A stretch of DNA of 64,000 bases, taken from NCBI RefSeq assembly GCF_037975245.1, contig NC_092575.1, positions 139,001-203,000 on the forward strand, written 5' to 3'. The translations under genes and the position numbers were made by a program. Source of the stretch: Apostichopus japonicus. Taxonomy: Eukaryota > Echinodermata > Holothuroidea > Aspidochirotida > Stichopodidae. Positions 1-64,000 of the stretch are shown piece by piece. How positions within the stretch are numbered: the first letter of the stretch is position 1; each line of letters opens with the position of its first letter. The notes under the pieces are model-generated. The model had not been told where the DNA came from and ran no database searches. It saw only the letters and a program-made list of their open reading frames with translations.

Positions 1-1733
1 AGTTGGAATGAAGTGAACAATTGATTTTTATTCATGTGAGTGATAAATAGCCGCACCCCCCCCCCCCAAGAAAATAATATTAAGCGCGCTAGAAAAAGCA
101 CTGTATTTTTGGGTAATTCACTATGTCGTCGAATATAATTTGTTGAAAAAAAAGTGTTCCCCTTTGTTACATTAACATAGCCTTTGTAATTAGTAGTTTA
201 TGTAGCCTAGCAAACAGATAACTTGTACCCAGTTGCTTACTCGCTTAACCAGAGTGATTAATAAGTTTGTGAAGTGAGGGCCAGTGGTACAAATGTACCG
301 AAAAAAAGTTCGGAACAAAAGTGCAGTCGCGAAAGATAGGGTGTCTGACTGACACTGACCGTATCGTTGACGAGTAGTGCGGGGGGTTGGGGGGTTGGGG
401 TGGGGGGGTTGGGGGTACAAGGCAGCAGTCGGAATTTTCTGGCTCCAAAACCCATCCAGTTGGAATTTCAGCCACTACACCCCCCCCCCCCTACCAATCA
501 TCAGGCCTTAGCTACGTCCCTGGTCATATGGCATGTACAAAACGCATTATTCTCTCAGCAATGAACATACCCCGGAATGCATGTTTTTGTGAATTAGTTC
601 CATAATGTTGATATAGTCTATACATTTATAACTAAATACAGTTACTTTCAATTATTACTCCTGTAAAACTGCAAAAAGAAAAGAAAAACTGTTGTGTGTG
701 ACACATCACAAAACAGAGAATTTCGTGAGAAAGACCTATAAATGCAAGTTCCATTATAATGCCCGTCGATTTTAATGGTTAAGGATTATGTGGAGTAAAC
801 TGACTTGATATAGTATGTATCGTAAAGCTTACATCGTGTATTTTACAGCGTAACATTTGGCTTAAATTTGTACAGCAACTGGGGGGTTACGGTTTTGTTT
901 ATTTGATTCATGTAGATCAATGTTATACAAGAATCTTGGTTGCTGCTTTGCAGCAAACTTTACTTTGTGCACATTGATACGTACGGTAACCAGGAACCTT
1001 ATTTAGCCTACATCCATCTTGGAGAGGTTGGGAAGGGACAGGTTAGAAACTGAAAATGTGTTGATTCTAATACTATTATATTAAAATATTAAAAATTAAA
1101 AAATTATATTAAAAGTATTCTCGTTTTACAAATACAAAGTGTTAGATGTTAGTAATGAATAAGGATACCTGACAACACAATATTTTATACAAAGTTTACC
1201 AATATGCCACCAGGAAATTACCTGGCAAAATGTGTAGTACGATAATAACGCATTTTACCTGTCATTGCACACACAGGACTGTATGCCTTGTATTAACCGG
1301 TCAATTCATTCATTGATTAGAACCTGGACCAAATTGGCCACTGGCGAACATAGCCAATATGCCTAAATATTAAGAGATGCACACAATATATACTGTTTGT
1401 GAAAATAACAATAGTCAGAAACAATTTAGAGGCATCCTGACCAATTAAGTTGACGGGTGTCATATATATGTTCGAAATGATAACACAAGACACCTGTTAT
1501 CAGTTAAGTTACCAAGGAAGTTGGATTTCCCCCAATCATGCTCGCCCCCCCTGCCTCCCAAGTCGACTGTGGTAAACAAAGTGACACAGTACCTCCCTTA
1601 TTTCCTAAATTCCCAGGTCTGGTAACATTGGGCTAACAAAATGCAACAATACATTCCCAATGAAATTGAATTCCTCTCCGGAATGTCTTTCTGTTTCAAA
1701 GTTAAAATAGCTACCATGGAACTGTCTGAAATC
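1..1733. other. Intergenic, no gene seen
   Basis: AT-rich sequence with no coding region I can support. It has several homopolymeric G or C runs (around 58-68, 381-418 and 480-490). The stretch around 480-535 ends in a motif (CTACGTCCCTG then GTCAT) resembling the right end of the hAT-type elements seen elsewhere in the window. No matching left end is visible, so it is at most a truncated copy. Confidence 0.5.
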
Positions 1734-1741
1734 ACTGCAGC

Positions 1742-2074
1742 CAGGGAGTAGGAGCCGGGGGACTTGGGGCACGTGCCCCCCTTCCCATTTTTTCCACAAT
1801 AGCAAATGTGCCCTACTGGCAAATAAAATGTGCCCCTTTGATGAAGAACTGTCTTTTGGATATCTTAAGCCTTTGTTAATTTTAATATTTTATTTTAATT
1901 ATTCACTTGCACCACAATAGTATTGATAGCATACTAACACATATATATTTAAGTGATATGACCGGTGTGTATCGGTTTATAGCATAACGAGTGGTGGTTG
2001 TGGAATTAGAAAGTGCACCTCTGATGCTGTGCGCCCCCCCCCCCCCACACTTTTTGGAAGCTTTCTACCCCCTG
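1742..2074. mobile_element. Short non-autonomous hAT-type element
   Basis: A 333-bp element begins CAGGGAGTAG and ends CTACCCCCTG, imperfect terminal inverted repeats. Both sides carry the identical 8-bp direct repeat ACTGCAGC (1734-1741 and 2075-2082), the target-site duplication length of hAT transposons. The interior holds a C-rich run and no transposase, so it is a MITE-like, non-autonomous copy. A fragment with a similar interior motif (GGGGCACGTGC) occurs near 17000. Confidence 0.7.
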
Positions 2075-2082
2075 ACTGCAGC

Positions 2083-4079
2083 TAATTCCGGGCTTGGAAT
2101 ACCATCCACAGAACAACACCAGGGCTTTGAAGTAATTCCATAGAAATTGAATTTGTCTCTCGAATGTATATTTGTGTTTTCAACTCACTACGAGAGGATA
2201 ATGAATATCTGAAAAACGCTTCAGCTTCCGGAGATTTCGCCTCAGGACTCCCACTAGGGCTTGGAGATATTGTCCATGTATTATATATATAGTGTTATTC
2301 CTCTTTCATATAATTGTGCGCCGCAACATCGCTACGAAGGCGAAAAGAACTAACAGTGCTGCGGCATCATCTGGGGCCCTGTACTTCGGTCTGTACACAG
2401 GTGTAATTATGAAGCAGGTTACCGCTATAGTATTTTCTTACGAAACGGTGTTCAGCTCGTTACTGCATCCGGTCGCAAAGAGCAAAGTCGTTCTTGAAAT
2501 AAATTAACATTCCTGTTTAAATGGTGAATGTATTTCATACATAATTAAAACTTTTCATAAATTAAAATTTGGTTCAACGACGAAGCGTAGGTGGAGTGGG
2601 GGTTCCCTTGCCTCCTACATAAGCCCGTGATGTGCATTTTGTATGTGTGCTATATTGCACTTCCAAAATGTCTTACCCTTCCGAGTCCCCAAAAACACAT
2701 GTCTCACCCCCCCCCCCCCCCAAGCACTCACACATTTGGAAACTGTGTGGTGCCATCACTGTTTGAGGTGTAGAAAATTGCAAGGAGTTGCTTAAAATTG
2801 AATTAAAACATGTATAATGCAGATGAAGAGGTTGCAGACTATACAAGTGAGCCGAATTGGTCTGATATTGATTGAACGTAAGTTTCCACTTCGTCATGTA
2901 ACACCCCGGGTGCCATGTCAGTCTACAAGGTACGGTATTGAATTTGTTTTCACCCAAAGTATGCGCTGATATCAAATTTATCACTTTTACGTACACCACG
3001 TCTGTTACTTATAAGTGAATTCAGTTAATCTCAAAGTTGCCAAAGATCGCGTTATCATACCAGCTGCACGGGGAGCCATCGTCTCTGTACCAACAACTTC
3101 CCGCTACCAATGATCATATGATCATATGACATTTGGTATAGATCTTACTGTGAAATGCCGTCAGTGCGGTTCAAATGGTAAACGTTTACTCATAAATATT
3201 TTAGTTCTTTACAGAAATCTTTGAATTCACTGTGCCACATATGATGTTATGATAGAGAAAGTTGTCGAATTAATCCACCGACTTGTTTGGCGTTTGCAGG
3301 TTTGAACAGGAATATGATGCGACGTATTTCAATATTCCGTCCGGCCGGCATGTCATGGACACCAACATGATCTGAGTAATTACATAATAATCCAGCCTTG
3401 GTCCCAATCAATATATTACTGTGCGCCCCTATATGATTAGATCATTATTAGCTGGCGATGTTGATGAAAAGGCAAAGATCGTGAAATCCATTGCGGCTAA
3501 CATACTTCAACCCAGTCACATGCATGGGTTTAATGAAAGAACTGGATATAACCATAACCATAACCATGGGTTTAATGAAAGAACTGGATATAACCATAAA
3601 TGATGAACTATATGTATATCTTTCTAACCGAAACTATTGAGGGCCAAACAAATCATAGTGTCTAAGGGTGTATAGGAGCCCAAATTGATTTGGGATGGGG
3701 AGGGGGAGGCCTGTAACGATTTGTTCGAAAAAGTTTACCAATGGTAGGGCATTTTGGTGAGATCCCCTCACCGTTGAGAATTTATTACCAAATTAAGGGT
3801 ATACTTACATATATAATAATGTTACGATTGGAAGTAAATTTTCATCCAATAATTGTCACTTTGTAGGTTAGTCTACCAATATATTTCTGTATAATATTGT
3901 CAACAGTTTGGGTCGAAAATTAGGTCCATACGCCCATGCCACCCTCTGCGCGCACCACTGTCACGTATACACGTCACGTATTTGATAATAATGTAAATGA
4001 TTGTATAGCCTATACCGTTAAATTAATCAACCTTGCACATTTATTGGAGCTCGTTCCGTTCGATGTAATGCCCCACGAG
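2083..4079. other. Intergenic, no gene seen
   Basis: No supported gene. Short open frames at 2292-2507 and 3421-3603 have no recognisable domain or splice context. A direct duplication of about 34 bp (GGGTTTAATGAAAGAACTGG...) lies at 3525-3600. A 16-bp perfect palindrome ATGATCATATGATCAT lies near 3111. There are C-runs at 2708-2722. Confidence 0.5.
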
Positions 4080-4490
4080 CATAGGCGTAGGAGGCGGGGG
4101 GGGGGGGGCTGGGGGCTGCAAATTGTTTTGTGAAAATTCGGGCAATATGCTGAGAATTTTTCGGGCACCTACTGAAAGAAGAAAAATTTGCAGTGTATTT
4201 TTCATTTTTTGGGTGAAAATTCGGGCAATATGCTGAGACATTTTCGGGCACCAACTGATAGAAGGATAATTTGCAATGTGTTTTTCAATGGTTAATGGAT
4301 ATTATTATTATATTATTATTGATATTATTGTAACGACTTCCCCAATAGGATATAGGTATATGATGGACTGCTGGTTTAAGCCTATTGCCTGAATTTACAC
4401 GCGGAAGAATCTCGTTGGGGAGCTGTAGTCCCCCTTGCAAGCCCCCCCCCCACCTGCCCCCTGCAACCCTTGCCGCCTCCTACGCCTATG
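4080..4490. mobile_element. MITE with 18-bp terminal inverted repeats
   Basis: A 411-bp element is bounded by a perfect 18-bp inverted repeat, CATAGGCGTAGGAGGCGG on the left and its reverse complement ending at 4490. The interior holds two copies of an ~83-bp direct repeat containing TTCGGGCAATATGCTGAGA, and a G-run and C-run next to the termini. No open frame suggests a transposase. I could not find a convincing target-site duplication, so the superfamily is unassigned. Confidence 0.6.
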
Positions 4491-5219
4491 ATAATGTCAT
4501 TCTTGAGGTTCTGTATCGTAGAAGTTGCAAGAAACGATATGGCTATAGCCAGTTTTGTTCTTTCACTAAGCAAACAAGTCGAAGTGAGCTGTGGGGTTTA
4601 CCGCGTACACAATAAGACAAATTGAAGCCTATTCAAGTTAGTGTAAACTACAAACAATATTTTCCAGTGTATTGAGGTTTGCAGTTGGTTACGCATGACA
4701 GAACTATTTGAAGTAGATTTCAGTCTAGAGCAGAGCTTTCGTGTCTGTATCACAGGTGTCGTTACAGTGAATTTCCAGTAAGTAAAGTTACACGTACAGT
4801 ACAGGCAAGTCCTTATTGGCATATTTGTTTTTTTAGCACTAGGGACATTTTGGTACGTTCACGATTAAAGACTTATCGCAGAGCTTGAACAGTAAGGGGA
4901 CAAAGTGATACTTGTTACATACGGGAACCATTCCTGGTAAGTTGTACTTTGCTTCTATGTGTAATGTGCCCGGCCGGGTGTGCTAGGTAGAAACGTATTC
5001 GTAGGCAACTAATGCGTCTTAACACATCATCTGTCAGGGAACAAGTACAGACTGAGACGCTCATAATACCAAACTTGGAAGGGCCCATTTAGGCTACTCA
5101 TGGCTCTATGCTGTCACGGTTTTATTCAGTCTCCAGCTGATCTTGGTAACTATTAAAGTTAGGCGAGTATACAAAAGAGTACAAGGGGTGGTTGTGTTCA
5201 TTTTGTCCGGTTGGGGATA

Positions 5220-5390
5220 TCAATTTCTGAATAAAACAACATCTAAGATGGGTTTTATATATTCAAAACGTAATGAGAAGGAAAATCCAGAACAGTGAAA
5301 AAACTTCCAGCCTCCACCTGTATTCGAACCAGGGCCTACCGCTGTATATGCGGACATTATAACCACTAGGCTATGGACGCTGATTGTGTG
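5220..5390 (-). mobile_element. tRNA-derived SINE (or tRNA pseudogene)
   Basis: On the minus strand this segment contains an RNA polymerase III box A match (TAGCCTAGTGGTT, 5361-5374) and, ~35 bp downstream, a box B match (GGTTCGAATAC, 5320-5330). A CCGC/GCGG stem between them resembles an anticodon stem. The T-stem and acceptor stem do not pair properly, so this is not a functional tRNA gene. The downstream tail (towards 5220) is unrelated to tRNA, as expected for a SINE. Its end is uncertain. Confidence 0.55.
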
Positions 5391-5477
5391 TCCAGAGGTT
5401 CGAAACCGGTAAGGACTGTCGTAATTCCACTGTAGGCGTTTGTCACCTGTATCAAACAATACTAGTTCTGTTTTGGT

Positions 5478-5632
<155 letters not shown>

Positions 5633-5699
5633 CGTTTGTCGGGAACACGGTTAAAGGGTACAAGGTTCGCATTTGCAGATGTCGCACGTACACACTAGA

Positions 5700-6545
5700 C
5701 CATTTTGCCGAGAAGTCATACGCCCTTGTCGATTTACAAACGTAATTGTTCGATATCCTGTTAACATGGGCATAAAATGAGTAATTATCAGAATTTTACA
5801 ACTGGCGCCTTTTTTTCTTTTTGCATTGGTTAATTATAATATCAACAGTGGGATAAAGCCGGTGAGCCGCTTTACTGCCGAGTGTGACTTCAGTATTGTG
5901 TGGGTTGAACGTGGTCTTTAAAGTTCACTGAACCATGTAAATAGTTGCCCTATGACGTATTTCGCTGATTTGGCTTATTGCATATCCTGTTGTCACTCAG
6001 TGTGTGGTTCGACAGGCATAGAAACGTGTGGAAAGGAGCAGTTGGGGTGGAGCAGGTAGGTGGTGGTCGATTATATACTCGCATACGGGACAACATTCTT
6101 GGAATTCAACCTACAAGCAATATTTGCATTGTTTCGTGTTTGTCCTTGTTACAATATGCCTATAATATTCAAATAACTCCAACTTTTCACAGGGAGGCGG
6201 GGGGGGGGGGGGTATAGCTCCACCCCAATGAAACTCTGTTTTCATGATGGAAGTATGCGTGGGATCATAGTACGATAACCACGTAAGATACTCCTTGTTT
6301 CTTAGGTTTCCTCTGTTTATAGAAATTATACTTCTCCACTTGAACAGCAAACTTAAATTTATGAAAACGAACGTTTCCTCTATAAATCTACTTTAATGAA
6401 GCCCGATTGGAAAGGACTAATAATGTTTGGAATTACAAGCTTCAGCCTTATCGCTATATATAGCCTTAGCGGTTATTTTATAATCAGTATTTAGCAATGT
6501 AATGGGTCGATAGTAACAACTTACAGTCCTTAACCGGTTTAGGTT
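5700..6545. other. Intergenic, no gene seen
   Basis: No coding region supported. It contains a G-run at 6199-6212 and otherwise unremarkable AT-rich sequence next to the LINE remnant. Confidence 0.4.
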
Positions 6546-6551
6546 TGAGTG

Positions 6552-7810
6552 TCACCACTCCTCTAGATTGTTCCTTTGAAAAGAGCCTATATTATAACTA
6601 TAATATAGGTCCAATTCACCAATACTTGGCCAAAACTTATACACATTTAGAGATATGCCATCGCTGCCAGGTGCCTTGTCCTTAATAATACAAAGTGACC
6701 CAAGTACAATGCTGCACTCTTCTAAAGACAACCACTCTCCCTCGCAGGTAATGTTAGGGAGTCTCTTAATAAACTCTTCTGGCTTTGAATAATGAGTAGA
6801 GAATGGAAAACAATATATGAATTTCGTCCAAATGTCAACCTGTTTAGATAATGTATTACCATTTTTTTTATCAACCACGTTTAAAAGGGAATTGCTTTCT
6901 ATATTACGTTTTTCTAAGTTTAACAAATACTTCGTATTTTTCTCACCCTCTTCACCCACCTTGTCCTGAATCTTATCATCGTCCCTTATAATCGTAAAAC
7001 GTGAATAGTTCATTTTGGACTTCCCCTAATTGTTTCATTTAACTAGACGCTGCATGCTCAATGGACGAGATCTTTTGATGATGTCGTCTTCGTGTTTGCG
7101 TCGATCTTTAGCTCCGTTTTTTAGCAATTACTTATTAATACTATTCGTTCTTATTTTAAAGTTGAGAAACTCTCATTCAGTTAGAAGACGGAGAATTGAT
7201 GTTGGTGTCGTCATCATAAGGTCTCGGATTAGCCTAGGCTCAATCAGTAAGCCAGTGTCATATTCAATTTCCAGTATCCTAGACCCCTTTTAACTGAGTG
7301 AATTTGGATATACATACATACTTAGGCGTGATCCAACTGTATGCCCGGGCTGAATGTTATATGACTACCGCATGGATAAGTGTTCTAGAAATCAAGAAAA
7401 AGTCCAGTCTACAGTGGATCCCTGGAGTAACATTGGAACTTAGACCATGTATACTTCTTAGTGAAATGGTTTCTATGCCGCCAGACTTCTACTAGATTAT
7501 ACATATTCATTAATGCAAAACACTCATCCTTGGCCGTGACATTTGTTATTTTATCTAGCTCAATATCAAAAACAAAATTGAAGTCTACATCGATAATGAT
7601 ACTATCACACTGAAATGTTTTTACATTTCTAGAAACCTCTTTGAAGAACGAAGTAATATCAAACGAGAGTAAGCTTACAGTCGTGCACAAGGACATCGGC
7701 GATGATGTATCCACCATCGTGATGTACATTATATACCCAGTAATACACACAGCTCCAGCTAAATGGTATAGGCTCTGGCTAATGCTGGCCCTAGAATAAA
7801 ATACACACAT
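6552..7810 (-). pseudogene. Degraded non-LTR retrotransposon ORF2 (L1/Tx1-like)
   Basis: Minus-strand remnant of a LINE open reading frame, 5' part to the right. The piece at 7810-7409 reads like the end of an apurinic endonuclease domain: a DFNFVFDIELDK motif, then a stretch ending VEVWRHRNHFTKKYTWSK. The middle (7290-7014) has several stops but keeps GYWKLN, typical of the linker. The piece at 7013-6552 has the linker/reverse-transcriptase entry motif GEKNTKYLLNLEKRN and later KAPGSDGISLNVYKFW. The catalytic FADD-box region is absent, and frameshifts and stops show it is dead. The 3' part is missing at about 6550. Confidence 0.8.
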
Positions 7811-8460
7811 TATCTATATGTATTACTACAATCCCTCGCATAAGTCCATGGTTAGACCAGGGGTCTCCCTGGTTACATCGTTGTATAGCGCTCTTTAGGG
7901 TGACCACTGCACGAAAGCATGTTTACGACCGTTTTGGGGGATTTTTACCGCAAATTGTCCTGAGGTCAACCCTAATAACCCATTTGCACGTCGTGAAAGG
8001 CGACACCGGGCCGGGAAAGTATTAGCTTGGTATTCTCCAAGCAAGGTTATTACGTGTAAGAGAGTCTTTACTAGTAGTTAGGGAGAGGAATTTTACTACC
8101 TGGTAAATTGTTTTGCGAGATACACGTACAGTACAGTGAACTTCCAGTACCCTCATTACAGATATGACAGAGATCAAATGTATATATCATGCCAGCGTGT
8201 AAATCATTGCATAAACTGAGTTCATTTAAGGTTCATACGTTCTGTAGCAAAGTGAACATGAAGCCATCAGGTTGTGATGTTATAGTTTCTTCTTGAAAAA
8301 ATGTCTTTCTTTAACTCTATCGCTTTTTCCTTGAATTGAATATGGTTTCACTGCAGGGATCTTATAAATTGTGCATTGCCAACGAAACGACATGGTACTT
8401 CAAAATGATGAGGAATATTAAAATATTCAAATTCGGGTAGGTAATTAGTGACTTCATATC
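7811..8460. other. Intergenic, no gene seen
   Basis: No gene or clear repeat array recognised. Confidence 0.4.
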
Positions 8461-9744
8461 TACAGTCAATTAATCAATGTAAAACGCAAAAGTTCAGGTC
8501 GTCAAATTATAAGGTCAAAGGTCAAACTTGGTACGTGTTTGCCAAATTTAAACTTCTACCTTTCCAGCTAACTGCACTAAAAGCTCAGTGAAAATGACAC
8601 CGTTCTATGCAATTTCCATATCAATATTCATTATTTCCATCATTTTTATTGAGTTTTCTGTCAATAAACATTTTGATCCGAATAAAATTTGCCAGATTTA
8701 TTAAAAGAGTCCGTAGATTCTACAAACTTCAATAAAATTTTGCAAGCCCGGCCGAACAGATCATGCGCCAATCAAATTTCTTTGTCTTGTTTACGCCCGT
8801 TAGGCCTGTGTTAGGTTCCTAAGTTCTCTTGAATAGCATCTTTCTGTCGGTCTAACCGATGTAGCTTGCAAAACTTGTGTCATTTCCTTCCATCGCAATG
8901 AATACACAGGTGTTTTCAGACGTTTGCTCCGTGGAATTGGGTCAACAAAGTGGACGGTACGAGTATATATTGGTTACATTTGTGTTACGAACATGCTGAT
9001 ATGGGCGGTCGCAGTGATTTTAGGTAAATAGTTCGCACCATAAGGGCAACAGAAAATTAATTTCTTTATTTCGATTGTGACAGCTTTTCTCCATTTAACC
9101 CACCTGGTCAGAGTGCATTTAGAATAAGAAACATTAAATTGATTTCGGAAGTTTGTTCTCCGAAATCAAACACGTATTGAGACTTTAAGTGAAAACACGT
9201 TTCGCTAAATACTCCATAACCAGGTGGTCGATGGACTTCAAATTTGGTCGGTATGTGCCTGGGCACAGGTGCCTGCGTGACTCAGGACGGCATAGGGTTG
9301 AAGGTCGTGGTTAAATCATTGAAAAACAACCATTTGGACCATTACGCGTACATTGTAACATTATAACGGTATGCCTGTCTTGATTTTCTAAGCTTATGGC
9401 AACAACGGGTCAAACCAAAATTGATTTCGGCCATTTCACGTTTTCCAAAATGACAATATTGCTGAAACCTACTTGGCTCAAACCCAAGTAGGGTACAGTA
9501 TCAGATTCACAGTGCATTAAATAAAGTCAAACGCCAAAGTACACGTGATCAAAAGGGTCAAAGGGCCAAATTGACCAAATTTTGTGAGATGTGGTGTCCC
9601 TCGTTTCTTATGACGTCATATGGTCAGAGGTTAAAGATGAAATATCTAAAAACAGCATTGTGGCCATTAAGTACACACTAGTACAACTATGAAGAAATAG
9701 TCCAAACGTGCGAACCACGGAGGAAATCAGACTACACATGTTTA
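8461..9744. repeat. Upstream region with dispersed copies of the DR1-type repeat
   Basis: Single divergent copies of the sequence later tandemised at 9745-10256 are visible. One at about 8464-8560 has ATTAATCAATG... then AAGGTCAAAGGTCAAACTTGG. Another at about 9505-9590 has GTGCATTAAAT... then GGGTCAAAGGGCCAAA. No coding region is seen. The region is the 5' flank of the PTB-domain gene at 10476. Confidence 0.5.
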
Positions 9745-10256
9745 CAGTGCATTAATCAATGCAAAGGATCGTATTCTTGTAGGAGGTCAAAGGTCAAACT
9801 TAGCCAAACAGTGTATTAATCAATACAAAGGATCGTATTCTTGTAGGAGATCAAAGGTCAAACTTAGCCAAACAGTGTATTAATCAATGCAAAGGATCGT
9901 ATTCTTGTAGGAGGTCAAAGGTCAAACTTAGCCAAACAGTGCATTAATCAATGCAAAGGATCGTATTCTTGTAGGAGGTCAAAGGTCAAACTTAGCCAAA
10001 CAGTGCATTAATCAATGCAAAGGATCGTATTCTTGTAGGAGGTCAAAGGTCAAACTTAGCCAAACAGTGTATTAATCAATGCAAAGGATCGTATTCTTGT
10101 AGGAGATCAAAGGTCAAACTTAGCCAAACAGTGTATTAATCAATACAAAGGATCGTATTCTTGTAGGAGATCAAAGGTCAAACTTAGCCAAACAGTGTAT
10201 TAATCAATGCAAAGGATCGTATTCTTGTAGGAGGTCAAAGGTCAAACTTAGCCAAA
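9745..10256. repeat. Minisatellite, exactly 8 copies of a 64-bp unit
   Basis: Eight head-to-tail 64-bp units differ only at a few sites (GTGCATTA/GTGTATTA, AATGCAAA/AATACAAA, GAGGTCA/GAGATCA). Each unit contains a direct repeat of nuclear-receptor half-sites with one-base spacing. The array ends about 220 bp before the start codon of the PTB-domain gene. Confidence 0.95.
9784..10244 (+). promoter_or_regulatory. Cluster of DR1 nuclear-receptor half-site pairs
   Basis: The exact sequence AGGTCAAAGGTCA (two AGGTCA half-sites, one-base spacer) occurs in array units 1, 3, 4, 5 and 8, starting at 9784, 9912, 9976, 10040 and 10232. Units 2, 6 and 7 carry AGATCAAAGGTCA. DR1 is the consensus recognised by HNF4, COUP-TF and RXR-containing receptors. 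That these bind here is inference, because the motif also occurs in dispersed repeats in this window. Confidence 0.4.
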
Positions 10257-10475
10257 CGTTTGCACATACCAAGTGACCGAAAATGTGTGGTTAACTTCTT
10301 TCACGTTAAATGTTAGTAAAATTAAGATGACATTTGCTTTATGCATAATTTTTGGTTTTTGCTTTACGTTCTTAGGTGACGAAGATCGCCCAAACTGTAC
10401 GTTGTAATGAAGCGTGTGATTGGTTGAGGAATTTTAGATCCATCGTAGGTTTGCTGTTCAACTTAGCCATTCAAT

Positions 10476-11635
10476 ATGTCTTTTTTTCGCAAAAAGAAAG
10501 AAGTTGACTTTTTAGAGCAAGAAAAGGCTATTGACAAAGAAATTGCGGTTGAGAGAAATTTAGCGGAGAAAGCAAAGGCCGAAGAAGAGCCTGCTCTTAA
10601 CAAAGGTGAGGTTCGAGTCCGAGAAATCGAAACCCAACCAAAGCATGTCGTCAGTGACGAGACGTCCCGAGAGCGAAATCGACTGAAATACAAAGATACT
10701 ACCGGTTTGGTAACTTCACAAGAAAAGAACAGCTATCCCACATTTAATGTGTTTTACCTTGGACGCATACCAACTAGCGTCGAATATGGTATGGAGGCTG
10801 TAGAAAGCCCTGTTGACCAGCTGTGTCGACTGAGAGACAAACAAAAGCTCCCAAAAGTAGCTGTGACATTTGACACGGAAGGGCTCACCATTAAGGAACT
10901 ATCTTCATCTTTGTTCTCCAAGAATAAAAGTAAAAAAGATGGGATAGATATTTATCTACCGTTGCATCACATTACATACGGTGTTGCCAGTGAAGCCCAC
11001 CCTCTCGTTTTTGCTTGTATTTCTCGTATGGCGGAGGACGATACACCACACGATGACGGCATGCCTGTGTTGATGCTCTACGCTTTCCTTTGTGATAAGG
11101 TCGACACAGCGCAGCAAATTACTTACTGGCAATTACAAGCATACATTGAAGCGTATGAAGAACTCAAGCGCAAGAAGATTTTACGAAATCGGCGAAAGCA
11201 AGCTCTCGGTTCTCGAAAACCTGCAGCGAGTATGGCGCAGCGTAAGGCGGGGAGTGCAGGTTACGATCAACCACTCCCATTGTACGGCAACGAGCCACCA
11301 CCGCCGCTGGAGGAGGAGGAGGAAAACGGTAATGATATTCCTAAGAAGGGGTACAAGGTTAAGAACAAAGGTTACAGCAAGCCAAAATCTGATAATGGAT
11401 ACATACCGGACAGTGACATAAACATGGACAAAGAACAAAAAGCAAGCAGCCCACTTGGACCCTCTTCACCAACCGAAAAGTCACGAAGTGGTTCAATAAC
11501 ATCTGAAGACAGTCAAGGGGGCTCGAGAGATGTAGCATTCGAAAGGAGGATTTCAGAAATGAATGACTTAATGGTAGAGATGGATGCCGAGAAGCTGAAG
11601 AAATTGATGATCTCCAACCATGCGTCTCTTGCAAG
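10476..11635 (+). CDS. PTB/PID-domain adaptor protein, FAM43-like, exon 1
   Basis: First coding exon of a 417-residue protein. Residues 1-85 are charged, with a probable coiled coil at ~10-45. Residues ~87-235 form a phosphotyrosine-binding (PTB/PID) fold: YPTFNVFYLGRIP (strand 1), LPKVAVTFDTEGLTI, the IYLPLHHITYGVAS core, LVFACISR, LMLYAFLCD and a final helix ending YEELKRKK. The layout (YLG, HHITYGVA, FACISR, CHAFLCD-like) best resembles the FAM43/PID1 group; this is family pattern, not a search. The rest is low-complexity with proline and acidic runs, then a conserved-looking RRISEMNDLMVEM helix. The exon ends GCAAG|GTAAGA at 11635, and the frame would stop three bases later, so splicing is required. 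A paralogue lies at 24592. It probably acts as a cytoplasmic adaptor binding NPxY-type tails (inference). Confidence 0.85.
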
Positions 11636-12510
11636 GTAAGAGAGTTATGACTAAGTAACTAAGTAACACTAAGTAACACGATATCTCAAGGTAAGAATCA
11701 TGTATACTTTTCGTACTTGACATGTATACGCCCCATATCGAGTAGACAAAGCGTATTGTTTTTGGTGGAAGACAGAGGTAATTGAAGTCACCAGAGGTCA
11801 AACGCTGAAAACTTTGTAAACACGATATCTCATGATAGCAAGAATGGAAGTATGAATAATATTTTATACTTGGCATGCGTATGCGTCATATTGAGCAGAA
11901 GACTCCGATTGCGTTTGGTGCGGGTCAAAGATCATCTGATGTCACCAGTGGTCAAATAATCAGTGTAAGCACTTTATCTCAAGATACGTAGGAAGCATGG
12001 ATACCTTTCATACTTACATGTGGATGCGTCATATTGTGAGGAAGAAGCCTGTAGTTGTTCGTGGAGGTCAAAAGTCTTATAAGGTCACTATCTGAGTAAA
12101 AAAAACTGGAAACCTTGTGAACAGGATATCTCCAGATAGGAGGCAAGAATACTTCTCACATTTATCTTGTGGATGTGTTATAATTAGTAAATAACTACGT
12201 TGTTTTTTAGTGGAGGCCAAAGGTCATCTGAGGTCACCAGTGGTCAAATTCTGAATACCCTTTATACATGATATCTCATGGTAGAAGCCACGGATATTTC
12301 TCATACATGGTATATGGATTTGCCCAATAAAAAACACCTGTTGTTGTTGGTGTAGGTCAAAGTTCGCTTGAGGTCACCAGAGGCAAAAACTCTGACAATC
12401 GTTAAACATGATATCTAAAGATAGAAATCATGGATACTTCTCATACTTGGTGTGTGCCTGTGTGGATCCATTGCATTGAGTAAAAGATCCCTATTATTTC
12501 TGGTGAAGGT
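11636..12510. repeat. Degenerate tandem/dispersed repeat in the PTB-gene intron
   Basis: About six diverged units of roughly 130-150 bp, each with GAGGTCACCAG(A/T)GGTCAAA, then ACGATATCTCA, a variable block (ATACTTnTCATACTTG) and GTCAAAGnTCAnCTGAGGTCACC. The same family, on the opposite strand, recurs at 52740-53220 and 54050-54600. It carries nuclear-receptor-like half-sites but appears to be a dispersed genomic repeat. Confidence 0.7.
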
Positions 12511-12904
12511 GTATATTGCCACGTACAGTAGACTGACCTGTGTTTAGCATGCTATAGGGTAATTGTACATCAAAAAAGTGGTTCTGGGAATTTATAATTT
12601 AAAAGCTATTTCTGGCGAACAAGCAAAAGTCTAATGTAATGAAGTCATCGAAACATCAATGCATTTTGCATTCAGGTTGTGTTATAGAACTTTGTTGGCC
12701 TGTAGTATTTGTTATATGAAGTCCCAAAATCCCGGTCTATTACGAGATGTGACGGTCAAACACTGCAGTAAGTTTGTTTCACAATACAGAAAAGGTAAAT
12801 ACAATGCTGGAAATATATAAATGCGATATAAGAGAATTGTACATGCTTTTATCCAGAGATTCTCGTAATAAGGACTTTCTTGCACCTTCTGTTTGATTTC
12901 ACAG

Positions 12905-12998
12905 AGAGATCTACTTCAATAAGAGCAACCCGAGTCGTATTTCAACCGAATCGAACGGGGACGTAGAAGAGGATGAAAAAGACAACAGCAACGTGTAG
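12905..12998 (+). CDS. PTB/PID-domain adaptor protein, exon 2 (terminal)
   Basis: Acceptor TTTGATTTCACAG|AGAG at 12904/12905 follows a 1269-bp intron. The phase-2 junction AG|A makes Arg, followed by EIYFNKSNPSRISTE and an acidic tail ending DNSNV, then TAG at 12996-12998. This gives 30 residues after the junction Arg and a total of 417. The last ~50 bp, including the stop, is tandemly duplicated just downstream (13012-13062) with the TAG changed to CAG. No nearby poly(A) signal was found; the nearest clear AATAAA is at 13841. Confidence 0.8.
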
Positions 12999-13062
12999 AT
13001 AGGAATGGTTTCGTAGAAGAGGATGAAACAGACGAACCAACGACGTGCAGATAATAATGGTT
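12961..13062 (+). repeat. 50-bp tandem duplication spanning the stop codon
   Basis: The segment GTAGAAGAGGATGAAA...ACGTGTAGATA...ATGGTT at ~12964-13011 is followed by a second copy at ~13014-13062. In the second copy the stop TAG reads CAG. Only the first copy is in frame before the stop, so the second lies in the 3' UTR. Confidence 0.75.
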
Positions 13063-13397
13063 CGCGGCAGGATTGCATGTATCTTGTCCACTATCATCTG
13101 TGTTGGAGGATTAGAAGCACAGTAGTTTATATTTAAAATGTACGTTGAATTATCTTTAGTAAACTCACGAGTTTATTTCTTTACAATAATATTTGTTAAT
13201 ATTCTTTGTTACAGTCGCATCTGCAAGTACGGTGTAAGTAATCTAACTTTCAGTGCATATTGGTTAATGGAAGTAACGTACCCTATCAGGTTTGTGCATA
13301 ATGATCTGTTTGTTAACATAACATGAAAGAACTTTGGTATCGGTATCTCTCTGTAAAAGACGAAGTGCCTATGAAAGACAACTATATATACAATCTG

Positions 13398-13825
13398 GAC
13401 ATTAGGTGGAAAATAAGGGATACACCCAAACATTAGGTGACGACCAGGGTGTAAATAAGGGACGCACCGATACATTAGGTGACGAGAAAGAAGGACACCA
13501 AGGTGTAAATAAGGAATACACCCATACATTAGGTGGTGTTAATAAGGGATACACCCATACATTAGGTGGTGTTAATAAGGGATACACCCATACATTAGGT
13601 GACGAGGATGAAAGACACCAGGGGGTAAATAAGGGATACATCCATACATTAGGTGACGAGATAGAAGGACACCAGGATGTAAATAGGGATACACCCATAC
13701 ATTAGGTGACGAGGATGAAGGACACCAAGGTGTAAATAAGGGATATTCCCATACATTAGGTGACGAGAAAGAAGGACACCAGGGTATAAATAAGGGATAT
13801 AGCACTACAATAGGTGACAGAAGAG
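13398..13825. repeat. ~54-bp minisatellite downstream of the PTB gene
   Basis: About eight units containing CATTAGGTGACGAGGATGAAG, GACACCAGGGTGTAAATAAG and GGATACACCCATA, some shortened. The unit length is a multiple of three, so long open frames appear on both strands; these are artefacts. Confidence 0.9.
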
Positions 13826-13829
13826 GCAA

Positions 13830-14787
13830 CCAGTTCAGCCAATAAAGGATACAGTTAAACAAAGGGAAATCAGGTACACCAGGCTATACATGTAGTTTAA
13901 GAGATGTTAAAGAAGGATAACAGTGAATATTCCAGTACTATAGAAATAATAAAGAAGAACTCAAGTGGACAATAAAAGATAAATCATACTCATTGGCATA
14001 CGGTTCTTCATGCAAAAGAAGAATATTAGGGAGACAGTGGGGCGGGGGGAGTGGGTGTCATACCTACGTATCCTGTAGGGTGGTTAAAAAGAGGTACATG
14101 ATATACTAATAGGGCATGATATTTGTAGTATGCACTATCGGTAATGAGAATGTGGATCAGGTAGAAATTTGGGTTAGTGTACTATGTGGGAGATCAAAAA
14201 GCCAAGTAACATTCAGAATCGAATCATCTTATTATGAAATGCTACAAGGTTTGATTATCAATGTGATTCTCGATGGTTAATAATTAATTAAAAAAATAAT
14301 TAATAGCTGGTTAGCGGTACACATGAAGAAACTAACTTATGGAGACAAATGCTACCAAGATGGCATGTATTTGTGTTTGTCTTTATGCGTCTGTGTGCAT
14401 GTAACAGTTATTGCACATTATAAATGGATGTCTGTGACCCCAAGAGACACATAGTATGTTATTTAATAAACATATTGTGCTCTGTCCCAAAAAACACACA
14501 TTTCAATCATCCGTCGAAGTGTCACCCTGCCTAAGTGTCCACTTGAAAGTAAAATGATATGACTTAAGTAGACTCAGCAGATTACACTTTCTACTCAAAC
14601 TATACAGGGGTGGGGGGGGGGGGTGATGCAATGTTTATAAACTTCCAGGTAGCCACTGGGTGTGAACCCTAGCTGCATATAAACTGTGGCAAGGCATGAC
14701 AAAGACGTTTAATTTCTTGTTATATTTTTGATGTGGGGGAAGGGGGGTGTATGGTTGGGAGTGGGGTCGATTTGGATTATTTATTAA

Positions 14788-14818
<31 letters not shown>

Positions 14819-14822
14819 TTCT
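13830..14822. other. Intergenic, no gene seen
   Basis: No coding region supported. A G-run lies at 14609-14622 and a short (TA)n tract at 14788-14815. Confidence 0.4.
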
Positions 14823-14830
14823 GTCATAGT

Positions 14831-15603
14831 CAGGGGCGTAGCGAGCGGGGGGGTGTGGGGGGGTGTCACACCCCCCCCCCCCAATAATTTGGTCGCTGTC
14901 GGCAAATTTTGGGTCTGTCGGCAAAAGGAGAAAAGGTGAAGAGAGCGGAAGGGGAAGAAAGAAGGAAAGCTGAATAGAGAAAAGGAGAACGGGAGCTTCT
15001 TCCGTGCCAAATTTGACTTAAAATATGCACCAGATTGCATCTAAGGACGTTTCAAAACTAAAAATTTTCCAAAGGGGAGGGGTAACCCCTACCCCTAGAC
15101 CCCTCCCCCATTTCAGTCACCACTTCCAGATCCGTCGGCAAATCAAATTTGACTTAAAATATGAACCAGATTGCATCTAAGGACGTTTCAAAACTAAAAT
15201 TTTCCAAAAGGGTAGGGGACACCCACTCCCCTTAGACCCCTCCCCCATTTCAGTCACCACTTCCAGATCCGTCGGCAAATCAAATTTGACTTAAAATATG
15301 CACCAGATTGCATCTAAGGACGTTTCAAAACTAAAAATTTTCCAAAGGGGAGGGGGACACCCCCTCCCCTTAGACCCCTCCCCCATTTCAGTCACCACTT
15401 CCAATTCCGTCGGCAAATCAAATTTGACTTAAAATGTGCACCAGATTGCATCTAAGGGCGTTTCAAAACTAAAAATTTTCCAAAGGGGAGGGGGACACCC
15501 CCTCCCCTTAAACCCCTCCCCCATTCCAGTCACCACTTCCAGATCCGTCGGCAAATCAAATTCTCCACACCCCCCCAACAAAAACTCCTTCGCTACGCCC
15601 CTG
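14831..15603. mobile_element. Non-autonomous hAT-type element with internal minisatellite
   Basis: The element starts CAGGGGCGTAGCGA and ends TTCGCTACGCCCCTG, giving terminal inverted repeats of about 13 bp. It is flanked by the identical 8-bp direct repeat GTCATAGT (14823-14830 and 15604-15611), the hAT target duplication length. The interior lacks a transposase. It holds four ~137-bp tandem units (AATTTGACTTAAAAT starting at 15010, 15146, 15283 and 15421), each with a C-rich block and CCGTCGGCAAATC. The perfect target duplication suggests fairly recent insertion. Confidence 0.8.
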
Positions 15604-15611
15604 GTCATAGT

Positions 15612-18600
15612 ACGACTTCCTTAACATGAAAAACGAGACTTTAACATGCCATTGAAACTTCTCGACATTTCCATGGTAAGTGCCCAATATTCGGTGAGTG
15701 TTACTCTCCGCAGGTAACACAAATTTCCACTTTCTCAAATAACGAAGAATCAACACTTCAAACCCTTCGTCTATGTTTCGTTATTAAGAAATCATTTCTC
15801 TCGCAAAAAAATGATCAAAGATAACGTGTTTTAAAGAGAAATTCGTACACCACTTATATATTGAATGAATAATCGTTTATATTATGTTTGTATTCATTTA
15901 TTGCAACTTAAGAGTAGTGTTAGTGTGTTACCTAGCATACATCGGTGAATATCATGTTCGTAGTCTATGGCGCTAATGTCATAGCAACGTATCTATATAC
16001 CTATCGATCTGTCAACACCAGTTCAAAGGTCGTTGCTTGTAGACTATTTGCATGGTCCCGACGAACGTTGTCATGGTTATTGTCCATGTGAGGGACTTCA
16101 TAAATCTTTACACAAAAAGTTATGTTAAAGGATGCATGTATGGCGCGCCATCTGTGTCAGATCAAGGGGAATCGACATATATACCAATTTGAATCAGTGT
16201 GGGCCAAATTAAATCGAACTCTGAAAATTAAAAATAATAACAGTGATTTATAACGCGTTCGTATCCAACCAGAAAAGAGCGCTCAAGGCGCAAAAAAACA
16301 AATGAAATCCTTCAAAATTAATGTAAAGTGTCCATGAAAGCTTGTTGCATAGGTAAGCTTTAAGCTTCTTTATAAAGGAGAAGACACTCTTAGCCGACTT
16401 GATTCTAAATGGTAACAGCTTCAAAAACTGTTACGCATGTTAACTCCAACAACAACAAATTGTTGAACTCCATATGTAATATGTGGACCCCCTTACCGAG
16501 TACAAGAAGCTTATGGCATTTCGTGGAGTTTAAAGATAGGTCACTGAATGTGAAAGTCTGAAACCTATTAATATGATGCTTCAACAACAAAGATTGTGTA
16601 ACATGCTAAGCATGTGCATCGAACTTAGTGCAATATATCTGTTGCTCTTACTAAAGGTGAAAAAAGGCCCACAGAGGTCCATAGAAGTCCATGATTGGGA
16701 AACCTATTTAGCAAACATGACAGCCCAAAGCAACATTTTCATGAACTTGATTTACGCGAATCAACCACACTGAGTAGCTTCTACATAAGAAGTCAAAAAA
16801 TTACACTAATGTACCTCGTTATAGACCATATGGACATGTCAACGTTGTATTTCCATTCCACATTTTAATTAGTGAAATTTCCCTTTATATCCCTTTAAGG
16901 CTGATCAATGTAAGTGGTTGGACTATGCTACTTAGGATAATACACATACCTGTAGGCCAGTTTCTCAGATCAATGGCTTTACTAGAGAAAAGGAGCATGG
17001 GGCACGTGCACACCCCCCCCCCCAAAAAAAGAATGTTCTCCCCTCCCTGGTGCCACCCAAAATGACATTTGCCATGTTTAAAAAGTTTGGCAGAAAGATA
17101 CAAACCTTATGATTCTATAATCGTTTGACTATAATTTACTGAATTTTCGTAATATAGAATTAACATTTAGTGTTTTCTGTAATGGTCATGTTTACTACTA
17201 GTTACTGATTTTTTTTATTGCAACTACGGGTCGCTAAATTTCATGTTGTCTAGAGTTTTCTCAAACTATCTAACTGATATCAAGTGAGCCTTTGCAGAGT
17301 TTCAATTTGTGAGTAAGAAAGTCATTAAATGGTTTAACAAAGCTGGAATGACATGGAAAACTATAGAATCAACAACATTCACTCCAAACTTTTGCTAGAA
17401 AAACAACTAAATATGGTAATAGCTCAATCTGTTCTTCTGAACAGAAAGAACACTGTGACATGGGCACTGTGAATGTGTGCATTATTTCATACTCTACTTA
17501 GCCTATATAATGTGTGAATTATTGTCACTGTATGTTATATCCATACTATACGTAATACCATGTCTATGGCCCGCTAACTGAGGCATGTGCGTCACCAGTA
17601 TCATAAATTATAGAAATATGATGACGAGGACGATGATTATGATGATGACGTTTCCCGAGTCCATGATAGGTTCAATGTCCCCAACAAACTTGTGCAACCG
17701 ATATGCGGAGAAAAACCTAACCTTCGAAGTATACGTTAGTCGTGAGATGATGTTTGCTTATTTGCTGTTTAGTTAAGGATCAGCACAGGACTATTTGTTG
17801 TGTTGTTACAGTGCAAGTATCAGAACATGGAAAACTACCTCGGGCAAGACTTACATATGCTATCATTATATGGCGTCATATTATGTCGTCATCGGACTGA
17901 CCTCGTGACACCATACGTCATAATTATGAACATGTCGTTGTCGTAAGTAATCCATGCTTCTCTTGGCTATAGTCAGGCGACATTTTGTACCACCAGGATA
18001 TAATTCAAACCATCATCGGTGAGAACAGATGATTTGCTATTTAGGATTGAAAAAGGTTTTTTTCACCTCGTTTCACACGCAGACATTTTGCATACGTAAC
18101 TTCTCAGTCACCCTCAGTTGGTGAATAGAGCTGGAGTACGAACGAAGAACTGTGAGCTAGCTACGTAGATCGATATCGATGGCTAGTGTAGTGGGAGGCA
18201 GTCAGCTGCAATGAAAGCATGTATGCAGAAATCAGAAATTTATTCTTCCCTCGATCTCTATATATTGGATGAAATGCATGGTAACATTTCCTATTCTTCT
18301 TCATGTGATGCCGACTGGTTACTTTAATAACAAGAGTGTGAAACTATATCAAATCATCAATCCAAAAGTAATTTATGCCAAAGTCAAGTTACGTATGATC
18401 TGTCTATCCAAGAAATCATCTTTTCTGATTTTTTGGAAAGTTATACATTTTCGAGTATCTGCTGTTTCAATTTTGGCTGTTGACTGTTTAAAATGGCACC
18501 ATCATGATGAAGCAACGCCATGCCGATTCAGAAGTTAAACTGTCTCGAGTCTCGGAAGTGGCCCCGATAAATATCTCCTGATCATCACTACAACTTTCGT

Positions 18601-18660
18601 AGGTTTAATTTGATCTGCATCTAACATATAGAATTGGCAAAATCATTCATTACTCTAATT
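15612..18660. other. Intergenic, no gene seen
   Basis: No gene supported. At 16990-17060 there is a fragment (GGGGCACGTGCACACCCC and a C-run) resembling the interior of the hAT-type element at 1742. Short open frames at 16405-16773 and 17585-17776 show no domain or splice context. Confidence 0.4.
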
Positions 18661-18984
18661 TGACGATATGGAATCCCCTCTTCACTTTTCCCACCCACCC
18701 CCCCCCCCATCCACCCAGAGTGCCCAACGCCCACCCACAGTTGACAACCTATTGTTTGATACTAACTACACACCTCTAAATTGGCTGGATTCACCAGTGA
18801 TGTTGCTCTCCCTCTTTTCTCCCCCTTTCCCGTGTTTTCCTGACTATATGGACTCTAATGGTTAAACGATCGGATGTTTCGCTAATATCAGCGTACGTGT
18901 ATACAGTTTATATATTTAACCGGCAGCGTGGGTCTCTTTTGATTAATCATCGAAAATATACTCAATTAACTGATGAAATTCAAT

Positions 18985-20080
18985 TATGTTCCAAACTCTA
19001 CCCCTCGCAGTTCCCACCTCCATTTCTATTGCCTTTGCCCCAACCCTTCGCTCTGACTACCCCCATTACTATTTCACTTGCTTCAAGCTCTCCCACTCCC
19101 CACCACAATTACTATTTCCCTTGCTTCAACCCATCCCCCCCCCCCACCTCCGTTTCTATTTCCCTTGCTATAAACCCTTCAGTCCATCCCCCACATCCGT
19201 GACATCCATTTCTATTTCCCTTGCTTCAACCCCTGCCCTCACCACCTCCATTTTTATTTCCCTTGCTTCAACCCCTCCCTTCCCCACCTCCAGTTTTATT
19301 TCCCTTGCTTCAACACCTCCCCGTCCCCACCTCCATTTCTATTTCCCTTGCTTCAACCCCTCCCCTCCCCACCTCCATTTATGTTTCCCTTGCTTCAACC
19401 ACTCCCTCTTCCCAACTCCATTTCTATTTCCCTTGCTTCAACCCCTCCCTTCCCCACCTCCATTTCTATTTCCCTTGCTTCAAGCCCTCCACTCCCCACC
19501 TCCATTTTTATTTCCCTTGCTTCAACCCCTCTCCGTGCCCACCTCCATTTCTATTTCCCTGGCTTCAACCCCTCCCGTCCCCATCTCCATTTCTATTTCC
19601 CTTGCTTCAACCCCTCCCCTCCCCACCTCCATTTCTATTTCCCTTGCTTCAAACCCTTCCCTCCCCCACATCCATTTCTATTCCCCTCAACCCCTGTCCC
19701 TCCCCACCTTCCGATCTTTTCCCCTTGATTCAACCCATTTCCCACCTCCATTTATATTTACCTTGCTTCAACCCTTCCCCTCCCCGCCTCCAGTTTCATT
19801 TCCCTTGCTTCGACCCCTGCACTCACCACCTCCATTTCTATTTCCCTTGCTTCAACCCCTCCCTTCCCCACCTCCGGTTTTTCCCTTGCTTCCATTCCTC
19901 CCCGTCCCCACCTCCATTTCTATTTCACTTGCTTCAACCCCTCCCCTCCCATCCCCACCTCCATTTATGTTTCCCTTGCTTCAACCACTCCCTCTTCCCA
20001 ACTCCATTTCTATTTCCCTTGCTTCAACCCCTCCCCTCCCCTCCCACCTCCATTTCTATTTCCCTTGCCCCAAGCTATTG
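18985..20080. repeat. 42-bp pyrimidine-rich minisatellite, ~25 copies
   Basis: Units of about 42 bp have the pattern CCCCACCTCCATTTCTATTT then CCCTTGCTTCAACCCCTCC. The plus strand is almost purely C/T over 1.1 kb. Because the unit is a multiple of three, a 416-residue open frame runs through it; its composition (PPFLFPLLQPLPS repeats) marks it as an artefact. Confidence 0.93.
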
Positions 20081-20660
20081 GTTCCACCACTGATAACATT
20101 TAAAGAGTGTCACAATGTTCAGTATAGGGCCTCATTATTCGGTTCGATAAATGGAATGACATACGTAGTTCCAATTATTGCGTGTTGTCTGTGTTCATGT
20201 TTAGCCACGGACGGAAGCCGTAAATGTAAAAAATAGTACAATTGAGGAATGCGTTACATCTCAGGCCTGTGCGGCTGCCTCCGACGTTATATATATATAT
20301 ATATATAGCGACAAAACAAAACATTCGATTCGCTGCCATGGAGACGTTGAGGGGTAGGACCCCGGGTCAAAGTTTATCCCCAAAAATGCGATTATTCCCA
20401 GTTGTAAGAGCGTACCAAGCAGACGTTGATGGATTGTACCTCGTGATAAACAATGTATCGCCAAGTTAGTTATTTTTAGATGACTATAACAATTTGTGTA
20501 ACCTTTTCCCGCTTTGTACTTCCAAGTGAATGGAAATACAGAAACTGGCAGAGGCAGGCCTATAGTTGTCCTGTTGTACGGTATGTCCAAAATGGGTCTA
20601 CGTATTCCTTCTCTTTTCTTGACTGTATATATTGTACGGTATCGCCAGATTGGTCCAGGT

Positions 20661-21199
20661 GTAATACCCTATCCTCCTTTAACCCGGTACTTCAGTACAA
20701 GATTGTTTCCATGTACACCTCATCCTCATTAACCCGGTAATACAGTACAAGATTATTACCATGTACACCTCATCCTCTTTAACCCGGTAATACAGTACAA
20801 GATTATTACCATGTACACCTCATCCTCTTTAACCCGGTAATACAGTACAAGATTATTACCATGTACACCTCATCCTCTTTAACCCGGTAATACAGTACAA
20901 GATTATTACCATGTACACCTCATCCTCTTTAACCCGGTAATACAGTACAAGATTATTACCATGTACACCTCATCCTCTTTAACCCGGTAATACAGTACAA
21001 GATTATTACCATGTACACCTCATCCTCATTAACCCGGTAATACAGTACAAGATTATTACCATGTACACCTCATCCTCTTTAACCCGGTAATACAGTACAA
21101 GATTATTACCATGTACACCTCATCCTCTTTAACCCGGTAATACAGTACAAGATTATTACCATGTACACCTCATCCTCTTTAACCCGGTAATACAGTATC
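20661..21199. repeat. 50-bp minisatellite (subfamily A)
   Basis: Ten exact-period units (ATGTACACCT every 50 bp from 20711 to 21161) plus a diverged leading copy. The unit carries CATCCTCTTTAACCCGGTAA and TACAGTACAAGATTATTACC. It passes directly into the related 54-bp array. Confidence 0.95.
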
Positions 21200-21935
21200 T
21201 CCAGATTCTGTCCATGTATACCTCATCCTTTTTAACCCGGTTATACAGATTGTGTCCAGGTGTACCACATCCTCTTTAACCCGTTAAAACGGTATCTCCA
21301 GATTGTGTCCAGGTATACCTCGTCCTCTATAACCAGGTAATACCGATATCTCCAGATTGTGTCCAGATATACTTAATCCACTTTAACCCGGTATATACCT
21401 CATCCTCTTTAACCCGGTAATACCGATATCTCCAGATTGTGTCCAGGTATACCTCATCCTCTTTAAACCGGTAATACCGATATCTCCAGATTGTGTCCAG
21501 GTATACCTCATCCTCTTTAACCCGGTAATACCGATATCTCCAGATTGTGTCCAGGTATACCTCATCCTCTTTAAACCGGTAATACCGATATCTCCAGATT
21601 GTGTCCAGGTATACCTCATCCTCTTTAAACCGGTAATACCGATATCTCCAGATTGTGTCCAGGTATACCTCATCCTCTTTAAACCGGTAATACCGATATC
21701 TCCAGATTATGTCCAGGTATACCTCGATCCTCTTTAAACCGGTAATACCGATATCTCCAGATTGTGTCCAGGTATACCTCATCCTCTTTAACCAGGTAAT
21801 ACCGATATCTCCAGATTGTGTCCAGATATACCTCATCCACTTTAACCCGGTAATACCGATATCTCCAGATTGTGTCCAGGTATTCCTGATCCTCTTGAAC
21901 CCGGTATATACCTTATTCTCCTTTATCATGTTGTA
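21200..21935. repeat. 54-bp minisatellite (subfamily B)
   Basis: About twelve units with CATCCTCTTTAAACCGGTAA, TACCGATATCTCCAGATTG and TGTCCAGGTATACCT. The CATCCTCTTTAAMCCGGTAATAC core is shared with the 50-bp array on its left, so the two are sister subfamilies. The 54-bp period keeps frames open on both strands; the 200-residue minus-strand frame is an artefact. Confidence 0.93.
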
Positions 21936-22059
21936 TCACTAGGTTATGTCTAGGTATAACTTACCCTTCCTTTAGACCGTGTTGAACTGCTAGTAACTTA
22001 CGCTTCATCGTCTAATCCAAAGATGTCTGTGACGAAGTTTGCTGACTGGCTTATTTCTC

Positions 22060-22310
22060 ATATTGCCATATTGCTCCTCCCTTCCCATCCCCTTCCCCTA
22101 TTCTCAGTGTCTCTTTCCACCTAACCCGATTCACCCACCCTACCCCATCCTCTCCTTCCCCTCCCCCTTTCCCTTCCTCCCCCTTATTCCCCTCCACTTT
22201 TTCTTTCCATTCACCCACCCACCGATCCTCTCCACCATTCCCCACCCTCTCTTCCCCTTCCCCCATTTCCCTCCCCTTTCCAATCCCCTTCCCTACCCTC
22301 AACTTTGCGC
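22060..22310. repeat. Pyrimidine-rich low-complexity tract
   Basis: About 250 bp of almost pure C/T on the plus strand without a strict period. Confidence 0.8.
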
Positions 22311-24550
22311 CCTCCTCCCCCGATGTAGGCCCTGCCCTTTTAACGGATTTATACCACTAAATACAATGGTAGTATGCTACTTCGATATGAAGACTTCCAT
22401 CAAGCTAATCCATTTATCGGTGATCATAATAAAGTTCATTTTTACGTGCTATAAATTGTTACTGGTTAATTCCAGTGTCGGGTACAAAGTCCCCAAATGT
22501 GTGTGCCTGGGTTTGCGTGCATTGTTTTGCGTACTAATGGCTAGTCCTGTAGGTTAACTATACAAGGAATCCGTTGTAACTACGTAACCATATAACTGTG
22601 AGACATCTGATTTCACAACGTTGATAATATTATCTATTGTTCACCTTAGCACGCAATATATTTAACTCGCATATGGCGATGGACTTTTTCATTTTTGATT
22701 CAGGTATTTAATTGCTCTTTTTTACGGTGTGTGCGAACACACTTGAATGAGCTTGTACAATACGAGCTTGGTACCGCTAGCCGTTCCATTACGTCAGTTC
22801 TTTTGTTGAGGTGTTTGCCAGCTATAGGCGTAAGTGATTATATTTGCTCGGAACGTGTGACAGTGATATCGAGACTGATAGTTATATAGTGTAACTACTA
22901 CTAAGATCATACTCCGTGTAAAGCGAGTGTTGTCTTCAGGCAATAGCCATACTGAAGAAAATGACTCGTAGGCCTACGACCGTTGGTGCTTTGTGGTGAT
23001 TTAATTATTCTACTGTAGAAGAGATTGGAAACGATATGGACACGTAGCCAACTATTGACAAGTACAGTTAAGTATCTCCATCACAACTTTGGCAAAAACA
23101 CGTTCAAATGCGTACATGACTTGAGTCAACGAGTGATTAAATCCAGGTAGGTGATTCACTGGTAAGATCCTTATGATGGTTGCTCAACTAAACTACATGT
23201 GTCGTTATTACAGCTCGTTATGACGGAGAAACTCCCTCCCCTACCCACTTCCCTCCCCGCCACCATCGATCGTAAGTTGTGAGTAACCATTCAATTGGGG
23301 GAGTTTGTTACATTCCGTATGGGAAAAATAAGACCCATTCCGTTGGATGTGCATCCCCCCCCCCCCCTTCCACATACACACAATTAAGCCGCAAGCAAAA
23401 TTAAGGAGAATTCAGTAGAACAATCTTGCGTTTTGACCTAACTTGTAGTTTAAATATGCTTCAGAATGCAACAATTAAAGTCTAAATTGTTCTTTGCTCT
23501 GGGCGATGACCCAAGACTCGCTATAGGATTCGGCATCAGCGACCCCGCGCCCACTCCCTACTTTTATATTTCTCTGTCCCGTCCATAAAGACCCCCCCCC
23601 CCCCCACATGCACCTTTGAAATCATATATGCACGTATGCATTACTTTCCAGAAAGCATTACAGCCTACCTCGGGCGTTCAAACTGCAAGCTATTTATGTA
23701 TACGAACTATAACCAGCGTTCGGTTCTATCTTTGAACAATATCTTCCATTATAAGTCAGAGCATGGAGGTAAAAACATCTGTTTTTACCTCCATGGTCAG
23801 AGTGATTTCAATCTATGATAATAAAACATTAATTAAGTTAATAACGATATTTGGCTATCAGATACGTGCTATAAATAACTAATATTTTCATTAAACATTA
23901 TTTAATATTCAAAGAATCTGTTTGATGGAAATATTTTTATTGTTTGTAATACGTGCCACGATAAACACTTTAAGGCTAGTCCACTATCGTGGTATTCTAA
24001 CAAGAATATGCAATGTACGCAGATAATAATACCTCTGAATCTATGTCACTGATAAAGTTAGTTACCTACACATTCTTGGGCGTCACGTTCAGCAAATTCA
24101 ACGGAAACTACAGCTTCAGTGCTTCTTTTTGTACTTCAAACCATCGTCGTATTGGTAATATTAATGCTCCGAAATACTCCAGTGATGGTAGAGGATGGGG
24201 CTGGAAGTGTTTAGCAGTATAGCACGTAATTGTTTTCAAAATACAGCTTCAAAATTCAAATGTTACATGACGTACCTTCCAGAGTAATGGCAGAGATTTG
24301 CAGGGGCTATATATGTAAGGAGAGGGACATCTCACCTTTAATTATCTAAATAACTTTCTGTCAATTTATTAGCGATCATATCTGTAAACTGAAGTATCTG
24401 TCAATAAACAAATTCAAATACGTTCGACTATTCATAGTTTATCACAATGCGTTTCAGACCGGGCACTACGCTTAGATAACAACCACGCCGCTACGATCCT
24501 AATATTAGTAATACGGTAGCAAATAAATATAATTCCTTTTTTCCTTTTAC
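22311..24550. other. Intergenic, one perfect hairpin
   Basis: No gene supported. C-runs lie at 23347-23360 and 23591-23605. A perfect 16-bp-arm palindrome occurs at 23762-23795. The right end is the probable upstream intron of the PTB paralogue, with acceptor CCTTTTACAG at 24552. Confidence 0.45.
23762..23795. repeat. Perfect inverted repeat, 16-bp arms, 2-nt loop
   Basis: CATGGAGGTAAAAACA, TC, TGTTTTTACCTCCATG: arms match 16/16 with a two-base centre. It could extrude as a cruciform or fold as an RNA hairpin. No transcript context is visible. Confidence 0.85.
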
Positions 24551-24562
24551 AGCTGACAAACC

Positions 24563-24592
24563 ATGCATGTACAAGTTTTCTGTGTGATGTAA
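24563..24592 (+). promoter_or_regulatory. uORF whose stop overlaps the main start codon
   Basis: After a good splice acceptor (TTTTACAG, ending 24552), a nine-codon frame (MHVQVFCVM) begins at 24563. It ends in TAA at 24590-24592, which overlaps the main ATG at 24592 as TAATG. If transcribed, it would force leaky scanning or termination-reinitiation to reach the PTB coding region. Confidence 0.5.
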
Positions 24593-26025
24593 TGGCAGCG
24601 CTAAAGATTGGTCGCAGGACACCAAAACAAGAGATGACATCTTCGAAGAGAGACAAAGACCCCATCTCCTCCCGGTCGAAGTGCCCAGTTTTTACCGTTC
24701 AATACCTTGGAAAGTTACCAGCACGAGGCGAGTATGGCCGAGAGTACATATCAGAGCCTGTTGAATGCTTGTTGAAATTAAAAGAGAAGCAACGGTTACC
24801 AAAAACAACTTTAACTGTTTCTGAAAAGGGATTTCATTTTTTGGATCAGAATGGCCCATTTGGAAAAGAGAAGCATGTTTTAATTCCACTCCATAACATT
24901 TGCTATGGCGTTGCCGACGAACAGTCACCGCGTGTGTTTGCTATCATAACCAGGTCAGACAGTAACTCCGCAAGTAGCCTGTTCGAATGTCATGCATTTC
25001 TTTGTGACAAAAGAAAAACATCTAGTGAAATAACTTATTGGCTATTGAGGACATTTTTACAAGTATTTGAAGAACTCCAAAAGAAAAGAAGACTTCGACA
25101 GGATAAGAAGCGACAAGAAAACGGAGGAAATAACGACGGCCGAGTTGCAGAATCTTCCAAGGATGCAAGAGGTTCCAAAGCTAGGTTGTCATTTGGACCC
25201 GAAAAACCATTTGAAACTGGATCTTACTCAGTCATTCTGGAAGGTAGCAAAGGACACGGTGCAGCCGTGGGTTTAACATTGGACAAGTCAAGGTCTCGTA
25301 ATTCCCATGTGACATCACGACAGAAATCCCATGGAAACGAGCAGCAGCGAAGAAATGACGAACGTGACTTAAACGCAAACTTTTACTCGAGATCTCCCCA
25401 AGATCCCTTGATTACCATCAATGCAGATGTCCACCCTCATCCTTCGACAGCTCAGCTAAAGCATAGACTACCTCACCACCAAGTGGTTCCACAAGTCAAG
25501 GGTGGTAGTCGTAGTACTTACATTTATTCAGGTGGTGTTCAGCCTCCTCCACACACGACGAATCATCAAGGTTCGAACCATCATAGACATCAAGTGGTCC
25601 CGAACTACGCCGCGCAACGAGCTCCATCCAGCGTTGGACGGTATACAAGGAACAATCCTCAATCCCAGAATGGATTTGTGGGAAGAGAAGGAAGATCGGT
25701 AGCTCAACCAAGTAGTCACGATGACTCGGATTTTTTATTTATTGAGTTATTGCAGGAAGAATTCACCGACGGTCGCCATCAAGACGGATTCTCAGTGAGA
25801 AGCGGTAGACGAGGAGAAGTAATTGGCCCGCCTAATCAGATGCTCCGTAGCGAGGATATTGAAAGACGAATCCACGAGTGGCTATCTGCAAGAGAAGAGC
25901 CCAGCGAGGATGATATTTCTGTTTTTGCAGAAGATGAAACTGTACATCATCCACCAGAGATATTACGACGTCAGTTCAGTGGAGGAGACACCGTTAGTGT
26001 AGCTTCAAGCGATTCGTATTTTTGA
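24592..26025 (+). CDS. PTB/PID-domain adaptor protein, FAM43-like (paralogue 2)
   Basis: Intronless 477-residue coding region. Residues ~33-165 form a PTB/PID domain: VFTVQYLGKLPARGEYG, LPKTTLTVSEKGFHFL, LIPLHNICYGVAD, RVFAIITR, FECHAFLCD and the terminal helix EITYWLLRTFLQVFEELQKK. The same landmarks occur in the gene at 10476 (YLG, ITYGVA, LCDK, ITYWxL, YEEL/FEEL), so they are paralogues ~13 kb apart in the same direction. Residues ~170-400 are low-complexity, basic and His/Gln/Ser-rich, probably disordered. The C-terminus is acidic, then ILRRQFSGGDTVSVASSDSY. The start follows a short uORF and a candidate splice acceptor at 24552, so a non-coding first exon is likely. FAM43/PID1-like assignment is by pattern only; its role as an NPxY-type adaptor is inferred. 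Confidence 0.85.
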   Translation: MAALKIGRRTPKQEMTSSKRDKDPISSRSKCPVFTVQYLGKLPARGEYGREYISEPVECLLKLKEKQRLPKTTLTVSEKGFHFLDQNGPFGKEKHVLIPLHNICYGVADEQSPRVFAIITRSDSNSASSLFECHAFLCDKRKTSSEITYWLLRTFLQVFEELQKKRRLRQDKKRQENGGNNDGRVAESSKDARGSKARLSFGPEKPFETGSYSVILEGSKGHGAAVGLTLDKSRSRNSHVTSRQKSHGNEQQRRNDERDLNANFYSRSPQDPLITINADVHPHPSTAQLKHRLPHHQVVPQVKGGSRSTYIYSGGVQPPPHTTNHQGSNHHRHQVVPNYAAQRAPSSVGRYTRNNPQSQNGFVGREGRSVAQPSSHDDSDFLFIELLQEEFTDGRHQDGFSVRSGRRGEVIGPPNQMLRSEDIERRIHEWLSAREEPSEDDISVFAEDETVHHPPEILRRQFSGGDTVSVASSDSYF

Positions 26026-26099
26026 GTCTAATGACTTATTTTCTCGGTTCATATAGATCGAATGTTGTGTTAAGGGAATTGAATCCAAGCATGAAAATA

Positions 26100-26215
26100 T
26101 GTACATTGTTCTTGTTTCATATGGACCTTAGTCATTCCTATTATTTGATTTGGCATCACTAAGCATATGGAGCTTAGTCATTCCTATTATTTGATTTGGG
26201 CACCACTAAGTAACA
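26100..26215 (+). repeat. Short direct duplication in the 3' flank of PTB gene 2
   Basis: CATATGGACCTTAGTCATTC and CATATGGAGCTTAGTCATTC begin two copies of ~50 bp, continuing CTATTATTTGATTTGG(G/C)... and ending CACTAAG. Confidence 0.7.
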
Positions 26216-26410
26216 CAAGTCATTTTACAGACGAGTGCGATGATTGAATAATAATAATAATACGTTGACTTTGTCAATTCTTTATCTAAGATTGATCCTT
26301 ATCTTTTCTGATCCTTATCGTTTTGTATAATGAATTTCAAAAACTTCTTCAGGTAACCTAAATTTCCATTTTGACAGCGGCCACTTTAATGTTTATTACT
26401 ATGTTTTATG

Positions 26411-26416
26411 AATAAA
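26411..26416 (+). promoter_or_regulatory. Candidate poly(A) signal
   Basis: AATAAA ~385 bp after the stop of the second PTB gene; the first clear canonical hexamer in its 3' flank. Confidence 0.45.
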
Positions 26417-26419
26417 AAC

Positions 26420-27754
26420 AAGGCTTCACGTGACATGTCATATGATTCATGTATCCTTTTATTAAACAGAGAAGTTTATCTCAGCGGGAATTGATGCATT
26501 GTGAAATCCGATACATCGGAGGTATTTCTGTGAAATTCAATACACAAATCATATTTGAGGCCATCTTTTAAAACATTTTTAAGTGTAAACGTGCTTGCAC
26601 TTTTTATTCCTAGCCGTCAAGATGGTGTGTTGCTTGGTTGCTACATTTCTTACTTTATGCGCGAGCCTGTCTTTGTATATGTTTGTTGGTGCGTGCGTGC
26701 GTCATGGGCAAGTATCATAATTGTTTTGATCACACTATAGAGTTTAACCGTCTCATGAGATCAACAGAAGAATTAACGTTTTGTGGATATTCATACTTAC
26801 CCTGCCGATTCCATTTGTGTTTTTGAATCTTAAAGCCTCATAAACACTAAACTATCATTTTTTGCCTTTCTTTGGTTACCATGGTAACAACAGTTAATTG
26901 TAGTTTACTTTAAGTTATTATTATTTTGACCTGTTATGATACACTGGTGTATCATACACAAACACTGCTGAATTATTGTAATCAAATTCCTTCGATTGTT
27001 TTTACGAGTATACGAATTGATGCTAAAAAGAAAACTGAAATTTAAATATCAGATCATATAAAAGGAACGCAAACTAATGTTCACATATAAAATATTTTCA
27101 CTTTACCCTTGCAATATCAATTAATCGGGACGAAATTGTGATACGGAAAATTTCATAAAACTGAATAGTAATCACCTATTATTTCGGGTATCTGTGAATG
27201 GTGTAAAAGTATTACTAATAGTATTATTAATATTTTTTGTAGTTGTATATATTAGAAGCGCCCGTGTTTATAGTAAGGGGAAGAGACCTGTCGTACTGGA
27301 GAGCTTAAGTTTTGTAAATTATATCCAAGTTAGTTTCAATTTGACATCCTCTCGATTAAGTATGCCTTTCCTCGAATTAAACACAGGTTTTTAAGCAGCT
27401 GTACAGTAAAATGGTGTTGTGCGAAATGAACTATAACATTCTACAATCTACATTCTAAATTTATTATAAATTACATAGACGGAGCTTACAGTACCAAGAA
27501 ATCTGAAATGAAAAATGTTCAATAAATGATAAAGGCTTCCAAACAGCAATAAAGGATGAAATATAAGCACTGTCTATTCTATTTATTATTGTGCACATTC
27601 CGTGCACTGAATTAATTTTTCTTGTCACTCTCGTGTTAGTGAATTGTTCCCTGTTGTCGTTGTGTCAAAAATATTGATAACTCGAGACAGAAATCAATCG
27701 TTTCAATCAGAAGTGGCAGATGCGTTAAAAACTACGTGTAACGTATTATTCACA

Positions 27755-27755
<1 letters not shown>
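26420..27755. other. Intergenic, no gene seen
   Basis: AT-rich; short open frames at 26555-26826 and 27194-27394 show no recognisable domain. It contains the X-box-like palindrome and ends in a (TA)n tract. Confidence 0.4.
26875..26888. promoter_or_regulatory. Perfect X-box-like palindrome (RFX-type)
   Basis: GTTACCATGGTAAC is a perfect 14-bp palindrome matching the inverted GTTRCC...GGYAAC site bound by RFX transcription factors. It lies ~850 bp downstream of PTB gene 2. Binding is inference. Confidence 0.35.
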
Positions 27756-27756
<1 letters not shown>

Positions 27757-27795
<39 letters not shown>

Positions 27796-27798
27796 CAG

Positions 27799-27855
<57 letters not shown>

Positions 27856-27895
27856 GCATATATATGTATGTATATGTATATATGTATATATTGTT
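27757..27895. repeat. (TA)n microsatellite
   Basis: TA dinucleotide tract interrupted by TTCACAG (~27791) and then mixed TATG repeats. Confidence 0.95.
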
Positions 27896-28482
27896 ACGTG
27901 ACCGTTCTCAGACTTAATGTGGAGAACAGATCACGTGACATAAAAAGGAGAACACGAGGATGAAAGTAAGTTTAAAGCATTTAATAAGCTATTTACATGG
28001 CAGAACAAAGTATAAATATGAACATAATACATAACTATAGATTCTTAATTCAATTAACGTCTTTCTGGACTTGGAGAACCGGGGGGAGAGTTTCTGCTTA
28101 TTTCTTGAGTTACCTTATAGTGCTAGGCGGATAGTGTCCAGGTTTGCTTTAGCAGTAGTTCGGCTGGATGTAGTTCAGATAGAGCGACGCGAATCCATTA
28201 GAGTGTGTAGGTCGGAGTTCCGACAAAAGTATAGAGTTAAATATATACTGTGTTTAAAATGGGCACAGTAATCAATGCCAAGGAACCATCAGAGGTGTGG
28301 CAACCTCTGAACGGAACGAACGGAGAAAACGGAGAGGGCGCTCAATCGGGCGTCTGTGGCTTTTATCCCCGGAATGTAAAGGAATGTTCCAGTAAGTTAT
28401 GAATATTCATGAAGTCCGCAGAAACACTTTGTTGGCGAGTTCCAGTTATGTAGAATGCGTGAGCGCATCTGGGATCGTAACA
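27892..28482 (+). mobile_element. Possible solo LTR
   Basis: The 591-bp block begins TGTTACG and ends CGTAACA, the TG...CA inverted ends expected of a long terminal repeat, and it is more GC-rich than its surroundings. No target duplication is visible (the left flank is a TA microsatellite) and no internal retroelement coding sequence adjoins it, so this is tentative. Orientation is arbitrary. Confidence 0.35.
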
Positions 28483-28694
28483 ATCGGAAGACTCGGAGAC
28501 TTGAATGGTAACTTATATTACGAAATAGGGTAGATGAATAAGTGGGTTACATAACAATATATTATATTTATATATCTAGAAACTACAAAACAAGTGATTA
28601 ACATCCCAAAGAGAATATCCGGTATACCTATGCCACCTGCCCCGCCCAAAAAGGTTAAACGATTAGCCTGCATCCAGCAATAACAGTGCTTTAG

Positions 28695-28955
28695 TCTATC
28701 TATCTATATATCTATTTGTCTATCTGTCTGTCTGTTTATCTGTCTGTCTGCCTGCATGTCTGCCTGCCGCTCTGCCTGTCTGCCTGCCGCTCTGTCTGTC
28801 TGCCTGCCTGCCTGTCTGCCTGCCTGTCTGTCTGTATGCCTGCCTGCCTACCTGTCTGTCTGCCTGTCTGTCTTTCTGCCTGCCTGTCTGTCTGCCTCTC
28901 TGTCTATCTTTCTGTCTGTCTGTTTGTTTGTCTGTTTGTCTGTTTGTCTATTTTT
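28695..28955. repeat. (CTGT/CTGC)n tetranucleotide tract
   Basis: About 260 bp of CTGT, CTGC and CTAT tetranucleotides. Open frames through it encode only Cys/Leu/Ser/Val runs and are not genes. Confidence 0.93.
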
Positions 28956-28999
28956 GCATTAATTTATCAATATTAAATAATGTAATAAATATTTGATAT

Positions 29000-29750
29000 T
29001 CAGATTATGTTGTCTTTTTCAAGAATACATTCCCTTCCACAATGATCAAAAATCGACCAAAAATTAACTTTCTCACATTTCAATCTCGATGCCATTAATG
29101 GATTCCGAGGGTTCCGAAAGACATATCTCTCCAGTTAAAAGTGAAATTCCACTCGTATTTTTGCATTAATTTATAAATATTTGTCTTTTTCAAGAATATT
29201 GATACGTATTTAGACAGTACTGTTGTCTGAAATAAAAGGCAATTGTCGCCATACATTCTCCGCATCAGTTTGAGAAAAGTTTAAAATATCGAAATTTTGG
29301 TCGAAAATTAAGAAAATCATAAGGCTATAGCCTTCCAAAATGATCAAAAATCGACCAAAAATTAACTTTCTCACATTTCAGTCTCGATGCCTATAATGGA
29401 TTCCGAGGGTTCCGAAAGACATATCTCTCCAGTTAAAAGTGAAATTCCATTCGCATTTTTGCATTAATGTATCAATTTTTATATTTGATATTCAGATTAT
29501 GTTGTCTTTTTCAAGAATATTGATACGTATTTAGACAGTACTGTTGTCTGAAATAAAAGGCAAAATGTCGCCATACATTCTTCGCATCAGTTTGAGAAGA
29601 GTTTAAAATATCAAAATTTTGGTGGAAAATTAAAAAAATCATAAGGCTATAGCCTTCCACAATGATCAAAAATCGACCAAAAATTAACTTTCTCACATTT
29701 CAGTCTCGATCTTGATAATGGATTCCGAGGGTTCCGAAAGACAATTTAGC
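29000..29750. repeat. ~300-bp tandem repeat, three copies
   Basis: Three direct copies are marked by GATCAAAAATCGACCAAAAA at about 29043, 29342 and 29664 (spacings ~299 and ~322 bp). Shared blocks include TTCAAGAATATTGATACG, GGATTCCGAGGGTTCCGAAA and CATATCTCTCCAGTTAAAAG. No coding frame is conserved between copies. Confidence 0.85.
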
Positions 29751-29836
29751 CAAAGGTTGAGTGATCTGATGGCAATTGATTGCACTGAAGTACGAAAATA
29801 GCACAAACATATTTACCAAAGCTTTGGGAAAATCAC

Positions 29837-30788
29837 CGCGCGTATGGAAAGCCATTTTAACATTTAATCGGGAATTTTAGATATCTGAAATTGTTTCTTA
29901 TTTCAGATATCTGAAATTGAATTCGAGATATCTTAAATAGATTTCGAGATATCTGAAATTCTAATTCAGATATCTGAAATTGAATTCGAGATATCTGAAA
30001 TTGAATTCGAGATATCTAAAATAGATTTCGAGATATCTGAAATTCTAATTCAGATATCTGAAATTCAATTTGAGATATCTGAAATTGAATTCGAGATATC
30101 CGAAATTGAATTCGAGATATCTGAAATTCTATTTCAGATATCTGAAATTGAATTCAAGATATCTGCAATTCTAATTCGAGATATCTGAAATTGAATTCGA
30201 GATATCTGCAATGGAATTCGAGATATCTGAAATGCATATGCATAAATTTCCGATTAAATGTTAAAATGGCACGTATGGAAAGCCATTTTAACATTTAATC
30301 GGGAAATTTCAGATATCTGTAATTGAATTCGAGATATCTAAAATTCTATTTCAGATATCTGAAATTGAATTCGAGATATCTGAAATTGAATTCGAGATAT
30401 CTGAAATTGAATTCGAGATATCTGAAAATGAATTCGAGATATCCGAAATTTTATTTCAGATATCTGAAATTGAATTCGAGATATCTGAAATTGAATTCGA
30501 GATATCCAAAATTCTATTTCAGATATCTGAAATTGAATTCGAGATATCCGAAATTGAATTCGAGATATCTGAAATTGAATTCGAGATATCTCGAATTCAA
30601 TTTCAGATAGCCTATCTGAAATTCCCTGGTATTTCGAGATATCTGAAATTGATTTTAAGATATCTGCAATTATTTGTAGATATCTTAAATAAATTGGAGA
30701 TATCTGTAATTTAATTTGAGATATCTGAAATTATTTCGAGATATCTGAAATTCCTTATTAAATGTTAAAACGGCTTTCCATACGCGCG
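29837..30788. mobile_element. Foldback/MITE element built of nested palindromes
   Basis: Outer ends are inverted: CGCGCGTATGGAAAGCC at the left and its complement at the right (GGCTTTCCATACGCGCG), continuing into TTTTAACATTTAAT. Near 30244-30305 an inner inverted pair (AAATTTCCGATTAAATG / CATTTAATCGGGAAATTT, arms ~27 bp) divides the element into two halves, as if two copies were joined. Both halves are filled with ~21-bp units (GAATTCGAGATATCTGAAATT). Each combines the palindromes GAATTC and AGATATCT, and AATTTCAGATATCTGAAATT is a perfect 20-bp palindrome. No transposase is present. Confidence 0.75.
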
Positions 30789-30789
30789 A

Positions 30790-33747
30790 CAGGAAGGGAG
30801 ATTACTGTTAAATTCGAAAATACCGGGAAATTCATTGTGGATTATTTGGGGGGGGGGGGGCTAGTTGACACCACGGTCTACTATTGTTGTCTCTTCCATA
30901 GTTAGGAGAGCGTGGTCGAATAGTATTATGTAAATATTGCTGAGTGATTACTTTAGCATCATATAATATTCGATTAAACACAGTGACAGATAATGTCAGT
31001 GTGTTTTCTTGTATGGCATTCAGGCTAAATCAAAACTAGGCCATAGTCAGTGACATTAAAAGAAGAGTCCTTGCTGGGGCACATTTTGCAATCGTTGGCA
31101 TGTTGTTATTCAACAATACGCAAACTGGAATAACTTGCCCAATAAATGGTGAACATACGCGTTACCCTGAAGTACAGTGAAGAACAGTATATGAGGACAT
31201 AACAACCTCCCCCCCCCCCCCTACATAAATCAGCGTTTAGGCAGGGTTTTTTCCTCAGAATTTAAAGAATGTTTTTTTGCTACAAGAGGAAACTCTACTC
31301 TACTTAAGAAGTTTTTAAGAACTAACTTGAGTGGGAAAGTGAATATCCAACAACATACAACAGAAGAAAATAGAGTGATATGACGTCATAGTAACTCAAA
31401 GGGCATATGATATTTGTCTGTAGGCGCACCAAGAGGGGTAAAGTTCAAGTGGCAAGTATTCCACCATATATATACCTAGACAGTATGTGATCATAAAGTA
31501 TGGCTTTATGATAGAACGTGCACTCAACACAGAAGAAGAAGCAAGTTTTGTTCTTTACAAACGTGGATCCGGTAAAGTTACTTCCATATCATTTACTTAT
31601 CTTATCATAAATGTGTGTTGTATCCTACTAACAAATCTCAAAAACATGTTGATACATTGACGTGATATTGATGGAGACCCGCAGATTAACAGGGAAAAAA
31701 CTAATCAGGAACGATCAGGATCAGGAAGACGAAGACGAACATTTGCCAAAGAGAAACCCAACTCAGTTACAGTGTAACCATATTCTGACCATGAAGTATA
31801 GTATAATTCATAGAGCATTACTAATTACGTGCAGCGTATTTCAAAGTAAGCCTGATAGGGTACTTCGCCAAGACTGCATACTCGTCTATGAATATTCACA
31901 AAGTGTTTGTGACTCTGAGGGACATTTCATAACACTTATGGGAACACCTATGTAAACTAAAGAATGCATTGAATAGAACAGAGGTAAGAAGAACTATGGG
32001 GTTTGGAATCATAGCCCGCATTGACCAAAGTCACAATTGAATTATTCTGGTAAATGCGTTGACCACGTTTAGAGTATGCACAAAATCATATCCCAAATTA
32101 CATGGAGGCGGAAAAGTAAGTAACATATGTTCGATTACATGCCTTAGGGTAACTTTCTTGTTACGTTCTATAGTGTTTTATGCTCACTACAATTCATAGG
32201 ACTCCTTTATACACTCGTGCTCTTATCACAGAAGCCTTAGGCAAGTAGTAAAGAACACTTATATATAAAACAATATATAGGATAGATGTTTTCGTATATA
32301 CAAAATAATATCGACCTGGAAGGCAGTTATTGTACGACGCTAAGCAGTCACTTGTGAATGTGGAAGAAGTCGAATGCTTTATTACTCATACACTTCATAT
32401 ATTATACACGTCGGCAAGCTATCCAAATTACAGTGTTAGCTCATTTTGGACTTTTGGAAGACAAATCTGGTTGAAAAACTGTGGATTTCGTGTAGATCAT
32501 GATTTTAAACCTCACCAAAGTTCTGGTCGGCCATGGCCAGGGTCGAGCACACCACCAGATGACATATTTCAATGCTTCTTAGGCCACCGCTTTATTCTCT
32601 CGACGGACCGTAACAGTGTTATAAATTCATTATGTAGTTTTATCACTAACCATAAAGAAATATATATAAGCCCAGGTACGGTGTAATGAAACCCAATAAC
32701 TATCTTAATGCATGTGAACCGTTAGTAAACCATGTACCATGTAAACCATACCATGTAAATTAGTGTCATACATAATGTAAGACTCGTTGTAGTACTCAAA
32801 ACTTCTGCATTGATTCATGAAGCGCTATAGTTTTTACCAAAGACGAGAAGACAAAATACTGCAAGAACAACCTTTAAGTGCAGTCCATCTTCCTCCTTGT
32901 CAAGCTGAATACGAACAGATGTTTTGCAGTTGTTCCATTTCCGCTCTGACATACCTTCATTCCAAAGACAATTTATTTACATCTCACTGAGTGGTTAATA
33001 ACGTTGCTCAGGGCTTGCATGGGAGAGTTATACAGAATAAGTAACGAAATTATTAACATTCAATAGCATACGATACTTCGAATAATTTGAAAATTATACT
33101 GTTAAATCGAAAACAAACAATGCCCTTTTTGCATGAACCATATTTGAGCCAATAATTGCGACATTGTAAGCATTTCCATATACATAGTCCACATAAGATC
33201 AACCAAACATTTACACAAGGGATTTGGTTTTCCATATGTCAGGGAGCGATGAAATCTTCCCGTTTCAATATAAAATTATCTGCAATATATGACAAGGACA
33301 AGTGAGTATGATGTTGCCGATATCATATTTATCCATCGCCGTTTATTCAAATATTAAATCCTCTTTCTTAATGAAGTTATTTGATTTGTGGGATTTTACA
33401 ATTATCTTTTGAAGTGTGCAACTTATATTTTAGCTTTAGAATTATGCAAGCATCCTAAAACAGTGTTTGATCACGGAAGTTCAAAGTCTGATCTTACAGT
33501 TCGATTTTATGTTTTCTCATTTCATTTTTCGATTAAATTAGCTCTCAGTCAAAATGAGCTGAATTGTCATCTTCTCGTGGCAAACCATGGTGACACAGAG
33601 CGCATGCGTAGAAACACGACAACTCGCAACTGCTTCTTATGAGAACTGTGAGAGTGAACAACTCACAGGAGAGGAAGGACATCGTAGAAGCATCATCAGT
33701 ACGCTTGCCTCCAAATAGAAGAATAGATAAGACTGGGAGTAGATACA
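30790..33747. other. Intergenic / 5' flank of the SLC45-like gene
   Basis: No supported coding region. Open frames at 31662-31955 (97 aa) and 32330-32686 (118 aa) have mixed composition but no domain I recognise and no clear splice sites. A C-run lies at 31208-31220. The last ~100 bp is the probable 5' UTR of the transporter. Confidence 0.45.
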
Positions 33748-35293
33748 ATGGCGTTTATAAGAGGAGCTTTGTCAAGAGCGCGAGAAGTATTTGGGAAATC
33801 TGAGGATCGTACTCCATTTGTGAAGTCAGATGAACTAGAGTCTGATGAACTGAGCAGAAATAGTGAAGTTAACCAACAAGAATCCAACCGACAGCCTAAG
33901 CCGTGGCTCCAACTAGCTCGATTAAGTGGAACTGTTTGTGGCATCGAATTCTGTTATGCTGCCGAAACGGCTTTTGTCAGTCCTATACTTTTGAGGATCG
34001 GGATTCCGCAACGATTTATGACAATGGTATGGTGTCTGAGTCCTTTGATGGGATTTCTATGGATGCCGATTTTAGGATCTGCAAGTGATAGATGTGGTTC
34101 TCGTCTAGGAAGACGTCGACCTTTCATCATCCTTCTCTCAGTGGGAATCATAATTGGTTTGATATTAGTGCCAAACGGCTATCGTCTAGGGGGTGCCACG
34201 TGTGGACTGGAAGTAGTGAATTCAACCAACAGTACATCTTGCATAGAGAATATAACTCCGGAACCACTTGACGTGTTGTACGGCTTCTCGGGATTCGAGT
34301 CTGGTATGGAATCGTTATATGACAACGAAACTACCACCATTTTACCCATACAGACAAGTGAGATGCCGCTGCCGGCATGCCGATTGATACCCACTGTTGC
34401 TGGACATACTTGTGGTATTATCTTTACCGTTATTGGCATCATGCTTCTTGATTTTAACTGTGATGCTTGTCAATCTCCAGCCCGGGCATATTTAATTGAC
34501 GTTACACAACCAGAAGATCATGTCAGGGGGTTGTCCATGTTCAGTTTTATGGCCGGTCTTGGTGGGTCATTGGGCTATATGATCGGAGGCATTCCATGGC
34601 ATGAGTCAACCGGAAGTGACATAGTAGGAGCACAAATTCGATTTGTATTTGGCTTAGTTTTGATCATCTTTGTAATTGCCCTAGTTTTAACTGTTACGGC
34701 CGAAAAAGAAAAAACCCTTCAAGAGATCTTCCCAGAGGAGAGGAAGAAAAAGAAAAAAAATGTTGAAAATGATGAGGAAATGGAACTGGGTATTTTGCAG
34801 CCAAAAAAAAGTTACGGAACTGGAGAAGAAAAGATTAAAGATAAGCAAGATATTGAAGAGGCAAGTGTGGTCAACATAAGTGAAAACGAAACTCCACAAG
34901 AGATACGCGAGAATGGCTTTGGTGAAGAGAAGATGTTGGTTGAAGGCACCATGGGTAATGAGATGACGGACACTGATCGGAGAGAAGAATCAACTGATGC
35001 CGAGAATGTTAGTATGACGACATACCTGCTGTCAATCATTCGAATGCCATGGTCCGTTAGAATTCTTTGTTGTACACATCTCCTCGGCTGGATGTCCCTT
35101 TTGTGTTACTCCCTGTATTTCACCGACTTCGTTGGTCAAGCTGTGTACGGAGGGGATCCTTATGCAGAACCTGGGACTCCTGAGAGATATGCATACGCCA
35201 AAGGAGTACGCATGGGATCTTACGCAATGGGTCTCTACTCCTTCACATGTGCTGTTTGTTCATTTACTTTAGAACGGATGATGGCAAAAGTTG
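33748..35293 (+). CDS. SLC45-like: SLC45-family sugar/H+ transporter, exon 1
   Basis: First of three coding exons of a 664-residue, 12-helix major-facilitator protein. Diagnostic features: TM1 GIEFCYAAETAFVSPILL (residues ~70-88), TM2 WCLSPLMGFLWMPILGS, and the SDRCGSRLGRRRPFI loop (RxGRRRP signature of SLC45 and plant sucrose transporters). A lumenal/extracellular loop follows with several N-glycosylation sequons (NSTNST, NIT, NET). TM4 ends in DACQSPARAYLID, then TM5-TM6. A long charged loop of ~100 residues (Lys- and Glu-rich) lies between TM6 and TM7, then TM7-TM8. The start context ACAATGG is good. The exon ends AAAGTTG|GTAAGT (phase 1). Family members are H+-coupled sugar carriers or melanosomal/vesicular transporters; substrate and membrane are not determined here. 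Confidence 0.92.
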
Positions 35294-36699
35294 GTAAGTC
35301 GAATAATGTCTTGTTTCCTTTACTTGCCAATATCCCATCTTAAAATGCTAAGCTGTGGATAAAAGTAACCTAGGTAACGAAACATCACAAATTCACACAT
35401 GTTCCTAAGCATTCCCTCAACAAAGTTAACTTCTTGAACTGTTTGATAGTATGCCCATAATTTACTTTCATGATTTCTGTTTGGAATTATCTGCGTTAAC
35501 TATGATTGTCCCCGAAAACATTCCAATGAGAGTCAGTTTTCCCCGTGAACTGAATTTGTTTAGAGTAACTATTACTGCAGATGGAATACTTAAGCATCAA
35601 AGAGATATGCAGGGGTTCTTTATAACGTAGAGTTACTATAACAATAAACTCATATTTAATTATCAGAACTCGCTAGTCTTGTCAGTACCCCTCACCCCCC
35701 CCCCTCCACCCCTCGCACCCTCCTATGAAAATCAAGCCACGTGATTGCTTTGCATTGTTCGTTGAGACTGAGTTGATCGATACATTATCTATTTATTTGT
35801 GTATCAGTTTTAAGGATATTATTATAGATCGCAAATTAATTCCCGTAGTTTGCTAAGAATTCTTCTTTCTTTAGAATTGCTGGATCGCCACACGCCTTAC
35901 ATTTCGAAACAAGCGTTATGTAGGTTTTGTCAAGCAATTGAAGGATGGCAAATTTCGATTTTTACAGAGCAATGACGCAAGCTTGAATTATTTTCACCTG
36001 CTCTTTACCGACTTCACTGGTTGCAGTCATACCACTTCAGGCTACTGGCGACAATTACAATTTTAAAGTGACTGCGTGGATTGCAAGTCGAAATCATTGC
36101 AAGTGTATAGCTAGTAGTTTCACAGCTAAACCAAAGACCGATAATAAGCAGTCTATACATTTAGGCTAAACCATTAAAATATGCAATATTAATACGTTAA
36201 ACAGGTCTTGAATTTAAAGGCTTTAAAACAGCGAACAAGTTCAAACCTCCGAAAGAAAGTATTAAAGATTCGTTATGAAGTTATATTTAACTCTGTTTTA
36301 AAGGAACTTTAATGTTGTCGTTTCAAGCTTAGTAAAGAGCTTTTTATGTGACCGTTAAAGAACTGATGTTTTATCCTGATATCAGTAGGTGTATCAAGGT
36401 TACCAGTGATTCGCTCACGGCCAATGCAACTCAAGTAGTTGTAAATAAGAACCTAATTTCGATTAATCTCGACGATTCTCTTGAACGTATGTCGCAAGAA
36501 AATCCAATCAGATACGAGGGAGAATGCACAAATGAATCGCAGCGCACATATTTGATAAACGTGGTTAGCCAAGGCCGTTTTAGGGTAGCTTGAGATTTTC
36601 TCTTCGCTGAAGGATATAAAGCCTATATTTTTAGTTTTTGTATAATGATCCATGCTTCATACATTCTAGCAATATGCAATATACTCGTTCAGACAAGGT

Positions 36700-37750
36700 G
36701 AATGAAACGCGCGTACTACATATAATACTGCATGCTGTAATATGCTTAATATACTGCATACAATACTGCATGCTATAATACATATATTGCATGTAATACT
36801 GCATGCTATAATAGATATACTTCATGTAATACTGCATGCTATAATAGATATACTTCATGTAATACTGCATGCTGTAATATGCTTAATATACTGCATACAA
36901 TACTGCATGCTATAATACATATATTGCATGTAATACTGCATGCTATAATACATATATTGCATGTAATACTGCATGCTATAATAGATATACTGCATATAAT
37001 ACTGCATGCTATAATAGATATACTTCATGTAATACTGCATGCTATAATACATATATTGCATGTAATACTGCATGCTATAATAGATATACTGCATATAATA
37101 TTGTATGCTGTAATGCACGTACTGCGTATAATCTGCATGCTATAATACATATACTGCATGTAATACTGCATGCTATAATACATATATTGCATGTAATACT
37201 GCATGCTATAATAGATATACTGCATATAATACTGCATGCTGTAATATGCTTAATATACTGCATACAATACTGCATGCTATAATACATATATTGCATGTAA
37301 TACTGCATGCTATAATACATATATTGCATGTAATACTGCATGCTATAATACATATATTGCATGTAATACTGCATGCTATAATAGATATATTGCATGTAAT
37401 ACTGCATGCTATAATATATATATATTGCATGTAATACTGCATGCTATAATACATATACTTCATGTAATACTGCATGCTATAATACATATATTTCATGTAA
37501 TACTGCATGCTATAATAGATATACTTCATGTAATACTGCATGCTATAATACATATATTGCATGTAATACTGCATGCTATAATACATATATTGCATGTAAT
37601 ACTGCATGCTATAATAGATATACTGCATATAATATTGTATGCTGTAATGCACGTACTGCGTATAATCTGCATGCTATAATACATATACTGCATGTTATAC
37701 TGTATGCTATTTTGGATATAATGCATATAATATACTGCATGCTATAATGT
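36700..37750. repeat. 33-bp GCATG-rich minisatellite in SLC45 intron 1
   Basis: About 30 units of ~33 bp with CTGCATGCTATAATACATAT and ATTGCATGTAATA. Variants (ATAGATATACTGCATATAAT; TGTATGCTGTAATGCACG) recur in the same order near 37085-37165 and 37605-37690, so larger blocks were also duplicated. Open frames on both strands (MQYYMQYMYYS; ILHVILHAII) are artefacts of the 33-bp period. Confidence 0.92.
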
Positions 37751-37784
37751 ATTAACATGGTTCGGGTTCTCAGTTGCACATAAT

Positions 37785-37833
37785 TATCATTATCGTTATC
37801 GTTATCATTATCATTGTTATCGTTATCGTTATT

Positions 37834-37886
<53 letters not shown>

Positions 37887-37965
37887 TACCATTATCATTA
37901 TCATCATTATTATCATTATCATCAATATCATTATCATTATCATTATTATTGTTATCGTTATCTTT
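37785..37965. repeat. (ATC/ATT)n microsatellite in SLC45 intron 1
   Basis: Trinucleotide-rich and ATCATT/ATCGTT hexamer-rich tract. Confidence 0.93.
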
Positions 37966-38347
37966 TTTTTCCTCCGTTTATTCATCGTTTATCATCAATG
38001 CGAACAGAAATTTGCTTAAGATTTGTAACATAACTTCTTCATTTTTTCTTGTAATTATATATATTACATGGAACACCACTTTTCGAGTACATGTGCAAGT
38101 ATATAATTAGCAAAATACTAGGGTAAAGGAAACGGAATCGATATGGCTTAATTGAATAAATCATTACATAAGGAAAATGCGTGCCATAACTCCACAAAAG
38201 TAACTTTATGTTTCCTAAAACTGGAAGTTCTTAAATAGTTGAACCTTTCAATACTGATTATGAATTTGAATTTAAAGAAAAACTCATTGATTAATGGATT
38301 TCGTTCATTCCTTTTGCAATCATAAATATAGTATTTCATATGAAGTA

Positions 38348-38880
38348 TCAGCACGTTTTAGGGATGTCCCCTCCCGTTGTTATAACCAAAAAAGATACCC
38401 TGCTTTGAAAAAGGAACTGCTTCTTAAGAAACATATTTTCAACATCTAAAATAAAAGAGGCAGTTATGGGACATTTCCAAAATAAGTGCTCAATATTCTC
38501 AGTTTCAATTTTACAAAAGGTACAAAGATCTGAATCACTTTTACCCATCAATGAAAAAAGCCTATTCGTGGCAACAATTCTATGAATAAATTTGAACTGG
38601 AAAAATTGGATTTTAGCTTCAGAAACAGTGTAATACGGCATATGAAAGAAGCGATGCCAGTCTTTGTAGGTTAAGTTGGTGAAGGTCGCATTCCACTTTT
38701 CAATGGCGGTTTGTTATGTCTGATAGACGACGCAAATGGCGCTTATAAACAAGTTGGGAGACTGATGAGGCTTTTAGAACTTCATTGAATAGAATTATGT
38801 TGTCATTATCAATATTATGTCTAACACAAGCAGCCCCTCTCCAACTTTTAAAACCTATCAATTAAACCCCAATATAGGGT
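38348..38880 (-). pseudogene. LINE ORF2 C-terminal remnant in SLC45 intron 1
   Basis: The minus strand reads the end of a non-LTR retrotransposon polyprotein: W...YKDWHRFFHMPYYTVSEAKIQ, FFQFKFIHRIVATNRL, then the zinc-knuckle-like block DLCTFCKIETENIEHLFWKC (C-C-H-C spacing) typical after the reverse transcriptase. Stops in the upstream part and truncation show that it is inactive. It is antisense to the host transporter gene. Confidence 0.8.
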
Positions 38881-38899
38881 GAAAAGAAAACGCATAATA

Positions 38900-38925
38900 T
38901 TATCATCATCATCATTATTATCATC

Positions 38926-39011
<86 letters not shown>

Positions 39012-39275
39012 GATCATGATCATGATCATGATCATTATCATTATCAATATCATTACCATTATCATCATCATGATCATTATCATTATTATCATCATCAGCA
39101 TCATCACCATTATCATTATAATCATGATCATCATTATCATCAATATCATTATCATTATCATCATTATCATTTATCATTTATATCATTATCATTTTCATTA
39201 TCGTTATTATTATCATTATTATGATCATTATCATTATAATTATCGTTTTCGTTATTGCTATCGTTATTATTATTG

Positions 39276-39307
<32 letters not shown>

Positions 39308-39372
39308 TTCATTATTATTATTATGATTATTATTATCATTATAATTATTGTATTATTATAATTATTATATGT
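38900..39372. repeat. (ATC)n / (ATT)n microsatellite in SLC45 intron 1
   Basis: A long (ATC)n run (~38900-39010), then GATCAT, ATTATC and ATT repeats. Derived open frames are poly-Asp, poly-Met or poly-Ile and not genes. Confidence 0.95.
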
Positions 39373-39648
39373 TACAGAGGTATTTGGTATACCTACACTA
39401 CTATAACTTGTAAGTATTAGAGTACAAATAAGTATAATTTGAATGGTTATAGTACAATAGTAGGTATACACATCATACTTGTAGCAATGATAGGTATACT
39501 TTCAATGCTTGTTGAACATGGCACATATACTAACAGATAATTGCTAACTTGAGAAGTTCAGACTGAAGATATTACTGAATTTATTCCTAAAATATCTGTC
39601 TACACCTTTCATACCCAAATGTTTAATTATCATCTTTTCTCTTGTTAG

Positions 39649-39824
39649 GAGCCAAGACCATCTACATCTGTAACCATTTGATATATTCCTTTTGTATGGC
39701 CTGTTTGGCGCTCATTAGAACTAAGTGGGCTATCTTCGTATTTTCCGCCAGCGCTGGTATTCAGTACTCAACGTTGTTCACTCTTCCATTCATCTTGCTG
39801 GCTAGATATCACACCACTGACACA
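39649..39824 (+). CDS. SLC45-like: SLC45-family transporter, exon 2
   Basis: Acceptor TTTCTCTTGTTAG|GA at 39648/39649, entered in phase 1 to make GGA (Gly). It encodes GAKTIYICNHLIYSFCMAC (TM9) and WAIFVFSASAGIQYSTLF with LPFILLARYH (TM10). It ends GACACA|GTAAGA at 39824 in phase 0. Intron 1 is 4355 bp and full of repeats; intron 2 is 387 bp. Confidence 0.9.
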
Positions 39825-40211
39825 GTAAGATATTTCCTATATGACTATAACTATTACTATTCTTTAATTGTGGTAACCTGTTCTATATGTCAACATTCTC
39901 GACCACGACATGACAGTGATGATCAATTCCAACCACATCCGTATAATTCTAGCGAAACAAAAATGTATTAATATGCTGTGTTATAAGGTAAAGTACCAAG
40001 CCAACAATAGATATCCTTATAAAGCAACTATGAATCGACTCACCTACATATCTACCGCTAATTGTAATAATGTACTCGGCGGATCAGTTATGACATTGAG
40101 ACACACGCACAAACAACCTATTGTTATTATTATTCATTCATTCATTTTGATTTACAATAAGTAAAACGATCTAGCGTTATGATGAAAAGTCCTTCTTCTT
40201 TATTCTTTCAG

Positions 40212-40484
40212 TTTGCTAAACCAAAGGAAGGCTACCAAGACTTTACCGAAGGAGAATCATCCACGGAACATAACAGACCAAAACACGGCAACCAGATTAG
40301 GGGTTTAGGTACCGATGTTGCCGTGGTCCAGAGCATGGTTTTTGTCGCCCAATTTCTCTTGTCTTTATGTATGGGATCTATAGTGCAGGCAGTTGGCAGC
40401 ACTGTTGCAGTGGTGGTCTTAGCCTGCATCCTTAGCTTTTTCGGTTCCCTCATGGCCACGCAGGTACTTTATGCTGGTCTTTAA
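40212..40484 (+). CDS. SLC45-like: SLC45-family transporter, exon 3 (terminal)
   Basis: Acceptor TTATTCTTTCAG|TTTGCT at 40211/40212 joins exon 2 in phase 0. It encodes a hydrophilic loop (KPKEGYQDFTEGES), then RGLGTDVAVVQSMVFVAQF (TM11) and GSTVAVVVLACILSFFGSLM (TM12). It stops after TQVLYAGL at 40482-40484. A GTACTT inside this end could be a donor, but the family tail (SFFG..MAT then a short hydrophobic end) fits reading through. A canonical poly(A) signal lies 13 bp after the stop. Confidence 0.88.
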   Translation, partial: FAKPKEGYQDFTEGESSTEHNRPKHGNQIRGLGTDVAVVQSMVFVAQFLLSLCMGSIVQAVGSTVAVVVLACILSFFGSLMATQVLYAGL

Positions 40485-40496
40485 TGTCAAATTGTC

Positions 40497-40502
40497 AATA
40501 AA
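40497..40502 (+). promoter_or_regulatory. Poly(A) signal of the SLC45-like gene
   Basis: AATAAA only 13 bp after the stop codon. If used, the 3' UTR would be unusually short (~35-40 nt). Confidence 0.55.
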
Positions 40503-40964
40503 GAAATTAGTCAAGTAAATGATAAATGTTATTCCCTCATTATAAATTTAACATAGAATTTTTTTTTAGATACCTGGCAGCTCCGTATGTGAAACAACGA
40601 TTGGATATAGTCAACTTGATTGAGACTCTTTCCAGGTTTAATTGGAATTGTATGGAGAGCTATATCTTCTGCATAGTAACATAATTGTTTAGCAATTGGC
40701 AATACTAAATTCGTTAAAGTGACGTAAAAATTACAATCCTGCACTTACTTATATGCAGGCAGAAGTTTTGTTTTTTCAAGATGTTGAACTGCTTACTGAA
40801 TTCTCAGCAAAACTTGTGTTGAAGAACTGTGTCACTTATAAGTTTTCAACACTTTACAAACAAGTGAGGATTTGATTAAGACTGTTAGTCCTTTGCAATG
40901 CAACAATTATATGAAAAATCTACTTGTCTCTTCGCATATTATTGATCTCTTTTACATTTAATCG

Positions 40965-41090
40965 ATTTAGCATTTTTGGCAACATGAAGAAATAGACACA
41001 GAATGAGTAAATATTGTGGCAACATGATGAAATAGACACCGGGTGAGTAAGTACTTGGGCAACATAATGAAATTGGAAAAGGATAAATAA
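40965..41090. repeat. Three diverged ~45-bp direct repeats
   Basis: GGCAACATGAAGAAATAGAC, GGCAACATGATGAAATAGAC and GGCAACATAATGAAATTGG, each followed by a GAGTAA/GATAAATAAG-type block. Confidence 0.6.
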
Positions 41091-41204
41091 GTTTTTTTAA
41101 CGCATTTTTTGCAACTTGCGGAAATAATGAATTAATAATAATAATAATAATAAACAAAACAAAACAAAGGATAAGCACATTAAATAGAGTTGTACAAAAG
41201 TTTG

Positions 41205-41675
41205 GAGTTGGTTTGGAGTGGTGTGGGCGGAGTGTCAGACCAGGGAACGTGTGGTGATTGGTTTGGAGTGGTGGGGGCGGAGTGTCAGACCAGGGAACGT
41301 GTTTGTTGGTTTGGAATGGTGTGGGCGGAGTGTCAGACGGGGGAACGTGTTTATTGGTTTGGAGTGGTGTGGGCGGAGTGTCAGACCAGGGAACGTGTGG
41401 TGATTGGTTTGGAGTGGTGGGGGTGGAGTGTCAGACCAGGGAACGTGTTTGTTGTTTTGAAATGGTGTAGGCGGAGTGTCAGACGGGGAACGTGTGTTTG
41501 TTGGTTTGGAGTGGTGTGGGCGGAGTGTCAGGCCAAGGAACGTGTGTTCATTGGTTTGGAGTGGTTGGGGTGGAGTTTCAGACCAGGGAATGTGTGTTAA
41601 TTGGTTTGGAGTGGTGGGGGGGGGGGGGGGGGGGTGGCGGAGTGTCAGACCGGGGAACGTGTTAATTGGTTTACA
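41205..41675. repeat. ~50-bp G-rich minisatellite
   Basis: Nine to ten units with TTGGTTTGGAGTGGTGTGGG, CGGAGTGTCAGACCAGGGAA and CGTGT. One unit has an expanded G-run (41618-41634). It lies 0.7 kb beyond the transporter's 3' end. Open frames through it are artefacts. Confidence 0.93.
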
Positions 41676-41689
41676 TTACTTGGTGTATA

Positions 41690-43312
41690 TTTTGTTGATA
41701 TGCATGTTCTTTAACTAAGCATCTTAAACTCTCATTCATTAGATTACGTTCGAGTTCTTTAACAATGAACAATGAAGGTTTTAATCAGATCATAACTTAA
41801 CATGATTCATAATTGATCTTTTTCTGTTTCCTAATTTCCGAAGAGTTGTTATGGTTTCATTAAGCTTTTGGATTTAGCTCAAGTAGGTAAATGGTGTTCA
41901 CATGCTTTCTTCAAACGTATCTTGTAAATGTAACGTGACAGGGTCTTTCAGTACAGTTTGCGCCTCAGTGTCTCCTTGAATGTAAACTAAAATGTACATA
42001 GACTGACGTTATACCGGCAAATGTTAAGGCTACAAGAATATTCATGACCGTCCCTTCTTACAAATAGGAAACGGTAAATTATTCGATGCACCTCTTACAT
42101 AGTCTCTCAATTTACTGGATACTTTTTTCAGATACTCGGTCACGTGATGGTCCTAGCTTGTTCTGTAAGAACAAAGGTTCTGCGTTACTATAGAGAGTAA
42201 GTTACTGAATAATCTCTCCAAACTGATATCCTTGGCTAATCCAACCTTACACACTATGTTTGTTGTGACCATTGGATCAATCTAAATGTTAGTTAATGTG
42301 TATTGTTGCTGTGCAAGCACCACATATAGTTGATAACAGTGAGTTAATGTCAGTGAGATAATGTCATGTCATCAATAAATGATACAAATCAGCAATAATT
42401 AGACCATGATTGTTCAAAGTAAGTCTTTTTCAATGACTCGAGATTTCAGTTTTAAATGACAAGGTAATGATGTAGTGTTCAAACTATTCCTGTTTGTGAA
42501 AGACAGATGAAGGTGTCCCTGCGTTTCAAGGCTCATGCCTGGTATATTAAGACGCATATCAATTACAGCATTGTGTAAGTTATTAAAAAACCAAACAACT
42601 CGATGATCCCTTCTCAAGCCCAGTTTCCTTACATCGAGATTAATATAACCATATGATCATGACGGGTTTCACGTCGAGTGAGTAGGATATCACGAACCCA
42701 TTGTAAAGGGAATCCATGATCAAGTTCAAGTATGGTGAGCGATCTATTGTGTACTGCTTACACGTTATGTTAATCACGGCCACCGACAATACAAATATTG
42801 TCTCAGTAAGACTATGTTCACACCTCTGGTATAAATATATAGGCATTGGTAACTTAACATCGTAATGGAAAGCAAGAATTGGCGTCCAGTTTGCAAATTT
42901 CGAAAGAGCGCTCTCCTTTAAAGAGATATTCCGGTGACGAAATTATATGGACTTGGTAACCACAAACATGTTAGTAATGTGATCTGTTATAGCGCCGCCA
43001 AAGCACTAATAACATGACTCATCTACAGAATCAATTAATCCTTGACTACAGGTGCTCACAACCATTGGCAAATTATATCTCTTTAGGTATGAGGCATATG
43101 AATTTACCAGATCATTGGGAGCACCTTTTGCCTAGTCTAAAGTTCGGATAGGCTTGTAGCAATCATCTTTAGAAGCAGTCATCTTTAGACGTAAAAATTA
43201 ATGGAGCATATAATTAAAAGCCACAAAGATATAGTTTATCTAAAACAAGACTCACCAGAGTATGTCTACACGTAAACGATTTCATCCTTCCTTTGCTGCA
43301 CGTCTGGGCATA
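41690..43312. other. Intergenic, no gene seen
   Basis: No coding region supported; short frames at 42414-42846 have no recognised domain. Confidence 0.4.
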
Positions 43313-43320
43313 TCTATGAC

Positions 43321-43768
<448 letters not shown>

Positions 43769-43776
43769 CCTTTGAC

Positions 43777-44985
43777 CTTTGACCAACAGCACCAAGGGAG
43801 CTGGGCAATTTTTAGGAGGGGAAGGGGAGGGGGACGCCGAGGAAGTCAGTTGCTTCTTCTATTTTTAAGGTGTTTGGGGGAGATGGCGCAGTTTCCGAAC
43901 GTATTGGTTGTTCGTTTGCGTCTTTTTGTTGATAGCAACTAAAAGCAGACAAGATAAAACAACTAATAACTTTAAAAAAACTAAAATGAAAACATATTTG
44001 AAAATGAAAATGCATTTATTTTTGCCTTCCTGATGCATGAAGGGGCTTGTAAGACTAGGTTTGAATGCAACATGATATACTATCGCATTAATTGTTGTCA
44101 AGTAGAGACACGTGACAGTTATCTCAGAGCATATACGCCTATGACCTCATTAACATAAATGTTTAATTATTTGTGTTTCGTGTTCAATTCGTAGATTGGT
44201 AATCTATATATCTCTACGTCCCGGTATAATCTTCTCTTTATTTGTGTATAAAATGAAGCAAGCTCCTGACATCATATTTTTAAATAGAAGGTACCGCGTA
44301 GTGATTTTGCCGCGTAGGTAAATGATTTATTTATTTACTTATATATGGTTTTAGGCAGTTTTCTCTTTTTTTTGATTACCTACCAAGGTAACGATTGTTC
44401 TTATACAATCATCACTTATGGTCAATATTACAATTTGATCTAAGTGTCCCATCTCGTAAACCACCATTTAAAAGGTCTTCTGCTGCAACGAATTCCATTG
44501 CACATTAGGCAATAAACACAAGACATTATAAAGACCATCATTGGGGCGCAAGTGGCAGAAATAATTGCTTGAATCTTAATAGCGGTAGTTCCGAGCGGTG
44601 GTTAAAAACAAAAACAATAAAGTAGTTCATGCAAAATGCAATGAGACTATGAACTGATAATAAAGCCGAGATGATTCCTATATACATATTCATTTACGGT
44701 AGTCTTATCACTCTACTAGATTAAAGGGGTAGTCGATACGATGTACTGTCATTATTATTTTAAATTATTTCTTCGGAGTGCTGTTTGTTATTTATAAGTA
44801 TATGTATATCTTATGCTTATGTTTGAAATTGTCATAATTTGGAACGCTTTTGTTAATTCTACACTTGGCCCCGTACAAATTGTGAGGCTATATACCACAT
44901 CATTTTGTTCTCATTATCATAACCAAAACATATATGTTCGTACTCGACCGCAACTTTTGAATTAAAATATATATTTTATTCCAAA
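43777..44985. other. Intergenic, no gene seen
   Basis: AT-rich sequence without supported features. Confidence 0.4.
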
Positions 44986-44989
44986 TATC

Positions 44990-45250
44990 TCCAACTGCGC
45001 TGAAACGCCAGAAAAGGTGGTCTAGGGTTTCACTAAACTCGCCACAAAAAGTGCAATTTGAGTTATTAATAATGTTAATTTACTAAGGAAATTATTTGTA
45101 ACAATGCGATGGATAAACTTGTACTGAAAGTTTCTTAGTTTAGTATCTTTAATCTTGCTAAAAGACACAAAAATCCTACACCAGTTTATAAAGGTGCCTT
45201 TAAAATCATTGTCCCATTTTAAACAACAACGTGGTTGCTCAAAACAACGG
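44990..45250 (-). pseudogene. LINE ORF2 C-terminal remnant (second copy)
   Basis: The minus strand reads KIKDTKLRNFQYKFIHRIVT, a frameshift, then NSNCTFCGEFSETLDHLFWR. This is the same FQ(F/Y)KFIHRIV ... CTFC ... HLFW block as the remnant at 38348. The final Cys of the zinc-knuckle-like block is lost, so it is degraded. Confidence 0.75.
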
Positions 45251-45360
45251 CTGTTAAATTGACTATAAGCATGTTGGCAAATCTTAGTAGTACAGTAGGA
45301 GTTGTTATGGAAACTCCATGGTACACCACAATTGCGCTAGCATAACCTGCTGACTAGATT

Positions 45361-45374
45361 GTTGCCTAGGCAAC
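45361..45374. promoter_or_regulatory. Perfect X-box-like palindrome (RFX-type)
   Basis: GTTGCCTAGGCAAC is a perfect 14-bp palindrome matching the symmetric RFX/X-box pattern. It lies ~1.24 kb upstream of the GPCR start at 46610. Function is inference. Confidence 0.35.
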
Positions 45375-45379
45375 TGTAA

Positions 45380-46609
45380 TGAACACCTAGATGGTACCCA
45401 TGTACGTGGGATAGAATGTATAATCCCATTCCTTGTAAAAGTAAAGCTTGGACAATTAAATTTAGCAATAAAAGCAATATACGACATAGGCCTGCCATAC
45501 GACAATAACTGCTACAATTTATATTATAGACAGACAGAGTTGCGGCAATATTTGATGTAAACGGCGCTCGTTACCCACAGTTAGATAAAAGCACTCAATA
45601 AAAGAATCATATGGCAATTGCGAGATTTTAAATATGAAATACTAACGTCATACTAACGCGACCGAAGTAACTAAAAGGACGTTAAAATGCGTTCTGTCTT
45701 TATAAGAACGTTTGGTCAAAATGATAATCTCTCACTGGTGAATATTTGATTATCTCTCACTGGTGAATATTTCTCTTAATCTCTTGGCTTCAGCTGGTGG
45801 GTCGACGTTTCTGGACAACGCTAAGTGACGTCATCAGCATTCTTCTTCAAATATTCCTTAAACAAAAGCAACAAAGTATAAAAAAGGGAAAAATGGTGAA
45901 AGAAGAAACAATTAAAGCCGTTTAATAAGCTATGATAATAATTAATAATAATTATGAACAAGCTTAATGGCAGCGACCATGACCTTCCTTGTTTGAAGTC
46001 ATCCATAGCGGGGACTGGTTCACTGGTTAGTTGGAATGCTATTGTACAGGAACTCCTATTTCATTGCACGCAGGTTACCTTCACGAGTCATAGAAAAACA
46101 CTGAAGCACTTCACCTGGCATGATGCTGGAAACTTTTTGTAGTGTGAAAAAAGCATAACTTCATATAGAAACAAGACGCGTCCTTGAACTAAGTATTTAA
46201 CTTATAGAATTTGAGTAACTTATATAATTGGAGTAACCACGCACGAGCTGTGTCATCTCGACAACCTTGGAACTACAATCACAATTGTAAATGACTGCAC
46301 GACAAGGGGAAACTTCGTGTTCACTAACAAGGATTATACGGTCAGCATACACATATATTAGGTAGTTGGTACCTGTAAGACTAGTGTAATATATTCCCAC
46401 ATCGTCATTGATATCTCAAGAAAGTTCTGTATTTACTAATATCAGAGGATTTTAAGGAGGAAACTCACGTAATATTGTCAGATTCATTTAATTGCCCGGA
46501 TGTAAGCAATGTTCAGCGTCGTTGATATTTAACCACAACGGTAACTATAGACTGATACTATTATGTGAAGTGTCACTAACTTGCTAATCACCAAGTCAAC
46601 ATCCTTAAA
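45380..46609. other. 5' flank of GPCR gene 1
   Basis: No other coding region supported. A ~30-bp direct duplication (TCTCTCACTGGTGAATATTT) lies at 45729-45772. Confidence 0.4.
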
Positions 46610-47719
46610 ATGGAACACCTTCAGGGAATCGCCAACGACACTCTTTACGTACAGTTTGATGTCCCTGTCACGTTGCAAGTTGTCCAATTAATTCTAGGAC
46701 TGGCCATAGTGATTGTGAACGTATTTGTTATGGTTGCCTACGGTCAAGACAGAGACGTACGCAGTGTCCCTGCAAATGTCTTTATTTTACATCTCTCTAT
46801 TTCAGACTTTTTGACAGGTCTTGTCCTCATCGTTCGGTTTGCATGGATCGTTCAGGATCCTCTCGTGTCTATACATATGTCCACACCGTGTCTTGTAATA
46901 GGTGCAGCTCACTTAGCTTCCCTGATAATGTCTGTTTTGTTCGTCATTCTCATCAGCTGGGATCGTTATTTAATGGTTTCAAATCCATTTAAGTATCGCC
47001 AATACACAGTTTCTCGGGCTATGCGTATCGCCATCTGTAGCTGGAGTTTTATGCTACTGTATATACTTTTAATCGTATTTGGGTTTCCAGGCATTCATCA
47101 GCTTATTTTCCACGCTCCTTTGGAGTCAACTTTTTGCATAGAGACTCAAATTCCACGAGAGGCTGTGTTTCTGTCCCTCTGGTTGGATTTTGTAGTACCA
47201 TTTTTCCTTCTCTTGTACTTTAATGGAGGTGTGAATTATAAACTTCGAAAAGCAACTTTAGAGAAATATAAAAAACAAAGACTGGAACTAGATGGTGTTG
47301 ACAACCCAAGTGTGTCTACGAGAGACCAGGACTCCTGCACTGAAGTTGTCGAACAGACCGGATATCCGGAAAACATTCGAGAAACACAAATGTCTGTTAT
47401 TGATAAAGGCAAAATTTCGAACAATTCTAACCAGAATCCACAGGAAGAGAGAATTAAACAGTCAGCTAAAAGAGAACTGAGAAAAGTTTTAAGAACAGCA
47501 GGGATACTTCGTACTTTTATTGCTGTCTTTTGTCTTAATTGGTTACCATTTTATATTGTCTTAATTGTTAATATATCCAAGCCAGTCCCTGCCAACTTAA
47601 TCACCGTTGCTTCCCTCAATGTATCACTCAACTCGTTTGTTAATCCTTTCCTCTATGCTTTCATGAGTAGGAAAATTCGACGACGGCTTCATTTATTAAT
47701 TAAGTGCAGGACAAGATAA
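46610..47719 (+). CDS. Class A GPCR, amine-receptor-like (paralogue 1)
   Basis: Intronless 369-residue seven-helix receptor. N-glycosylation sequon at N9; TM1 ~23-44; TM2 ~55-78 with LSISD; C94 (3.25) and C176 as the probable disulfide; TM3 ending in the DRY motif (118-120); TM4 ~138-160; TM5 ~185-208. The third intracellular loop is long and polar (~210-295). TM6 has NWLPFY (W311, P313) and TM7 NPFLY (345-349). The overall plan (long ICL3, short basic tail after SRKIRRR) is like biogenic-amine, histamine or muscarinic receptors. But position 3.32 is His101, not the Asp that binds amines, so the ligand is unknown. It acts at the plasma membrane through G proteins. A close paralogue lies 2.8 kb away on the opposite strand. 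Confidence 0.9.
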   Translation: MEHLQGIANDTLYVQFDVPVTLQVVQLILGLAIVIVNVFVMVAYGQDRDVRSVPANVFILHLSISDFLTGLVLIVRFAWIVQDPLVSIHMSTPCLVIGAAHLASLIMSVLFVILISWDRYLMVSNPFKYRQYTVSRAMRIAICSWSFMLLYILLIVFGFPGIHQLIFHAPLESTFCIETQIPREAVFLSLWLDFVVPFFLLLYFNGGVNYKLRKATLEKYKKQRLELDGVDNPSVSTRDQDSCTEVVEQTGYPENIRETQMSVIDKGKISNNSNQNPQEERIKQSAKRELRKVLRTAGILRTFIAVFCLNWLPFYIVLIVNISKPVPANLITVASLNVSLNSFVNPFLYAFMSRKIRRRLHLLIKCRTR

Positions 47720-50530
47720 AGATGAAGTTGTGGGTGCTAATGATGTGACAGACTTTTGCACCAGCAGAATCAGAAGAACTGTTATTTTATGGGATCCTAT
47801 AGCCTACATTTTTATTCGGATACCATTATATAATATACTGACCTGATATACACATACCTGTTAAGAAAGTTGTAGGTACATTGTTGATGTCAGATTTTCG
47901 TACTGTTTTTCTGTTCTTTTACCTGAACAATAATATATAAGACAATAATAGACTTAATATAATAAATGACGATAATATACTTAATGTAATACAATATAAT
48001 AATACATTGAATTTAATACAAGATAATAATATACTTAATACAATAAAATAAAACATTGATTTTAATACAAGGTAATAATATACTTAATGTATTACAAGAT
48101 AATAATATACTTAATATAATACAATATAATAATACATTGAATTTAATACAAGGTAATGATATACTTAATGTAATACAAGGTAATAATATACTTCCAAGTG
48201 TTCAGAGAAGTGCAAGGCAGGCGTACAATTGTTGCACCCATTCCTGCTCCCAAGATCGCCATTTAACGTCCGTCTCCGACTGACGGGAGTGTACTTCATC
48301 ATCTGACTATTTTCTGAAATACTGAGGAAGGCGAAGGCACCCCATCATTTGCCCCCCCCCCCCCTGGAACCCCATCACTGCAGTGCAGGAATGAAGTCGT
48401 TTCGAAAGCTAATTTTCTAATTCGCAAACCAGGAGTACCAAGTCCAGGAAAGACTCCGCTCAGCAGCACTATTTATGCCACGGGGTTATCTAGCTGCTGG
48501 TATAGATTTGAGCCGGGAACCAAAAGGTTGTTGGCGGAAACTGCACCGCGACTTCACCTCATGGTAGAATTACATAAACCAGTGGGTGGTGTACTAACAT
48601 TACGACACATACAGCTTATGTAAAACTACATATAACTGTGGTCACTATAACGGTTTTATGCAGCAATGCGTGTTACACGCATAGAAGCTACAATGTGTCT
48701 TAGTTCGATTCTTTGGGGGTCACCCCACCCCTTCCCTCCCATACACACTTTTTCGTTTTCAGTTGTTTTCGGAAATAACTAGGAATAGAATTAGGTCCAC
48801 TTGTTTCACTACAAATCTCTCTTTGTTTGGTTTGATATTGAAAACAAATTGCCCTCCCTACAGTTTTAAGGGTAAAAGCTTTAAAGGGTGGATGTTATTG
48901 GTTACTAGATATTGAATCCTTAACACAAACATCACTAGGTGAGATCATCTCCATATAGGTTAAAACATCATATTAATCAGCGAGACCACGATCATATACA
49001 ATCAAATACGACTATTCCTTGAATGTTACTGTCACATGTAACCTTCTTGAGAAAGGTGGTTCCATGTCGAGGGTGGAGGGTGGAGGGTCGAGATCGGACA
49101 GGATCTAGTTTTGCTTAGCAATAAACGTGTATTGGATTCAAAACAGAATGATCTAGAATAACATGATTCTATAAGCTTCATTCTAACATATTAGGTATTG
49201 GACGGATCCAGAAGTTTGGCTCGGTGAAGGTCTTCATATTTTGACGGTCACGATAGACCACACTATTTATTTATTTTTTGCTGGGGGGGGGGGGGAGGGT
49301 GTCCTTTATTCAATATTAATTGAAAAATATTTTAATGGAAAATACATAACTTTAAGATTCATTTCATGCTTTCACGTCTGCATTTTTATTTACAATCCCA
49401 GGAGGTTTGACACCTTCCGATATATTATATAGTTTAAGCTGTATTTTTTTCATAAACGCGCGGCAATGTGTTATTGCCAGGCCTTGTTCGACTGTTACAT
49501 ATATAACATCGTTACATAACAACGTGTATAAGCTCGTGTAGTACAACGTTCTACTCTAATTCACCAGAAACCATTAAATTATATACAAAAAAATCATGAA
49601 TTTGTAATAAACGGTTGCACTCATCTCGTGAGACGCAAACTTTTAACGGTTAATAACCGACTGTAAGTTACATCTGCTTAGTACTCTCACATATGGTAAC
49701 AGAAGACTACATAATTATAGATTACAACAGGATCCTATACGGATGTATATGCCTTCTCTTGACCCAACCTGCCTGTCTCCGTCATCTGCAGGAAGGCTTG
49801 TTCATGGATGGAAAACTAGATGTTATAGAAAATCATCATCGTCATCGTCATCGTCGTCGTCGTCATCGTCATCGTCACCACCACTACCACCACCACCACC
49901 ACCAGGTCATGAAGGTCATCAAACATGCTGACAATTTGGAGGTCAGACCTGCCGATTCAAGAAACGACATATCTGTCGTGAGTCGCCCTTGAAGGGACAA
50001 AATCGGCAAAGGGTCATTTTTGGTTAATTCTTTAACTATTCCCTACATCGGCCAAAATTGGCCAGTTGTTTAACTATTCCCTACATCGGCCAAAATTGGC
50101 CAATTGTTAAACTGTTTCCTGTATCGGCCAAACTTGGCCAATTGTTTCAGTATTTCATTGTATGACGGTAGTATCGGAAATGTATAAAATGGGTTGAAAT
50201 TCTGCTTAGAAGTTCACTTGTGGTTCGAGGTTCACAGGCTCGGATGGCTATAGAGTCAATCCGATAGGCAGTATTCGCAGGTTAGAATATAGTAAACTGA
50301 AAGTCAACAATTGAGTTGCCGTAGTCTGATCAGGTATTTGCACTGTCACTGACCAGCAGTGTAGGAGGCATTGCTTTTGTAGTAACCAATTTACTGAACA
50401 TTATATTCCTATCTTATCACACATTTTGCTTTCATATAAGATTCATTGAGAAGAAATTAAGTAACACCGCTCGACCACTCTTTCGACATTTTCTTTTCCT
50501 ATCGCCTTCCATGCGAACGCGACAATACAA
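47720..50530. other. Interval between the two convergent GPCR genes
   Basis: AT-rich tandem-like stretch at 47935-48190 (AATACAAGATAATAATATAC units). A C-run at 48347-48364 and a G-run at 49284-49297. (GTC)n/(CAC)n runs at 49835-49905 generate a spurious His-rich frame. Three ~50-bp units at 50020-50150 carry CTACATCGGCCAAAATTGGCC. No gene supported. Confidence 0.5.
50020..50150. repeat. Three ~50-bp direct repeats with TTGGCC palindromes
   Basis: TTAACTATTCCCTACATCGG followed by CCAAAATTGGCCA, present three times with small changes; GGCCAAAATTGGCC is nearly palindromic. Confidence 0.75.
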
Positions 50531-51727
50531 TTACCTTCTTTTACATTTACCCATAAGAACAAATCGGCGTCGGAACTTCCGACTCATATATGCATACAGA
50601 AATGGGTTTACGAAAGAGTTAAAGGACACGTTCAATGAAGCTACAAGTTTCGTCCAGTCCGGTAGGGGATTAAACATATCGATAATGATAATCAAGTACA
50701 AAGGTAGCCAACCTACAACAAACACAGCCACAAACAACCAAAGAAGTCTCGCTGTTCGGCACATTTTTCTGTATTCCTTTTTTGTTGATTGATATATACG
50801 TTCTTGGGAAGGGTTCCCAAATCCCTTCGTCCGATCACTTTGCCTGCTTCGTGGCGCCATTTTATCCAACTGTGATATTCCACCAGAAGACTGGATTTCT
50901 CTGCTTTCATCAATCACATTCGCTGTCTTCAGTTGATCTACTATGGCGCTTGCTAAGCCCGGATCATTTACACTTTTTACATTCTCTGAGAGAGATAAAT
51001 CAGTTTCCCTGGAGGGTTCACTGAGATTCGATTTGGAATATTTTGCGGATTTTTTGGCGGTTAGTTGTCCATGGAACTTTTCCTCTGTTGCCTTGTAAAG
51101 CTTCACTATAACACCTCCATTAAGAAAAAATAAAATGAGGAATGGAATTACGAAGTCGACCCAAACAAATATTAAAAAGAGAGGCCTCGGTAGATGAGTC
51201 TCCAAGCAAAACATTCCTCGATCTGCAACTGGAAACAGGTTCTCATAAAACAAAGGGAAAACAAATATGAGAAAACTGAGATAAACAGCGAGTATTAACC
51301 AAGCCATGACGGATATCAGGACGGCGCGACCGACGGTGTGCTGACGATAAGCAAATGGCTTTGCGACCATTTGCCATCTGTCGTAGCTGATCAGGATAAC
51401 TAACATCACCGACATCACCAAGGTTCCATAGTGAAGTCCTCCAAGGAAAATACAGGCTACACTTTTAGTGACTGGCACTTCAGCACCCATGACGGCCCAG
51501 ACGAATCGGCCAACCAAGTCAAGGCCAGACAGTAGATCCGAAACAGCTAAATTTAAAATGAAGATGTTTGCTGGTACGATTCGAATTGCTCGATCTTGGA
51601 CAAAGGCAACCATAACAATAATGTTAACGAGAATTATCGCCAACCCGATAACCAGATAACTGACTTGTAAGGGAACCGGTACACTAACAAAAAACTCGTT
51701 CGTAAAATTTCCCGATTGGAACTCCAT
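50531..51727 (-). CDS. Class A GPCR, amine-receptor-like (paralogue 2)
   Basis: Intronless 398-residue receptor. The frame is open 28 codons further upstream. I chose the inner ATG at 51727 because it aligns with the start of the paralogue at 46610 (MEF.../MEH... followed by an N-glycosylation site and TM1). TM2 has LAVSD; C92 (3.25); TM3 ends DRW (116-118) instead of DRY. ICL3 is long and Ser/Lys-rich. TM6 has GWLPLY and TM7 NSFVNPFLYAYMSRKFRRR. The tail is very short and ends KCKRR. Position 3.32 is His99, as in the paralogue, so the aminergic Asp is absent in both. The genes are tail-to-tail, implying an inverted tandem duplication. Ligand unknown. Confidence 0.9.
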   Translation of the reverse strand: MEFQSGNFTNEFFVSVPVPLQVSYLVIGLAIILVNIIVMVAFVQDRAIRIVPANIFILNLAVSDLLSGLDLVGRFVWAVMGAEVPVTKSVACIFLGGLHYGTLVMSVMLVILISYDRWQMVAKPFAYRQHTVGRAVLISVMAWLILAVYLSFLIFVFPLFYENLFPVADRGMFCLETHLPRPLFLIFVWVDFVIPFLILFFLNGGVIVKLYKATEEKFHGQLTAKKSAKYSKSNLSEPSRETDLSLSENVKSVNDPGLASAIVDQLKTANVIDESREIQSSGGISQLDKMAPRSRQSDRTKGFGNPSQERIYQSTKKEYRKMCRTARLLWLFVAVFVVGWLPLYLIIIIDMFNPLPDWTKLVASLNVSFNSFVNPFLYAYMSRKFRRRFVLMGKCKRR

Positions 51728-52735
51728 TATTTGACGGGTTTGCTTGTTAATTATTTTTATCTTGTCTTTGTGTTGCCCGACAGAAGTAACATATCTCGTT
51801 CTCGAGTACAACGTTGATAACGTACATTATCAGCAATAGCAATCTATATGATGCTCCTTCTGTACAGTTTTAGAAACCTGTTGAGTACCTCTACAGCAAT
51901 TAGTCCGCTTCTAGGCCTAATGGTAGGCTGCTCCGGGCAATTGTGTTAGCTGAATCTTTACTTAGGTCACTAATACCAATTTAATTATGCATTGATAAAC
52001 GGATGACGTCATCGCACGCTAGAATACACACAACGCAGAAATATATTCTGGAAATATTTGTGAACTGTAAATCGGAGTTTGATACATGTTTAAGTTAAAA
52101 ATCGGATGCAAAAGGGAAACAATACATTCCAACTGTTAGGTCAACTAATCTTACTCACAAACAGGTTACTATAGTAAAGACCGATTACTCCATAAACTAT
52201 GTAATATATGTATATAATATAGGTATGCGTCATATTTCCTAGGCGTATCTCAGCAATTGTATTTACACTCGGGTACATTGTGCATTGAAAAGTTACTATT
52301 AGGAATTGATTGTCGGCCATGTTTTCGAATACAAGCCTAGATTTCACAACCACAAAGCCAGAATGCTTTGTGATTCCCGCCATATAATTTGCTCAAAATT
52401 CATCGTAACTAGCTGACTAATGTAGAGCAAGTGAATTTGTTCAAGAGTCAAGTGAGAAGCAGAAACCAGAGGAAAACCCTTCCCAGCAGTTACTCGCAAT
52501 TAAATACATGACATATGCAGGACAAGAGTAGTTTGCATGCTAACCCTGACTGAAGCTCATACTGCAGATGGACAGCAGCATCAATCTAAACAGAGTCAGT
52601 GCTTACATGGTTCGATGACCGGGAATCATGTGACATAATACCACAATGATGAAAGAAAGACCGGGGCGGGTGGGGGGTGGGGGCAATGTTTGTAGTTGGT
52701 TATTTATTTTGCATGCTCACTCTAACAGCAAAGAG
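51728..52735. other. 5' flank of GPCR gene 2, no further gene seen
   Basis: No coding region supported; a short G-rich tract at 52666-52683. Confidence 0.4.
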
Positions 52736-53464
52736 CTTCATTTGCATTTGTAATAGTTAACCTTTTGACCTCCACTCAAAATAATGGAGACCTTGTAATC
52801 ATTATAAGAAAGACACATGCCAAATATGAGCTATGTGATGTAACCTATCTTGCGATATCGGGTTTACAAGCTTTGTGTTTATAAGGCTTTACAGAGAGTG
52901 ATTTTGATGACCCACACGACCTTTGACCTCCCCCAAAACAACAAGGTTCTTGTACTCAATATAGGGCAGCCACATATAATATGAGAGCCAATAAAGTCTC
53001 CTATCTGGAGATATTATAATATTTATGATATTTTGTTTAATGACCTCTGACCTACAACAAATTGTGCAAAAGCCTTATACTATAATTTATCCCACTATAC
53101 ATATATGAGCTCCTTTCATGCTCAGGTTCTGGAGATACAGTATTTTTGAGATTATCATATTTTGCCCTCTGCTAACCCAAATGACCTTTGACCTCAACCC
53201 AAACATCATGGTTCTTGTATTCACATATATCTCTTTTTGAAATGTTCTACACCTATTCTACAGAGATTTCCATCATTTCTGCTTTCATTTTGTTCGTATA
53301 ACCTAGACCTACAAGATGGGCTAGTTTGTCTTTCTCAGACATTTTGGCTAGTTCTGAAGCACTAAAGTCTTTGAATTTGTATACATATTTTGACGTCATC
53401 AAAGCGAACAGCGCCGCAAGCATCAAAGGAGACACCAGCATCAAAGGAGACAACAACATAAAAG

Positions 53465-53705
53465 GACACAACATCATAAGAGACAACAACATGATAACAG
53501 ACAACAACATGATAACAAACAACAACATGATAACAGACAACAACATGATAACAGACAACAACATGATAACAGACAACAACATGATAACAGACAACAACAT
53601 GATAACAGACAACAACATGATAACAGACAACAACATGATAACAGACAACAACATGATAACAGACAACATGATAACAGACAATAACATGATAACAGACAGC
53701 ATAGA
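53465..53705. repeat. 18-bp minisatellite, ~13 copies
   Basis: Unit AACAACATGATAACAGAC repeated with one shortened copy. Frames on both strands stay open (NNMITD; VIMLLS; CYHVVV) and are artefacts. Confidence 0.95.
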
Positions 53706-53749
53706 AGTAAACAACATAATACATTGCCCTTTTGGCATTCCATACATTT

Positions 53750-53868
53750 GAGACCCTTTGAGACAACCTGTTGACCCTTTGAGCCAATTTTGGGACCATT
53801 TGGGGTAACCTGTTTGACCCCTTGAGCCAATTTTGGGACCCTTTGAGATAACCTGTTGACCCCTTGTT
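53750..53868. repeat. Three ~50-bp direct repeats
   Basis: GACCCTTTGAGACAACCTGT, TGACCCTTTGAGCCAATTTT and GGGACC blocks alternate three times. Confidence 0.7.
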
Positions 53869-55149
53869 CATGCACCCACAACAAGAGTAACTATTGGAAG
53901 CAGATTGGATGAATGTATGTGTTGTTGTCATAAAACTAAAGTGAACTGAAGGTGACCAAACTATATAACACAAAAAGAAAACTAATAGTATCAGAGAATT
54001 CACCAGATTAATTGTAGATTTAACTTTTGGAGTTATTATGTCAAAGCATTTCAAACTTTGAGAACTGTTGACCTCATGTGACCTTTGACCTCCACCAATT
54101 TAACAGGGTTCTTGTGCACAACAAAGTGGATCTGCATACCTAGTGTGAAGTTCAACAAAGAGTACTTCTTGAGTTATTGTGTTTGCAAGGTTTTCTGGTT
54201 TTGATTTATGTTGACCGTAAATGACCTTTGACCTCCACCAATTTCATTAGGGTTCTTGCACTCACCAAGCTGGATCTACATACCAAGTATGATGTTCAAC
54301 AATACTGTACTTCTTGAGTTAACACATTTACAAATTTTTCAGACTTTGACCTCTGTTGACCTCAAAAACCTTTGACCTTCACAGAAATAATAAGATTCTT
54401 GTACTCACTAAGATGGGCCCAGTGAAGTTAATCCACCATGAACTTTATGATTCACCGTGTTTACAAGAATGTGTAACATACATTTACACACACTACCACC
54501 ACTGCAACAGCAACTTTTTTGGGATTATGCGCTAAAAAAACTAATTATTATTAATATTACTACAGGATTTCAGATTTTGACCTCTGTTGACCTCACAAGG
54601 GCTCAACATCTCAAAACACCAGACATCTTGTACCCATTTGGTGGATCCACACATCAAGAATGAATACAACCATCCTGTATATTAACAAATCAAAGGGTTT
54701 GCATACACACATGCAAGAAATACACACATACAAGAAATTAGCACAAACACCAAGTTTGTGAATGAACACAAGAACAAATGATATGTGTTTTGATGGATAT
54801 GAAATGTGTATTTGTAAATAAGGCATAATCCTAAAAACATGTTATAAGAAAGAATCCCAGTATGATATTAATGCAAGCATTGCATTCATTGAATATGAAA
54901 TTACTTCTCTGATACACACATAACCACTTAGCTAAATTAAGACGGTCTCTGGACATATATAGGTAGATATGAGGACAGAACTAAAACTGCATAAACTGGT
55001 GTCCCCGTAGACTGAATCATTCAGAAAAGATAATATCCTGGAAGGATAAATAAACTAACCAGCAACCTTCACTGAGCATTAACTTAGATCTAAGTATTGA
55101 TTTCAATTCTGCTTTAGTTAGTACACAGGACTAACTGCCACAGTTAAAA

Positions 55150-55490
55150 GAACCTTGCTGCAAATGAATGCCTGTAAATATTACCAACTAACGCTATTCA
55201 TTTCATCTGGCACTATACAATCAATAAGGGTTAACCTTGCTGCAATGAATGCCTGTAAATATTACTAACTAACGCTATTCATTTCATCTGGCACTATACA
55301 ATCAATAAGGGTTAACCTTGCTGCAAATGAATGCCTGTATATATTACCAACTAACGCTATTCATTTCATCTGGCACTATACAATCAATAAGGGTTAACCT
55401 TGCTGCAATGAATGCCTGTAAATATTACTAACTAACGCTATTCATTTCATCTGGCACTATACAATCAATAAGGGTCAACCTTGCAACCTT
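55150..55490. repeat. ~81-bp minisatellite, four copies
   Basis: Units contain AACCTTGCTGCAAATGAATG, CCTGTAAATATTACTAACTA and ATTCATTTCATCTGGCACTA. Lengths alternate 81/82 bp because of CTGCAATG/CTGCAAATG, suggesting duplication of a two-unit block. Confidence 0.9.
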
Positions 55491-55494
55491 TCAT

Positions 55495-56563
55495 TTGAAA
55501 TTCCTCTCTGTTAACAGAAACCACTGCTGAAATAAAATATAATCAAACATATTTCATGAACCAAGAGAAATATCAATATACAAATAAGACAATATCTCAT
55601 AAAGCAGAAATAATAAAATAAATTTTGCTTGTATAAAACACCATGAAAATATTATGATGAAATAAACAAAAAATCAAGTGTGCCCTTAATTAAGGAAGAA
55701 TGCATACCTCAATTTCTTTTACAAATCTTTATTTTCACTTGCATGAGTTTTTAGATTAAATAAGAATCTAAAATATTAGCAATAAAAACACCACTGACAA
55801 AGGCACTTGTGGAAATAGGCCACTAATCTTTCCTCTTACTTTAATCTTGCTTATCTAATTCACCTTACACTAATCACTGCTTGCACCATTATTACACACA
55901 GCTGCTCCAAGCACCCACAGTAGAACTTACAGACACTAAACAAGTTACAATTTACCAAGGGCTAACCTTAATCAATAAAGATCTTATTCCCAGTCACTGT
56001 CAGGCAGAATAGTACCAATCTAGATGAGGACTAATTCACACTAGCAATGATGCCAACTGGCCAGTGTACTCAGCAGAAATATGCATCATATGACTGAAAG
56101 TAAATGAAGATATTAAAACAAGAATGCAATCCTCCACAAACATGAACTCTTACAATTTATAACATATAAACATTGTCTTTACAACAACAAAAAACAGAAA
56201 ATTGACATTGGATTAATTTACTCCAGACAGCATAATACCAGCAGAATATCATCAATAAAAGTAACAGAATAATTCTCTAGAATTCTTAAACACAATAAGA
56301 TGAGTTGTTCATGAATTATACCATATCACAAGAACAATTAAATGGTAAGTTAACACAATACTAACATGATTACAGTCCTTCTAGAAGGCACAAACACAGT
56401 GATGTGAACATTATTAAAAACCTACCGTTTATAAATATCAATACACTAAAGAGAGGTATTTACCAGTAATTACACCTAAATGACAGCAAATAACTCTATC
56501 AAGCCAATGTTGTGACTGCATTCCGGACCACATATGTGAGTAGTTTTACATCAGAAGTTTAAT
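55495..56563. other. Intergenic, no gene seen
   Basis: AT-rich; no coding region or repeat recognised. Confidence 0.4.
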
Positions 56564-56571
56564 ATCTCAAA

Positions 56572-58017
56572 TAGGGATGCACCGGATCCAAATTTTTGGA
56601 TCCGGCCGGAACCGGATTTTGCCGGATAGTACATGAAATCCGGCCGGATTTTATCCGGCCGGAACCGGATTTTTTCATTACACAAAAGAAAATCATTAAT
56701 AAGAAGTAGAAGTATGAAACAAGGAGCAAATCTTAGGTGAGGTATACGCATATTATAAAGAAGGTGAAATTAAGACCCCATTTATGAGATTAAATATGAC
56801 TTGAAGTGGTGTAATCTACATTCTTTAATAAAATAACTACAATATAATTGTTGACAAGCTTGATACAGTATGTAAATTTGTTTGCTGGAAAAATACTGCA
56901 TACTACCTATGAAGTTTGTTTTAAAACGGGAAGCTACATTTCACAAATCTCATACTTTAAACTGAATAAAAAGATTATTTAATTGTTGTAGTAACACTAC
57001 TATCAGGATTTAAAATTGTCTAGTATTATTCATTATTTGGTAACAAATTTTTACACTGCAATATTATCTGTAAAAAAAAAAGCATTGCATCTTTCCAGAA
57101 GTGGAAGAAAATTCTTATCTATCTTTTATCTATCCTTTAAAATGGAATTAAATGTTCATTAGAACACTTAATGATTTAGGTTTTTCATGAACTTTAAGGA
57201 ACTTTCATGGTGACAAGAGATATATCTTTCTGTGAGAAAATTATATACTGTTTTTTCTGTGACTGGCACCCATTTGGTGGAAACTCTTATAGTCCATTGC
57301 TTCATCTATTTATAAAAGTACCAAGATTACAATTTGCATATTGCCATGATCACACACAATGAGTAACAATTGACAGCTTTCTAGACAGGAAATGGACTGT
57401 AGTGGTCCACAAAAAGATCCATTGTTTTGGCTTCTTAAGGTCCTAATGCACATGTTTGGATTTTGGACATTTCATTTCATGCAAGTGTTTCTCTCTGACC
57501 ATATAAGAGATTGTTTCACACATAAAAATTCAGAGAAAACATGAATGCCAACAATAATGGGAAAGTAAAGATTCAATGGAACAGTATTTTGACTGATAAG
57601 TGGTCTATTTTAACTGCACAATGTTAAACTGATGAAGGCTGCAAACTAATGATTTCACTGCAAACTGTATTTGTTGTATATAGCTTCATATTATTACAGT
57701 AGTTGTATTATTTTGGTTGATCTTTAGAAACAGTGGGTCAGACCATTGAGAAAATTAAATTAAACATGTTAAACCTAATTTTTCCTTACCTGTACTCTGA
57801 ATGTTTTTACTAATTTTTGGAAATAGTTTACATTGATTTAAGTTAATACCAACACCTTTTTAAGGAATAATTCAGGCCAGATTTTGAAAAAGATCCGAGC
57901 AGATTTTGAAAAAGATCCGGCCAGATTTTGAAAAATATCCGGCCGGAACCGGAACCGGATAATTTCTCACTATCCTGCCGGATAGTCCGACCGGACCGGA
58001 TATCTGGTGCATCCCTA
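56572..58017. mobile_element. Non-autonomous hAT element with intact ends and target duplication
   Basis: A 1446-bp element with perfect 12-bp terminal inverted repeats, TAGGGATGCACC and GGTGCATCCCTA. It is flanked by the identical 8-bp duplication ATCTCAAA (56564-56571 and 58018-58025). Both subterminal regions are dense in CCGGCCGGAACCGGAT-type motifs (left ~56583-56670, right ~57890-58000), including a GATCCGGCCAGATTTTGAAA direct repeat. Such subterminal clusters are typical transposase-binding sites of hAT elements. The interior is AT-rich and encodes nothing longer than ~66 codons, so it would need a transposase in trans. Confidence 0.9.
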
Positions 58018-58459
58018 ATCTCAAAAACATAATAACATTTTAGATTTCAAGGTCTGAGGGACCCTCCAAGTCATCAGGTACATGTGTCTACTTACAGAAT
58101 AGAATCATAAGTAGAATATGACTGACCATACAGGTACAACAAAACTGCTAGACTGACTGCATTGAACTGTGTAACCTTAGGATGGTGCAGTAAATTGCTA
58201 TAAATTTTAAAATAATTTTATGGGGAAAGACCCCCCAGAACCCCCCCCCCTTATTGATGGGAGCTTCAATGATCCCATGGCTTTACCCCTCTTATATAAT
58301 ATATTTCATGTGCATCTGGCCCTAACATATACATTCAGGTCACTACCTAACTTAGTCAGGGAATTTTGGGATTTATTATAATTTATAAGCCCAATCTTGC
58401 ATTTATAGAGTTATTTCTATGGACATAAATTATAGTTTAAATATGCATCACAATGCACC

Positions 58460-58976
58460 ATACATGCATACATGTCTCCACATCAGCATAGACAACTACT
58501 ACAGGAAAGCATACATGTCTCCACATCAGCATAGACAACTACTACAGGAAAGCATACATGTCTCCACATCAGCATAGACAACTACTACAGGAAAGCATAC
58601 ATGTCTCCACATCACCATAGACAACTACTACAGGAAAGCATACATATCTCCACATCAGCATAGACAACTACTACAGAAAGCATACATGTCTCCACATCAG
58701 AATAGACAACTACTACAGGAAAGCATACATGTCTCCACATCAGAATAGACAACTACTACAGGAAAGCATCCATGTCTCCACATCAGCATAGACAACTACT
58801 ATAGGAAAGCATACATGTCTCCACATCAGCATAGACAACTACTACAGAAAGCATACATGTCTCCACATCAGAATAGACAACTACTACAGGAAAGCATACA
58901 TGTCTCCACATCAGCATAGACAACTACTACAGAAGGCATACATGTCTCCACATCAGCATAGACAACTACTACAGTG
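58460..58976. repeat. 43-bp minisatellite, ~12 copies, at the RhoGAP 3' end
   Basis: Unit CATACATGTCTCCACATCAG then CATAGACAACTACTACAGGA and AAG. It ends ~38 bp downstream of the RhoGAP stop codon, so it probably lies in the 3' UTR or immediate flank. Confidence 0.93.
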
Positions 58977-59013
58977 CATATTGGTTGCAACTTAGAAATA
59001 CAAGAGAGCTATC

Positions 59014-59245
59014 TTAGACAGTAACCCGGTTATCAGAGTCGATTAATTGTAAGGCTTTCTCAGAGAAATGCTCCAAGTAATAGTGAAGTACACCAACTTG
59101 GGCAAGGGCTCCTGCCATGCTATAGAAACCAGACGTATCACTCGGATCTTGATCAGAATAGCCAGCAGGACTCAGTAAGGTTGGGCCAAACACAGTTGAA
59201 ATATTATGAAGGGACATCTTATTCTGTCCTTCATTGCTAGCAATT
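59014..59245 (-). CDS. BCR/ABR-like: BCR/ABR-like RhoGAP, terminal exon
   Basis: Last exon of a minus-strand Rho GTPase-activating protein gene whose 5' part lies beyond the right edge. Acceptor TTTTTGTTGCAG|AATTGC at 59246/59245; stop TAA at 59016-59014. It encodes IASNEGQNKMSLHNISTVFG with PTLLSP, the conserved C-terminal core of the RhoGAP domain including the invariant Asn. Then follow an acidic insert, LAQVGVLHYYLEHF and the end DSDNRVTV. The KMSLHN..TVFGPTLL block and the AQVxVLxYYL segment near the C-terminus fit BCR/ABR better than chimaerin-type RhoGAPs. BCR and ABR end in PDZ ligands; VTV here could be a class II ligand (inference). The domain accelerates GTP hydrolysis by Rac/Cdc42-type GTPases at membranes. 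Confidence 0.88.
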
Positions 59246-59510
59246 CTGCAACAAAAATACAAATATGTCAGTGGTGAATTCACACATAGTTTCACTGGCA
59301 ACCACACATTGGAAATTGCCATTGAATTATACAGCAATATTCCAATTGATAGTAGCATCTGATAAATGGCTCAAACCAGGAGAGCAGTAACTTATGTCTG
59401 AGACTAGGTCTTTATTTCACAATAAAATTCTTAACATTTCATTTTTTCAGGAAAAAAGTTCAGTGTATCATTCTGCTTCAGAAGAAATAATGTAATATGA
59501 AGGAACTTAC

Positions 59511-59616
59511 TTCTTGAGGTGGTTAAAAAGGTAAATGATTGTTGTTCGATTTGGTTCTGGCATCGATTTTAATATAGACATCATGTACTTCCGTTTGCTC
59601 TCAGCCTCGGACAGAG
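59511..59616 (-). CDS. BCR/ABR-like: BCR/ABR-like RhoGAP, penultimate exon
   Basis: 106-bp exon. Acceptor GACATCATTCAG|CTCTGT; donor CTCAAGAA|GTAAGT. Entered in phase 1 (A|CT = Thr), it encodes LSEAESKRKYMMSILKSMPE then PNRTTIIYLFNHLKK. It leaves in phase 2, and AA|A makes Lys before IASNEGQ. It matches the RhoGAP segment with LP(E/D)xN...L..HL(K/R). Introns on its two sides are 265 bp (59246-59510) and 1705 bp (59617-61321). Confidence 0.88.
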
Positions 59617-59739
59617 CTGAATGATGTCAAACAGAAACAAGCAACAATTACAGTTAGTACTAACCAAATCAAAGACATGCAATATCGTATGTTCATTCAT
59701 ACTTAGTAAAGATTCCTAAATCCTATTGGTCCATTCAGG

Positions 59740-60050
59740 TCAGCTGACCGTGGTTAATCCTGTGAGTAACGCACGGTAAAATTACGGGGCATCACTTTAA
59801 TAAATCTTGGTTATATGTAACCAAAAATGTTTTGTTTTATGATCTTTCCCCCACACAAATGGTAGTGTATGAATGAACAGGGTTAATCAACCGTCTAGCG
59901 TGCGTTACTCACATGATTAATGCACTCCGGGTGTTAATGCTTTCGCTGGATGCACTCGGGCTCCGCTCCGCCCTCATGCATCGCTTGCATTATCCCCCGA
60001 TTGTGCATTAATCCTGTGAGTAACGCACGCTAGACCGTTGATTAACCCCT
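59740..60050. repeat. Foldback inverted repeat in RhoGAP intron
   Basis: Arms 59881-59925 and 60003-60047 are reverse complements over 45 bp with two mismatches (GCGTGCGTTACTCAC / GTGAGTAACGCACGC). A GC-rich 77-bp spacer between them contains CTCGGGCTCCGCTCCGCCCT. A third partial copy (GGTTAATCCTGTGAGTAACG) lies at ~59752. Probably a small foldback or MITE-type insertion. It could form a strong hairpin in the pre-mRNA. Confidence 0.75.
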
Positions 60051-60124
60051 TAATAAGAAAAGGTAGATTTACAAGCCAGTACACTAACAAACTCTCTAAG
60101 CTTTGAAAAAAACTGGTGTGATGT

Positions 60125-60680
60125 GAATATCATGCATTCCAAATTCCTGCATGGTGTGATGTGCATATCAGTGGAACCAAACATATGCAGGCTGCATCCC
60201 TGCATGGTGTGATGTGTAGTGGAACCGAACATATGCAGGTTGCATCCCTGCATGATGTGATGCGAATATTAGTGGAACCCAACATATGCAGGCTACATCC
60301 CTGAATGGTGTAATGTGAATATCAGTGAAACCGAACATATGCAGGCTGCATCCCTGCATGATGTGATGTGTAGTGGAACCAAACATATGCAGGCTACATC
60401 CCTGCATGATGTGATGTGAATATCAGTGAAACCGAACATATGCAGGCTGCATCCCTGCATGATGTGATGTGATGTGAATATCAGTGAAACCAAACATATG
60501 CAGGCTACATTCCTGCATGACATGATGTGAATATCAGTGAAACCAAACATATGCAGGCTACATCCCTCATGATGTGATGTGAATATCAGTGAAACCAAAC
60601 ATATGCAGGCTGCATCCCTGCATGATGTGATGTAAATATCAGTGAAACCGAACATATGCAGGTTGCATCCCCCCATATAT
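60125..60680. repeat. ~54-bp minisatellite in RhoGAP intron
   Basis: About ten units with AACCAAACATATGCAGGCTG, CATCCCTGCATGATGTGATG and TGAATATCAGTGA; some units lack the last block. Open minus-strand frames (CSLHMFGFTDIHIT) are artefacts. Confidence 0.93.
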
Positions 60681-60779
60681 AAGAATATCAGTTGTTTATG
60701 TCATAAGTCCAACAGTCAACCCTTCATACCCTGTCATTAAAACATGATTATGTTTACAAATAATTACTGACTTAATCCA

Positions 60780-61268
60780 ATGTTCAGCACATTCTATAGA
60801 GCTACTTTTAAAAACAATCTACTTCTTATGTTCACAAATAAAATACTCTAGTCAGCACATTCTATAGAGCTACTTTTAAAAACAATCTACTTCTTATGTT
60901 CACAAATAAAATACTCCAGTCAGCACATGATATAGAGCTACTTTTAAAAACAATCTACTTCTTATGTTCACAAATAAAATACTCTAGTCAGCACATTCTA
61001 TAGAGCTACTTTTCATAACAATCTACTTCTTATGTTCACAAATAAAATACTCTAGTCAGCACATGATATAGAGCTACTTTTAAAAACAATCTACTTCTTA
61101 TGTTCACAAATAAAGTACTACAGTCAGCACATTCTATAGAGCTACTTTTCATAACAATCTACTTCTTATGTTCACAAATAAAATACTCTAGTCAGCACAT
61201 GATATAGAGCTACTTTTAAAAACAATCTACTTCTTATGTTCACAAATAAAATACTACAGTCAGCACTT
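60780..61268. repeat. 68-bp minisatellite in RhoGAP intron
   Basis: About seven units with CAGCACATTCTATAGAGCTA, CTTTTAAAAACAATCTACTT and CTTATGTTCACAAATAAAAT. CACATTCTATAG and CACATGATATAG variants largely alternate. It ends ~55 bp from an exon. Confidence 0.93.
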
Positions 61269-61321
61269 ACAAGCTAGTTTCAAAATCATGACAATTATAA
61301 TGAGAACTGCTAAATACATAC

Positions 61322-61456
61322 TAAGTCCACTGGTAAGCTTCTCATATAGAGTATGGGTAAACAAAGGCTCTGGAAGTTCCCTCATATACAACTTGAGTAG
61401 GCCAGCAACAGCATGGATGTCAAAATTACCAACCAGTTTGGTAACACTTTTGTGAC
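61322..61456 (-). CDS. BCR/ABR-like: BCR/ABR-like RhoGAP, antepenultimate exon
   Basis: 135-bp exon. Acceptor TTCTCTTTGTAG|GTCACA at 61457/61456; donor GGACTTA|GTATGT at 61322. It encodes HKSVTKLVGNFDIHAVAG, then LLKLYMRELPEPLFTH and TLYEKLTSGL. The (I/V)AG.LKLY.RELPEPL block is a RhoGAP hallmark. It begins with the last two bases of a codon, so the preceding exon must end in phase 1. The predicted preceding peptide is found, with the right phase, in the satellite at 62021-64000. The arginine-finger segment lies outside the window. Confidence 0.88.
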
Positions 61457-61569
61457 CTACAAAGAGAAATGATATTATGTAAAACCAAAAACACACTAAA
61501 CAGTATGCATCCTTTAGACCTTTACCAAGTACATTTAAAGCAATAAAGTTCACAAAAGGATCATATGTA

Positions 61570-62030
61570 TTCTGCAATACCAAGTACACACACATGACTA
61601 TATATGTGTCTTGCTATACCAAGTACATACAAACGATTATATGTGTCTTGCTATACCAATTACACACAAAGGATTATATGTATTCTGCTATACCAAGTAC
61701 CCACAAAGGATTATATGTATTCTGCTATACCAAGTACACGCAAAGTATTATATGTATTCTGCAATACCAATTACACACAAAGGATCATATGTATTCTGCT
61801 ATACCAAGTACACACACATGACTATATATGTGTCTTGCTATACCAAGTACATACAAACGATTATGTGTCTTGCTATACCAATTACACACAAAGGATTATA
61901 TGTATTCTGCTATACCAAGTACCCACAAAGGATTATATGTATTCTGCTATACCAAGTACACACAAAGTATCATATGTATTCTGCTATACCAAGTACACAC
62001 AAAGTTCATATCTACTATGCTATCCCTCAC
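61570..62030. repeat. ~37-bp minisatellite in RhoGAP intron
   Basis: About twelve units with TATGTATTCTGCTATACCAA and GTACACACAAAGGAT. A longer block (from ACACACATGACTATATATGT) is repeated at ~61588 and ~61810, giving a second-level period of ~222 bp. It abuts the 52-bp array. Confidence 0.9.
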
Positions 62031-64000
62031 CTGTTTAAAAAGCTTTTCTGAGGTAGTGTATGTCTACATTGGGATCCCTCATCCGGTTTCCCAATTTCAA
62101 ATGCTTTCTAAGGTAGTGTATAACTACTATGCTATCCCTCATCCGGGTTCAAATGCTTTCCTAAGGTAGTATATATATCTACTCTATCCCTCACCTGTTT
62201 CAAATGCTTTCCTAAAGGTAGTATATATCTACTATGCTATCCCTCACCTGTTTCAAATGATTTCCTAAGGTAGTATATATCTACTATGCTATCCCTCACC
62301 TGTTTCAAATGATTTCCTAAGGTAGTATATATCTACTATGCTATCTCTCACCTGTTTCTCATGATTTCCTAAGGTAGTATATATCTACTATGCTATCCCT
62401 CACCTGTTTCACATGATTTCCTAAGGTAGTATATATCTACTATGCTATCCCTCATCCGGTTTCAAATGCTTTCCTAAGGTAGTATATATCTACTATGCTA
62501 TCCCTCATCCGGTTTCAAATGCTTTCCTAAGATAGTATATATCTACTATGCTATCCCTCACCTGTTTCAAATGATTTCCTAAGGTAGTATATATCTACTA
62601 TGCTATCCCTCATCCGGTTTCAAATGCTTTCCTAAGGTAGTATATATCTACTATGCTATCCCTCACCTGTTTCACATGATTTCCTAAGGTAGTATATATC
62701 TACTATGCTATCCCTCACCTGTTTCACATGCTTTCCTAAGGTAGTATATATCTACTATGCTATCCCTCACCTGTTTCTCATGATTTCCTAAGGTAGTATA
62801 TATCTACTATGCTATCCCTCACCTGTTTCACATGATTTCCTAAGGTAGTATATATCTACTATGCTATCCCTCATCCGGTTTCAAATGCTTTCCTAAGGTA
62901 GTATATATCTACTATGCTATCCCTCATCCGGTTTCAAATGCTTTCCTAAGATAGTATATATCTACTATGCTATCCCTCACCTGTTTCAAATGATTTCCTA
63001 AGGTAGTATATATCTACTATGCTATCCCTCATCCGGTTTCAAATGCTTTCCTAAGGTAGTATATATCTACTATGCTATCCCTCACCTGTTTCACATGATT
63101 TCCTAAGGTAGTATATATCTACAATGCTATCCCTCATCCTGTTTCACATGATTTCCTAAGGTAGTATATATCTACTATGCTATCCCTCACCTGTTTCACA
63201 TGATTTCCTAAGGTAGTATATATCTACTATGCTATCCCTCACCTGTTTCACATGATTTCCTAAGGTAGTATATATCTACTATGCTATCCCTCACCTGTTT
63301 CACATGATTTCCTAAGGTAGTATATATCTACTATGCTATCCCTCACCTATTTCACATGATTTCCTAAGGTAGTATATATCTACAATGCTATCCCTCACCT
63401 GTTTCAAATGCTTTCCTAAGGTAGTATATATCTACTATGCTATCCCTCACCTGTTTAAAAAGCTTTTCTGAGGTAGTGTATGTCTACATTGGGATCCCTC
63501 ATCCGGTTTCCCAATTTCAAATGCTTTCTAAGGTAGTGTATAACTACTATGCTATCCCTCATCCGGGTTCAAATGCTTTCCTAAGGTAGTATATATATCT
63601 ACTCTATCCCTCACCTGTTTCAAATGCTTTCCTAAAGGTAGTATATATCTACTATGCTATCCCTCACCTGTTTCAAATGATTTCCTAAGGTAGTATATAT
63701 CTACTATGCTATCCCTCACCTGTTTCAAATGATTTCCTAAGGTAGTATATATCTACTATGCTATCTCTCACCTGTTTCTCATGATTTCCTAAGGTAGTAT
63801 ATATCTACTATGCTATCCCTCACCTGTTTCACATGATTTCCTAAGGTAGTATATATCTACTATGCTATCCCTCATCCGGTTTCAAATGCTTTCCTAAGGT
63901 AGTATATATCTACTATGCTATCCCTCATCCGGTTTCAAATGCTTTCCTAAGATAGTATATATCTACTATGCTATCCCTCACCTGTTTCAAATGATTTCCT
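62021..64000 (-). repeat. 52-bp satellite carrying a RhoGAP exon end plus splice donor
   Basis: About 38 units run off the window edge. On the minus strand a standard unit reads GATATATACTACCTTAGG, then AAAGCATTTGAAACAG, then GTGAGGGATAGCATAGTA: 34 bp encoding DIYYLRKAFET plus one base, then 18 bp starting with a donor site. Joined to the exon at 61456 (ACA G|GT CAC) it gives AFETGHKSVTK in the right phase, filling the family gap before that exon. Many copies keep GTGAGG. A 53-bp variant (ACCGGATGAGG) has lost it, and others carry changes such as TGA in frame. The block at 62021 recurs identically at 63441 (offset 1420 bp), and shorter blocks repeat at ~419 bp. No copy here has its own acceptor, so the functional exon should lie beyond 64000. 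Confidence 0.85.

Follow-up and report, generated by a model that had tools for sequence, protein, structure and literature searches.

A tandem array in the 3′ part of an ABR/BCR-type RhoGAP gene of Apostichopus japonicus very probably originated, as far as sequence comparison can tell, from the end of a RhoGAP exon together with its 5′ splice site. It is of the type called 'mirages' in amphioxus, described in the available text of the globin study as tandem duplications across an exon-intron boundary in the Adh3 and globin genes (PMC3087553). The array is a minisatellite of 52-53-bp units, lies at positions 62025 to 64000 on the minus strand of the analysed window (a stretch of 64,000 nucleotides) and passes the window edge. 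Three features of mirages are present. Tandem minisatellite-like repeats lie within the gene, upstream of the exon starting at 61456 and on the same strand; the unit spans an exon-intron boundary of the ABR gene, judged against orthologue proteins; and many units (25 of 38 unit ends) carry AG/GT signals. We consider the array probably a passenger of the intron that is spliced out with it and has no dedicated function.

The identity of the gene as ABR/BCR follows from its RhoGAP domain, its best matches to BCR/ABR proteins and the order of its exons on one strand, the C-terminal exons being in the window. The exon (G)HKSVTKLV...LTSGL occupies 61322 to 61456 on the minus strand, with its first base at 61456 and its presumed end set by a GTATGT donor at 61321. 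The next RhoGAP exon (LSEAESKRKYMMSILKSMPEPNRTTIIYLFNHLKK) lies at about 59510 to 59617 (minus; tblastn, ends approximate), and the last exon with the stop codon (IASNEGQNKMSLHN...NRVTV-stop) at 59014 to 59247 (minus; start approximate). In tblastn, residues 958-1004 of protein P0030 aligned at 61457-61317, residues 1004-1038 at 59614-59510 and residues 1038-1114 at 59247-59017. Both the 61456 exon and the last exon contain a Pfam RhoGAP match. A first protein search gave 29 proteins with vertebrate BCR on top, and in a second, among the best 120 of 779, the ABR-type proteins P0030 and P0031 ranked first (87 and 83% identity over 91% of the query), followed by echinoderm ABR-like proteins. The ABR gene looks alive, because its downstream exons are 83 to 87% identical to these holothurian-like transcripts. 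ABR residues further upstream had no credible match within the window in tblastn with four queries; the matches were scattered, weak or of low complexity, and the strongest (E 2e-4) falls in an acidic repeat. The parent exon is presumably beyond 64000.

No A. japonicus ABR protein was found among the 29 proteins or the best 120 of 779, in searches that covered two separate length ranges. This absence may have no meaning, or may reflect a rare, broken or out-of-length-range transcript. Unlike ABR, a receptor in the same window has a listed A. japonicus protein. It is one of two rhodopsin-type receptors on opposite strands, at 46580-47719 (+) and 50531-51826 (-). The latter matches A. japonicus P0151 (332 residues) without a mismatch over two blocks, of 189 and 126 residues, which assigns the window to A. 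japonicus or a species very close to it; P0151 is named putative histamine H4 receptor-like, and its model is without a middle stretch present in the window frame.

Most array units encode DIYYLRK[A/S]..ET, which in holothurian and other echinoderm ABR-type RhoGAP proteins is the segment leading directly into the residues of the 61456 exon. The orthologues P0030 and P0031 read GSIADINRLK(K/R)AFET-G-H(R/K)SVTKLV without interruption, and at the junction P0030 has GSIADINRLKKAFET-G where the unit has DIYYLRKAFET-G. The window thus supplies DIYYLRKAFET from the array and (G)HKSVTKLV from 61456 in matching codon phase. Compared with DINRLKKAFET of the orthologue, 8 of 11 residues of the unit peptide are identical. 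Across 12 aligned sequences this stretch has an invariant D, L and F, and the unit peptide keeps all three; the unit has D at a nearly invariant G and R at a nearly invariant K. The Pfam RhoGAP score of the exon was 42.8 bits by itself and 48.8, 49.5 and 48.6 bits with three versions of the unit peptide added, and the start of the match moved from profile position 47 to 32, 31 and 30. By tblastn, the array was the only place at the gene that matched the residues just before residue 958 of P0030. The initial annotation had taken the peptide for the BCR/ABR RhoGAP segment before HKSVTKLV, which the two orthologues and the Pfam gain bear out. Its claim that the codon phase fits the exon start at 61456 holds in the orthologue comparison, and the expected gene position of the array was recovered by tblastn of P0030. 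The check that it had proposed, comparing unit translations with BCR/ABR RhoGAP domains, gave the 8/11 identity and a gain of about 6 to 7 bits.

We scored the units against a 15-residue orthologue peptide and took as background 124,008 windows from the sequence around the array, together with 15 sequences of 64 kb generated by a first-order Markov model. The best units scored 44, compared with at most 23 outside the array and 32 in the Markov sequences, so the likeness of the unit to the RhoGAP exon end is not due to chance. When an in-phase GT was required, the best background scores were 20 outside the array and 21 in the Markov sequences. Units with other residues scored lower, down to 11 in frame-shifted ones. 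The exact unit pattern had 0 copies in the prokaryote and 0 in the viral contig collections.

The leading DSIV of the unit, four of the 15 target residues, contributes 7 of the score of 44, and it may be derived from the intron. The secure exon part is thus 34 nt, in agreement with the initial annotation. We leave open a 46-nt exon part in which DSIV is read as GSIA. Just 1.0% of 4-codon windows (1,250 of 123,976) score equally well, but D occupies the position of the nearly invariant G, and the identical 12 nt come after the final donor, where the array has ended. These 12 nt also resemble the unit of the abutting 37-bp array, with shuffle P values of 0.004 and 0.016 under strict scoring and 0.052 and 0.072 under loose scoring. 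That likeness is weak as evidence, since an array at 58466 scores higher against the unit (26 vs 23).

A tandem repeat call (TRF) placed the array at 62095-64000 with period 52 and 36.3 copies, and when the minus strand is cut at the donor, 38 unit ends result between 64000 and 62025. Unit lengths are mostly 52 or 53 bp, the exceptions being two 60-bp units and one unit cut at the window edge. The array ends in a divergent unit (DPNVDIHYLRKAF-stop-T) with a GT donor at 62025 to 62076 (minus). Past this last donor, a tail at 62007 to 62024 (minus) holds the first 17 bases of a unit (GATAGCATAGTAGATAT) and then meets the 37-bp minisatellite at 61546 to 62004 (minus), which abuts in the same intron and weakly resembles the start of the 52-bp unit. 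The 60-bp units (62077-62136 and 63497-63556) carry ATTGGGA, and the divergent units that follow them (62025-62076 and 63445-63496) carry TCCCAAT. The two motifs form a short inverted pair around GATGAGG and may be the mark of a template-switch mutation.

A higher-order repeat of 1420 bp is superimposed on the units: when the sequence is compared with itself at that offset, 574 of 576 bases agree. Each block contains one 60-bp unit and the adjoining divergent unit, whose second-block copy is at 63445-63496. The duplication, which we call recent, is suggestive of allele length instability, one haplotype being seen. The two near-identical blocks could also be one block written twice, in which case the copy number would partly be an assembly product. 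This we regard as rather unlikely. The near identity at offset 1420 speaks for it, and one amphioxus mirage was reported as aberrantly assembled in a draft (in the available text of PMC3087553), but the units within one block differ from each other. An array of some 27 units therefore exists regardless.

The copies have decayed to different degrees. The 25 donors that keep GT read CAG/GTGAGG (22), CAG/GTGAGA (2) or TAG/GTGAGG (1). The other 13 ends are without GT and read GGATGAGG, with tails AACCGGATGAGG in ten, ACCCGGATGAGG in two and AACAGGATGAGG in one; the change looks like a single inserted base that would have spread via exchange between copies. In 19 of the 25 GT-type units K is followed by TCA (S), TTT (F) is replaced by TGT (C) in 10 and by TGA (stop) in 3, and GAA (E) has become TAA (stop) in 2. 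A single whole unit, at 63393 to 63444 (minus), has both in-frame DIYYLRKAFET and an intact CAG/GTGAGG donor. In a peptide scan, eight other units had DIYYLRKAFET without GT, and six had DIYYLRKSFET with GT. With lost GTs, stops and substitutions in its copies, the array is overall losing its coding character, which is expected of intronic repeats. The initial annotation had described a 34-bp motif followed by GTGAGG in each unit; the motif is as described, but the missing GTs and the many decayed copies limit the rest of that statement.

Splicing at a later donor would read T-G-E-G-stop or T-G-E-R-stop, and in all 300 of 300 donor pairs of the window three residues are added before the stop (GEG-stop or GER-stop). 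Full-length protein thus requires the donor closest to the upstream acceptor. The initial annotation had expected other donors to add 52-53-bp steps and shift the frame. Gaps between neighbouring donors do shift it in 21 of 24 cases (three 105-bp gaps keep it), but this shift is secondary, since the stop is met first. An intact exon end further down the array was rejected: any donor is followed by an immediate stop (300/300 pairs), and in the terminal divergent unit a stop replaces the conserved E.

In the origin that we propose, a short segment across the 3′ end of the RhoGAP exon and its 5′ splice site would first have been duplicated in tandem, and the copies would then have been amplified and partly homogenised through unequal exchange or slippage. 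Unit likeness, phase and position favour the view of the initial annotation that an authentic 5′ splice site was amplified, but only 25 of the 38 ends are still donors. The array lies on the coding (minus) strand in the place of the intron between the 61456 exon and the preceding exon, with the parent exon probably at its far (5′) end, beyond 64000. The productive donor would be the parent exon's own, the one closest to the upstream acceptor, and the array would leave with the intron. Use of an inner donor would truncate the protein inside RhoGAP. Because inner donors add a stop and cut RhoGAP, the first donor must account for most of the splicing, and leaky use of the others should yield premature-stop transcripts open to nonsense-mediated decay. 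In the 11-codon stretch, the divergent unit differs from the consensus at six places, four of them silent, and as many silent changes arise under random placement with P of 0.010, 0.017 and 0.026 for three transition rates. Six changes are few, and they hint that the two unit types may have been taken from a living coding exon on separate occasions.

It is also conceivable, if unlikely, that splicing employs several of the repeated donors, and that the array sets the amount of productive ABR mRNA via premature stop and decay or via U1 snRNP holding along the intron; array copy number would then be expected to vary. The 25 strong donor matches within less than 2 kb and the early stop after every later donor (300/300) are consistent with such regulation, as is the human IFI6 gene, where downstream repeat units are reported to act as donors (PMC4526556, available text). 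Against it, the amphioxus repeats are reported not to disturb splicing (available text of PMC3087553 and PMC3902484), and the loss of GT at 13 of 38 unit ends gives no sign of a need to keep donors. Less likely again is a length-variable splicing rheostat, with dozens of near-equal donors competing with the productive first donor. If it were true, array length would set the share of ABR transcripts with a premature stop, and Rho-family signalling would be tuned between individuals, or between cells if the array is somatically unstable. An origin of the array in an ABR paralogue or pseudogene elsewhere, or a RhoGAP likeness due to chance, is highly improbable: the parent exon is outside the window and the unit differs at two nearly invariant residues, but gene, place, strand and phase are all right and the score is far above the window and Markov controls.

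The surroundings of the proposed passenger array are rich in repeats. The 3′ part of the ABR gene (58000-64000) contains five tandem arrays with units of 43, 53, 68, 37 and 52 bp. Tandem arrays, hand-listed from repeat calls, cover about 66% of these positions, so array birth is common at the ABR locus. For the A. japonicus genome, of which PMC10344927 describes a chromosome assembly, 47.33% repeats are reported in the available text of that paper. When 21 arrays were compared by blastn with the array-masked window, most matches bordered the arrays themselves; a few, belonging to the arrays at 9744 and 54049, lay elsewhere. Two further reading frames of the window, at 10467-11639 (+) and 24520-26025 (+), are intact and encode a PID_2 phosphotyrosine-interaction domain. 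A major facilitator superfamily transporter exon lies at 33727-35343 (+), and a frame at 40161-40484 might be the end of that transporter.

Tandem repeats carrying splice donors are known from human. Turri, Cuin and Porter in 1995 reportedly described a minisatellite with multiple splice donor sites in human 6-16/IFI6, and its unit is said to be 12 bp. The sea cucumber array resembles it in that tandem repeats beside an exon each offer a splice donor, and differs in its unit of 52-53 bp and in the stop met on reading past a donor. According to the available text of PMC4526556, downstream repeat units of IFI6 are used as donors, giving protein isoforms. Since these repeat-borne donors are used, silence of the array donors is not to be assumed.

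A second comparison is the Rogers model of intron gain via tandem duplication of AGGT-containing segments, with 24-bp repeats in fission yeast (PMC4974935, available text). Tandem copies with AG/GT at a fixed unit position are common to both (PMC4974935). In our case, the donor of an existing intron has seemingly been copied, and no new intron is indicated. The available parts of PMC3045353, PMC3549977 and PMC12783039 contain no comparable case, and among the titles and abstracts of the open-licence literature matches listed we recognised no echinoderm case, without claiming its absence from print.

The closest counterparts are the amphioxus mirages in Adh3, BflGb6, BflGb9 and TnC, which as far as described are likewise minisatellite-like and boundary-spanning, often with a splice signal. 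In the available text, AG/GT is present in many, not all, units, the mirages apparently leave regular splicing undisturbed, and they are termed possibly general in cephalochordates (PMC3087553); TnC likewise has a mirage and PGBD5 similar, imperfect repeats (PMC3902484). Normal splicing is thus reported for amphioxus, whereas the sea cucumber array is known from genomic sequence, the parent-exon junction being outside the window. The present array differs in phylum and in its 38 unit ends, compared with 6 and 3 repeat units in the two BflGb6 haplotypes described (PMC3087553). This kind of array is already known from amphioxus mirages and human IFI6, and here it is found in a different animal group. 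The array extends the mirage phenomenon to an echinoderm, and its copies far outnumber those of the amphioxus globin examples. The array may mislead gene prediction at the ABR locus. It also offers a natural test of how the spliceosome selects one 5′ splice site where dozens, almost alike in sequence, are spaced at intervals of about 52 bp, a test in which every wrong donor choice would leave a readable signature.
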